64,000 nucleotides of DNA from Warburgia ugandensis (lineage: Eukaryota; Streptophyta; Magnoliopsida; Canellales; Canellaceae), in NCBI GenBank assembly GCA_035236585.1, contig CP141126.1, positions 65,449,414 to 65,513,413 on the forward strand, given 5' to 3'. Below are positions 1-64,000 of the stretch, one piece after another. The notes under the pieces are model-generated. The model did no database searches. It worked only from the letters and a program-made list of their open reading frames with translations, and was not told the origin of the DNA. Each line of letters opens with the position of its first letter. The stretch's first letter is position 1. A program made the position numbers and the translations under genes.

Positions 1-174
1 GATCTTAGTGATTCTTAAGGGTTTTTTTATCATACAGTCATGTAGAAGAGGATGGCCAACATGGATCAGAGATTTGCGCCATTTTCATCTTTGACAACTC
101 CCTACAGTTTCAAAAACCCAAAAACCCCAAATCTTCTCCTCGCCTACATAACACATCTTCTTTGGTGGGCTGGG

Positions 175-271
<97 letters not shown>

Positions 272-869
272 TTCCCTTCCTTTTCCCTCTGTTTCTTCTT
301 CTTCTACTTCTCTTCTTCTTTCTCATTTTCTTCCCGCATTGGGTTTTCCCTTGCCTATTAGGTTTTGGGGACAGACCTACGATCTGTTTTTGTTCTCACT
401 TAAGTGGGAGGGGGTTACATTATCAAAATGGCCCCTCTTTAATTATTTAATTTAAATTCTTTTATTTAATTAATAATACTTAATCATGGTGTTTTACTAG
501 TTCCAAACATCATGATTGCAGTCAAACTGAATAATTATTTTTCATGATAGATTTCCACTATCGTCTGTCTATCCAATTCATCTTTCTGTAAGTGGGGCCT
601 CCTTAGTTAAATTATAAAAAAAATTCTTCTAAAGAAAAATCATAGCTTATTCATTCAAACTCCAATTTTAGCAAACTTAGTTTTGTTGGAATTGTCTCAA
701 TGTGTACATTCCAAATTCAATAGTTTTAAATTTTAATATTGAGTTTTCAAATGGTCATATCCTTAAAATTCAATTTTCACAAAATTAATTTTTTTTATTC
801 TCATTAAAATATAATATAATATAATTACATAAAAATAACTCAAGATTGAGCATTGTTACAAGGTTAACA
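1..869 (-). mobile_element. Possible 3' LTR of the outer minus-strand gypsy element, cut by the window edge
   Basis: No gene is seen. On the minus strand, a purine-rich tract with a preceding ATTGTTTAGTTTGGGG motif (870-890) is followed directly by TGTTAACC reading leftwards from 869, which is how a polypurine tract meets a 3' LTR in Athila/Tat-type gypsy elements. The rest is AT-rich and includes a long CT microsatellite. The outer end lies beyond the window, and I could not match it convincingly to the LTR on the right (24673-29690), so the assignment is tentative. Confidence 0.3.
181..269. repeat. (CT)n microsatellite, about 44 units
   Basis: An uninterrupted CT dinucleotide run. It creates Ser-Leu and Arg-Glu repeat reading frames in both directions that are artefacts of the repeat, not genes. 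Confidence 0.97.
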
Positions 870-1390
870 CTTAGCCCCAAACTAAACAATGGCATATCAA
901 CCATGTGATCCCCAATCGTGAATGATATAGTAGGGCATCCTGGATATCTATACTTTGGTGGGGTTGCTCAATAAGAAAGGCTTTCTTCTACACCTGATGC
1001 CTTCTCTTAAGTGTGCAGAGAATTTTCAAAAAAATTTGGCATGAAAAGGTATGTCTTTGATGCATTAATCAATGGAATATTTATATTCACCTATTTGAAA
1101 ACATCCATTAGCTTATCAAAATGATTATCATTCTTAGTCATGTTGAGATGGAGAGGAAATGGAGCCTTTGAAATATAATGTGCCTCAAGATTAGGGTAAG
1201 GAGAAGTATGGGGTGGCTATTTTATACTTTTCCCTTCAAATTCCTTTTAGGGCTCTCTTTTAACTTGCTCATTTTCCTTAGTCCACCCTACCTAATTATT
1301 TATTACCTTTGCAGTCCTACAGGTAGTTATGGATTGGGTCTCTTCATGAAAGGGCTTCTCATAAGAAGTTTAACCAATCTTATATTGGCC
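870..1390 (-). mobile_element. Left fragment of the outer gypsy element's internal region
   Basis: This stretch lies between the possible polypurine tract at 870-890 and the left target duplication (CTTAT, 1391-1395) of the LARD-like insertion. Its minus-strand continuation across the insertion is the gag relic starting at 22057. I recognise no protease, RT or integrase motif here. The outer element was therefore either gag-only (TR-GAG type) or has lost its pol region. A short open frame at 1178-1417 crosses the insertion junction and is meaningless. Confidence 0.4.
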
Positions 1391-1395
1391 CTTAT
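1391..1395. repeat. Left target-site duplication CTTAT of the LARD-like element
   Basis: CTTAT here pairs with CTTAC at 22057-22061 directly outside the far LTR; the single difference is a C/T transition. Five bases is the normal duplication length for gypsy-type integration. Confidence 0.7.
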
Positions 1396-2986
1396 TGCAA
1401 CAACCCAAATTTTGTAAATACTATTCTAGGCATTATTATGTGAAATTGAAATTTTGGAATATAATTGGAATTTTTTACCCAAAGAAAATAAATTTTATAG
1501 AAATGGAATTTAGAGTGGAAGCATGAATATTTGGAATGTACTCAAAAAAATTGAGTCCAACGACATAAAGAACATTGAAATCGAAGTTCGAATGAATTTC
1601 ACCCTAAAATTTTACTATTCCATGAGCAGATTGTGAGTTTTCAAGGAATATATATTTTTATAGAAGTATAATTTGGAACTAAAACTAAAACCATTAGATA
1701 GTACTCAAAAAATGGAATCAACAAGCCAAAGAACATTAAAAACAGAGTCTGAATGAAGAAGTTATGGGCCTTCGAAGTTAGGGGCAATACGGTAATTAAA
1801 AGTTTTTTAAAAAAAAACATAACTTAACGGAAGGGGACCAAATTGATATTAGCACACACATCCTCACATAGGAAACTCAACGTAATGTTGGGTCTAGTTC
1901 TTTCCAAAACCTAACACTAGCAACCACCAAACCCTAGATCTCCTCTTCTCTGAGCAGATCCATAGTGGATCTGTGTTTTCTAACGACCAAGAAGAAACCC
2001 TTCTCTGTACTTCTCTCTCCCTCCGATATCCTTCCCCATGGCTAACGAGCTAGGAAATCTCCAAACCCCATTTTCGAAGGTCAATAAACACTAGCTTAAA
2101 AACCCAAAACCCATCTCCCCGATCTATCTCTGGCAAATTGCATCCCGAAACCCACCTTTCCCCTTCATTTTTCTAGTGACAACAAACCTAGTTTTTCTCC
2201 TTTGTCACTAATGCACAGTTTTCTCTCCCTCTCTATTCCTCATCATCGACAAGTCAAATCTATTGGCCGGTGTGCCTAGATCTCTAGTGTACAACCCCTC
2301 TCACCATTGATTTTTCCCTTTCCTTGTCTTCCCTGAGGAAATCCCTAATGGATCTATGTTTTTTCTATGACAGAGGGATACCCATATCAGGTTTCCTTGA
2401 TCCCTTTCCTTCTGGTTTTTCGGCGACCAAGAAGAAAACCTAGATAGGGTTTCAAGGTCAAGCCAGGTTTCCCTTCTACAATTTTTCTGATGAGCAACAA
2501 GAAACCCAACTCAGATTTCTCTATCAGGCCTGCATGCTAAATCCACTAAAAAATCCCCATTTCCCCTCTATTTTCTGGTGGATTAGTATCAGACGGTGAC
2601 TGGAAGTCACCTGATCTTTGGAAAACCCAATTTTTGATGTGTCTAACCCTTTTTGCCCTAATCAATTTCCCTGTTGTGGTTGGCTAGTGACCCAACAGGT
2701 GGTTGGCAGCCACCACCGTTACCTTGTATGCTCCTCGGACTTTAGCAAGGTCAGGCCTAAGGAGGTCAGCTTGCTCAAGCCGCACTAGCCACCTTGGCTT
2801 TGCTCTTTTCCTTGTCTTCCCCAGGTGTTAGAATGGACAGGCTTTCCGGGTGGCTAGTGTGCTCTGTTCCCCCAAAGCAGATCAAGTGGTGGCTAGGAAT
2901 TGGGAACCACTCAACCACTACCATCCTTGCCATTGTCCCCTACTTTTCCATGTCACTAGCACGACCCAGTTTAACCCTTGACCTTC
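1396..2986 (+). repeat. Family B 5' LTR, first part
   Basis: The start (TGCAACAACCC) matches the rc of the solo copy end at 28705 (TGTAACAACCCC). From about 2079 it aligns with the 3' LTR copy starting at 18893. The segment from about 1640 to 2986 is present in copies 1 and 2 but absent from the solo copy. Open frames here (for example 2794-3099) are not conserved between copies and are not genes. Confidence 0.8.
2982..2986. repeat. Target-site duplication CCTTC, left copy
   Basis: CCTTC precedes the element end TGTCACGACC at 2987; the partner is at 12784-12788. The unoccupied site survives in the other family B LTR near 19856-19866, where the same flanks are joined with a single CCTTC. Confidence 0.95.
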
Positions 2987-5586
2987 TGTCACGACCCGGG
3001 TTTTTATATGATGCAATTTTGATAAAAAGGCAAGATCTCTTGTTTTATAAGTATGAGATTCATGAAAATCTTTTTCGTTTGGAAAACAATCTTTCATAAA
3101 AACCCCGAGTGTCAAAACACATTCTCAAATTATTTAGCCATGGCAAAGCTTTTGAATCAATATTATTCCCAAGAAAGTGTTAGTCACAGCCCCAGCTATT
3201 AGAGAGTAACTACAATCAAGTAACATTGAAAGATAAGGTAGGGGTTTTACTTACTTGTACTTAGTCTGGATGGTTCCTAGCACAAGCGTTCCTTGGCTCT
3301 TAAGTATTTACTTGGTGTCTGAAAAATGTTGAGGATTGGGTGAGTATATACTATACTCAGTAGGAGCCTATCACTACTAGTTTTATAATGCATGAGATGT
3401 TTTAAAATCATATGCTCATTCAAAACATGTGCATGTCTAAATACTCAAGCTCAATATCAGTATAAGAATCCGTTATCAAACTGAAATACTAATGACTTAA
3501 AGGATCACATAATCCAAAATTGAAAGTATCATATACATATATATATGATAACATCATGATATGCAATAGATGCTTCATGGAGTCCAACTCATGGATCTCT
3601 AGTATGGTATGGTCGACCAACCTCATATCATGCCATATGCAATGCACATAAATCATCAAACCATAGGGTCCACTATGCCCACGACCTACTCGCCGTGTGG
3701 TCCTTGGGTACCTGAGGACACTCGGTCATAGCATCCACGGGGCCTATGACACGTCGACCCAGTGCCGTGACACCAGTGGTAGCCCCCTGTACCACATGCA
3801 GTCGACGTAGGGACTTGCCTCGTTTTAGGCATGGTACCCATCCACCTAATAGTGGTAGAGGCCAGGTGGCCAACCCAGACCCCTCGGCATAGCACCCATG
3901 GCCTTACTTGCCCAAATCACATAAGATTTAATAAGCCAAAACCTCTTTTTAAAACCTGTCCTCTTTGGGTACCTCACAACTGCCTGGCCCTCGGCGTCTT
4001 TTGGCAACCCTCAAGGACATGCAATCTTTGCAAACACTTAAATCATGCAATGTATGCACTTGTTTGCAAAACATATATGTGCACAATGTATATGCAATCA
4101 TTTACAAAACATGGCTATGTGCAAAGCACTTATCATGCATGCTGAATTAAGTCATGCAAATCAAGCCATATATTTAAAACATATGTTCTCAAAACAATAA
4201 TAGTTCTTTTAAAAGAATCTAATAGTGATAGAGCACCTACCTGGCTAGATCGCGCTAACCCTTTTGTCCTCGGACGCTCCCGATCATGGTTTGGGGAATC
4301 AAGGTTAATTTGGCCTATCTTTTATGGGTTTTTAGAGTAATTGGTCTTATTACTTAGGCATTAGGGGTCCATCGCTATGCCTATGGGTGTCCTAAGGTCC
4401 TAATTGGGCCTTAGTGTCCTTAGTTTTCCAAAGTTCTAGTGGCCACACGCCACCATCCTATTCTAAGGGTCATGCCCACCTTTGATTGGGCCTTGATCAG
4501 GGATTTTATAGTTTGTACATGCCCGCGCCGTCGACACGGACACAACGCCCTTTGCGGTGCCTCAATCAGAGCTCTAGATCTCAAGTTATAAGAGTTTTAG
4601 TGTCGTATGTACATAAGAGTCTTAAAAATAAAAAGACGGAATGCTAGGGCGCTGCGCGTCTGCGACGTGCACCCCAGCTTCCTTAACGAACCAAAAAAAT
4701 GACACACTGCTAGCGCACTGCTTGTCTGCAGCGGGCACCTCAGCGGGCGCGTCTACAGACGCGCCGGGTTTTCCGCCTGACGGTCTCTTTTACAAGCGCG
4801 TCCATTTGGTTTTTCAAACGCAGGACGACGTGTGACGTTCCTATTGGATCGTCTTGCTCGTTGGGGACCCGGGTCGTCCTCAGGTCACCCTGGTTTGACC
4901 CTGTCAAACTAGTGCGGCCCAGGGGACGTCCCTAGGTCCTTGGTGGCTCTCCTAGGCTCCGTTTTGCATGGTTTTTCATGCAAAAACCTTGGGAAATCAT
5001 TCATAGAACTATGGTGGAGATGGGTTTTGAGCGATCTCGGATGTACCTGGCTCGTTGCTGGGTTTTTCTCCTTGTTTTTCCCTCTAGGTCACTGCTCCAC
5101 AAGTGGTTTTTCTTAAACGTTTTGGGCTGCCATTAGAGGCGCCCAAGAGCTCTATTTATAGAGCTAAGAGAGGGTTTTGGAGGGGGCTCTCACCGCCTTT
5201 GAATGGCGGTGGAGAAACCTCCAAAATGGTGGTGATTTCTCCTCCAATCACCACTGTTCTAGATCCCTCTAGAGGTTGAAGATGAAGGGGTACCCATATC
5301 AAAATGGGCCCCTGTGTTTTGCAGGTTAAACCGTTTTTGTGAAATTTACAATTTTGCCCCTGAACTTCAAAGGGCCATATCTTGCTCATTTTAACTTCGT
5401 TTTGGGTGATTTTGGTCTCGTTGGATTCCTTTTTCTGAGACGCATATAATGGAACCAATTTTAGGACCAAATTGCTAGGTTCAGTCAAGGTGAATAGTGA
5501 AATGACCAAAATGCCCTTTTCTTTAAAAACTGAACTTTTCATTGCTAAACTTGGAATTTCAATATTACAAAATTGGAGGCATTACA
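2987..5586 (-). repeat. Chromovirus 3' LTR (left end)
   Basis: A direct repeat of 10165-12783, sharing for example the same short open frames and the CpG-rich block near 4640-4950. On the minus strand it begins TGTAATG and ends GTGACA, the usual TG...CA boundaries. A TATA-like CTATAAATAG (minus) lies at 5152-5161. The short open frames inside the two LTRs are duplicate pairs without recognisable products. Confidence 0.95.
5152..5161 (-). promoter_or_regulatory. TATA box of the family A LTR
   Basis: CTATAAATAG on the minus strand, a near-canonical plant TATA box. It is preserved at the same LTR position in the other copies (12350-12359, 41525-41534; one change at 37525-37534), which supports it as the element's core promoter. 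Confidence 0.65.
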
Positions 5587-5602
5587 TTCTTACCCCCTTA
5601 GG
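5587..5602 (-). other. Polypurine tract of the chromovirus
   Basis: The minus strand reads AAGGGGGTAAGAA immediately before the 3' LTR start TGTAATG at 5586. It is the expected primer site for plus-strand DNA synthesis. Confidence 0.8.
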
Positions 5603-6486
5603 AGAATTTTGCCCCCGAAATTCTACTATATACAGTCAAAAGACCTCTGGGTACTTTTCTCGCATTTCTGACTCCGGTTCCCAAGTCTCTTCTTCCATGT
5701 GTGCATTTCTCCACATAACTTTGACTAAGGGTATGTCCTTGTTCCATAGCTTCTTATTCTTACAATCCCAAATCTCAACTGGTCTTGTCTCTAGCTTGAG
5801 ATCCTCCGTCAACTCTATGGGTACCTAGTCGATGACATGAGCGGGGTCAGGCACGTACCTCCTTAGCATAGATACATGGAATACGTTATGCACTTCGGAT
5901 AGCTGAGCGGGTAGTGCGATCCGCCACTTTTCCCACTTTCTCTAGGATTTTGAAAGGTCCTATGTAACGCGGACTAAGCTTGCCTTTGATACCGAACCTC
6001 ATAACTCCTTTAGTGGGATATATCTTCAGGAAAACGTGCTCTCCTATGTCAAATTCCAATGGTCTCCTCCTTCGATCAGCATAGCTCTTTTGGCGCCTTT
6101 GAGCTGTGAGGAGGCGGCTTCTTATGAGTTTGACCTTCTCAGCACATTGCTCTACCAGCTCGGACTAGAGCACCCTGGACTCTCCAACTTCACTCCAACT
6201 AGTGGGTGATCGACAGGGTCTCCCATAGAGCGCCTCGTATGGAGCCATGCCAATGCTTGACTGAAAGCTATTGTTGTACGCAAACTCGACTACCGGTAGG
6301 TTTGCATCCCAGCTTTGCTTCCAATCAAGGGCACAAGTTTGCAACATATCTTCGACTATCTGGATTGTGCGCTCTGACTGTCCATCGGTCTGTGGATGGA
6401 AGGTTGTGCTATAATTTAAGGAAGATCCTAAGGATTTTTGGATAGACTTCCAGAGTTATGAAGTATCCCTATCTGAAGTGAAGCAG
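5603..6486 (-). pseudogene. Integrase C-terminal part and chromodomain-like tail, broken
   Basis: The minus strand encodes integrase C-terminal pieces around 6165-6347 (including WDANLPVVEFAYNNSF and MAPYEALYGRPCR) and, further on, a stretch containing HNVFHVSMLRRYVPDP typical of Tekay/Del integrases. The last 60 or so codons, ending near 5646, carry MWRNAHMEEETWEPE followed by MREKYPEVF and a stop, the usual C-terminal half of a plant chromodomain. The frame is interrupted several times between 6347 and 6487 and again near 5920, so no continuous product is possible. In the family, this tail guides insertion into heterochromatin. Confidence 0.8.
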
Positions 6487-7056
6487 CTAGGGTATACCAT
6501 GTAGACTTACTATCTCTTTGATGTATAGCTGAGATAGGCTATTAGTGGATTGGGTATGACGTATAGGAAGGAAATGGGCTATCTTAGTTAATCTATCAAC
6601 AATCACCCAGATCATGTCATGACCCTTAGAGGTCTTGGGTAGCCCTATGATGAAGTCCATTGTGATATGGTCCCATTTCCATTTGGGTAACTCAAGGGGT
6701 TGTAACAATCCCACAGGTCTTTGATGTTCAGCCTTTACTTGTTGACATGTTAAACACTTTGCCACAAATTCCCCTTTGTCTCTTTTCATACCATCCCACC
6801 AATATTGTTTCTTTAAGTCTTGATACATCTTAGTCCCTCCTGGGTGTATTGTATACTTGGACCGATGAGCCTCTTTTAAGATTTCTTGTCTTAACTCTTC
6901 ATTAGCCGGTACCACTAATCTTCCTTGCATGTAAACGCTACCATCTTCCCTTTTTGTAAATCCTTGTTTTCCTATGAAAGCTTGTATATCTGGATCTCCT
7001 TTCTGTTCTTGCTTAACTTTTTCATTAACAGCCGACTTTATTGTCAGTCCTGCCAT
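6487..7056 (-). pseudogene. Integrase N-terminal zinc finger and start of catalytic core
   Basis: The 189-codon frame contains an HHCC zinc-binding module (HRSKYTIHPGG... CLTCQQVKAEHQ) and the first core motif around WDHITMDFIIGLP with its catalytic Asp. A second core segment (IWVIVDRLTKIAHF) follows. A stop after LHGIP ends the frame before the remaining acidic residues, and the downstream core is found in shifted frames toward 6165. It would catalyse strand transfer of element DNA into the genome; this copy cannot. Confidence 0.9.
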
Positions 7057-7636
7057 GATGATCTTGCTTACTTATGTCTGGTTTCCATGTGATTACTTCT
7101 TGTAGTAGCTTCCATCTCTTAGTTAATAAACTTGCACACATCCCTTGGGTTTTTCTGCTTAATGCATCAGCTACCACATTAGCTTTTCCAGGGTGATAAT
7201 GAATGGAGAAGTCATAGTCTTTTAAGTATTCCACCCATCTTTTTTGTCGCATGTTTAAGTCTTGTTGGGAAAAGATATATTTAAGACTCTTGTGATCTGT
7301 AAAAACTTCAAACTTTTCCTCATATAAATAATGTCTCCATATTCGCAAGGCAAAGACTATGGCTGCTAATTCCAAGTCATGGGTTGGGTAATTGACTTCA
7401 TGCTTTTTGAGTTGTCAAGAAGCATAAGCTATTACCTTCCCATGTTGCATAAGTACGCAGCCTAGCCCTTGTTGCGAGGCATCACTGTATATCTCAAATC
7501 CGCCACTTCCTGAAGGTAAGGTAAGGACAGGTGCGGTAGTCAACCTTCTTTTTAGTTCTTGGAAGCTTTCCTCACATTTATCAGTCCATTCAAATCTTGT
7601 GTCTTTCCTGGTCAGCTTAGTTAGAGGTAAAGCCAT
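7025..7636 (-). pseudogene. RNase H domain, split by a stop and a frameshift
   Basis: The segment 7415-7636 carries the RT connection and first RNase H motif ([14 protein letters not shown]). A TGA at 7415-7417, where CGA (Arg) is usual, breaks it. The following piece, 7025-7375, has [28 protein letters not shown] and the [15 protein letters not shown] motif. The frame then shifts near 7030-7090 before the integrase. The acidic residues expected in the SDAS, ELAA and TDHKSL motifs are all visible. Confidence 0.9.
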
Positions 7637-7726
7637 TTGAGAAAAACCTTCGATGAATCTCCTGTAATATCCGGCAAGTCCTAAGAAGCTTCTTATTTCT
7701 GTGACTGTCTTAGGTCTTTCCCAGTT

Positions 7727-8326
7727 TTATACTGATTCAACCTTAGTAGGGTCAACTGCTATGCCATCTTGAGAAATAATGTGTCCTAAGAAATTAACCT
7801 TTTCTAGCCAAAACTCACACTTACTGAATTTTGCATATAGCTTGTGTGCTCGTAGGGTGCTTAATGTTATCCTTAGATGTTCCATATGGTCTTCAAGAGT
7901 TTCAGAATATATTAAGATATCATCCACAAACACTATGATGAATTTATCTAAGTACTCCTTGAACACCCTATTCATGAGGTCCATAAACGCGGCTGGAGCA
8001 TTAGTCAAACCAAAGGACATCACTCTGAATTCATAATGGTCGTATCGAGTCCTGAAGGCTATCTTGGGGATATCTTCTTCTCGAACTCGAAGTTGATGGT
8101 ACCCTGATCGTAGATCAATTTTAGAGTAGAATCTAGCTGACTGAAGTTGATCGAAAAGATCATCAATTCAGGGAAGAGGGTACTTATTTTTAATGGTGAC
8201 CCTATTCAGCATCCGATAGTCTATGCACAATCTCATGGAGCCATACTTTTTCTTAACAAAAAGGACTGGAGCTCCCCACGGAGATACGCTAGGTCGTATG
8301 AACCCTTTGTCAAGTAGTTCCTGTAA
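7727..8326 (-). pseudogene. Reverse transcriptase domain, two internal stops
   Basis: The palm motif FVDDILIYS (FVDD codons 7919-7930, equivalent to YVDD) and [15 protein letters not shown] mark the RT. The upstream half, between 8024 and 8326, reads through [13 protein letters not shown], the IDYRMLN motif and [14 protein letters not shown]. It is broken by TGA at 8168-8170 (normally CGA in the [10 protein letters not shown] motif) and by TAG at 8327-8329 at the protease/RT boundary. A TAA at 7727-7729 ends the downstream frame just before the NWERP motif that normally continues into the connection region. Confidence 0.92.
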
Positions 8327-9040
8327 CTAGGTCTTCAGGTCTCTTAGTTCTGCAGGAGCCATTCGGTAAGGAGCTTTGGAAATGGGGGAAGTACCAGGTA
8401 TAAGGTCAATGATGAACTCAATTTCCCTTGGTGGAGGTAGACCTAGTAAGTCCTCAGGGAATACGTCAGGAAATTCTCGGACCACCTTGACATCCTCAAG
8501 CTTTGGTTGGGGATTCTCGATGGATTCAATCTTGGCTAAGAAGAAGGGGCATCCCTGAGCAATGTGCTTAACTGCTTTCAAGGCAGAAATAACGCACGCT
8601 CTAGAATAATCCTTTCTTCCTTGGAGGGTGAAAGTGTCTCCATTAGGTAGGGTAAAAGTGACACGTTTCTGGCGGTAATCAACAAAAGCTTGATGAAAGG
8701 CTAGCCAGTCCATACCTAGGATGATGTCAAAGTCATTCATATCTAAGTGGATAAGGTTGGCATGTAACAAATGGTCCTTAATCAAAATGGGGACATCCTG
8801 GAGGTAAGAATAAGTGGGGAGTGCCTGGCCTACAGGAGTCATGACTTCTAGAGTGAAGTCTAGGTCCTGTGGTATAATGTCCAAGGATGATGCAAATTCC
8901 CGGGATATGAAAGAATGAGTAGAGCCTGTATCAAATAGAACTTTAGCAGGTGTATCATAGATAGAAAGAATATCTTCAATGACTGCATTTGATGCTTGGG
9001 CTTGACTGGAAGTGAGGGCAAAGACACGTCCTTGGCTTTT
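8327..9040 (-). pseudogene. Retroviral-type aspartic protease and linker to RT
   Basis: The catalytic triplet DTG (FDTGSTHSFIS) is encoded at 8924-8932, followed by the NDFDIILGMDWLA motif near residue 55 of the downstream open frame and by FPDVFPEDLLGLPPPREIEF, the conserved lead-in to the RT. The frame is offset from gag, with the shift near 9075, and ends in TAG at 8327. The protease would cleave the Gag-Pol precursor. Confidence 0.9.
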
Positions 9041-10023
9041 TGGAACTTGATCTTCTTTACGCTCTTGTACTTTCCTTTTGGACAGTTACTAGAAAAATGT
9101 CCTAATTCTCCAGAACTATAGCAAGTGATGTTGAAAGTGGGACATGGTTTGCCTGGATGATTTCTGTTACACCTAGAGCATGCCTTCCAATCTGGTCTTC
9201 TTCCTTTGTTTTCAAATGGCTTCTTGAAAGGTGGCCTAGGTCCAGATGACTGAAAGGGTCCCTTTCCTTTGTTCTTCATGGTGTTGATGTTCTTAGTTTC
9301 TCTTATTGCCTGGTTCCTTAGGTAATCTTTTTCATATAGGGAGGCCATCTCTACGGCTTTGGCTACTGTGGAAGGTTGGAAACCTAGAACTCTGTTCCTG
9401 AGTCCTGGGTTGAGTCCATCTACAAATCTTTCGGCCGCATCTTCCTCATCAGCACAAGCACGGGGTGCAAATCTTCGGAGGATGATGAATCTACTTTCAT
9501 ACTGTTGGACTGTTATATTTCCTTGTTCTAAGTCCATAAATTCCTTTTCCTTCTGTTTCCTTATATGTTTAGGATAATATTTGTCATTAAAGACCTTTTT
9601 AAACTCTTCCCAGCCTATTGTTTCTTGCTGATCAAAATAAGTTCTTTCTGCTGTTTCCCACCAAAAGGTAGCCTCTCCTCTAAACACAAATGTGGCCATG
9701 GGTACTTTTCTTTCTTCAGCTATGTTCATGGCCTTAAATATCTTTTCAATATCAATTAACCATTTTTCAGTTGTAGATGCTTCATCTTCTCCTGTGAATG
9801 AGGGAGCTAGTTTCTGAAACATTTCTAATTGAACCTCAGTCCTATATATTGCTTTATCAAGGGAAGGATCTCGGGGGGTAGGAGTTTGGCTTTGACTATT
9901 CATGTATTGTCCCATGTTCTATAAGAATTGTTGGAATAACTCAGCCATCCCGTTGCCCTGTCCCAGTGGAGTCCACTGGTCGGGTTCAGGTCTTGGAGCA
10001 TTGCTTCCCTTCTTCCTAGGCAT
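8860..10023 (-). pseudogene. Gag polyprotein, with an early stop and a damaged zinc knuckle
   Basis: The natural start is probably the ATG at 10021-10023 (MPRKKGSN...). Codon 35 is TAG (9919-9921), so the longest open piece restarts at 9915 and has 351 codons. The retrotransposon gag domain spans about residues 45-200 of that piece (FVFRGEATFWWETAE, FNDKYYPKHIRKQKEKEF, ITVQQYESRF). Two zinc motifs follow: C246-C249-H253-C258, and a knuckle C265...H273...C278 in which the second Cys is Ser268. After about residue 280 the frame is shifted relative to protease, and the last 70 residues are out-of-frame sequence. Confidence 0.93.
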
Positions 10024-10150
10024 CTGTAATCACAAGGCAATTCACCAAATCTCAGTTTTGTGCTATCCTATTACCCCTTACTCTTTCATGGATGAAACTT
10101 GATTATAAGTTATTCTCCTCATAACTGGGCTGTGAGTAACGTTAAACCGG

Positions 10151-10162
10151 GCTCTAATACCA
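10151..10162 (-). other. Primer binding site, tRNA-iMet type, of the chromovirus
   Basis: The minus strand reads TGGTATTAGAGC two bases after the 5' LTR end (GTGACA). It differs from the common iMet primer site TGGTATCAGAGC by one C-to-T change. Confidence 0.9.
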
Positions 10163-10164
10163 AC

Positions 10165-12783
10165 TGTCACGACCTGGGTTTTTATATGATGCAATTTTGA
10201 TAAAAAGGCGAGATCTCTTGTTTTATTAGTATGAGATGCATGAAAATATTTTTCGTTTGGAAAACAATCTTTCATAAAAACCCCGAGTGTCAAAACACAT
10301 TCTCAAATTATTTAGCCATGGCAAAGCTTTTGAATCAATATTATTCCCAAGAAAGTGTTAGTCACAACCCCAGCTATTAGAGAGTAACTACAATCAAGTA
10401 ACATTGAAAGATAAGGTAGGGGTTTTACTTACTTGTACTTAGTCTGGATGGTTCCTAGCACAAGCGTTCCTTGGCTCTTAAGTATTTACTTGGTGTCTGA
10501 AAAATGTTGAGGATTGGGTGAGTATATACTATACTCAGTAGGAGCCTATCACTACTAGTTTTATAATGCATGAGATGTTTTAAAATCATATGCTCATTCA
10601 AAACATGTGCATGTCTAAATACTCAAGCTCAATATCAGTATAAGAATCCGTTATCAAACTGAAATACTAATGACTTAAAGGATCACATAATCCAAAATTG
10701 AAAGTATCATATACATATATATGATAACATCATGATATGCAATAGATGCTTCATGGAGTCCAACTCATGGATCTCTAGTATGGTATGGTCGACCAACCTC
10801 ATATCATGCCATATGCAATGCACATAAATCATCAAACCATAGGGTCCACTATGCCCACGACCTCCTCACCGTGTGGTCCCCGGGTACCTGAGGACACTCG
10901 GTCATAGCATCCACGGGGCCTATGACACGTCGACCCAGTGCCGTGACACCTGTGGTAGCCCCCTGTACCACATGCAGTCGACGTAGGGACTTGCCTCTTT
11001 TTAGGCGTGGTACCCATCCACCTAATAGTGGTAGAGGCCGGGTGGCCAACCCAGACCCCTCGGCATAGCACCCACGGCCTTACTTGCCCAAATCACATAA
11101 GATTTAATAAGCCAAAACCTCTTTTTAAAACCTGTCCTCTTTGGGTACCTCACAACTGCCTGGCCCTCGGAGTCTTTTGGCAACCCTCAAGGACATGCAA
11201 TCTTTGCAAGTACTTAAATCATGCAATGTATGCACTTGTTTGCAAAACATATATGTGCACAATGTATATGCAATCATTTACAAAACATGGCTATGTGCAA
11301 AGCACTTATCATGCATGCTGAATTAAGTCATGCAAATCAAGTCATATATTTAAAACATATGTTCTCAAAACAATAATAGTTCTTTTAAAAGAATCTAATA
11401 GTGATAGAGCACCTACCTGGCTAGGTCGCGCTAACCCTTTTGTCCACGGACGCTCCTGATCATGGTTTGGGGAATCAAGGTTAGTTTGGCCTATCTTTTA
11501 TGGGTTTTTAGAGTAATTGGTCTTATTACTTAGGCATTAGGGGTCCATACCTATGCCTATGGGTGTCCTAAGGTCCTAATTGGGCCTTAGTGTCCTCAGT
11601 TTTCCAAAGTTCTAGTGGCCACATGCCGCCATCCTATTCTAAGGGTCATGCCCACCTTTGATTAGGCCTTGATCAGGGATTTTATAGTTTTTATATGTCC
11701 GTGCCATCGACACGGACACAACGCCTTTAGCGGCGCCTCAATCGGAGCTCTAGATCTCAAGTTATAAGCGTTTTAGTGTCGTATGTACATAGGAGTCTTA
11801 AAAATAAAAAGACGGAATGCTAGGGTGCTGCGCGTCTGCGACGTGCGCCCCAGCTTCCTTAAGGAACCAAAAACATAACGAACTGCTAGCGCATTGAGCT
11901 TTTGCAGTGGGTGCCTCAGCGGGCGCGTCTGCAGACGCGCCGGGTTTTCCGCCCGACGGTCTCTTTTGCGAGCATGTCCCTGGACGCGCCCGTTTGGTTT
12001 TTCAAATGCGAGTCAACGCAGGACGACGTGTGACGTTCCTATTGGATCGTCTTGCTCGTTGGGCACCCGGGTCATCCTCAGGTCACCCTGGTTCAACCCT
12101 GTCAAACCAGTGCGGCCCAGGGGATGTCCCTGGGTCCTTGGTGGCTCTCCTGGGCTCCGTTTTGCATGGTTTTTCATGCAAAAACCTAGGGAAATCATTC
12201 TTGGAACTATGGTGGAGATGGGTTTTGAGCGATCTCGGACATACCAGGTTCGTTGCTAGGTTCTTCTCCTTGTTTTCCCCTCTAGGTCACTGCTCCACGA
12301 CTGGTTTTTCTTCAACGTTTTGGGCTGCCATTAGAAGTGCCCAAGAGCTCTATTTATAGAGCTAAGAGAGGGTTCTTGAGGGGGCTCTCACCGCCTTTGA
12401 ATGGCAGTGGAGAAACCTCCAAAATGGCGGTGATTTCTCCTCCAATCACCGCCATTCTAGAACCCTCTAGAGGTTAAAGATGAAGGGGTGCCCGTATCAA
12501 AACGGGCCCCTGTGTTTTGCAGGTTAAACCATTTTTGTAAAATTTACAGTTTTGCCCCTGAACTTCAAAGGGCCATATCTTGCTCATTTTAACTCCGTTT
12601 TGGGTGATTTTGGTCTCATTGGATTCATTTTTCTGAGACGCATCTAATGGAACCATTTTTAGGACCAAATTTCTAGGGTCAGTCAAGGTGAATAGTGAAA
12701 TAACTAAAATGCCCTTTTCTTTAAAAACTGAACTTTTCATTGCTAAACTTGAATTTCAATATTACAGAATTGGAGTCATTAGA
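10165..12783 (-). repeat. Chromovirus 5' LTR (right end)
   Basis: Repeat of 2987-5586. It starts TGTCACGACC on the plus strand; its outer end reads CATTAGA where the left copy has CATTACA, a one-base change in the terminal CA. The TATA box CTATAAATAG (minus) is at 12350-12359. Confidence 0.95.
12350..12359 (-). promoter_or_regulatory. TATA box in the chromovirus 5' LTR
   Basis: CTATAAATAG on the minus strand. In the 5' LTR this is the position that would drive the genomic RNA. Confidence 0.65.
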
Positions 12784-12788
12784 CCTTC
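12784..12788. repeat. Target-site duplication CCTTC, right copy
   Basis: Matches 2982-2986. Sequence to its right (aaacctggattctgag) resumes the interrupted family B LTR, aligning with the uninterrupted copy at 19867 onward. Confidence 0.95.
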
Positions 12789-15122
12789 AAACCTGGATTC
12801 TGAGTAATCCAAGAGGATTTTTGGAAATCCAAGAGATACTCATGATCCTTGTGATGCGAGGAACAAAACCCATCTTCCCAAATATCAATACAGGAAGATC
12901 TAACCATTGAAATTATCAAACCTGTGATTAGAGGTTAAGTCATCTGATCAGTGGTGATTTGGCTTCACTCTTCCTATCCAAATAGTCTATCATGACCCTT
13001 AGGACATGGAAATCACAAATCTTATAAAATATTAGGTTTAGAAGCCTGCTAGAGATGATCTCACTAACCTATAGCCACAGCTGAGATCAATCGAGGAATT
13101 TAGGAATGGAATAGGATCAGATTCTATGTTCCATGCCATAAAAGCTATTAAAAAGGATTATTCCCTTAGGATTACTGATTTATTACTTGATTTGGCGAAT
13201 TCAAGTGAAGAGCAAGGACTAGATCAATATGGATCTGTGAGACTTTGCAAGCATCGTCGATCAACTAGTGGGAAATGGATGAACTCGCCACACGAGGTAG
13301 GTGGAGAATTAAGAAAGCATGTCTTAATAGTAAGATACATGTTTCAAACATGATCTTATTCTTATGATAGATATTATATCATTTAAATTGTGCATTTCAT
13401 GTGATATATGATGATGAAAAAAAATGTTTACTTGTGAATGATGAGAATTTGTGATTTGAAATGCTACATGAATGACATGCTTATAATTGAAGCCTACTGA
13501 ATGATATTAAAGGATACACATGATCTGTTCTTAAAAATGTCATAGCTGTTATTATGATAAAAAGATATTTATGGTACATGGGTACCATTACATCATACAT
13601 GATGTATGAGTCTAAGATTTTATAATACATCCTTGGTGGGCGATCACCTAATAAGTGAGGATGTTATGATTATGATGAGATATTCATATATATTATGGAC
13701 AGGCAAGATGCCTATATATTATTAATTTACATCTAGGCGTGGTGGCCTAAGAGTTTTTTTTTAGACAAGCATAGGCCTGGGGGTGCTATGCTAAGAGTGT
13801 TATGAGGGTTTGGCCACCCACTCTCCAAAATTTATTATGTTACGGATACCAAGCACTATGTGTTGCTAAAAGTCGGGTGGGACAATTATGGAAAGGCCAC
13901 CACTATGATAGCCATGGTCCTCCCATACAGACATGGATATTGTGATTTTCACTAAGGATGGTATAGATGGATTATTATGTAGCTATCCGGGTGCACTGTA
14001 CGGATTTAGACTGGGGAATAGTAGTCCTTGTATTTGATGCACTATAGTGCGCGTATGATGGCATGATAAGATGCCTTATATGATGGTGTCATGATGAGAT
14101 GCCTATTATGATGATGGAATGATGAGATGCATTTTATGATGCTACTAATAGTAGCTGGAGTATTATAAACCACGTATGGAAGGGGTATGATTTTAAGACC
14201 CAGTATAGTCTGGGAATGTAGGTTATAAAACCTATGGACTATGTTCATAATTTTGTACGGCTTTTAATGATTTTAATATATATGATATAGTCCTATATGT
14301 ATATGTTGGAGGGCATAGTTTCATAAAAGTTTTCATATAAGGAAGTGAATGGGTAAATATATTATGCAGAGTATGGTTCATAGAATTGGAGTATGGTATC
14401 ATATGAAGAATGATAATGATAAATATTTAAAATACCAGTGAATTATATATATTAAATATATCATGTAAAGTGTAATCTCTAAAATGTGATTATTATATTC
14501 ATATGAAGAAGAGGAATTGTAAATAACTACTTTATCAATGGCTTGCAAATAATTGAAATATTAATGAAATTATTGACTTGTGAGCTATGTTGTAAACTTC
14601 ATCCCATATAAGCATTATGATGAAATTAAATATTTTAATTAACATAAAATTCTTAATTCATATGTAATTAACATGTTTTCTTAACTCTCCCCAAGCATAG
14701 CTTGCTGAGATATTGTAAATGTTTTATGTTTACAATATCTCAAATACAGACATACAGGAGAGGACATATACTAGCAAGAGGAGTTCAACAGCCATACTTT
14801 TGCGCTCAAGTATATATTTGTTTAACGTTTTTGTATTGTGTAGTTAGTTATTTGGATTATGCTGCTTGGACATTTAGTATAATGATTATAGGGGCTGTGT
14901 ATATGAACCACTGGATGGGTCCTGTTGTTTCATACAATATATGGCTATCTTCTATAAAAACTATATTATGTATAGTATGGGAGTTGAGTTGACATCCGGA
15001 TTTTTTGAAAAATGAATTTCAAAGAACTTGTTTTCCAAGGTTTTTGAATTTCTAAAAATATTGGTGCACCACCATTCGAAAATAAATCCAAAAAAATTTT
15101 GAGAAAAACCTAAGGTGTCATA
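12789..15122 (+). repeat. Family B 5' LTR, second part
   Basis: Continuous with 1396-2986 once the chromovirus is removed. It aligns with 19867-22056 and in reverse with 26469 to about 28500. It contains two or three imperfect repeats of roughly 33 bp around 14050-14140 (unit like GATGGCATGATGAGATGCC), also present near 21005-21060. Copy 2 lacks a stretch present here near 13745-13820. No coding sequence is recognised. Confidence 0.85.
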
Positions 15123-15124
15123 GT

Positions 15125-15136
15125 TGGTATTAGAGC
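15125..15136 (+). other. Primer binding site, tRNA-iMet type, of the LARD-like element
   Basis: TGGTATTAGAGC lies just inside the 5' LTR end (GGTGTCATA). It is the same one-mismatch version of the iMet site used by the chromovirus, so the two families may be related as parasite and helper. Confidence 0.85.
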
Positions 15137-18100
15137 AATTCATTCAGTCACTTGCAGTCCCTTATGTCCAACAAAAAGGATAATAATCCAAATATAGGTT
15201 AGGATGTTGTGAGTTAAGGAATTAGGATGGAATAAGTTAAGTATTAGAAAGAGTAAGTTAGTATAACTAGCTTATAGAGGGATAGTAAACCATAAGGAGA
15301 TGCCCCTAATAAGACAACTAGGAGAATGATTTGAGGAATTATCAATTCCATTATGGTGAATAGTGGACCAAAAGAGTAGTTAGTAGAAATGACTAAGTTA
15401 GTGTTGTAAAACATCCTTTTACCTATTAAGGTACCTAAATACCATAGTATATAGCAGTGTAAAAAGCTTCTGCCTAAGGTTAAATACAAAATATGCCCAG
15501 TATCAATGCGAATTCACAACATAGGTATATACTCATTGGTCACGTAGACCAAGTGAGAGTAGTCAGTTTGAAAAGAGGCAAATGATAGATTAGAAAGGTT
15601 TACACAGAAAATATAGAGTGTAGCCTTGGTTTGTATTAGAAGAGGATGAAATAGAGCTAAATTAAGGAATGGCAAATTGAAAAGGAGAAATAGAAACAAT
15701 TGATAAAGGATAGGTTCAATATAAGGAAACTTAGAAGAATTGTAGACTTTCATAGAAATGACAGTTACAACTGCCATATGACACGAGACTAAAAGAGTAT
15801 TTTTGAAACTACAGGTTAAAGAAATCAATAGAGACAATACTACTTGAAAGAATTCAAGGAAAATTCTTTAGTTTATGGTAGAAAGTTCATCAGGATAGAG
15901 TCCTAGAGTAAGACTCATACATCACACATGAAGAATCCATGTTTGAAAGATTTACATTTTAATATAAGAAAATTGAAGTATTTGACAATAAACTTATTAC
16001 CATAATAGTGTGTGATAACTACTAAAACGGATAAAAACTCAAGATAAAGCTAATCATGAAACATTACGCATAATATACCTATATCTATAATCTCATATAT
16101 GTTTAAGAAACCAATGATCCCCACCAAAACTCTGGATAAATTATGAATTGTGTATTTCTCTATTATGTATAAGCATGCAAAATATGAATGTGTTAATGAA
16201 AAGTTGAATGATGGAGTTCATATGATAACTCCAATTGATGGATAAGTCAATGTTGCAGGGATTTATTCAAAGAAATGTTTATTATGGCTTATTGAAAAAA
16301 TGATATGCATATCCTCATTGTCATGATGGATTTGGGCATGATTCCATCATTTGATATGATGGACATGGGTATGATACCCATATTATATTGAATTGCAAAT
16401 TGTTAGACAATATGGATTGTCACAAAGATGAAAGCACATTGTAATGGTGTGATAGTCTTCCTATTTAGAAGACAAAATATGTTAAAATCATTGCATAAGA
16501 GATATCCCATGCATTCCCAAGTTCTAGCTACTAATTGTTTTCTTCATTATTGCTATTATATTCATATACCTAATTGTATTCTTCTCGCTCTACCTAGACT
16601 TGTAACGTTCTTCCACTCTATCTCCAGTTTCCTTAGACTATTCTCATGCTACTTCCCTATGTCCTCATATTTCTTGCCTCTTCATATTTCGTTTGCGTAT
16701 TTCCTTTTCCTATACATTGGATTTTCATGTGTATGCTCCCTAAAGTAAAAAATTGCTTGGTTACAAATAACTATGCATGATGAGGACTTAAATTCTATTC
16801 TTAGAAACTATTGTTTTCTTTTCCATCATTTCTATTCACTTTTCCTTATACATTGTATATTCATGTGTATGCTCCTTAAAGTAAAAGTTATTTAGTTAAA
16901 ATTAAGTGTGCATGAGCATGAGAAACATTAAAATTCAAGTACAATAAACTGTTGTTTTTCCTTTTGCTCTTTCCTCTTCAATTTCCCTCACTATCAACAT
17001 TCTAGTAATCCAGCTACTCCAATTGAAGCTAAAATAACTGCACCCACAGAAAACTCCAGGATTTTTCCCTTTGGCTAACCTAAATAATTCCCCTTTTCTT
17101 TCCATTATCCATCTTATGAGCCCCAGAAATCATCAACACATTGGTCTATTCCTTCTCTTTGTAAATGGGATGTGTGCTTGGTAAAATATACCACTCAATC
17201 AAGAAAAATGATGCATGATAAAGAAGTAAATTATATTAGAATAAACCATTGTCAAATGAGAAAGGAATGTTTCTAATAAACATCACTAGTTGGTTGACTA
17301 GTGATGATTTTGATGATGAATTCATATCCCGACACAAGCAAGATGGCCTGTAGGATATGTAAAAAGATGGTAATCATGAGAAATGAAAAACAAACAATAG
17401 CTATGAAGGATGGCATACTTTAAGAAAATAAGTGATGTGAATATGTACTTTATTTCAAGAAAGGTTCTCAAACTATGTATTTTGGAAGATTAGATCTGAT
17501 GTGTGAAATATATCCGAATTTGAGATATTCCATCAGTGATTGATGGACTTCGAGTTTATTCCACTAGCAGTTGATCGACGCTATGAAATTGGACTCTTCT
17601 GATGAAGAGTATTTGTTAATATATATGAGAATAGAGGATACAAAACTTATGTGATAAATGAATTGAAGAAATTCATTTGAATCATATGTCATTGGAGAAG
17701 ATGACAAATAGTTGTATTTGTTTGTATTGATGAAAGCATTGAAGTCTCAGTATTGAGATCATTATGATAATATGTTGATGTTTGGAAACACCATTGATGT
17801 TATGTAAGTAGTCGAATGTGAATGCACAATTAATACAAAATCAATTGTTCATTTAATGATATTAGATTCATAATTGTATTTGAGAAACAATGGATGCATT
17901 ATTTTGGTGTTTGAATTTATACAAAAGGAGGTAAGTTCAGGTATTAAATTCTAAATCATATGGGGTATCCTTAGCATCTATGTTTGTATGTTTCATTGAT
18001 GATTAAGTTAAAGAGCATTGTAGTTTATTAAAAGACTTTAAGGATGTACATCTTATCTCAATAAATTGGAATGTGATAATGTTTAATATGTTCCTTGATG

Positions 18101-18892
18101 TAAATGGTAATCTCTTCATTTTGATTTCATATGCGAAATTGCGTGAATGAGTCTGAAAGATTTATTAGTGAATGCAATTGAAATGTTATGATATGAGTTG
18201 ATATCTTATATTAAATGATTGCTTGAAGAAGTACAAACTTCCATATATCTAAACCAATGTAATTCTGGAGATCTTTCATGGAAGTCTATGGAATGACTTG
18301 AAAATTTTATAGGATATATGGGTATGGTGGTGACACATGTGTTGTTAAGCAATTATCAGTTGATGATTTTGAAATGTGTTGCAATGTACCTTGGAAAGAT
18401 TTGAATATTTCATATAATGTTGTGGAGATGGGAAATCAAATTGTATTATATTGAAAATTTATCATATCAGGTGAATGTGTGGGAAGAATGAATTCTTTTA
18501 TTATGATGGATGTTGGAATGTGATGAGACAGAGTCTCAGAAAGATATTATGTATGAATGAATGATTTATCAAGTGTATAGCAATCGGATACGTTAAATGC
18601 ATAAGTCCAAAAAACAGAGGAGACTCTATCAAAATTTTGTTAAAAATATGATATTTGAATTCTAAAAGATAGGGAGTTTCCTAATGTCAGGATTGATTAA
18701 ATAAATGCAGAAGAGATTTAATTTAAGTTGAGAGATGTGTAGTCACTCTTTGAAGTTATTATAAAGAGAAAAAGGGATGAGAAAATAGAAAAGTTGAGTT
18801 GGAGAAAAAGATTGTGTTCTAAGAATCATTACAATCAAGTGATTTTGGAAGTTGAAACAAAAGAAAAACATAGTTAGAAATTTATTGTTTTG
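15137..18892 (+). mobile_element. Non-coding internal region of the LARD-like element
   Basis: About 3.75 kb of AT-rich sequence. I read all frames around the longer open stretches (15244-15837 minus, 16428-16748 plus) and saw no zinc knuckle, DTG, RT, RNase H or integrase motif. No polypurine tract is visible before 18893, where the 3' LTR homology begins abruptly, so the right end of this region is deleted. Confidence 0.65.
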
Positions 18893-19050
18893 ATGGTCGA
18901 TAAACAATAGCTTGAAAACCCAAAACCCATCTCCCCGTGTGATTGCCTACCAACAATCTGTCTCCTGCAAACTGCATCCTAAAACCCATCTTTCCCCTTC
19001 GTTTTTCAAGTGATGGAAAACCCAATTGTTCCCCTTTGTCATCGATGCAC

Positions 19051-19113
<63 letters not shown>

Positions 19114-22056
19114 CCTCATCACCGACAAGTCAAATCTGTCGGCTGGCATGCCCAGATCTTCGGTGTACATCCCCTCTCACCGTTGAACTTTCCCTCTGCT
19201 TCTCTTCCCCAAGCAGATCCCTAATGGATCTGTGTTTTTTCAGTGTCAGAGGGATACCCATATCAAGTTTTCTTGATCCCTTTCCTTCTGGTTTTCTAGC
19301 GACCAAGAAGAAAACCCAAATTAGGCTTCATGGTCAAGCTAGGTTTCCCTTCTTCAATTTTTTCAGTGACTAACAAGAAACCCAAATCGGGTTTCTCTAT
19401 CAAGCCGAGTGCTAGATCCCCCTTGGAAAACACCATTTCCCCTATATTTTTCATTGGATTTGAATCAAACGGTAACTAAAAGTCACCAAATCTTTAGCAA
19501 ACCCAATTTTCGACTTGTCTAACCCATTTTGTCCTGAAATGTTTCCCTGTTGTGGTTGGCCAGTGACCCAACATGTGGCTGGCAGCCACCACTATTACCA
19601 TGTATGCTTCTCAGACATCAACATGGCCAGACATGAGGAGGCCGCCATGCTTAGGCCGCACCAGCCACCCTAGCTTTGCCCTTTTACTGGTCTTCCCTAG
19701 GGGCCATAATGGCTAGGCTTTCAGGCCAGCCAGTGTGGTCTCTTCCCCCTAACCAAATTGGGTGGTGGATAAGAATTGGGAGCCACTCGACCACCACCAT
19801 CCCTTCCATTGTCCCCTACATTTCCCTATCGCTAACACGACCTAGTTTAACCCTTGACCTTCAAACCTAGATTCTAAGCAATTCAGGAGGAGTTTTGGAA
19901 ATTGGAGAGTACCCTCATGATCCTTGTGATGTGAGGAACAAAAACCATCTTACCAAATGTCAATACAAGAAGATCTAACCATTAAAATTATCAGACTTGT
20001 GATCAGAGGTCAGGTCATCTGTTCAGTGGTGATCTAGCTTCACTTTTCCTATCCAAATAGTCTATCATGACCCTTAGGATATGCAAATCACAAATCCTAT
20101 AAGATATTAGGATTAGAAGCCTAGTAGAGATGATCTTGCTAGCCAGGAGCCACAGCTGAGATCAATCGAGGAATTTAGGTATGGAATAGGATCAAATTCT
20201 ATGGTCCATACCATAAAAGTTGTTAAAAAAGATTATTCCCTTGGGATTACTGATTGATTACTTGATTTGGCAAATTCAGGTGAAGAACAAGGACTAGATC
20301 AATATGGATCTCTAAGACTTTGCAAGTGTCATCGATCAGCTAGTGGGAAATGGATGAACTCGCCACACGAGGTAGGTGGAGAATTAAGAAATCTTATTCT
20401 TATGATAGATATTATATCATTTAAATTGTGCATTTCATATGATATATGATGATGAAAAAAAAATGTTTACTTGTGAATGATGAGAATTTGTGATTTGAAA
20501 TGCTACATGAATGACATGCTTATAATTGAAGCCTACTGAATGATATTAAAGGACACACACAATCTATTCATAAAACTATCATAGCTGTTATTGTGATAAA
20601 AGGACATTTATGGTACATGGGTACCATTACATTATACGTGATGTATGAGTCTAGGATTTTTCATTACATCCTGGGTGGGCAATCACCTAATAAGTGAGGA
20701 TGTTATGATTATGATGAGATATTCATATATATTATGGATAGGCAAGATGCCTGTATATTATTATTTTACCCGCTCTTCAAAATTTATTATGTTATGGATA
20801 CTAAGCACTATATGTTGCTAAAAGTAGAGTGGGGCAATTATGGGAAGGCGGCCACTGTGACAACCATGTCCTCCCATACAAACATGGATATTGTGATTTT
20901 CACCGAGGATGGTATAGGTGGATTATTACGAAGTTATCCGGGTGCGTTGTTCAGATTTAGACTGTGGCATAGTAGTCCTTATATTTAATGCACTATAGTG
21001 CATGTATGATGGCATGATGAGATGCCTATTATTATGATGGCATGATGAGATGCCTTTTATGATGTTACCAGCAACGACTAAAATTTTATAAACCCTGTAT
21101 GGAAGGGGTATGATTTTGAGGCCTAATATAGTCTAGGAATATAGGTTATAAAACCTATGGACTATGTTCATAATTTTGTATGGATTTTAGCAATTTTAAT
21201 ATATATATATATATAATATAGTGATATATGTATATGTTGGAGCGCATAGTTTCATAAAAGTTTTCATATGGGGAAGTGAATGTAGATATATTATGCCGAG
21301 TATGGTTCCTAGAATTGGAGTATGGTATCATATGGAAAATGATAATGATAAATATTTAAAATACCAGCAAATTATATATATATTAAATATATCATGTAAA
21401 GTGTAATCTCTAAAATGTGATTATTATATTCATATGAAGAAGAAGAATTATAAATAACTACTTTATCAATGACTTGCAAATAATTGAATTATTAATGAAA
21501 TTATTGAATTATGAGTTATGTTGTAAACTTCATCCCATATAAGTATTATGATGAAATTGAATATTTTAATTGATATAAAATTCTTAATTCATATGTAATT
21601 AACATGTTTTCTTAACTCTCCTCTACTAAGCATAGCTTGCTGAGATATTGTAAATGTTTTATGTTTACAATATCTTAGATACAGACATATAGGAGAAGAC
21701 ATACACAAGCAAGAGGAGTTCAATTACCATACTTCTGCGCTCAGGTATATATTTTGTTAAAGTTTTTGTATTTTGTAGTTAGTTATTTGGATTATGCTAC
21801 TTGGACATTTAGTATAATGATTATAGGGCTGTGTATGTGAACCACTGGATGGGTCCTGTTGTTTCATAAAATATATGTCTATCTTCTATAAAAACTATAT
21901 TATGTATAGTATGGGACTTGAGGTGACATCTGGGATTTTTGAAAAATGAATTTCAAAGAACATGTTTTCCATTTTTTTTGAATTTCTAAAAATATTGGTG
22001 CACCGCCTTTCCAAAATAAATGCGAAAACATTTTGGCAAAAGCCCGGGGTGTCACA
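18893..22056 (+). repeat. Family B 3' LTR, 5'-truncated
   Basis: Homology to the first LTR begins near 18893 (equivalent to about 2079) and runs to GGGGTGTCACA at 22056. It is the uninterrupted counterpart of the chromovirus target (about 19856-19870). Compared with copy 1 it has a large CT expansion (19053-19110) and small deletions. Short open frames inside it are LTR sequence. Confidence 0.88.
19053..19110. repeat. (CT)29 microsatellite inside the family B 3' LTR
   Basis: In the 5' LTR the same place (near 2220) has only a short CT-rich tract, so the array expanded after the element inserted, or was shortened in the other copy. Confidence 0.95.
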
Positions 22057-23400
22057 CTTACGGTTGGGCACAAGCTAACTAGGGAACTTTTCTTATTCCC
22101 TCTTAGAAAGTGTAGCAACAATTTGTCCCAATTGGTGCTCCAACATCAAAATAGATTGTGTGTGATCTTGCATTGTTTGTTTACCATCATTATGAAAGTT
22201 TAAAGAACGTGCATAAACAAACTTAGGGTCTCTTCTAAAAATTATTTCTTCTGTTTTAAAGGAAATGGCTATTGTGGTACTGGCTACTATGGAATTGGAG
22301 CTCTAGGGAAAGGTTGTTGAGAGAGAATCCTAGGTGGTTCTCCCTTATTTTTATTTTGAGACCATGAAAAGGTGGAAAGCCTAGCCCATCTAGGATTGTA
22401 TGTCTCAGAATAGGGATTGTTGTTGCTAATTTTTCTAAATGCATCTAACACATTCACTTGTTCCTAAAAATTTTAGGACTGTGGAGCTAGAGGGGCATGA
22501 AGCGATAGTTTGTGTTATAATAGAACAAATTGAACAAACTTAGGCAGAGAATGCATAGTGGATTCTCTAACCAACACAACTTCCCCTATCTGTGAATATG
22601 TCTATTTTGTTATAAAGGTGAGTAGACCCTATCTCATTTATACCACATTTCCTTTAAAGCTATGGATATCTTTCTAGTCTAATAGAATAATCATATAGCT
22701 AAGATTTCTCAGATAAGATTTCAAAAAGGTTCCATGCCTCCACATCACTCTTGGTCATGAGCACTCCACTAGTAGAGGCATCAATTATATATCGATTCTG
22801 TGGGGTCAAACCTTAGTAAAAGTATTGTATTAACTATTATTTCTCAAAATCCCGATGCAAACATTTAAGCAACATGTCCTTACACCTTTTCCAGCATGCA
22901 TAAAAATGATCACCCTCTTTCTATTGAAAATTTATGATTTCTCTATGGAGGGTGTTGGTTTTGTGGGTAGGAAAATTTTTATTCAAGAATTTCCTAGACA
23001 ATTGCTCCTAAGTAATGATGGAACCCACGTCTCATGTATTCGGCTATGCCCTCAATCTATCTTCTAAAGAGAAGGGGAATATCTGCGAACTAATAGAGTC
23101 ATCAAAAAATTTTAGTATTTGAACATAACATATATGTCAAGGAATTCCTTATATCTGGACCATAAAAAGTTGGTAGTGACTTCTGTTTTTAACTCAAAAT
23201 TTTCTACATTAGTTGAAGGTAACTCTATACATGATGGGGAGTTATATTGTACCATCATTGAATAGTCTCTTAAGGGCTTTGCCTCTACTTCTTCATTGGC
23301 TATATCTATGGCAAGGGTTTGTAAATCTACTTGATTCCTAAGTCTTTGCCTTCTAGTACCTTCCATCGCTGGATCTAAGAGCACTAAGTCTAGGTTCAAT
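22057..23400 (-). pseudogene. Gag relic of the outer Athila/TR-GAG-like gypsy element
   Basis: Reading leftwards, a start like MEGTRRQRLRNQ (about 23365) is followed by KPLRDYSMMVQYNS and NFELKTEVTTNF, the typical N-terminus of Athila/Tat-type gag. Further on, degraded segments match the gag core: KFLNKNFPTHKTN and FYACWKRCKDMLLKC around 22850-22990, then IIDASTSGVLM near 22770, and TYNPRWARL-like Asn-rich text near 22400. Many stops and frameshifts separate the pieces. The relic ends at 22057, where the LARD-like element was inserted. The protein would have formed the virus-like particle. Confidence 0.75.
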
Positions 23401-24648
23401 GATCAACTGCCTTGCATACACTAATGATTGATGTGGTACTCTATTTTATATACAATGAAAACAAGTTGTTGAATACGACGAAATAGTTTTTTTTTTCGCC
23501 TAGTCTACAAAAAACTAAACTAGATAATACAACCTATATGTTATATGATGCAAACATACAAAGGACACATAATAAATCCTAACCTTAAGCAAACAAGCTG
23601 AAAGATTTATTTTTCTCTTCAATTTATTTTTGGGAGAGTAGCTTTTGGGTTACATCTAACCGAGGTAACTCCTCTCTTTTAGACTTGCCTTACTACTTAC
23701 TAGTTAGATCGTAATCGTAATCAACCCTCCACACGCTCCTTAGTCATCCATGGGTGATCTAACTCATTGAATGTGTTGGTAAAACAAGTAATTTGATACT
23801 AATATAATTGTTTACATAGGGTCAACTAGAGTGGCAATAAGTTGCCTCTTTCTAAGAGGATCCTATGAGCTCTTAAGCTGCTATGTAAGGTGATGTTTAA
23901 CCTAGGTGGGCAAAGGGATGGTCATAAATCCACCCTTGATCTTGTGAGTGGGGTAGTTTGATTAACATATATACACCTTAAAGAAATAAATGTGCCCTAT
24001 ATTGTAAGGAAAGTTGTAAATCTAATGCAGCTACCTATTGTGAAACTTTAGGGTCAAGGCCTCAACAAAAGGGGCACTGTAACCCTAACAGCCTATGTCC
24101 TTAAGTTATAGCTGAGCTAGGGTATCCTTGGTAAGCAATTGCTTTCTAATCAACAACCCTAAATAGTATGCAACAAGTAAATATAAATTGCAACTATATG
24201 CTTTTACACTATCATTCACACTGTAAGAATTAAAGTGCTTATGCAAACCCTAGTCTAGAAATTGGAAAGAAGTTAAGATAGCTCATAATCAGGTCTTGCA
24301 ATAATCTCTTCTAGTACAAGGGTGGGTCCATTAATATGCCACCACCCTTGACCTATATTATTACAAACCTTTTTTAAATGAATAAATTGCTGAATAAAAT
24401 AAATTACAAATTTGATTTCACTATAATCCACTCAAATAGAAAAAAGTGTATACTATCCTAAGGTCTTCTTCCCAGTCTTTATTATTCTACAAATTCTTGC
24501 ACAAATGCAAAGGAAAGCATGAAATTCTTTCAAGAATAAGGAAAGTGTACAAAAATAAAAATAAAAAAGCTATTCTATATGCAATCATAAGACTATGACT
24601 AGTGGTAAAGTAAAGAAAGCTTATATTTTAATCAAACCCCATTGCTAG
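23401..24648 (-). mobile_element. 5' untranslated leader of the outer gypsy element
   Basis: AT-rich sequence between the primer site (24649-24666) and the gag start. No gene is recognised; the length is usual for Athila/Tat-type leaders. Confidence 0.5.
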
Positions 24649-24666
24649 TCCTTGGAAATTGTGCTA
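24649..24666 (-). other. Degenerate tRNA-Asp-type primer binding site
   Basis: The minus strand reads TAGCACAATTTCCAAGGA next to an AAGTTTT spacer. The plant gypsy site is TGGCGCCGTTGCCGGGGA. Most of the seven differences are G-to-A or C-to-T, as expected from decay of methylated cytosines. The flanking motif GGGATCGACCCAT just upstream in the LTR is also typical of these elements. Confidence 0.65.
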
Positions 24667-24672
24667 AAAACT

Positions 24673-26468
24673 TGATGTGCTTTAATTATTATTAAACATT
24701 CACTGTTCTATTGAAGTATAGAATTGAAAAATATGGGTCGATCCCATGAGGAATCTTTAGAATTGGAGTTAATTAAAATTAAGTTGCTTTACTCTAACCT
24801 AACCAACATTCAATCAAAAAAAATAAATCTAAATAAATAACTATATAAATAACAAAATCAAGAAACTAAACTAAGAAATTAAAGCAATTAAGGAATAAAA
24901 CTCATAACTAAGCAAGGCAAGAAACTAAATAAGGAAAGAAAGACAACTCTTTCATTAATAAAATTTTATTACAAGGAGTACAATAAAGAAAGGAAAACAA
25001 AGCAAATAAGAAACTTACTTGAAGTGTCTGCTATAGGAGTCCTTTGTTGTGTCACCCAATAAGGCTCTTTACACGTCTGCTTTTTTTTTTGGGCTTCAAT
25101 TTTGCTTTAGAGTCTTCTTGTTGGACATGTCTCTTCAACCCAAGTTACTTTGATTTACATCCATGCTTTTTTCACCTCCTTAACCCAACATTCCACAAAC
25201 CCAAAGTAGCCCTTAGCCATGACTTAGAAGTTGGATAGAATCCTTGCTGCCATAGAAGGGCACAAGGCTTCTTCTTCCTTCCTTATATTCCCAAATACCA
25301 CAAGAGAAAAAGAAATAGAAAATAAAGAATGCTATGCATGTAATTGAGAGATGGGAGAATGAGACATAAGGAGGGTGCATGTAAGAAGGACGATGGAATG
25401 AAAGTGGAGCATGGAGGCTTAAGGAAGGGAGCAAGATGCAAGTCAAGATGTGTAGGGATTATGCATCCAAGGGCTAGAGTGAATGCAAGGTAAAAATGCG
25501 TGCAACCTAAAATGATGTATGTAATACAAAGAGTGATGCATGCAAGATCTGAGATGGAATGATGCATGAAAATGCAAAGCATGCAAGGGAAAAACTATAT
25601 GTGGAAATCCAAAGGTGATGAGGGTTGGTGTAATGCATGAAGAGGATAAGAAAAATGGATGAGAAAAGAGAAGGAAGGAAAGGAAATGGGGGTCGATGAG
25701 CTTCCTTACCTCTTCCCCAAATAGATGTGAGCTTGTGATCTTGGGGGAGCCTTGGCAAGGGTGATCTATCTTCCTCTTTTCTTCCTAAGTTTGGCTCTCA
25801 ATTCTAGGAAAAAGTAAGAGAACCCTTCCTCAATCTTTTCACATCTATTTATAGAGTTTTTGAGTGGTAGCCCTATGGATTGGATGGCTAGGATCTAAGA
25901 GAAAGTTGAAGGAAGAATGTTTGACATGTAAGGATGAACGGAATGAAGCAATGAATTGAAGTTGTGGGAGATGGTGGAATTCACTATGGGGGAAGTGTGG
26001 GACATGGAATGCTATGGAATGGAAGGAGACAAGCTAAGGTGGAAGGAAATAAGGTGGGAAGCGAAAGAGGATAGGTAGGATGGAAAAAGGATAAAAGGAA
26101 ATGGGAGAAAATCAAGAAAGGAAAAGATAATTAATGGGAAGGAAAAAGATAGAAATGAAGTTGGAAGAGATAGGAAGAAAAGTGAGAAATTAAAGGAAAA
26201 TATAAGATATTGGAAAGATATGGAAAAAGAAGCATGGGATTCTATATGGTTGTATAGGAAGTTTTAGAGAGTCTAAAATAAAGGTGAGCCATTGGATTTG
26301 AATGGATGGTTGAGATCTTTCCTCAGGAATTTATCTTGGATTTTCGTGGAGTGGTTGGGTGGCTAGGGTAAAACTATTTATTTCTTTTGGATCAACATTT
26401 TGCTACCTTGAGTGGATGAGATTTGGTTGGAGTATTCTTATCCAAAGATATCTTCTTTAAGGGCTCTT
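24673..26468 (-). mobile_element. Outer gypsy element 5' LTR, inner part
   Basis: The minus strand ends GCACATCA at 24673 before the primer site. It carries the ATGGGATCGACCCAT motif near 24735-24750. Sequence up to 26468 is purine-rich and has no recognised gene; open frames at 25044-25758 are low-complexity. It is interrupted at 26469 by a solo family B LTR. Confidence 0.55.
26464..26468. repeat. Target-site duplication CTCTT, left copy
   Basis: Pairs with an identical CTCTT at 28706-28710 on the other side of the solo LTR. Confidence 0.92.
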
Positions 26469-28705
26469 TGTGACACCCCGAGTTTTTTATGAAAATTTTT
26501 CGCATTTATTTTCAAAAGGTGGCATGCCTCTAATTTTAAAATTCAAAAATAGCGGAAGATAGTTTTCTTTGAAATTCATTTTTCCTAAAAATCGGATGTC
26601 ACCTCAACTCCCATACTATAAATAATATAGTTTTTATAGAATATAGACATACATTTTATGAAACAACAAGACCCATCCAGTGGTTCACATACACAGCTCC
26701 TATAATCATTATACTAAATGTCCAAGCAGCATAATCCAAATAACTAACTACTCATTACAAAAACTTTAATAAAATATATACCTGAACGCAGAAGTGTGGT
26801 TGTTGAACTCCTCTTGCTTGTGTATGTCTTCTCCTGTATGTCTGTATCTGAGATATTGTAAACATAAAACATTTACAATATGTCAACAAGTTATGCTTGG
26901 TAGGGGAGATTTAAGAAAACATGTTAATTACATATGAATTAAGAATTTTACATCAACTAAAATATTCAATTATCTGCAAACCATTGATAAAGTAACTATT
27001 TATAATTCTTTTTCATCATATGAATATAATAATCCCACTTTAGATATTAAACTTTACATGTTATATAATCCACTGGTATTTTAAATATTTATCATTATCA
27101 TTTTCCATATGATACCATACTCCAATTCTATGAACCATACTCTACATAATATATCTACCCATTCACTTCCCCATGCGAAAAATTTTATAAAACTACACCC
27201 TCCAAATATATACATATAGGACTATATCATATATATTGAAATCATTAAAAGTCATACAAAGTTATGAACATAGTCCATAGGTTTCATAACTTCCCTTCCC
27301 AGGTCTCATACATATACGCCTTACCATACAGGGTTCATAAAACTCCAGCGGCTATTGGTAACATCATAAAAGGCATCCCATCATGTCATCATGCTATCAT
27401 ATACGCATTGTTTCATGGGCAGAGTGCATCAAATACAAGGACTACTATGCCGCAGTCTAAATCCGTACAGCGCACCCGAATAACTGCATAATAATCCACT
27501 GATACCAACTGTCGAAATTACAAAACCCATGTCTGCATGGGGGGCACCATGGCTGTCATAGTGGTGGCTTTCCCATGAATGCCCCGATTGACATTTAGCC
27601 TCTCATCAGGCATGGTATCCATCATATAATAAATTTCAAAGAGTGGGTGGCCAAAACCTACAACTCTCCTAGCATAGCATCCCTAGGCCTATGCCTATAT
27701 AAATCAAAACTCTTAGGCCACCACGCCTCGAGGTAAAAGAATAATACACAACTGTCTTGCCTGTCCATAATATATATATGAATATCTTATCATAATCCTA
27801 ACATCCTCACTTATTAGGTGATCGCCCACCAAGGATGTACTATAAAATCATAGACTCATACATTGCATATGATGTAATGGTACCCATGTAACATAAATGT
27901 CTTTTTATCATAATAATAGTTACGATGTTTTTAATAATAGATTGTGTGTATCCAATAATGTCACTAGTAGGTATCAATTATAAGCATGTCATTCATATAG
28001 CATTCCAAATTACTAATTTTTATCATTCACAAGTAATCATTCTCATAATCACATATGTATGAAATGCACAGTTTAAATGACATAATGTTTATCATAAGTA
28101 ATAAGATCGTGTTTAAAACATTCTTCTTAATATTAAAACATGCTTTCTTAATTCTCCACCTACCTCATGTGGCGAGTTTGTCCATTTTCCACTAGCTGAT
28201 TGACTCCTTCTTTTCACATGGACCCTCCAAATCAAACAATCAATTAGTAATCTTTAAATGAATGGTCTAATTGAGTAGGGAGAATTGACCAGGATCATAG
28301 AGCTTGATCACTTTCCTTACCTGAATCCTTGATTGATCTCGGCCATTAATCAAGATAGGTGGGATCTTCCCTAATCGAGCTTTTGATCCTAAATCTATCA
28401 TCAAATTCTTGATCTACACTTCCTAATGATCATGATAGACTACTTGGATTAAAAAAATGGATTCAAATCATCACAAATCAGATGATCTGACCCTCGATCA
28501 ATGGTCAGGTGAAATTCATCCGTAATCTGATTTCAATGTTCTTGATGCCGTTGAACTAAACTTTTCAAATGCATTCCAAATACTCATGTTTCCACTCCAA
28601 ATTCCATTTCTATATAAAATTATTTTCTTTGGGTCCAAAATTCCAAATTTCCAATTTCACATAATAATGCCCAAAATGGTATTTACAAAATTTGGGGTTG
28701 TTACA
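26469..28705 (-). mobile_element. Solo LTR of family B, short form
   Basis: On the plus strand it runs TGTGACACCCC to GGTTGTTACA, the reverse of the family B LTR (TGTAACAACC...GGTGTCACA). It is flanked by identical CTCTT duplications, so it is a whole LTR left by recombination between the two LTRs of one insertion. At 2.24 kb it lacks the roughly 1.3-kb block found at about 1640-2986 of the first LTR. No coding content. Confidence 0.92.
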
Positions 28706-29690
28706 CTCTTTTTCTCTCCACCATTGGATCAAAATGCCTTAGAGTGGATGGCTTAGATTCCATTAAGATTTCTTTATCCACTCTTAGTCTTCTCTTATTT
28801 TTCTCCTAGCCCACCATAAATTTCTCCATCCAATAGGGTGTAAGGAGGTTGGGCCATCGCCCCCTTTGACATTGGACATTCTTTTCCTATTTTGCAGGTG
28901 GGCAGCCCATCAAATTATCTCTACCAATTGGCTTTGGTTCTAGTCTCCATTGTAGTGTATATTCTCATAAGTCTCTTCTTATTTACTTAAATTCTCATTG
29001 GTTGCTTAGAATGTACATGAACACAGATAGATCTTGACCTTTAATGCTTAAAAAGTAAGGATGCTTTCCAACCGTAGATTTCTCGTAAATTGTCTTTCTT
29101 TTCACTCCTTTATTTTTTCCACTTATATTCCTTATTTTTCTCCTATAATCATATGGGATTGAGTGTGACTCACCACCTTGGATGGAAGAAATTGTGTGGC
29201 TCTTTGGTGGCCCATTCTTTTCATTGAGTAGGAGAGAGAGTATAAGGAAAAAGTCTTCATGCAAGTCCCGATTTTTGACTTGTTTATTTTAGAGGTACTC
29301 TCATTGTATATGATCCCAATGTATATTTATTGTGCTTAACTTAGAAGCTTCTCAAGATGGTGGCTACATTTGCATTCATGTATGGAAAGTTTTGTCACCT
29401 TCCTTATGATAAAAACACTATCTCTTGAATGACAATTATGCATGGGAGTTTCTAACTACTCTGACTTTGATATTGATACCCAGTTTTCATTATAAAATCT
29501 TGAACTTCATATTTGGCATTATGTGGCTTGGACTCTAAATTTTCTCTTTTAAGGATAAAATCATCAAAACACCATTTTTCTCATTTATACCCTAGACTTG
29601 TAAAATGTAGAATTAACCCTAGTTAGTGATATTTAAGTTATTTCTGGGGCTAAAATCTACTAAATATGGAGATATGTGTGTAATATATGC
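28706..29690 (-). mobile_element. Right target duplication and probable outer part of the outer gypsy LTR
   Basis: CTCTT (28706-28710) is followed by the sequence that was continuous with 26463 before the solo LTR inserted. No gene is recognised; the 89-codon minus frame at 28995-29264 resembles nothing I know. The exact LTR start on the right is not clear. Confidence 0.4.
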
Positions 29691-29708
29691 CATGTTAGGG
29701 TTTCCACA

Positions 29709-29829
29709 CTTTGAATAAGCTGAAGATAATTTTCATTATCTTCTCTTCTTACTTGCAAACTAATATACATATGCATATTTATTTGCAAGTAAGAAGAGAA
29801 AATAATGAAATCATCTTCAACGTCTTTAA
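29709..29829. repeat. Hairpin (fold-back) element, copy 1
   Basis: The arms 29720-29759 and 29782-29821 are almost perfectly complementary (core TCTTCTTACTTGCAAA / TTTGCAAGTAAGAAGA) around a short loop centred on ATATGCATAT. A second copy is at 48458-48575 in reverse orientation. Flanking sequence is also shared between the copies (29693-29905 versus 48595-48385), so the hairpin sits inside a larger repeat, perhaps the 5' part of the RTE family. Confidence 0.75.
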
Positions 29830-29899
29830 AAAGGTTTTACTTGCTAGCGAGCTCTCAATGCAAAATACTCCTCCTTTTTTATCTGGGCTTGGGACTGGC

Positions 29900-30800
29900 A
29901 TTAGTAGAGTCGAGATCACTAATAGAGAGACCGATGATTTTCCTATCACTATAGGATTGCACCAAGGATCGGAATTAATCCCATACCTTTTCACATTGGT
30001 TATGGATGAGTTAACAAAACATCTACATGAGGATACTCCATGGTGCATGCTATTTGAAGATGATGTAGTTTTAATTGATAAGACAAGGGAGGGCATAAAT
30101 ACAAAGCTAGAGTTATGGAAGAAGTATAAGAACCTAAAGGATTTAAAATTAGCTGAACTAAGATAGAGTATATGGAATGCAATTTTAGTGAGAAGAAGAG
30201 CCAGAATGGACCACCAATAAAGATTGATAACCAAGAAGTCCCCATAAAAGACCACTTTCGTTACTTAGGATTGATGATTCATGCGAATAGAGAGATAAAG
30301 AGAGAGGTTATGTAGAGAATCCAAGCAGGTTAGAACAAATGGAGATGTGCATGCCCTATAGATTAGAGTGTTGGGCAGTTAAAGAACATCACATTCATAG
30401 GATGAGTGTAGTAGAAATGGAGATGCTAAGATGGATGAGTGGCAAGACAATAAAGGATAGAATTAGGAATGAAAAAATTAGAGGAAACTTAGGGGTAGCA
30501 CTAATAGGCAACAAGATGAGGGAGATTAGACTTAAATGGTTTGGACATGTCCAACAAAGACTGAAAATGGCACCAATTAAAAGTAGTGAAACAATGCAAG
30601 TATAAGGTTCTAAAAGGGCAAGAGAAAAGCCCAAAAGAATGTGGATAGAAGTGGTAAGAAAAGAATTAAAAACTTTGAGACTAAATAATTCCATGGCAGT
30701 GGATAGAGGGGAATGTATGAACAAGACTCATGTGGCCTACCACTTATTGGGATAAGGTCTTGATGATGATGGTGGTGGTGTAATATATATATATATATAT
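29900..30800 (+). pseudogene. RTE-type LINE, 5'-deleted, RT C-terminal half
   Basis: Pieces of the reverse transcriptase are readable. TDDFPITIGLHQGSELIPY and LFTLVMDELT come first, then a palm motif reading CMLFEDDVVLID, where FADD is expected, and then TKLELW. Downstream (30339-30605) are ECWAVKEHHIHRM, MLRWMSGKT and RLKWFGHVQ, the conserved RTE tail. The element ends with GATGATGATGGTGGTGG and an AT repeat (30760-30804), matching the simple-sequence 3' ends of RTE elements rather than a poly(A). Stops and frameshifts break the frame near 30165 and 30320. The endonuclease half is missing. Confidence 0.85.
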
Positions 30801-30929
30801 ATATCAATGTTGAACATCAAAATAAAATTGATCACAAAAAATTTTACACATACCACAAGATGAATGGTCATGATTCCAAGTGCAATTGAGACCTAAAGGC
30901 CCACATGTGAAAGTTACTTTCAAAGAATG

Positions 30930-32090
30930 TTCCTAAGCAATGGATTGTTGGTCGCTTCCCTCTTCAGAGCAATTGGCTGCTATTGTTGCAGCCATGCACA
31001 TGTCAAAAGCCCTTGCCATTAATGATGTAGACTTTCCTTCAGAATGGATTAATAACAAAAAATTCTTATTCATTACTATGGAATGTCATGGAATGATAAT
31101 ACTAGGAGTTTTGCTCGATAGTGGATCTACACTTAGTATATGTATACTCTAAACGACCTTAGTATTAGGCATTAAACAAGATCAGCTCAAGACAACTTTT
31201 CATGGGATTTTGGCATATGATAATACTAAGAGATAGATATATAGGGTTAGGGACATGGAGATTCTGATTGGGCTAGCCACACATATGGTGACCTTTCATG
31301 TTGTTGACATTGTAGCCCCTTTTAAATTCCTACTAGGTAGACCTTACATCCATGTAGTAAAAATAATGCCTTCTTCACTCCACTAGAAGCTCAAATTTGT
31401 CGATAAGACAAGTACCATCATGATCTTTGGGGATAATGATAGTCTTATTGGTGCCTTAGAAGTAGAGATTTAAAACGTGGGAGTTAACTAGGAATAGGAT
31501 GAGGTGCAACTCAGCGGCTTCACTTTTCATAAATTTGCAACATTCAATTGAACTAGTCCTATGATGAATCCATGTGACGCACGTGTAGAAAAGAGAGTGC
31601 TATCCAAGATCTTTCAAAAGATGGGGTATTTTCTAGGCACTACATTGGGCAAAAGGGTTATGTCTTGCCAACCATCGTAGTACAAAAGCTTCATGCAAAG
31701 CTCACATGTTTTGGGATATCATGATTAGAAGAAGAAATAGAATACCAACTCAAGATAAAGGGTACACATGAAAAGACTCTTAATGGATTATTCCAAAAGG
31801 AAAGGTGAGACATGACCACATTGCAGCTTCTCATAACCATGGTTTGGTGAGGAGATTCAAGCAATGGTGCCAAGTTTTGAAATCTTTCTCAATGACCTCA
31901 CTTTTGATATGAAAAGCATGCGAATTGATGGTAATAAGGATATGATCATGGAGGACTTTAGAGATGAAGAGATATGAAAATTCTTTAATGAAGATAATAC
32001 CACATTCGTGTCAGTCATTCAAAGTACTATTGTACCTCCACCTCCTATTATGCTCTCCACTAGTACTCTTAAAAACTAGGTAGTGTGTTA
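30930..32090 (+). pseudogene. Tat/Ogre-lineage gypsy protease region, degraded
   Basis: The frame at 30940-31152 ends in GVLLDSGSTLSICIL, an aspartic-protease motif with DSG in place of DTG. Downstream, MVTFHVVDIVAPFKFLLGRP and the PSSLH motif near 31320-31390 match the protease C-terminal region of Tat/Ogre elements, and KIFQKMGYFLGTTLGK near 31600 resembles the G-patch-like linker of that lineage. Many stops are present. No RT, integrase or LTR of this element is identified. Confidence 0.75.
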
Positions 32091-33030
32091 TTCCACTCTT
32101 GTGACCTTATTTTTGCTCCCCATGCCTCTTCTTTTGAACATTTTTATTCTGTTAACCAAATGAAAACTATCCCCAGGTTGCACTTGTAAAAATGATTGAA
32201 CAATCCAAAATCAACTGTGTGAAATCAGCAATGATGAACTTAAAAACATTAATGCTTTTTCATTCAAATTTTCTAAGCATTCATAGCATATTCAAACCAT
32301 TTGGGAGTTGTGGCACTTGCAACACTCCAAAGTGCCTCCTTCAAATCACCTCCAAGGAAGTTCTTCTCAAAGTTTGCATACAACTTCCTAACACAATAAT
32401 TGATGTCATTTCTAAGTGTTAACTCCATGAATGTTGGCATTAGCCCCTATAGAATCCAAAGTAGAAATAGTTTGAAGGATTGAAGTATAAACTAATGATA
32501 ACTAAAATGACTAGGTTTTAATAAAAATAATAGTTACAAGGAGCTTGGAATCTATAACATGGTCTAAGGAATGAAATTTAAGCTATATCAAAGTTCAAAA
32601 ATGATCTATGCACAAAATTACAAATGTTCCTTCTACTGGTTACTAATAAATGTGTAGGCATTCTCCTCTATTTCACCAATATCCTCTTATAGTTTCTGGA
32701 TAGTGCCCACCGTATGCTTCTTTCAAAGTCAATCCATCTAACCCAATGATAGGCCCACATCTAGTGGCAAATCCCTACTTACAAGCCTCAAGACACACGT
32801 ACATCCTCTACAGCACATGAAGGGCACTCAAATTTCAACTTAGAGGTATTTCAAGGATTCCATTACATTATAGCTACACTATACTCTTTATTGAGGCTAT
32901 ATTGTTGAGATAACTTACCTCTACACATGCCGTTCACCTTCTTTTTTACTTTGTAACACTGGCTGAAATTGACCTCCACATGGAAGGTCCCAATCAAGTT
33001 CAATGCTCACATGACCCATGTATTTTTTTG
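32091..33030. other. No recognisable gene
   Basis: AT-rich sequence with scattered short frames, probably further decay of the Tat/Ogre fragment. I see no motif, repeat or splice pattern to annotate. Confidence 0.5.
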
Positions 33031-34713
33031 TGTTAAGTGTTCAAATTTTCCAAAATACCCTTAATTTAGCATCTAAGTAATCAATTTTGAGATTTTACAT
33101 AAAATTTTGTATTTTAGCTCTAATTGACCATCCAACCATTGAATTGCAAAATTTAATGGTCAGGTAATCATTTGAGCTAATCAAAGGAGTGATGAATGGT
33201 TTAGATTATTTTAATTTGGTCGTGTACATTGAAGATCAATCATATCAGATTGGATGATCGAGATCAACTTGGATAGATTAGATCAAGATGAGGAAGCTTA
33301 TTGGAAAAAGAGGAATTTGAAGATCATCAGGAAACTAGATGGATAAGGAAGAAGAAGAGGAGTTTGAATCAAAAATCAAACTCCACTGAAAGATCTACAA
33401 AAAGAGAAGAAATCTAAAGAATAGGAGTTTTTCCAAGTTATGGCAAGGCTAGGAGGTTGCTAGTGGATCTCTCCCCCTTCTCCTCTTCTCTACCGCCTCT
33501 CACTATTTCTCTTTTCTTCCTTGTCCCCGCTCCTCGTCACTTTATTTCCTGTACTCACCCTCTCTCTCTCTCTCTCCCTCTCTTGCTTGCATCTCCATCA
33601 AATTCTACCCCTGCTTCACTGCACTATCTCTCTGTCTCACTCTCTCTCTTTCCATCTACCATCTCTCCATCACACCACCCGTTCCTTCCTTAATTTCCCT
33701 CTATCAACACAACATGCACCCTCTTCTTCATCACTGCACCCCACTTGTCTCTCATGCTACCTATCTTTCCCTTACTCCCTCCTCAATCAGAATCCCTTCA
33801 CCCTCTCTTCTCTACTATTTCTCTCTCTGGCTCTTTGCTATTTCTCACCCGAATTAGACCAACCCCCAGTCACTACTCCCTCTCTCTTTCCCTCTCTATT
33901 TCTCTCTCTCACTCCCTTCTTTCTCTTCCTTGCCAGCACCGGCAATGCTGCCAAGCACCACCCAATGCACTGTAGCACCAGCAACGCCCTTCTCTTCCCC
34001 TTCCCCAAATCCTTCACTGTCGCACCACATAGACCGGCCGGCAATTTTCTGTCACTAGCCGGCTCTGTCTTCCCAGTTTCTCCCTCCTCTCTGATTCTCT
34101 TTCAAACGCACCCATCTCCACCTCTGTTTCCCCTATCTTCTCCTCTCTGTCCATCTTCACCACAAGTAGAACCCGGCACTAGCATTTTCCCCTTTTCACC
34201 GCTCAATTCAAAAGAGAAAACCCAACATGGGTTTTCTCCATTTTCTCTATCCTTCTCTTCTCCCCCATTCCCCCTTTCATCATCTTCCTCCTCCATCATC
34301 GTGTTTTTCTCTGGTTTTCTTTTAAAATCAGAAATCTGACAAAATTCCATTTTTGCCCTTACAAAAATAAATAAATTCCTTCTATGTCCCTGATTTTAAT
34401 TACATCTGTGTCATGTTCATATCTTTGTTCAATTTTATCTTTGTTCTGCCTATCCACAGGCAATGTAATTCAAGATTATTTATTTAATTTAAATTTATAT
34501 CTTTTTTCATAACTAAAAATTTTGTGATTTGCATCATTTAAATAGATCTAAATTATTATTTACTATTAGTTTAATTCTATTATTTTCTTTGAATTTTAGA
34601 TAATTAAATTTTATTTAAACTCCATATTTTTAAGTCGTGTCCCATGGGATCGACCCATACTTGCATCAGCTATACTACACTGGCCTGTGTACTTGCCGTA
34701 AAACAAATCAACA
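33031..34713 (+). mobile_element. Probable 5' LTR of a plus-strand Athila/TR-GAG-like element
   Basis: The right boundary is secure: the LTR ends in CAACA at 34713, after the CCATGGGATCGACCCATA motif, just before a primer site. The left boundary is a guess. Between 33450 and 34340 the sequence is strongly CT-rich, which opens a 272-codon Ser/Pro/Leu-rich frame that is compositional, not a gene. Confidence 0.5.
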
Positions 34714-34719
34714 AGTTTT

Positions 34720-34737
34720 TAGTGCAATTACTAGGGA
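34720..34737 (+). other. Degenerate tRNA-Asp-type primer binding site
   Basis: TAGTGCAATTACTAGGGA compared with the plant gypsy site TGGCGCCGTTGCCGGGGA: seven mismatches, six of them G-to-A or C-to-T. It follows AAGTTTT, the same spacer as the minus-strand site at 24649-24666. Confidence 0.7.
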
Positions 34738-35299
34738 CCCACAATAGAGTTTTCATAAAATTTAATAACAAAAAATCCAAAAATTAAAAAAAAATTAGGA
34801 ATTGCATTCTTTTAGCATTCTAGGCATTTTTAGGTATATTTTTAATTTTTTCTTAGTGCATAATCACATTGTTTCTTGAATTTGGTACTTATTTCTATCT
34901 TTCTTTTTTAGGAAATTAGAAAGTGGACGAAATTGGCAAGTGGACCTTAATCAAAATAAAAAATTTCCTACTTTCCTATAATAGAATTTTTCTTCTCTTT
35001 TGAGTGAATCATGTAATGAGGATCATTGTAATTTACAATTTCCATTTCAATTTCAATTTTAAAAGGGTTGTATAATACAGGACAAGTATGGGATAAGGTG
35101 GCCCACACTTGATCTTCATCAGAAACCCCACTATAAGTCTCCTGCACTCCTTTTAATTCCTGGATTAAGGTTTGCAATTAAAATAATTTTGCATTGGTTG
35201 GTCGTATAATTGTATATAGAAAGCATCTTTGATAAATGTTGCATTTTTAGGATTTTGAATTAGTTTATTATTTTTAATTACATTCTTAAGGAATGTTTA
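34738..35299 (+). mobile_element. Leader of the plus-strand Athila/TR-GAG-like element
   Basis: AT-rich leader between the primer site and the family A LTR inserted at 35300. No gene seen. Confidence 0.5.
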
Positions 35300-37683
35300 T
35301 GTGATGACCCAGGTTTCATATGATGCAAATTTCATAAAAGGCGAGATCTCTTGCTTTAGAAATATGAAATGCATGAAAATCTTTTGTTTTGGAAAGCAAT
35401 CTTTCATATAAACCCCCGAGTGTCAAAACACATTTTCAAATCATATAGCCATGGCTTAGTTTTAAATCAACTTTATTCTCAAGAAAGTGTTAGTCACAGC
35501 CCCAGCTACAAAGAGTAACTACAATCAAGTAACATTCACTAAAAGATAAGGTAGGGGTTTACTTACTTGTTACTTGTATTTAATTTGGAGGTTCTTTGTC
35601 ACGGGTGTATCCTGTCCTTAAGTGTTTACTTGTATCTGAAAAATATTAAGGATTGGATGAGTATACACTATACTCAGTAGGAGTCTATCACTACTAGTTT
35701 TACAATGCATGCTATGTTTTAAATCATATGTTCTTTAAACCATGTGCATGTTTGGACACTCATGTTCAATATCGATATTAAAAGCCATTATCAAAATAGA
35801 ATACTAACAACTTAAAGAATCACATAATCCAAGTCATAAGTAACATAGATATCATAAACATATACTATGATATGCATAAGATGCTCAACTAAATCCAACT
35901 CATGGATCTATGGTCGACCATACTCATGTCATGCCATATGCATGCAAGTAAATCCTCAAAAACATAGGGCACACTATGCCCATGACCTCAGCGCCGTGTG
36001 GTCCCCGGGTACCTAGGGACTCTTGGTCATAGCCTCCACAAGGCATATGACACTTCGACGGGTGCCGTGACACCTCCAGTAGTAGTCCTCGTTTACCACA
36101 GCAATCAAAGTGAGGACAAGCCTTTTTAGCGTGGTACCCGTTCCACCTATAGTGGTAGAGGCTGGGAGACCACCCCGAACCTCTCGGCATAGCGCCCACG
36201 AGCTTACTAGCCCAAATCATATACTAACAAGTAGGCAAGAACCTTTTTCTCAAAACATGTCTATGCATGTATCATGCAGACAAGAATCCTTTTTCAAAAC
36301 ATGTCTATGCATGTAACACATGTCTTGGCAATATATTCGCAATGTATCTTTCATATGCATGCTAAGTTCATTTATGAAATCAATTCATGCTAAACATGTC
36401 ATGTGCATAAGGATGTAACATAAGTTTATATGATATACGCATAAAGACAGGACATGTAACTTAAAAACTTAAAACATGCATTAGAAAAGCAACCATGACT
36501 CAAAACATGCATTCTCAAAGCATCATTAGTTCTTTTTAAAAGTCTAGTAGCGATAGGACACCTACCTGGTTTGATCGCGCTAATTCCCTTGTCCTCGTAC
36601 GTTCTTGGATATGGTTTAGGGGAAAAAGGTTAGCTTGGCCTATTTCTATAGGTTCTAGAACACTACTTAGATATTAAGGGTTCATTCTCATGCCTAAGGG
36701 CCTCCTAAGGTCTCTAACTGGGCCTTGGTATAGTCAGGTTTGCAAAGGTTTAGTGGCCCCCGCCGCTATCATGGTTTAAGGGTCATGCCAACCTTATATA
36801 GGGGCTTGATCAGGTATTTTATGGTTTAGGTGTCTCCATGCTGTCGATACGGACACAACGCCTCTCGCAGTGACTCAATTGGAGTCCTAGAAATCATGTT
36901 ATGAGTATTTTAGTGTTAAGAATACATAGAGGGCCCAAAATGGGCCCTGCGTCACCGCTCACAGGACGCACCTGTGTCCCGGTCGAGCGGCGACCAACCC
37001 GCACGTGCGGTCGCACGCTCCTGGGCGTCATCAAGCTGCACGTTCTACGTAAGCGGAACGCGCGACGTCACCATCGCAGGCCCACACAAGGGGGCGCCCA
37101 GGATGCTAATGCGTCCCGCGTCAGTGGCGCACGCCCCACAGGGCGCCTCGTCCGTTGACGCACCGGGACTCTGCCCCTTTTCTTGTTTGTGGACGCGTCC
37201 ATTTTCCTTTAACGCACTGGGTGCATTTTGGTTCTGTGGTGACCTGAGCGTCCTCGAAGTGCCTTGGTTCGACCCTGTCGAACCAAAATGCCTCAGGCAC
37301 CTGCCCTGGGGTCTGTTGTGGCTCCCTAGAGCCCCATTTTGCATGGTTTCTCATACAAAAACTTAGGAACATTCAACCTAAGACTGAGGGGGAGATGGGT
37401 TTGGAGTTGTTTAAGGCGTACCTGGTTCGTGGCTGGGTATTTTTCACGATTTCTCCTCTTGCCTACAACTCCAAGACTGGTTTTTCCCAGGGTTTTGGGC
37501 TGCCATTGGAGGTGCCCAAGAGCTCTATTTATATAGCTTAAGGAGGGTTCTAGAGGGGGGTTTCCACCGCCATTCCATGGCGGTGGAGAAACCTCCATAA
37601 TGGTGATGGTTTCCCCCTGCACACCGACATTCTAGAATGTTGGTGATGCAGTATGTTTGAGAAGAAGGGGGTGCCCGTATCAA
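35300..37683 (-). mobile_element. Family A (Tekay-like) LTR, truncated at its right side
   Basis: Starts TGTGATGACCC, equivalent to TGTCACGACC of the full element, and follows the LTR through to GTGCCCGTATCAA at about 37683. The last 270 bp or so of the LTR and any right-hand target duplication are missing, so a deletion removed that junction. It is more diverged from the full element's LTRs than the solo LTR at 39376 appears to be. The TATA position at 37525-37534 reads CTATTTATAT on the plus strand. Open frames here are LTR sequence. Confidence 0.88.
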
Positions 37684-39375
37684 GAGAGTCAAAATATTTT
37701 TACTTATTAGCCCAAGAATTTTTTGATTGTGCCCTTTGTTTGTGCATCATTCTAGCAAGTTAGATTGCATCATATTGGTTAGTTTTCCCAACAAAAACAC
37801 AAAATAAAAAAGTGAGAGAAAGACATGATTAGTTGCACCTAATGAATAATTTAAACACTAATCAAAAGGGTAATTTACACCTCAACATTAACAGAGATGA
37901 TATTTTCCCATGGAGAAATAATCCCCTCTTTAATGATGATGTACCACCTTTCATCTTAGATAATGATGATGTTTTCTCATGGATGAGCAATTCTCTCTTT
38001 GATGCTAATGATCCTCCACCTCTATTTAATGATAATATGCATCAATGGAGGAATCATTCTCAATCATATGGAAATAGGAGAAGGGACCAACTTAGAACAC
38101 ATGAGGATAATTGGCATAACCAAAATCCTCATGGGAAAACTCTAAGAGACTATTTACACCCTAATTATACCAACACACTTTCATGTATACTTTTACCTCC
38201 AACTACTAATATGATTGAATTAAAGGTGGGAGTAATTCAATTACTTCCTAAATTTTACTAGTTGGGTAGTGAGAGTCCTTACCTGCATTTAAAAGAATTT
38301 GATGAAGTTTGCATGACCTAACATACACAAAACATCGAATTAGACATAGTAAGACTCAAACTATTTTATTTTTCTTTAAAGGAAAAAGCGAAGATGTGGT
38401 TTCATTCACTGCCACCAAGTTCCATATGAACAAGGCAAGAAATGATTAGGAAGTTTTTGAATAAGTTCTTACTATACATAAGATAAATGCTCCCTACTGA
38501 AATATAATGAATTTTACTCAGAAGGATAAAGAAACTTTTTATCAATGTTGGGAAAGATTTAAGAAATTGTTGTTAACTTGTCCACATCATGGAAACAAAC
38601 TTTGGCGTATTATTAGGTTCTTTATGAAGGACATAAATCTGATTTGTGCCAGTTTGTTGAAATGATTTGCAATGGTAATTTCTCAAACAAACAACCTGAA
38701 GAGGTGCAAGAGTATTTGGAATGGTTAGCAAAGAGTACACAAACTTGGGCTGATTTGGGAAAAGTAGGTTACCCAAACAATCTTAAGTCCATCACCACAT
38801 CCGTTAGGAGAGAAATATATGCTACAACTAAAAAAGATGATATGAGAATAGCTTCTCTAGATAGAACGGTTTAGGCCATGGAAAATGGGAAAATTTTCCT
38901 CTAAGAAAGTGGAGTAGGTGTGTGATAATTGTGAAAATAATACACACCCCACTTAGGAATGTCCTGTCACTCCTGCATTTCAGGATGTGCTCCATGAATA
39001 GACACATTCTTATGAGCAACATTTTTCCTTATCTTCAGAGACATATAATTCTAACTGGAGTAGTCATTCTTCTATCAGAAATGAATATAATGTTAATGTC
39101 TAACATAAGGCCCAATACCAACCCTATCACCAAAAACAAGGATCAATTGCTCCTAGACCTTACCTTCTTCCACATAAGCGGAAAGTGGAGGATAACTTCC
39201 ATCAAGTCATGCAATACCAGGAGAAGAAAATTACTTAAATTAAAGCCCAATTAAAAGAGACCACAAAATCCATGACTAAATTGAAGGACATGATGTATCA
39301 AATGTTGCAGACCATTGATAAAGAGCAATGTCCTATACCACTAAGTTAAAACCCTGATGATATGGATGTAGTAGG
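37684..39375 (+). pseudogene. Gag relic of the plus-strand Athila/TR-GAG-like element
   Basis: The 142-codon frame at 37833-38261 (MHLMNNLNTNQKG...) is the N-terminal gag region, ending in MIELKVGVIQLLPKFY, comparable to the 'nfelkp' motif of other gags. Shifted frames then give RLKLFYFSLKEKAKMWFHSL, KFLNKFL and FYQCWERFKKLLLTCPHHGN (about 38345-38590), the classic gag core. A further 76-codon frame (38644-38874) has NFSNKQPEEVQEYLEWLAKS. A family A solo LTR interrupts the sequence at 39376; reading resumes at 41967. Confidence 0.8.
39371..39375. repeat. Target-site duplication GTAGG, left copy
   Basis: Identical to 41962-41966 on the far side of the solo LTR. Confidence 0.95.
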
Positions 39376-41961
39376 TGTGATGACCTGGGTTTTATATGAT
39401 GCAAATTTGATAAAATGGCGAGATCTCTTGTTTTATAAATATGAAATGCATGAAAATCTTTTTGTTTTGGAAAACAATCTTTTGTATAAAACCCCGTGTG
39501 TCAAAACACATTTTTCAATTATCTAGCCATGGCATAGTTTTAAATTGAATCTATTCACAAGAAAGTGTTAGTCACAGCCTCAGCTATAGAGAGTAACTAC
39601 AATCAAGTAACATTGAAAGATAAGGTAGGGGTTTACTTACTTGCACTTAGTCTGGTTGTCTTTTGTCACAAGCGTTCCTTGCCCTTAAGTGTTTACTTTG
39701 TGTCTGAAAAATGTTGAGGATTGGGTGAGTATATACTATACTCAATAGGAGTCCATCACTACTAGTTTTATAATGCATGAGATGTTTAAAATCATATGCT
39801 CTTTCAAACATGTGCATGTCTGAACACTCAAGTTCAATATCGAGATTAAAAACCATCATCGAATTAGAATATTGACGACTTAAGTAAATCACATAATCCA
39901 AGTCAAAAGTATTATATATATATATATATATATCATAACATAATGATATGCATAAGATGCTTCATTGAATCCAACTCATGGATATCTAGTATGGTATGGT
40001 CTACTAACCTCATATCATGCCATATACAATGCAAATAAGTCCACGAAACTATAAGGTCCAACTATGCCCACGACCTCGCAGCCGTGTGGTCCCCAGGTAC
40101 CTAGGGACACAGCGTCATAGCCTCCACGAGGCATATGACACATCGACCTAATGCTGTGACACCAGTGGTAGCCCCCTATACCACATGCAGTCGACGTAGG
40201 GACATACCCTTTTTAGGCGTGGTACCCAATCCACCTAGTATTGGTAGAGGCTAGGAGGCCACCCCAACCTCTCAGCATAGCGACCACGAGCTTACTAGCC
40301 CAAATCATATACGATCAAACAAGCAAAAATATCTCTTTTTCAAAATCTGTCCTCTTTGGGTCCCTCACAACTGTCTACCCAACGTCTTTTGGGCACTCCA
40401 GCGTCTTTTGGTAACCCTCAAGGACATGCAATTTTTCAAGAACTCAATGCTCATAAATCATACAATGTATGCAATTGTTTGTAAAACATATCTATGCATA
40501 ATGTATATGCAATTATTTCCAAAACATATCTATGCATAAAGCATTTATCATATGTACGCTGAACTCGTTTATAAGATTAAGTTATGCTAATCAAATCGTA
40601 TAACTTATACTTAAAACATGCATTCAAAACAATCATGGCTCTATTTAAAAGTCTAGTAGCGATAGAGCACCTACCTGGCTAGGTCGCGCTAACCCCTTTA
40701 TCCTCGTACGCTCCTGAACATGGTTTGGGGAATCAAGGTTAGTTTGGCCTATCTTTTATAGGTTTTAGAGTGGTTGGTCTTATTACTTAGGCATTAAGGG
40801 TTCATCCCCATGCCTATGGGTGTCCTAAGGTCCTAATTAAGCCTTGGTATCATCAGTTTTCCAAAGGTATAGTGGCCACGCGCCACCATCCTATTCTAAG
40901 GGTCGTTCCCACCTTAGATTGGGCCTTGATTAGGGATTTTTAGTTTGGGTGTGTCTGTGTCATCAACACGGACATGCCTTTCGCGGCGCCTCAATCGGAG
41001 CTCTGGATCTCAAGTTATAAGCTTTTTAGTATCACATTACATAAAGGCTTTTAAGAGGTGGAATCCCAGAACGCTAGCATGTTGCGCGTCAGCGGCATGC
41101 GCCCCAGTGGGCGCGTCTGCAGACGGGCTAGATTTCCTGCACGACTTTTTCATTTGCGGGTGCGTCCACGGACGCACCCATTGGTTTCTCTCGAATGCGG
41201 ATGACGTGTTTCGTCCAGTGGGGGCGTCCTATTCTTTGGGGGACTGGGGCATCCTTGGGACACCCTGGTTCGACCTTGTCGAACCAGTGCGGCCCAGGGA
41301 TAGTCCCTGGGTCCTTTGTGACGCTCTAGGGCTCTGTTTTGCATGATTTTACATGCAAAAACTTAAGGAAACTTAGCCTAGGACTAATGTGAAGACGGGT
41401 TTTGAGGGATCTTGGGCATACCTGGCTCATTGTTGGGTTTTTCTCCATGTTTCTCCTCTTGGTTGCTTCTCCAAAATGGGTTTTTTCCAAGCTTTTGGGC
41501 TGCCATTAGAGGCGCCCAAGAGCTCTATTTATAGAGCTATAAGATGGTTCTGGAGGGGGCTCTCACCGCCCTTGAATGGCGGTGGAGAAACCTCCAGAAT
41601 GGTGGTGATTTCTCCTCCAATCACTGCCGTTCTAGAACCCTCTAGGAGGTTAAAGATGAGGGGTGCCCGTATCAAAACAGGCCCCTGTGTTTTGTAGGCT
41701 AAATCTGTTTTTTAGTAAAAATTATATTTTTGCTCCTGAACTTCAAAGGGCCATAACTTGCTCAGTTTAACTCCATTTTGGGTGATTTTGGTCTTGTTAG
41801 ATTTCTTTTTCTGAGACGCACCTAATGGTACTATTTTCAGGACCAAATTTCTGGGTTCAGTCAAGATGAATAGTGAAATGACCAAAATACCCTTATCTTC
41901 AAAAATTGAACTTTTTATTGCTAACTTGGGATTTTAATGTTACAAAATTGGAGTCATTATA
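39376..41961 (-). mobile_element. Solo LTR of family A (Tekay-like)
   Basis: A complete 2.59-kb LTR, from TGTGATGACC to CATTATA, flanked by perfect GTAGG duplications. Removing it and one GTAGG joins DDMDVVG to EINYLVISM in one host reading frame, which confirms the junctions. It is a product of LTR-LTR recombination. The TATA box (CTATAAATAG, minus) is intact at 41525-41534. Confidence 0.95.
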
Positions 41962-41966
41962 GTAGG

Positions 41967-42523
41967 TGAGATTAATTATTTAGTTATAAGCATGGAACAA
42001 ACAAAAGTAGTTACCATTATTCATAGTGGTAACATAATCGAGAAATCTAGTCTTAAAAGGCTGAGATAGTGCTAAAACCTCATAGAAAAAAGAGATAAAT
42101 TTGTTAATCAAGAAAATGTCACACCCACTCAGCAATATGACATCCTTGCTCCATTTTCAAAAAGGCTGCATCAAGCTCCCACAATTGCATCTAATTATGA
42201 GAAGCAGCCTGAAGATAAATTTATCTTGCCCTATGATAAAATGAAATTTTTTAAATTGCAAGATAAATTCATTCACCATTCCTTTTTAGAGACCTATCCA
42301 GTTCATTTTGTATGGGACCTAAGGAAGTTTCAAACTCAGTAAAAAAAAATTTCTCTAAAAATTTTTCATCTATAATAATTATGTACCTTATTTTTTCCTT
42401 TCTTCTTATTCTTTTCTTTTTTAGATTTTTTTTGTACATCTCTCAATTTTTTTGCCTTCCTCAATGCATTATCATCATCCTACTTTTTAAACATTGAAGA
42501 CAATGTTTTTTTTAGGTTGGGGG
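41967..42523 (+). pseudogene. C-terminal part and polypurine tract of the Athila/TR-GAG-like element
   Basis: The reading continues from 39370: TIIHSGNIIEKSS resembles the TLRSGK segment found after gag in these elements, and PEDKFILPYDKMKFFKL follows at about 42200. Instead of protease and RT, the sequence passes within 350 bp to ACATTGAAGACAATG and a GGTTGGGGGTG purine tract (about 42490-42524), the 3' landmark of Athila/Tat elements. So pol is absent, as in TR-GAG elements, or was deleted. Confidence 0.65.
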
Positions 42524-44208
42524 TGTAGAATTCTAGTAAATTCTAGTTTTTTTTAGGCTTTTAGGTGATTTCCTTGATTTTTCAAAAAACAAATTGAAAA
42601 AATTAAAATTTTTAGGTCAATTCCTACACTATGATGAAAATTGGATTTTCTAAAGTATAATCTAAATAACTTTGTCTTATTAATGAAACTAAACATGATT
42701 AATTCATCATTTTACTCATTTTCTAAAGTATTTCATGAAAACAAAGTCTCAAATCACATCTATACACGTAGTTGCAAATAGATAGTCTAGATTGATAAGT
42801 AGCAACTTAGAAATCTTGAAGAAATTCAATGAAGACTAAGTGAGTTTTAGAGTCATTCCTTCTTTTTGAGAGGTTATAAATGTTCCTAATTTTCTTCAGC
42901 GTGCTTAAGAAAATTTGATAACATCAACTCTTAAATTTGACCATTTACCCGAATTATTAGAGTATTACCTTTAAAATTCTAAAAGTTCATTGAGTCTGAT
43001 AGATTATAGGAAACCTAAAAAATGATTTAAGCCATCTTTGTTGTTAACCTAGAGACATAAAGCCTACCAAAAAACTATTTTTATCACTAATTAGCCAAAT
43101 TGAGCCTTTTATATTAAGCCTTTTCTTTTGTCACTCAATTTATCCTTTACCCATATTAACCCAGTATAAATTATCCATTACCTATTAAGATGTTTTGAGA
43201 ATTGACTCTACACTAGAAATGAGTGCATGTTAGTAGACCAATAAGTAAATTAAGTTAGATTTTGTGCTCACTAAGAGAATCACTTTTTATAGTGAAATAA
43301 TGAGATTTTGATAGCAGTAATTATGCGCATACTCTCAATTGAGATATATTAATTTGTGGTTAATGGACAAATATTTGTACTTCAAATCTTATTCGATTTG
43401 TGTGAAATCAAGACTGATGCACATGATTTACTGATTTTCAATTGTTTATTCATCTTCTTATCTTCATGAAATCATAAATTCATAAAATTATTTGATTATT
43501 AATCACATTATGGGCAATTATGCTTGCATCTATTTTGTATACAGTACAATCTAGCGATAATTCTGGCAGTAAGTCACAAAGAAAGAAATGGTACAAAATA
43601 ATAGCAGATCTAGGGTTAACATCATCCATCAATTGAGATTTTTAGGATAATGTCAAGCTTAACAGACGACGCGAAGATAAAAGTCAAGACCAACCAAGGC
43701 CGATGTATACTTTCCAGCTCATGAAATTCATGCATTCATTTACAATCGTAGACTCCGTGTAAAACTCTTCTGCATGGAACCTGCCCTCAAAATAATGGTG
43801 TCAAAACACAGCGAGTCGATGCAGAAGTTAGCGAGATCAATGCAGCTTTAGACTTTCAGCTTTTTGCATCTTGGAACTCACCAAGTTCTGTAGAGCAGGG
43901 TAAAAAAGTTATCATTTCAGCAAGCTTTATCGCTGATAATTATTTGATTATTCCTCCATTAAGTCCCAAGTCGAAACATTTAAGCAAAGTCAGTGTGTGT
44001 ACCATTTCGATTTTTGACATCTTACAGGGGAACTATCTAGGTCCCTTTAGTACTAAGGCCACGTCCTTGCTATTGTTAGATCTCGAACATAGATAATCAT
44101 AACAGCTACCAAAAAGTTTGAATATCAATTTTGTCCAGTTGCTATTATTTCTAGGTCAACGAAGAACCATATACGACATATCAGATAACAGGAATGTTCA
44201 GAGATGGC
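42524..44208. other. Possible decayed 3' region or LTR of the gypsy element, then unannotated sequence
   Basis: TGTAGAATTC directly after the purine tract could be the 3' LTR start, but I cannot align it with 33031-34713, and the GGGATCGACCC end motif is not found. The wording around 43080-43190 (repeated AAGCC, CCCATA and AACCCA motifs) is usual for the long non-coding 3' part of Athila/Tat elements. From about 43560 to 44208 I see nothing to annotate. Confidence 0.4.
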
Positions 44209-44519
44209 AATGTCAGATGCGGTCAAACGACCACATTTTGGTGAGCCTAACTTTGCAAGATCTATTTCTTTCATTTCTTACTCCACCTTTACATGTCTAG
44301 TAGATTACAAAGTACGTAGAGTGGATGATTTTAGCATGTAAAATATGCGTAGAAACAAACGTAATAAAAAACTTCCAAGAACAATGCAGCTTCTAAGGTG
44401 CTAGAATCATCAAATCACATGCTTTTTACTAGACATCTAAAGGTGGAACAATGAGATGAATGAGTTACCCCTCTGCATGTAGGCTCTACAAAATGTGGTT
44501 GTTTGACCACACCTACATT
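44209..44519. mobile_element. Fold-back (MITE-like) element 1
   Basis: Two arms, about 44209-44335 and 44395-44519, are inverted copies. GCGGTCAAACGACCACATTT on the left pairs with AAATGTGGTTGTTTGACCAC on the right, and ACATGTCTAGTAG pairs with TACTAGACAT nearer the loop. No transposase. It lies about 1.6 kb beyond the RPL18 stop codon. Confidence 0.75.
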
Positions 44520-44560
44520 CGGTCACTTTAGCACAAATAAATTGAAATGAATCTTATATA

Positions 44561-44841
44561 GCCGCTCTGTAGGAGAGCGTTCCTGTACCACTTTTGTTGA
44601 AGCCTGCCTTTGCATGATCCTCCTCATTTATGTCTTGCCCTAACTTCAGATGTCTAATAGTTCAAAAGGCATATAGATTGGATGATCTTAAAATCCACAA
44701 TTTACAACTTTTTAAATGCTACAAGCATCCGATCCACATGCCTTTTGAACTACTAGACATCAAAAGGCAGACAATGAATGAGTCCGATGATGCAAAGTGG
44801 GCTTCAGCAAAAGTGGTAAACAGACGCTCTTATGAAGAGCC
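44561..44841. mobile_element. Fold-back (MITE-like) element 2, related to element 1
   Basis: Arms at about 44561-44688 and 44718-44841 are inverted copies: CCACTTTTGTTGAAGCC pairs with GGGCTTCAGCAAAAGTGG, and GATGTCTAATAGTTCAAAAG with CTTTTGAACTACTAGACATC. The inner part resembles that of element 1, so both belong to one family and sit about 40 bp apart. The 78-codon frame 44630-44866 is made by the hairpin and is not a gene. Confidence 0.78.
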
Positions 44842-46118
44842 TTTATTTAGCATTCCTTATAAATAGAACACGTCCTAAAGATCTGCCCTGTACCTCTGGA
44901 TACAGTTTAGTATTATCATCAAATAAACAAAGCATGTCCAAGAAGATCTCAGTTAGTACGTCAACATAATACATGAGATCGAGACTATGCTCACTGACGC
45001 CATTCATTTTGTTTGACAAGCGGGTACCGATTCCCTAACCAAAGAATCTTTTAGCACATCTGCCTAAGGTCTGATTAGACAGTCCCATGTTTCTAAAATA
45101 CCACTTTTCTCTATGAGATGATTCTGTGATTATCCCTATGGAAGAAATAAGCTGGCCAAAGACCTCACTGTCTATTAATTTTCTTCCTTTTTTCAAAAAG
45201 CCAGTCTTACGATATCAAGTGCAAGTGCAGCCAACCGACTTACAAGTAACCTCATTATCAGATGACATTACATCAACCGTACGTTGAGCCATACACAATA
45301 GTGAAGGCCATCTGAAAATTGCAACACCCCAATCTCGTGCATCTAAATGGCCAGAGACCATTAAAGCACTCGGTGTACATTGGTTCTGTTTCATAAACGA
45401 AGTCTTAAGAACCATCAAACGAAACAAACGTTTGTGTAAAGCCAACTCATAGCAAGGATCTCTTAAATCAGGGGTTATCTATAATCCCAAGACCTAGTGC
45501 ATCACGCCAACAAATGTGCAGTCGGTCACAGATGACTCTACATCTCCTTAAGTACCCTTGTTTGCAGGTTAAAGCTGCCACTCTCCACTTTTGCCAGGAA
45601 TTAGATTTAGGAGCATCAGTAATTTGCTTTAAATCTTCTCTCGTAAGAGAAAAAGGGAAACGGATCTGGTAAAATAAGGCCTGATCTGCTTACCTTGACG
45701 GTTGTATTACCAGATATGGGCATTGACCTACTCCCAGAACGCGGAAATTTACGGTATGGTGAACTGTTTCGTAGCTCTTTGCATACAATTATCTAATGCT
45801 TTTAAGGAAGCTTCAGCTTACAGTAGACAAGTCCGTCTTTCATGGCTGCTGGATGGCTTCATAGTCAACAAGAAGACTTAGATAACGAAATAATAGAACT
45901 CCATGAATACCAGATTGACACAATTTAACAATATTTGAGGTACGATATCTAATGAACAAACAAATTCAGCCCCGTTACCTAATAGAGATTTAAACCAGTA
46001 GTCCCATTACAACCCAAAAAAGGAAACCAAGTTCCAGAAGAACATACTGGACGTCCACAAAAGTTCCACATGAACTGGAAAGCAACAATGAAAAAGTAGT
46101 ACGGGAACTTTACAAATT
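44842..46118 (-). other. RPL18 3' flank, including the 3' UTR
   Basis: No other coding sequence is recognised. The 76-codon minus frame at 45215-45445 has no recognisable domain. The RPL18 3' UTR must start at 46118 and run leftwards; I cannot place the poly(A) site with confidence. Confidence 0.45.
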
Positions 46119-46274
46119 CTAAACCCTGAAACCTCTGCTGTTCCTTCTCCCACGTGCCCTCTCGAATTTTCTCCCCTTCGAGCGAACGTAAGGTTTGGTG
46201 TGATTGTGAGGCACACCGGGTGCCTTGCCAAAGTGCCTCAGAGCTTCCCTTGACTTTGGGCCTCGGAGAAGAAC
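46119..46274 (-). CDS. RPL18: RPL18 exon 5 (last coding exon)
   Basis: It encodes the final 51 residues and stop of L18. The acceptor is ATGTTGCAG just before 46274. It is separated from exon 4 by 12,461 bp. The residues continue the protein exactly (QNT then VLLRGPK), and the C-terminus is rich in Arg/Lys as in all eL18 proteins, for contact with rRNA. Without this exon the neighbouring frames would look like unrelated fragments. Confidence 0.96.
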
Positions 46275-47342
46275 CTGCAACATTTTGCCAGAGTTTACCA
46301 TTATTAGAAACCGGTATCCCTAATTTCTCTTATTACAAATAAGTGGAATATAATATGGCATAATTAGTAATCTCGAACAGTTGAAACAACAAGTTCCCGT
46401 TATCTAAAGCAGCCATTGGAAAAGCACATTATACCCCACCCATGTTGGGACTCGCCTGGATTGGTCTTGATTGAAAAGAACCCCTCGGACAGTTTGTCCA
46501 ATAGGGATGCTTGGTATGCACTATCATCAATCTTTACGGCACAACCTTTCTCAGTAAGCTGAAATCACGCCAACCACAAATGCAAGCATAATAAGTGGCG
46601 ACGAAGTTCCCTTCAATTGCCACTTTCCATGTTTAACAATCAAGGTTTGCTTCAAGCAAATTACTCAAAAGAAAAAGCGATTCAAACAAAGCTTCAGTAA
46701 AATGTTCTTGAAAGAGCAGTCCACGATACAGGAGATTCAACCAACACAAGACACAAGAAACTCACACCAAAGCTTGTAGTGTTAGTATTGCTAGAGATGA
46801 AGTGAGCTGGCTTGAAATGAGATGGGATATGGACTCGTGATGGATGAAGATGCAACTTAGTAGTCATCTAAGAGATTATTTTCAACTCAATTCATCACAA
46901 GCACCACTAACAGTGATATGGCCCATCTCATCTCAAGTGAGCTCACTCCATCTCAAGAACCAGTGACACCCTTGCGCGCACACACACACACACATGCAGG
47001 CACACTTATAAATGCATATTCATGGATCCAAGATGTTCAGTCATCAATCAGATAGCCTCAGTGCAAAAACCCAAAACCATTGGATACCTCCAAGGCTTTC
47101 ATTTCACGGTCAATAGGGTTTGTAAAGTGGACAATGTTTGGGAAACAGAGCACTAGTCCATTTAACAATCACACTGACCGAGAAATGAAGGCCTTCGAGG
47201 AATCCAATGGTTTAGGGTTTTGCTTCTAGGCTAGCTGGTTGATGCCTAAGAAGATGAACAATGTCTTAGACCCACGAAATGCACTTAGAAGTGGGCCCAC
47301 ATTTGAATTTGGTGCGGAGCCTATCGTGCCTCCTGAAGCACC

Positions 47343-47387
<45 letters not shown>

Positions 47388-50300
47388 CCACAATTAGGAG
47401 AAAACGGATAAGGAGGGTCATGCAGAGTTTTCAAATAAAATGTTGTAGATCAACTAGTGACTTGTTTTATTTGAAATTGCAATCAATTTGTCCATGTTTT
47501 CAAGTTCAAAGAATACAATTTGGATTTAATTATGTAAATAAGACCGCAAATGAAATGAAATCTGCATTATCATGTTCTAATTTTCAGTTCAAGATGCACC
47601 TAAATTGTTAATTTTTAATCCAAGCAACCACTAGGTTCAGGATTAAGAAGCCATTACATTTCACTTTCCAGTCCAAAGGATTACCATGATTGATCTCAGA
47701 AAAATAGCCAAGCAGTCATCAAACTCGATTTTGCCAAAGAAACTCTCAACCAACGTAATAAAATTTACCTATAATTACAAAGTCATCAAGGCAGAATATA
47801 ATCAGATCAGCGTCATCATGTTCTAACTTTCAGCTCAAGAAGCCCCTGCATTGTTATTCTTAATACCAAGCAATCACTAGGCCCAGGATTAAGAGCCATT
47901 ACATTTCATTTTCCAATCCAAGGGGCCGCAGTAATTGATTTTGGCAGAAGAGCCAAGCGGTCATCAAACTTTATTTCAAGCAGCAGTGCCGTCAAACCAC
48001 CTAACAAGATTTACCTATTGGGAATCCATCTTCAGTACATGTTAGCTTCAGCCATCATCTTCCTTCCATTCAAACATTAACCACAGAGAATGAAAAGAAA
48101 CTTTGGATGCTGCCACATTTTGAATCTTCCTTGGACTACCATTTTCAAGAGCAAGACACATATTTAACAACCATCAAGATACGGCAAGGCACATCACAGA
48201 AGAAGGTTTAGAAAAGGTGAGAGAAAAAGCATTAACAAAGCTATCGAAGCGAATGCTAGACCCATGGCTTGTAGCAGGCACATTGATAAGAGCCACTTAC
48301 TAGCTCACATTGTCAAAGATGTTGAAACAATGAAAACCCCTTAAGATAAAATAAAAACCATTTAACTTAGCATTAGTGCAGCCACACAACTTTGCTGATG
48401 CCGGTCCCGAGCTCGGATGAAAAAGGAAGAGGGTCTTGCCTCAGGTGCCAGCCGACAAAAAAGAAGTTGAAAATGATTTTGTTATTTTTTCCTACTTGCA
48501 AATGAATATGCATTCGTATATTAGTTTGTAAGTAAGAAGAGAAGATAATGGAAATCATCTCCAACTTCTTTAAAGTATGGCAACCCTAATATAACATGAA
48601 TCAAAACTAACATTCTCTCAAGCTAGTGCTTTCCCATAAGCAACACACTGCATTGGATCCTACTTGCAGTGAAAAATGGGCAAGGGTTACTAGAGAGTTC
48701 CCCACGAGCGCCACGCTACATCAGATCCCAGATCTAGTAAAAAATGGGCAAGGGCTGCTAGAGTGTCTCCTTGGAAGCAACACAATGCATCAGAATCCAG
48801 GTGCAGTGAAAAGTGGGCATGGGTTCATGCCATGGAGGTCGAGAAGTGCGCGAGTAAATAGGCTTGAGCACAAGATTCATATCACCACATGGAATATAGG
48901 GACATTAACAAGTAAGAGTCTGGAGTTAGTAGATACGTTGAAATGTTGGAAAGTTAACATTGCATGTATCTAAGAAACCAAGTGGAAAGAGCCTAAAACT
49001 AGAGAAATCGATGAGTATAAACTCTGGTTTGTACAAAAAGATAATAACAGAAATGGCGTAGGAATAATAGTGAATAAAGAATTAAAGGATAAAGTTGTGG
49101 ACGTTAAAAGTATCAATGATAAAATTATAATAATAAAACTTGTTTTAAAAGAGCATATCATAAATGTTATAAGTGCATATGCAACACAAGTAGGGTTAGG
49201 GAATATAATCAAGAGACAGTTTTGAGTAATGTGGAGGGAGTTATGTAAGAAATTCCCAACACATATTAGATGTTTATAAGAGCATACATAAATGGCCATG
49301 TAAGAGAAGAAAATAAAGGATAAGAATTATAAATTTTTATCAACGCAAATCATGTAACCACATGCAGCTTAGAAATCATCCCTTAAAAGACAACGTAGAA
49401 AAGTACTAACTAACAAAACAGGATAAAACAATAATAATTTGGCCTTGTACCAAACGCGGCTTCACACCCATGAGAAGGAAGCTAGAATGAGGAATCTACC
49501 AAGTCTAACGAAATTTTCATTCATTTTTCATAAAAAAAACTACTTACACAAAAGAGAAAAAGATCTTAAATAGGGGACATCCAACCCTAATCTAATAAAA
49601 AGACATAATTGCCCTTACTTAAGTCACAACACACTAAGAAACCTAATACCCTTAATGGTAAATATCCCAAGTAAACTAAACTATAACATAACATTAAAAA
49701 AAAAAAAAAGTGGCATGATGGTCCCCATCAATAGGGTACATAGAGGATATGATATTGGAGAAAAAAATGAGCTGGAGAAAGTTATCCTCGATTTTTCTTT
49801 GACATATAACCTCAGTCTAGCAAACACATACTTTAAAAAGAGGAATAAACACTTATTAATCTTTAAAAGCGAATCATATAAAAGCTAAATAGACTTTTTT
49901 CTACTTAGAAATACCAAAAGATCAATGTGTAAGGATTGTAAGGTGATACCTGAGAGTTTAACCATACAACATAGGTTAATGGTTATGAATATTTAAATTA
50001 AGAAATAGGAGAAAGGAAATGTACTTAATAAGTGTATAAAAACTAAGTAGTGGAACTTAAAATGAGAGAAGATAACATCATTCACAAATAAGTTCATAGT
50101 AAAAGGAAAGTAAAAAATTGAAACCTAAATAAACACCATGTGGCCTAATATAGCCAAGTTCATTAAGAAAGTGGCAAAAGATGTTCTAAGAAGATGTAAA
50201 TATAAAGGGCAACTAGTAAAGAAAAGTTGGTGGTGAAGTGAAAAAGTGTAAAAAGTTATTAAAGAGAAACGAGTGTGTTACAAAGTTTCGCAGAAAACTA

Positions 50301-53300
50301 GAAATAACGAAAACTTTGAGCAATATAAGAATGATAAAAAGGTTGCTAAGAGAATAGTGAGGCTAAACTCAAGGCGTATGATGATCTGTATAATAGATTA
50401 GGGTTAAGACAAGGTGAAAAAGATGTGTTCAAACTTGCAAAAATAAGAGGAGAGAATAAGGACTTAAACTACATTAAATGCATTAGAAGTGATGACCAAA
50501 GACCAAAGGATACTAGTAAAAGATGACAAAATCAATCAAAGGTGCGAAAGTTACTTTCAAAAATTATTAAATGACATTGGATTATATAGAGAATATAGAG
50601 ATTGAGAGAATCATAAACCCAAATAACATTGGATTATATAGGTATGAACATGGGACCAGGATATCTAAAGTAAAAAAAGCCTTGAAAAAGATAAAATCAG
50701 AAAAGGTCCTGGAGCTTGATAGTATACTAATTTTCTTAAGTATATGTGAGATACTAGAGTATTTTGGCCAGCAAAGTTGTTTAAGAAGATTGTATAATTG
50801 AAGAAAACGCCACGTGAATGGAGAAAATGCTCTACCGCACCAATTTATAAGAACAAATGAGCCATACAAAGTTGCAGTAATTATCGTGGGATTAAAATTA
50901 TGAGTCATACCACGAAACTTTGAGAAAGAGTAATTGAGAAGAAGTTACGACATGAGTGTATTGAAAAACCAATTTGATTTCATGCCTAAGAGGTCTACCA
51001 TGGAAGTTATTTTCCTACTTAAACAATTGATAGAGAAATATAGGTAGAGGCAAAACCTCCACATGATCTTTATTGACTCAAAGAAAGCTTATGATAGGGT
51101 CTCTAAAGAGTTAATGTGGTGGGTGTTAGACGAAAGTAAGGTTTCACGAGGGTATATAGACATAATTAAGAGCAATAACAAATATTAGGACCGATAGTAG
51201 AGAGACCAATGATTTCCTTATCATTATTGGATTGCACCAAGAATCGACATTGAGCTCATACATTTTCACATTATTAATGGATGAGTTTACAAAACATCTA
51301 CACAAAGAGACTCCATAGTGCATGTAATTTGCAAATGACATAGTTTTGATTAACGAGACATGGGAGGGCATAAACATAAAGCTAGAGTCGTGGAGAGATA
51401 CTATAAAGTCTAAAGGATTTAAAATTAACCCAATTAAGATAGAATATATAGAATGCAATTTTAGCAAGGAGATAAGTAAGAATGAAGCACCAATAAAGAT
51501 TGATAACAAAAAGTCCCCTCAAATACTTGAGATTGATAATTTATGAGAGTGAAGAGATTGAGAAGAATATTACCCAAACAATCCAAGTGGCTCGGAACAA
51601 ATGGAGATGTGCCTCTAAAGTTTTATGTGATCAACTAGTGCCACTCAAACTGAAAGGAAATTCTATACAATGATTGTACGGTCAGTAGTGCTCTATGCAG
51701 GCGCGACTAGTCAATAGGCGCAGCCTTGCGACTCAACTAAGGCCAGGCACAGAAGGTTTAAGGCGCAATGCGACTAGGCATGGAACTTTCTACGCCCCCA
51801 ACTCCAAGTGCACAGTAAGTGATATAAAAACCCTATTTTCCCTTTATTCTTCTTCTTTTTCTTCCTAGACTTTCTTTCTTCTTCTAGCAACCATCCTCAT
51901 CTTCTAGTGGCAATTGAAGCTTTATTGAAGTGATTAAAGGTAAGAAATTTAAGATTTTCGTTGGGTGTTTACTATTATATGCTTTCTGATAAATCTAGTA
52001 AAAACAGTGCCATTTTTTCACTTTTAATGATCAATGCTTGTTTTTTGTCTAAAATGTCAACATATCTACACTCTAATGCTAAACGAAAACTTCATTTCAT
52101 CATTCTCATTTCTTTTTAGAGATTTAATATAGTATTTACTCTTTTTTTTAGTTTCCTGTATTTTTTACCCAAAATTATGATATATATATATCAATATTTT
52201 TTACTCTAATTTTTGTGGAATGCATCCATAGGTTTGCATTATATAGCTACAAACGACATTTTCATGCTATTCTTTCATTTTATTTTTTTACCTCTTTTTC
52301 TTTTTTTTTCATTACTTTTCACTAAAAACTGTAAAACACAGTATATAGTTGGTTTTTTTTTTTTTTTTGTAATAAATGTGTAAATGTTTCCATTATAATA
52401 CTAAAATTGACAATCCTATATCAATGTTTTCATAATACAATATGTTTTTTTTGTTACTTTCTTGTAAAATTCATGCAATACACTACTGGTTTTTTGTTAA
52501 TTTCAGCTATAATTGTAAAAAAATCATTCTAATGCTAAAAACTAACAATTCCACATCATCCTTTTCATAATTTGTATGGGTTTTTTTTTACTTTTTTTGT
52601 TTTTCTTTGTTATTTTCTTGTAAAATTCATTAAATACACAATTGTTTTTTTGTTAATTTCAGTAGTACTAGTAAAAAAATCATTCTAATGGGAAAAAATG
52701 ACAATTCCACATCATCCCTTCATAATTTGTATTTTTTTTTTTTGCTTTCTTGTAAAATTCATGAAATACATTACTATTTTTTTGTTAATTTCGGTAGTAA
52801 TAGTAAAAAAGTCATTCTAATGCTAAAAAATGACAATTACACATCATCTTTTTCATAACTTGTATATTCTTTTACTCATGAAGTATAGTCTATTTCCTAC
52901 CTTCCCATATAACAAAAGAAACAAATGTGTATTCTTTCCATTCTAATGCTAACAAGTGATAAATCCACAACATATTTTTCATATTATCTATGTTTCTTTT
53001 AACTGTTTTTTAATTTGTTAATTTCTTATATTTTGTTAACTTTGTTTACAAGGTTCAAATCAACTTAGGTTTCCAATCCACAAAACATAGACTATAATAT
53101 GTCTCCATCAAGGGGTTCCAACAATAAAGGGGCAGCCCCAGTGCACTAAGCTCTCACCTATGCAAGGTCTGGGGAAGGGGCAGACCACAACGGCCTAAAG
53201 GGGTTCCAACAATGCATCATCAAAATCAACAAATCCAGGTTGGGAATATAGAGAGGCAAGGGATCCAACTGACAAAAATTTAGTTTGGTGCAAGTTTTGT

Positions 53301-54614
53301 GTCAATAGGTATAACGGTGGAATATTTAGATTGAAACATAATTTGACAGGTAGTCATAGAAATGCAAAAAAATGCTCTCAAGTGACTCCTAACATATCTA
53401 AGAAGATATTAGATTATATTAATGAATCAACGAAAAAGGAGAACAGAGAGAGAATAATAAAGGAGATGGAGAGGCTAGAGAATTTATTTGGCTTGCACAA
53501 TGATGATGATGATAATGATGATGACGAGGTAGAGGAAATTGATAGTACTAAGACTGGTGGTATTTCCATTAGAAGGAAGAAGTGCAAGGGAAAGACACCC
53601 ACACAACAAACAACAAAGGGACCTATTGCCTATCTTTTTGCTCCTAACTCTGAGGCCCAAGGTAAAGGAAAGGCACTCATGCAGCAAACGACAATGAACA
53701 GAGCTTATAAGGAGTTTAGGACGAGTGTGCGATTACATCGCCTCTTGGTTCCATGAAAATAGCATTTCTTTCAATGCTGCTCGTTGTCATTCCTTTCAGA
53801 CAATGTTAGAAGCAGTTGCACAACATGGTCCAGGTATATATCTTATACTTTAAATAATTAATACTTAATAATTTAATACTTGTTTTAGCCATTTATCTAA
53901 TCTTATGTGACTAAGGTTTCAAGACACCCTCATGTCACGAGTTGAAGGTGAGTCTTCTTCAGAAGCAAGTAGAAAAGACAAAAGAATACATAGATTAGTG
54001 TAAAGCTAACTGGATTAGGTGTGTTCAATATTCTTTTTCTCATCCTTGTATTATTGTATATTCCTTTCAAATCTCAGGGAGACACTGACAACAAGAGTGC
54101 TTCATTAGGTATGGGTGCTCCATCATGTCGGATTGGTGGACTGAAGGCAAGAGTCACACCTTGTCAACTTTTTAGTGAACTGTCCAACCACGACATTTTT
54201 CTGAAATCTATTGATGGATCTGCGCATGTCAAGAGAGCAAACTTAATACTTGACATGCTGGAGAAGGTGATTGATGAAGTTGGAGAGAACAATGTAGTTC
54301 AGGTAATTATTTAATTTTATATCTATAATCTGTTAAGTATTTTAACTTGTTTATAATGCAAGTTCACCCTATATAATTTTACCTTTTTTTATATCTTAGT
54401 TCATAACTGACAATGCCTCCAACTACATGGCTGTGAGAAAGGAGTCGATGGTGAGGAGGCCACATTTGTATTGGACCCCTTGTGCGACTCACTACGTAAA
54501 TCTGATGTTAGAGGACATAGGCAAATTGCCAATTGCGAAGGAAACTGTGACAGAAGCTAGGGCAATAATAGTTTTTATATATAGCTACACACATGTCCAT
54601 CTTATGAGAAGATT

Positions 54615-54650
<36 letters not shown>

Positions 54651-57600
54651 GGATTTATCCAGGCCTGCAATGACGCGCTTCGTCCCCAACTTCTTGAGCT
54701 TAGAAAGCATTAACAACTTGAAGTTAGAGTTGAGGGCAATGTTCCACTATTCAAAGTAAATGAATAGTAAATAGCCGAAAAGTTATAGCTACACTTGTAG
54801 AGGCTTTGAGGGTAGTGGACAATAAAGGCAAGCCAGCGATGGGATACATCTTTAAGGCTACAGCCAGGGCCAAAGACAAGATTCAAGCCAATCTAGCAGG
54901 GGATCAGCAGCAAGCCACTCATATTTGGGGGATCATAAACACTAGATGGAGTTCTCAGATTCACTAGACTTTTGCATGCAACGTGATATTACCTCAACCC
55001 ATCCTTCTACTACAACCATGACATGGAAATTGAGCGCAACAATGATATCAAAAATGATCTAATGCATACCATCAGTAGGCTATATGATGGAGATGAGGCT
55101 TATATAGTGGTAGATGAGATATCCATTTACAGACATGCTAGAGGCTTGTTTGGAAATGACATAGCAATACGCAAGAGAAAAATCCTAACCCGTAGTAAGT
55201 GTTTTATGTTATTCTATGCTTTTAAGTTTTAACTTCTATATTTTATTTTATAATATTATGATTTTATTTATTTTTTTAACTTTAATTTTCTTCAACTTTT
55301 GTAGGTGAGTGGTGGATTAACTTTGGGGCTAAAGCCCCACATCTTCAAACATTCGCCATTAATGTCCTCTCCCAGATATATAGTGCATCTCCTTGCGAGT
55401 GCAACTGGAGTGTCTTCAAGAACATAAGCTACTTAGATATTAAGATTTAATACTTAAAAGTTATTAGTAATTTAGTATACATTCATTGTATTCTAAATTT
55501 ATAATTACTTTTTCTCTTCAGATCCACATTAAGAAGAAGAATAGACTGCACAGTAAGACATTGAAAGATCTAATATACGTTCAATACAATCAACACCTTC
55601 GTTGTCAATATGAGGATCATTTGAAAATGCAAACGTATACAGATCCTATTATGTTACGAGAGGTTGACAAAAGTGATGAGTGGATTGTTCAAGAAGATGC
55701 TGGAGATGATCTAGTGCTTCAAAGTGATGACCTCACCTGATTAGACGTTGAGCTTTCTAAAGGATCAAGTGAATGTGATGCTCTATCTACTAGGTAATAC
55801 TAGAGGTAATGGAGAGGGCAGAGGGGGAGTCGCATTTCTCAGTTTCAAGCTCATCAAGAACTAGATAAGGATGTTGGAGAAGAGCAAGACAATAAGGAGA
55901 CTGAGGAGGAGGATGTCTACATCTCTCAAGGAGATGATTCTGATGACGATCTTGATATTCCTAATGTGGAAGAGGTGCAGGAAGATGACTCTTGAAGTCT
56001 TAGTAGTTAACTCTAACATTTGCTTTACTTCATTTATGGAACCATTGTTTAATTGTTTATTGTTTCTGGATTTACAAGAAGATGGTGATGATGACGAGAC
56101 CACAACAAAATGAGGGAGTCGCAAAGATTAGAAAGACCACAACAAATTGTATGATTCTCAACTTACTTCTTTGTGTATGATTGTTTAATTTTACCTTAGG
56201 TTGTTGTTGTTTACAAGTATTTATTCATATCTTTATATTTCTATATTTTCTCATTTTTTAGAATTTTTTCCAATTTTTGGGATTTATTTTTTATTTTTTA
56301 AAAATTTAAAATACTCAATTTTACTCCTTGACACAAGTCACACCCTTTCCAAGTGCACCTTGCTCCTACAACTACATAGACCCTGCTCTATGAATCAATA
56401 TGGGGAGTCAAGGAACAACATGTACATAGGATGTGCTTAGCTAAAGTGAGGATGTCGAGATGGATGAGTGGCAAGATAAGAAAGGATTGAATTATAAATG
56501 AAAATATTAGAAGAAACTCAAAAATAGCACCAATAGATAACAAGATGGGGGAAGGCAGACTTAGATGGTTTGGACATGTCCAATAAAGAGCAAAAATGGC
56601 ACCAGTTAGGAGTGAGTCTATCCAAGTTGAAGGCTCTAAAAGGGCAAGGAAAAGGCTCAAAAGGAAGTGAATGGAAGTTGTAAGAAAATATTTTAAAACT
56701 CTTGGACTAAACAAGGCCATGGCCATGGATAGAGGGAAATAGAGGAACAAGATTCTTGTAGCCGACCCCTAATCGAGATGAGGCTTTGATGATGATGACC
56801 TACAACATGAAAAACTCTCGTAGAAGCCCCTAATGCAAGCACAACCCCTTCAAATAGCCTCAACGACAATAAAATGCCTGTCATGGCTCAAGATCATAAT
56901 CAGTTTCTTCCTTTCATTTACAATACACCTGCTTCAAAGCTTTCAAATTTAATACCAGGTCACTCCATTATGACCCAACATCATGATCTAATTTCACTCC
57001 ACCTTTTACAATTTCTTGCCCCAAAGCTTTAAATGTATTGCAACTTACTCCCTTACCTTATTACTACTTCATCCCAGACCCTGTACCTAACCATCTCATC
57101 CCCACCCTATCAATCTAACCCATTGTTTTATCAGCTCCAAGGCTTCCAAAAAAAATAAAAAAAGCCCAAATGTCATCACACCAAGGCAACAGAGCTTAAC
57201 CTAATTTTTAAGTCAAGAACACTAAGCTTAACCATAAACTCTTTTCACTCCTTGATGAAGGACACCTTCTCTTATTCAATCTTGTGCTAGCTGATAAATA
57301 TTGAGGAAACCCTCCATTCTCATCATGACTTTTCATTCTCTAATATTACTAGCTTTGACCAAGTAGTAAAGAACCTCCAAACTCATCCCAGCAACATCAA
57401 TAAGCCAAATCTCTCCTCCAACTTTGCCTTATTCTTCCACTGTTCTCAATAACGAAAACCCAAGTACATGTCCCTACTCTCTCTATTGCAGGGAGGAGCA
57501 TAAAATGATTTTCAAGGATAATAACATTTGGATCCAAATTTCTTAGTTTCATTTCCAATGCTGCTGAAATTTGATTGCATCCTACTACAACGTTATAGTA

Positions 57601-59418
57601 TACAACCAAAAAAGGATTGACGAAAAGCTAGTTACAGAATTCCATTCTAATTCAACCAACTGCTCTCTTGAGCTATAAGTTCAGACTATTTGGGCAAGTG
57701 AAATGGAAGGAATTATGCATCGTCCTTTCATCTCATATATACACCCAAAGATCATATACCAGTCTACAATAAGTCTTCTCAATGTCATCAAATTAGTCTC
57801 ATGAACAACTTTCCTCAGACTGATACATGAGCATGGTTCATGACAAAGAGAAAATGTAGAAAATGATTAGTGTTTTGTTACTATGCTAAAGATAAATAAA
57901 AACACCATTTCATACAGATAACTCCAACTACAATCACCTACTAGCATGACAAGTGACTGTCGTAGCAGTCCTCAGGACATGCAAAAAGCAGCCACCTAGT
58001 CACTGAAACTAGCTAACAGAAATATGTATAAATAGAAGCACCAAATTGACTTCCCCAAATGATCTTAAAATCCATTTTAGTTCAGAATGATGAACGGTCT
58101 TTCTCTGCAATCAGTCGCTGTCTGTATTTCACTGTCCTTTCGCATTGCATTGCTTAAACAACACAAAGACCAGCTCAGGAAAACCTACTCTATGTCTTAC
58201 TTGATGCCAGACTGAAAGGAAGCGAATACATAGAACTGTCTTTGACATGATTTATTCTTTTCACTATCTCAATTGTAAGTCGACCTACTTTCACAAGTTA
58301 GAATCCTTAATCTCAAAACAATGAGTAATACGAGATAATGTCAAGAAAGACTAAAGGTATCTTCTCTTATGCATGAGATAAGCAAAACTCTTATGATCTA
58401 CTCCAATAGAAACATTTTGAACCTTCTTCAGTCCTTCACAATTTTAAACACATACTCAAGCACATATAAAAGCTTGAACCATAGAGAAAAGGGTTGACGC
58501 AATCATATTACCTAGTAGAACCTATGAATTTTTAAGAAGAAACCGATCCAAATCATCACTGACTGCCTCTACATTCAGAATCCAATTGCACCACTTAATT
58601 GCATAAGGCGAGTACCAAAGATTAAGTAGGTTGTGTTAAAAGCAACTAATCAAGAAAAGCCAACAGAGGGAAGTACATGTACAACTAACAAGAACCAAGT
58701 AATTTCCCAAATCAAGAAGAAAGAATGAATATTACCGTGTTCTGGCCAAGTGGAGCACGAAGTGCAAGCTGATCGAAATTCAAACACTCTCCACCAGCTT
58801 TGAGAATCCTGGCTCTTGCCGTCTCAGTAAACCTCAATGCCGTCACCTTCAATGCCGGGACTTCGTACAAACGACTATCATCTGTCACTGTACCAACAAG
58901 AACAGCGATCTTATCCCCCTGCAAAAGCAACCCACGAAAATCAATATACAAGAATAAAAGAAGTAGTAACATATACCACCAGATAATTGGAAGAAGAGCG
59001 AAAATTCTGACCTTTCCTTTCATGAAGCACGCAAGCCTCGAAAGAGACATGGGAGGTTTGTTAGTTTTGCTCATGAAGAGACGTTTCAGAATGACGGCAT
59101 TGAATTTACTTCCGGTTCTTCGGACAAGAAACCTGTAAAGCTGATCGTGGAAACGGTCATTCAGATAGAGATACATACAGAGATAACGATGCAGAGAGAT
59201 TTCAGTAGAGATTACAAACCTTGACGAGAAGCTTGAGGTAAATATCACCCGATTTAGGGGAGGTACGCTTCGTCTTCTTACTTTTACCTCCAGCTACCAG
59301 ATCGATGCCCTGCGGTAAAAATGAACAGAAAACGTCACAAAATGAAATTCCAAGAATAATGAAGAACGGCTGAGATGTGTAAAGAAGGAAAGAAACTTTA
59401 ACAGGGAAAGAGCACCAT
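46119..59418 (-). CDS. RPL18: 60S ribosomal protein L18 (eL18), five exons
   Basis: The product is a core protein of the large cytosolic ribosomal subunit. The spliced minus-strand exons are 59416-59418 (ATG only), 59220-59309, 59012-59140, 58736-58918 and 46119-46274, all joined in phase 0 with GT...AG introns. The product is 186 residues, close to the usual 187 for plants. It starts [16 protein letters not shown] and contains [65 protein letters not shown] and, in the last exon, [27 protein letters not shown] and RNSRGFRV followed by TAG. The ATG-only first coding exon is a known plant RPL18 arrangement. No stop or frameshift is present, so the gene appears functional. The exceptional feature is intron 4 (12.46 kb), filled with nested transposons. 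Expression cannot be judged from sequence. Confidence 0.96.
46791..46958. repeat. Small fold-back element in RPL18 intron 4
   Basis: GAAGTGAGCTGGCTTGAAAT (from about 46795) is inverted as ATCTCAAGTGAGCTCACTCC (ending near 46950), and GAGATGGGATATG pairs with GATATGGCCCATCTC. The spacing is about 90 bp. This is MITE-like; no target duplication is certain. Confidence 0.6.
46976..46994. repeat. (CA)n microsatellite
   Basis: GCGCGCACACACACACACACA run within intron 4. Confidence 0.9.
47349..47385. repeat. (GA)n microsatellite
   Basis: About 18 GA units in intron 4. The apparent 110-codon frame across it (47279-47611) is a repeat artefact. Confidence 0.93.
47563..48018. repeat. Diverged tandem duplication, period about 246 bp
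   Basis: CATCATGTTCTAACTTTCAG at 47814 repeats ATTATCATGTTCTAATTTTC at 47567, and CACTAGG.TCAGGATTAAGA, GCCATTACATTTCA, AAGC.GTCATCAAACT and TTTACCTAT recur in the same order in both units. Unit 1 is about 47563-47787 and unit 2 about 47809-48018. Confidence 0.75.
48458..48575. repeat. Hairpin (fold-back) element, copy 2
   Basis: Reverse-oriented copy of 29709-29829. Arms AAGAAGTTGAAAATGATTTT and AAATCATCTCCAACTTCTT enclose a TACTTGCAAAT...TTTGTAAGTA stem. The shared flank with copy 1 extends to about 48385 (GGGACCGGCATCAGC, on the minus strand). Confidence 0.72.
48640..48838 (+). repeat. Tandem repeats in the LINE 5' leader (three units of 68-69 bp)
   Basis: Units start at 48640 (GCAACACACTGCATTGGATC), 48708 (GCGCCACGCTACATCAGATC) and 48777 (GCAACACAATGCATCAGAAT); each contains GTGAAAAATGGGCAAGGG or a close variant. 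Confidence 0.85.
48880..49910 (+). pseudogene. RTE endonuclease (APE type), interrupted
   Basis: [20 protein letters not shown] (about 48887) is the typical APE-type N-terminus with the catalytic-site Asn in [28 protein letters not shown] and [11 protein letters not shown] follow in order. The GGDLNGHVG-equivalent region near 49270 is reached in a shifted frame ([10 protein letters not shown]), and then about 0.4 kb of foreign sequence intervenes. The endonuclease resumes at 49727 with [35 protein letters not shown] and IDFFLL. Stops are present after NIACI and elsewhere. Confidence 0.85.
49300..49709. mobile_element. About 0.4-kb insertion ending in A14 within the endonuclease
   Basis: This stretch breaks the endonuclease homology between NGHV and RVHRGYDIG. 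It ends with 14 adenines (49696-49709), which suggests a retroposed sequence on the plus strand. I do not recognise the body and could not find clear flanking duplications, so its class is unknown. Confidence 0.45.
50571..51697 (+). pseudogene. RTE reverse transcriptase, 5' portion to the hAT junction
   Basis: Readable motifs in several frames are [57 protein letters not shown], a [19 protein letters not shown] segment, FANDIVLIN (for FADDIVLID) and [17 protein letters not shown]. The reading reaches MIVRSVVLY at 51697, where the hAT element is inserted, and resumes past 56384. Confidence 0.87.
51690..51697. repeat. hAT target-site duplication GCTCTATG, left copy
   Basis: Eight bases repeated at 56385-56392. 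Eight bp is the standard duplication for hAT elements. Confidence 0.9.
52461..52870. repeat. T-rich tandem repeats in the hAT 5' region (period 132-156 bp)
   Basis: CTTGTAAAATTCAT starts units at 52461, 52617 and 52749. Each contains TTTTTTGTTAATTTC, ATCATTCTAATG and ACA(T)CATC.TTTTCATAA. The units differ mainly in T-run length. The upstream sequence (52370-52450) and downstream sequence (to 52960) carry weaker versions. Confidence 0.8.
53110..53125. repeat. 16-bp target duplication of the SINE-like insert, left copy
   Basis: AAGGGGTTCCAACAAT, repeated exactly at 53198-53213. Confidence 0.95.
53126..53197 (+). mobile_element. 72-bp truncated SINE-like retroposon
   Basis: The body contains GGGGCAGCCCCAGTGCACTA, CTATGCAAGGTCTGGGGAAG and CAGACCACAACGGCCTA. 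From memory this resembles the tail of the plant Au-type SINE family (GGCAGCCCGGTGCAC... GGTCTGGGGAAGGG). It is flanked by perfect 16-bp duplications, as expected for LINE-driven retroposition. The 5' tRNA-like half is absent. Confidence 0.82.
53915..54302 (+). pseudogene. hAT transposase middle exons (DUF659 region)
   Basis: After an AAG acceptor, [20 protein letters not shown] and KANWIR (53915-54017) form a short exon. The next coding block, about 54075-54302, contains the altered region [14 protein letters not shown] and then [36 protein letters not shown] and a GTAATT donor. These match the DUF659/hAT-like transposase core. Stops and small rearrangements in the first half of the block remove the usual WTD-type segment. 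Confidence 0.8.
54400..54990 (+). pseudogene. hAT transposase core exon with an in-frame poly-isoleucine tract
   Basis: The frame 54427-54759 reads [40 protein letters not shown], then HVHLMRRF, a run of Ile codons encoded by (ATA)n at 54616-54650, and [20 protein letters not shown]. The repeat lies where RRF normally joins TKDLSRPA, so it is an in-frame microsatellite expansion. Downstream the frame is lost at the SK(stop)MNSK region, but [19 protein letters not shown] and a [17 protein letters not shown] segment follow in other frames to about 54990. Confidence 0.83.
54614..54650. repeat. (ATA)n microsatellite within hAT coding sequence
   Basis: About 12 trinucleotide units; the reading is all isoleucine in the transposase frame. 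Confidence 0.95.
55000..55740 (+). pseudogene. hAT transposase C-terminal exons with dimerisation domain
   Basis: [20 protein letters not shown] and the [20 protein letters not shown] motif (55023-55190) precede an intron. [20 protein letters not shown] and [13 protein letters not shown] (about 55310-55425) are the hAT dimerisation motif, with a change from SERNWS to CECNWS. A last exon (from about 55523) reads [20 protein letters not shown], then [12 protein letters not shown] and [12 protein letters not shown], with a stop at 55738-55740. Confidence 0.87.
55741..56384 (+). mobile_element. hAT 3' non-coding end
   Basis: Decayed acidic-tail sequence up to about 56110 (GAT/GAG-rich), then AT-rich sequence and the right terminus. 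The two overlapping frames at 55861-56124 are products of the acidic repeat codons. Confidence 0.6.
56385..56792 (+). pseudogene. RTE LINE C-terminal region resumed after the hAT
   Basis: After the duplication GCTCTATG (56385-56392), LINE coding sequence resumes with [11 protein letters not shown], then [17 protein letters not shown] and [10 protein letters not shown], followed by GDD-like GATGATGATGAC at 56788. It is collinear with 30339-30780 of the other LINE copy. Confidence 0.88.
56793..58735. other. Rest of RPL18 intron 4, nothing recognised
   Basis: AT-rich sequence between the LINE 3' end and exon 4. I see no coding motif, hairpin or repeated segment here; the small open frames (such as 57397-57609) are not supported. 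Confidence 0.5.
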
Positions 59419-60084
59419 GGCTGCCGCTGCTGGTGGGTTCCTCTGTCGTGGCTCTGCTTCTGGTTAGGGTTTTGTGGAGCGCGGGGGTAATATGTATCCG
59501 GATGAGGACTAGGGTTTTTGATAAAGAGTAGGTTCGTAGTGCTCGGACTAATAAAGCTTTTGTAGCTTGCCCTGACTAGGATCGTAGTCCTAGTAGTAGG
59601 GCCACCAGATAAACAACACTTAAAAAGCTGTAGACTGACGATTGGCTAAGCAGCAGGCGACTTTTGTGAATAATGTTAATAACTTAGATATTGCCAAAAT
59701 CAGTGTCTTACGCATGTGACGTAGTTGTTTGATTATTGGCTGGCACAAGCTTGTTCCAACTTTATGAGATAATCGATTTTTATGTTTGGTAATTTAAACG
59801 ATTTGTTTGCTAATCTGAAATTTCTTAGTCCTCTAGTTTATTCTTCACAACACTAATTGCTTGGGTCATCACAACACTAAGTTCTATTAGTTAAGAGATA
59901 TCTTAAACAACCAGTCTTGGTACCGGCGTGCCTAAGGAGTCATAAGCTAGTACATCTTGACGACAAGAAGGCGGATCACAAAACCAGGTTTTGCTCATCT
60001 CCGCAAATGCAGCTCCTCCTCCCAGAATGTCTGTTGCTTATTTCCCTTCTCTCTTAGTGGGATATGGAGTACCGGTCCAGTTGG
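59419..60084 (-). promoter_or_regulatory. RPL18: RPL18 5' UTR and promoter with telo-box
   Basis: Upstream of the ATG, the minus strand carries AAAACCCTAACC (59465-59476), a telo-box (AAACCCTAA) typical of plant ribosomal-protein promoters, and a second similar AAAACCCTAGT near 59509-59519. No clear TATA box is seen, which is also common in this gene class. The L1 relic starts about 0.65 kb upstream of the start codon, so it limits the compact promoter. Confidence 0.7.
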
Positions 60085-63000
60085 TTCAAGAGTATAGTAG
60101 ATTGGTTTTTCCATTGGGCCGTGATTGTTTAGGGAATATTAGGTACTGCTGTTGTTTCCATTTGACCAAGATGTGGAAATCTGTTTGATCAAATTTATTT
60201 GAATGAAGTGTAGCGTTAGTGAGCAGTTTGCTTTGTGTTGCAAGGCAGAGGAACATTTTGACATTGGGGCTGCATTTGGAGTTCCATATTCTTCTACACG
60301 TCGTTCTCATGTTTCCATCATTGGTGAGGCCACGGATCATCCTAGTGATGCTTCTAATTGTGAATTCTCTAGTTCTGTATTGGGCCCATACTAGTTCATA
60401 CTTTTGGTTTTGAAAGACGACAATTTTGGCTGTTTTATTTCCCATCCCCTCAACCCACCTGAAAAGCAATTGGTTATTCCATTGGCCCGTGCGAGGTTTG
60501 ATGAGACCAGTCCCTAGTTTGATGCTTGGCCGATCAATCTCATCTGGTAGTCGTGCCCAAGGGTTTTGTTACCTACACATGGCTCATTCCGAAGTTCGAT
60601 TTCTTGACCCGAGCCGACTATCCAATGTAGACCATGTTGAAGTTCCTCCCAAGCTTCTGGAAATTTTCTCCACATAGACGAGTCCCTTTGCGTAGGTTCA
60701 ACTTCTACAAATGCATGGTTCAGGAGATAACAACTAAGTGCAATAGATGATGTTGACTGTTGTGCCACAGGAAGTGTCATTGCTACTTTTCACACACAAT
60801 TTTACTGTTGCTTTTGGGATGGCCATGCTTTGCCTGGCCTAGCTGGGATACCCGTCGTCACAGATTTAACTAATGTCATATCTGCCATAAAAAGTAGATT
60901 GGCATTCCTTATTTGCATGTTGAGAAGGGAGACACCGAGGTATCTCTAGCCATCCAAATTTTTCTTGATCCCACTGCGATCTTAAAGAACTTTCTCCGTC
61001 TGTGGTGAATGCACGATGAGAAGGCAATAGAGTATTGCTTTTTGCTACAGTTAACGCGATTGGGCTTGTTAGTCCTAGAATGCTAAACAATTAGGCAGGA
61101 TTGCACGACAGCCGACTAAAAGATCGTCTACAAAGAGTTGGCGAGTGAGGATGCGGCATTTCTGGCTAGGTAAAACGGTGTGAGTTCTCCAAGCTTTTTT
61201 GTCAGAGTAGCCGAAACAGACTCAGTTGCCAGTACAGACTGGTAGGGTGAGAGGGGGCACCCTTGGGGGATTTGGCATTTCGGTTGGAAGCTTTTGGTTG
61301 GGGTGACGTTTATCAGTAAGGCCATTGTAGTGAATGAGACCCAACATAATAAGGGTTAAAATTCTAAGTGGAAATCTCATTTTAACTAAGACCTTGTGCA
61401 TAAAATCCCATTTGATAATGTCATAGGCTTTTCTCAACTCAAGTTTCAACTACAGCTTCTCCACCCTTCTTTATCTTGTCTAAATTTTGTTATGATTTTA
61501 TGAGCGAGGAGGGTGCTGTTTGCAATTTGCCAACTTAGAACTGAGGCCACATGTGCTAGGTTTATCAAACCAATAAGCATCGCGTTAATTCTAATTGTAG
61601 TGATCGATAGTATGCTCACTGCCGATTTTTGGGATTAGGAACTATGTGTCATGTTTAAAGCTTTAGCAAAGTATCCGTTGTCAAAGGCCTCAAATACAAG
61701 TTTGTGCAATGTAGGTTCCGCCCTTTCCAATTGCATTTGATGAAAGGAAGAGCTAAACCCATGATTACAGAGATTTATTCCCATCAATGGGAAAGAGGAA
61801 TATTTTCACTTCAGAAATTGTAACTGGTTTGAGTAGTTCTGTCTTTGAATCTTCAAAGAGACAACTGTTGCTGTTTTCCACTAGGGATTAATCTGTCTTA
61901 CTCTCATATGGCTTGTAAATTTATATGCAGTGATCTCTGAAGGCATTCTAAATGTTTTCTTGGCTAGTGATGAGACTTCCCTCAGCGTCATTAACTTCAT
62001 TTATTTGATTTTTCCCACGGATATTATTCACGGCTACATGAAAGTATCTGGTGTTGAGGTCACCCCCCTGTAAGCGAGTGGACCCCTCGCTCCTTGTTCC
62101 AGTAAGTTTCTTCGGTTCTGAGAGCATTATTTAGTTGTGCCAGAGTCTCAACTTCCTCCTCCTGGTTGACTGGGTCAGTGGTCTTGATAAATGACCAGCC
62201 TTTGTTCGAGTGTTTAAACTTTTTTGTTAATGTAACCAAAAAATATCTTATTTCATAGCTGCAGTTCCTTTCCTAGGAGATGCAGTTTTTGCTTAATAAT
62301 CCCTCGGACCCTACAAATTGTATATTCCATACATGCTCCACTATTTCACCAAACTGAGGATTACTTCCCCACATTCTTTCGATCCAAAAGATTCTGCTGA
62401 ATCTACTTCTTTGAAAGTCTATGTAAGTAATAGTGGGTTATGATCGGACGCGACCTTTATGAAGGAAAGCGATAGATGCATTTGGGAACGCGTCATCCTA
62501 CTCATTATTGATAATTACAGGGTCAAGTTTTTGTAGAACGAGTTTTTCTTTCTCTTTTCCTGATAATTAGTCCATGTGAAAACTGGCCTAATTGATCCTA
62601 TTTCCATTAGTTTATGGTTCGTAATGAAATTGCATAGATCCAGATTCTTGGGTGTTTCTTCTCCTAATTTTTCCCTGTATGCACAAGGGAGTTGAAATCT
62701 CCCACTATTACCCAGGGTTCCCCTTTTCGCGGTTGGCTACAGAGAGAAACACCTACTTATCCTTCCTTTTTTCATTAGTGAACTCGCATAAAGTAATGTG
62801 AGAAAGATAATTTGATTGTTTTTCTCTTTCAGTCTTTATTGATGTAAAGCTTGTCTGTTTTCTGCTGAGTTAGCACCCAAATGTTGTCATCACACCACGT
62901 CATTAGTCGCCCACCGGATAACCCTTGTGATGGACCTATAGTTCTCTTATTAAATCTATTTTGGTGGCAATTCAGTAGCTTATTGTACTACTCTTTAGCA

Positions 63001-63090
63001 ATTCATGTTTCTATTAGAAACAACAAATTTGGCATACGTGAGCTAAACAAGTTCGAGGCTGCTCGCCAAAACGAGTTTCTACGATCTCCT
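60085..63090 (-). pseudogene. L1-clade LINE relic
   Basis: Reading leftwards from 63090, the order is that of plant L1 ORF2. The endonuclease has the GEPWVIVGDFNSLVHTGK motif near 62685-62735, then an FTWTN motif near 62555. The reverse transcriptase has LELRKAYDIIKWDFMHKVL with the Asp of AYD (about 61390-61445) and CQIPQGCPLSPY (about 61265). A further region gives GLHWIVGSGQEIELRNEP (about 60600), and the zinc-finger-like RT tail has EFTIRSITRM and CRRIWNSKCSPNVKMFLCLA (60090-60390). Stops and shifts are numerous. Neither a poly(A) tail nor target duplications are identified. Confidence 0.85.
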
Positions 63091-64000
63091 TGATAGTTTC
63101 ACAAGTTGGCTTTCATGAGTTAACATTGTAGGTTAGGTGGGTTACCTTGTTGAGGTAGTTGCACCAATATGGCTTACCTTTGGAGTTCCATTGCATGCAT
63201 CTCCATCGCTGTTATGTCCTCTTCAGTTACAGATGGTGAGAATTGAGTTGCTAGGAGAGAAGCCCAGTATGCAAAATTGTCTGGGTGTATTATCCAAAAA
63301 AAATTACGATCTATAAAAAATCAGAGTTTATCAAAAATACAGAAACTTAAATTTTAGAAACAAAGTAAATTGACAATGAAATCTCTACAGATGGAGTGAA
63401 CTCTAAGAGAGATATATAATGACATTAGGATAGCTAAAATCTAGCAATAGAGATTTAAGTTATGAGAAAAACAAATCTTCACATTGATAATAGCGCCTCT
63501 TTCTAAATTGGTGTCCAAAAACATTGGAATGAGAGACTCACCTAATTGCCATGGCAAGGCAGCCACGTCAGCCAAGAAAAAGGTCTAGATACATTGAATT
63601 ATATGTGGAGACATTTTTAGTTAAAATGAAACATTAAGAAAATCTGGAAAGAAGATGGAATTAGTAAGCGTATTCAGTATATATGATTTACGGGGATCTG
63701 GAAAATTACAATTTAAGAAAATAGAAGGATTGAAATATCTAGGCTAGGAGTAATATAAAAAGAGCATGGAAGGGATGTGTATGTTGAGATGAGGGAACAT
63801 GCTCAAACTATGAAAAAATTTGGATTTTCCGTAGTTATATGTCAAACTTCATACTAGATAGTTCTATTAGCTTGCTGTTCCCTAATATTTTCTCTCTGTT
63901 ACTACTGAATTTGATTGCATAATGGTTGTCCTAATGATTAAATTTGATTGCATAGTATTTATCCTTACAAGCTTCATATCTATAAGGCCTTACTTTTCTT
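63091..64000. other. No recognisable gene
   Basis: AT-rich sequence beyond the L1 endonuclease. It might include the L1 5' leader or ORF1, but no motif supports that. Confidence 0.45.

What the first reader, a model, noticed from the sequence alone, without database searches (positions are those of the whole stretch)
46275..58735. RPL18 carries a 12.5-kb intron with transposons nested three deep
The five exons encode an uninterrupted eL18 protein, yet the last intron is more than 100 times longer than the others. It contains an antisense RTE LINE, a hAT element within it and a retroposon within that. A housekeeping gene that must be spliced at very high rate tolerates a heterochromatin-like load, which invites questions about splicing fidelity and intronic methylation.
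Basis: partly seen in the sequence, partly recalled or inferred. Interest (0 to 1): 0.75.

Follow-up and report, generated by a model that had tools for sequence, protein, structure and literature searches.

The report
Ribosomal gene with transposon-swollen intron
One of four intact-looking copies of a plant ribosomal protein gene carries a 12.5-kb intron in which a transposon sits inside a transposon inside a transposon; the nest looks old and the gene's protein has stayed under selection, so it is a well-documented example of a known habit of plant genomes rather than a new phenomenon.

Summary
The minus-strand gene joins five exons into an intact 186-aa eL18 protein; introns 1-3 are 106, 79 and 93 bp, intron 4 is 12,461 bp (58735-46275). 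Empty sites show the three-deep nesting: the duplicate gene on contig C3 lacks the inserted block, four of four related LINE stretches lack the hAT, and 9 of 11 hAT copies show the SINE-like fragment's site empty (two had no match there).

The genome (1.12 Gb, 14 contigs; Warburgia ugandensis is inferred from size and chromosome number) holds four multi-exon RPL18 genes with fourth introns of 1.4, 1.5, 3.7 and 12.5 kb, plus a retrocopy, so this locus need not be spliced at a very high rate. About 4 kb of the intron lies outside the nested block, which adds 8.4 kb. The LINE's divergence roughly equals that since the gene duplication, so the block is old, while the protein stayed constrained (11 of 39 differences between the duplicates change an amino acid; P about 1e-8). 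Best reading: an old, tolerated, normally spliced intronic nest. Transcription, splicing and methylation were not testable. Long transposon-rich introns are reported as prevalent in magnoliids.

The parts
59416..59418 (-). RPL18 exon 1 coding part (ATG only)
   Evidence: same ATG|GT arrangement in all four paralogs
59220..59309 (-). RPL18 exon 2
59012..59140 (-). RPL18 exon 3
58736..58918 (-). RPL18 exon 4
46119..46274 (-). RPL18 exon 5 with stop (51 residues)
46275..58735 (-). RPL18 intron 4, 12,461 bp, GT-AG
   Evidence: donor ACG|GTAATA identical in the C3 duplicate
59465..59517 (-). stretch with two AAACCCTA (telo-box) motifs at -99 and -54 from the ATG; the C3 duplicate has a pair too
   Evidence: meaning of the motif recalled
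56800..58735 (.). donor-side part of intron 4 outside the nest, alignable in pieces with the C3 duplicate
46275..48384 (.). acceptor-side part of intron 4 outside the nest, alignable in pieces with the C3 duplicate
48389..48592 (.). palindromic MITE-like piece, also next to a LINE copy at 29692-29910
48600..51697 (+). LINE (RTE type by recalled hallmarks), 5' part; start approximate; RVT_1 match (below cut-off) at 51223-51450
56393..56799 (+). LINE 3' part ending in TTGATGATGATGA(C); 3' edge coincides with the alignment edge of the C3 duplicate
51690..51697 (.). target-site duplication GCTCTATG, left (TGCTCTATG if 9 bp)
51698..56384 (+). hAT DNA transposon inserted in the LINE; DUF659 pieces about 53927-54567, Dimer_Tnp_hAT (below cut-off) about 55301-55423
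56385..56392 (.). target-site duplication GCTCTATG, right
53110..53125 (.). target-site duplication AAGGGGTTCCAACAAT, left
53126..53197 (-). 72-bp 5'-truncated SINE-like retroposon inside the hAT (Au-SINE-like and its orientation by recall)
53198..53213 (.). target-site duplication AAGGGGTTCCAACAAT, right

Best explanation
This is a working member of a four-gene RPL18 family in a flowering plant (probably a magnoliid) whose fourth intron, probably already several kb long, gained a LINE around or soon after the gene's duplication; a hAT then landed in the LINE and a SINE-like fragment in the hAT. The spliceosome most likely removes the whole 12.5 kb by ordinary joining of 58736 to 46274, the donor, acceptor and flanking intron sequence having been left intact, and the nest is effectively neutral. 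Shown: gene structure, order of insertions, absence from the duplicate, long-term protein constraint. Inferred: present transcription and correct splicing, neutrality, the ancestral intron length, the dates, and the plant's identity.
For: Intact CDS and GT-AG introns. Duplicate on C3 has the same five-exon structure, intron 4 of 3,725 bp, and aligns in order with both ends of this intron but not with 48385-56799 apart from SINE-like repeats. Duplicates: NG86 dN 0.026, dS 0.243; 11 nonsynonymous of 39 differences where 72.5% is the neutral share, P 1.1e-8; on this gene's own branch 7 nonsynonymous to 9 synonymous polarised changes, P 0.014, or 2e-4 with 7 to 14, adding about half of the unresolved ones. 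LINE terminal branch 0.133 and hAT 0.116 against 0.128 per lineage (half of 0.256) in the aligned intron of the duplicates. Telo-box pair shared with the duplicate. LINE and hAT both lie antisense to the gene. If the plant is a magnoliid, long introns are the rule there: averages of 1.27-2.39 kb among orthologs of six magnoliid genomes (PMC8626473, passages); 1,336 bp in W. ugandensis (PMC11139940, passages).
Against: No transcript evidence at all. This copy has 7 polarised nonsynonymous changes against 3 in its duplicate, four of them at sites nearly invariant in the 17-sequence alignment. In exon 5 alone this branch has 3 nonsynonymous, 2 synonymous and 5 unresolved changes, which by itself does not exclude relaxed constraint. 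Arabidopsis and rice genes with intronic transposons or heterochromatin are expressed lower on average (PMC4417168, section 12; PMC7145194, passages), and highly expressed Arabidopsis and rice genes are compact (PMC2794262, abstract; the same abstract finds longer non-coding parts in broadly expressed genes). The paralog's site is not clean: 150 bp of C3 at the insertion point have no counterpart here, so no LINE target duplication could be named and the 5' edge is approximate. LINE and hAT branch lengths carry sampling error, and transposons may mutate faster than introns, which would make the insertions younger.
Confidence: 0.78

Rival explanations
1. This copy is now silent or mis-spliced: the nest attracted silencing, the other three RPL18 copies supply the protein, and the reading frame has not yet decayed.
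For: Three other intact multi-exon copies exist; more amino-acid changes on this branch than on the duplicate's (7 against 3); genes with methylated intragenic transposons are expressed lower in Arabidopsis.
Against: If silent since the LINE arrived near the duplication, about 24-37 amino-acid changes would be expected from the 9-14 synonymous ones at the neutral share (my arithmetic); 7 were seen. Splice sites, frame and paired telo-boxes are kept. Recent silencing is not excluded.
Confidence: 0.15
2. The long intron is kept because it does something, such as lowering or timing the output of this copy, or supplying an enhancer.
For: All four copies have a fourth intron of 1.4 kb or more; the parts outside the nest still align after the duplication; in Chloranthus genes with long introns are more highly expressed, declining above 40 kb (PMC8626473, passages).
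Against: The intron outside the nest diverged as much as synonymous sites (K2P 0.256 against dS 0.19-0.24), and intron 4 shows no match between the two RPL18 lineages in the three of four cross comparisons that were run.
Confidence: 0.05
3. The long intron is an assembly or gene-model artefact.
For: Only one assembly was available; no reads were seen.
Against: Exact target-site duplications at both inner insertions, empty sites in related copies, and order-preserving alignment of both intron ends with the duplicate.
Confidence: 0.02

Closest known systems
Long transposon-bearing introns of magnoliids and Chloranthales (PMC8626473, passages; PMC7917104, passage)
   Same: Intron lengthening with coding length unchanged; average introns of 1.27-2.39 kb among orthologs of six magnoliids, about 2,774 bp in Magnolia biondii.
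   Different: Reported there as genome averages, with LTR elements named as the major contributor in Chloranthus; here a ribosomal protein gene with a LINE/hAT/SINE-like nest and a duplicate in the same genome lacking it.
Genes with intronic heterochromatin regulated through IBM2-type factors (PMC7145194, passages; PMC4417168, abstract and section 12)
   Same: Transposons inside introns of genes that remain functional.
   Different: Whether this intron is heterochromatic, and whether such a factor acts here, was not testable.
Large Arabidopsis introns of 5-10 kb that are spliced (PMC5575664, search listing only)
   Same: By its title, plant introns near this size can be removed.
   Different: Different genes and species; not a nested insertion as far as the listing shows.

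Membership tests
eL18 (RPL18) | Full-length eL18 protein without internal stop | tested here: met
   Residues 1-186 align with 1-187 of a plant eL18 chain, E 8.4e-102
eL18 (RPL18) | Expressed and incorporated in ribosomes | not testable with these tools
   No RNA or protein data
hAT DNA transposon | hAT transposase domains | tested here: met
   DUF659 above cut-off in two frames (39.5 and 57.5 bits, cut-off 34.7); Dimer_Tnp_hAT below its cut-off, E 0.0029; frame broken. That DUF659 goes with hAT is recalled
hAT DNA transposon | 8-bp target-site duplication | tested here: met
   GCTCTATG on both sides; 9 bp if the preceding T is counted
hAT DNA transposon | Terminal inverted repeats | tested here: inconclusive
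   Ends CAGG / CCT(G) match over four bases only, by eye on the output
RTE-type LINE | Reverse transcriptase | tested here: inconclusive
   RVT_1 E 1.3e-5, 25.5 bits, below the cut-off of 29.6
RTE-type LINE | Short tandem-repeat 3' tail instead of poly(A) | tested here: met
   TTGATGATGATG ends 4 of 5 aligned copies; the fifth has TTGATGACTATGATGAC. Hallmark recalled
RTE-type LINE | Placement in the RTE clade by phylogeny | not tested
   No reference LINE set was compared
SINE (Au type) | tRNA-like head with polymerase III boxes | not tested
   The fragment is only 72 bp and I recall it as the 3' part; no reference was compared, so it is called SINE-like only
Target-primed retroposon insertion | Long target-site duplication | tested here: met
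   16 bp, exact; empty site in 9 of 11 hAT copies
Genes with intronic heterochromatin | Non-CG methylation or H3K9me2 over the intron | not testable with these tools
   No methylome; sequence footprint uninformative

The most novel reading that the evidence does not exclude
The nest may have turned one of two equal duplicates of a ribosomal protein gene into a low-output or condition-dependent copy whose full-length transcript depends on silencing of the intron, with premature ending in intron 4 (a protein without its last 51 residues) as the alternative. The C3 duplicate without the block would be a built-in control, and the arrangement would have lasted since about the time of the duplication.
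Probability: 0.12. Interest if true: 0.6.

Novelty: new member of a known kind. Interest (0 to 1): 0.33.

Why it matters
It gives a matched pair inside one genome: two duplicate genes for the same ribosomal protein with similar promoter motifs and the same intron-4 donor, one with a 3.7-kb and one with a 12.5-kb fourth intron, most of the difference being a roughly dated nest of transposons. Copy-specific RNA reads would tell directly what an intronic transposon load costs a housekeeping gene. Otherwise the case illustrates what is already reported for magnoliid genomes.

Tried and rejected
Methylation footprint: CHG observed/expected looked lower in the LINE (0.30-0.42) than in the intron outside the nest (0.78-0.86), but the majority sequence of the other LINE copies itself has almost no CG or CHG sites, and the C>T excess of the intronic copy (rate 0.187 against 0.071 for T>C) resembles that of the four other copies; dropped as evidence. 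Outside the nest, C>T-type differences were not more frequent here than in the C3 duplicate (106 against 135 summed over the six aligned stretches), so no sign of spreading was found.

Relaxed protein: the missing codon in exon 5 first looked like decay, but it is shared with the C3 duplicate, and 3 of the 16 relatives aligned have a one-residue gap there (Tasmannia lanceolata, Magnolia sinica, Thalictrum thalictroides); dropped. For the same reason it does not place the plant: Thalictrum is in Ranunculales.

Premature polyadenylation or rival donors: AATAAA occurs 15 times on the sense strand of intron 4 and 19 times on the other; no [N]AGGT[AG]AGT donor was found in the sense strand. Not decisive.

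LINE dating: five copies over about 0.8 kb gave a branch of 0.19-0.21 for the intronic LINE. Over the 3' 0.4 kb, with 11 further copies from the genome (40 of 9551 first-look candidates were scored) and without the copy at C3:41.98 Mb, it was 0.133, second longest of 15. The latter is used; the former would make the LINE older than the duplication, which its absence from C3 argues against.

How unusual the intron is among ribosomal protein genes: only eL15 and eL13 could be searched besides eL18. Gaps between matched exons were at most about 3.6 kb (eL15: two genes, longest gaps about 1.9 and 3.6 kb; eL13: three genes, longest about 0.45, 0.55 and 0.97 kb). Dropped from this count: three lone eL15 fragments (C5:7294239, C6:13594532, C6:4632840) and two lone eL13 fragments (C14:1549528, C8:56804760). 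Three other families were asked for and never answered.
Full report
Gene. On the minus strand five exons join into a 561-nt reading frame for a 186-residue eL18 protein with no internal stop; all four introns are GT-AG and measure 106, 79, 93 and 12,461 bp. The protein matches plant eL18 chains over its whole length. None of the 120 proteins listed by the protein search is more than 90% identical, and none of those for the C3 duplicate more than 93%; both lists show the best of thousands.

Genome. The window lies in G000, 1,122,538,268 bases in 14 contigs. W. ugandensis (Canellaceae, Canellales, magnoliids) is published with 1.12 Gb anchored on 14 chromosomes (PMC11139940, abstract and passages). 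I came to it through a search for Canellales genomes, prompted by a codon deletion shared with Tasmannia (also Canellales); that deletion turned out to occur in Magnolia and Thalictrum too, so it is no support.

Copies. The genome search with the protein gave 18 matches, which fall into four multi-exon genes and one intronless copy on C2 with in-frame stops. All four genes have the same five-exon structure; intron 4 is 12,461 (window), 3,725 (C3:41.96 Mb), 1,505 (C3:93.05 Mb) and 1,424 bp (C1:1.02 Mb). The window gene and C3:41.96 Mb form one pair (dS 0.243), the other two a second pair (dS 0.230; NG86), and intron divergences of the two pairs are alike (K2P 0.256 and 0.281), as one genome duplication would give; beyond the genes' near flanks the C1-C3 comparison showed mainly repeats, so a duplication of the whole region is not shown. 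The C2 retrocopy is closest to the second pair (84-86% against 70%).

Nesting. (i) Both ends of the window's intron 4 align in order with the C3 duplicate's intron, while 48385-56799 has no counterpart there apart from SINE-like repeats; the C3 alignment stops and restarts at 41960051 and 41960202. (ii) The LINE runs to 51697 and resumes at 56393; four related LINE stretches are continuous there, though one of them (window 30 kb) has a deletion just before the point. GCTCTATG stands on both sides. Pfam finds DUF659 in three pieces and a sub-threshold Dimer_Tnp_hAT in the insert, and a search with its first 701 bases gave 711 first-look candidates, 40 scored, some matching from base 1. (iii) In the hAT a 72-bp fragment stands between exact 16-bp repeats. 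Of 11 other hAT copies, 9 break off at 53125 (53124 in one) and resume at 53198 (53201 in one), overlapping by 16 bases in seven, 15 in one and 13 in one; 2 have no match in the region. The order LINE, then hAT, then SINE-like fragment follows from the nesting. Terminal branches fit it: 0.133 for the LINE's 3' piece among 15 sequences and 0.116 for the hAT among 12. Most splits in these trees are poorly supported, as expected for a burst, and the branch lengths are rough.

Age and constraint. The aligned intron of the two duplicates differs by K2P 0.256, about 0.128 per lineage, close to the LINE's 0.133. The LINE is absent from the duplicate, so it most likely entered soon after the duplication, or somewhat later if transposons mutate faster. 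With the rate of 1.51e-9 per site per year used in PMC8626473, dS 0.19-0.24 would be roughly 60-80 million years; the rate is not calibrated for this plant. Over that time the protein stayed constrained: 11 of 39 differences change an amino acid where 72.5% would if neutral (P 1.1e-8); on the window gene's own branch 7 against 9 (P 0.014), or 2e-4 when about half of the unresolved changes are added (transition bias of 2.5 assumed). Exon 5, which is useful only if the 12.5 kb are removed, has 3 changing and 11 silent differences between the duplicates; on the window gene's branch alone it has 3 changing, 2 silent and 5 unresolved, too few to decide.

Promoter and splice signals. Both duplicates have two AAACCCTA boxes at similar places (-99/-54 and -106/-63); of the second pair one gene has one and the other none. 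I recall the motif as typical of plant ribosomal protein promoters. The intron-4 donor ACG|GTAATA is identical in both duplicates.

How unusual. Among nine multi-exon ribosomal protein genes examined in this genome (four eL18, two eL15, three eL13), the 12.5 kb is the longest intron, the next about 3.7 and 3.6 kb (eL15 and eL13 values are gaps between matches). Three families out of about eighty (recalled) is a small sample. The passages read report long introns as prevalent in magnoliids (PMC8626473; PMC7917104), and one title states that Arabidopsis introns of 5-10 kb can be spliced (PMC5575664, listing). Two searches for ribosomal protein genes with large transposon introns showed no report of this case, judged by titles and first lines, among the 10 listed of 143 and the 9 of 9 papers.

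Verdict. The finding is real and its nesting is shown by empty sites. Its surprise shrinks with the other gene copies, the age of the nest and, if the plant is a magnoliid, the long introns of that lineage. What remains open, and is directly testable, is whether the two duplicates differ in output.

Noticed in passing
window 49320-49735: The endonuclease part of the LINE seems, by eye, interrupted by about 420 bp ending in an A-run, possibly a fourth insertion; a simple search for a target duplication of 7 bp or more printed none.
   Followed up: partly
window 47569-48018: A 246-bp tandem duplication in the intron outside the nest whose two copies match one stretch in the C3 duplicate.
   Followed up: partly
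window 47066-47221: A 61-bp inverted repeat (82% complementary, 34 bp apart) in the intron outside the nest.
   Followed up: no
L009 (C3 duplicate), intron 4: Five stretches similar to the SINE-like fragment lie in the duplicate's intron 4, in both orientations.
   Followed up: partly
L012 (C2:93715410-93715963): Intronless RPL18 retrocopy with in-frame stops, nearest to the second gene pair, with a tail shortly downstream that looks SINE-like by recall.
   Followed up: partly
L020 (C3:41929711-41931659): A hAT 3' part lies close beside a LINE copy, perhaps a second independent hAT insertion in this LINE family.
   Followed up: no
window 2986-12781: Two direct repeats of 2.6 kb, 94.8% identical, around gag/pol-like frames: an LTR element of gypsy type by eye, with further copies of the repeat at 35-42 kb.
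   Followed up: no
window 52443-53030: Tandem array with spacings of 126-156 bp in the hAT upstream of its first long frame.
   Followed up: no
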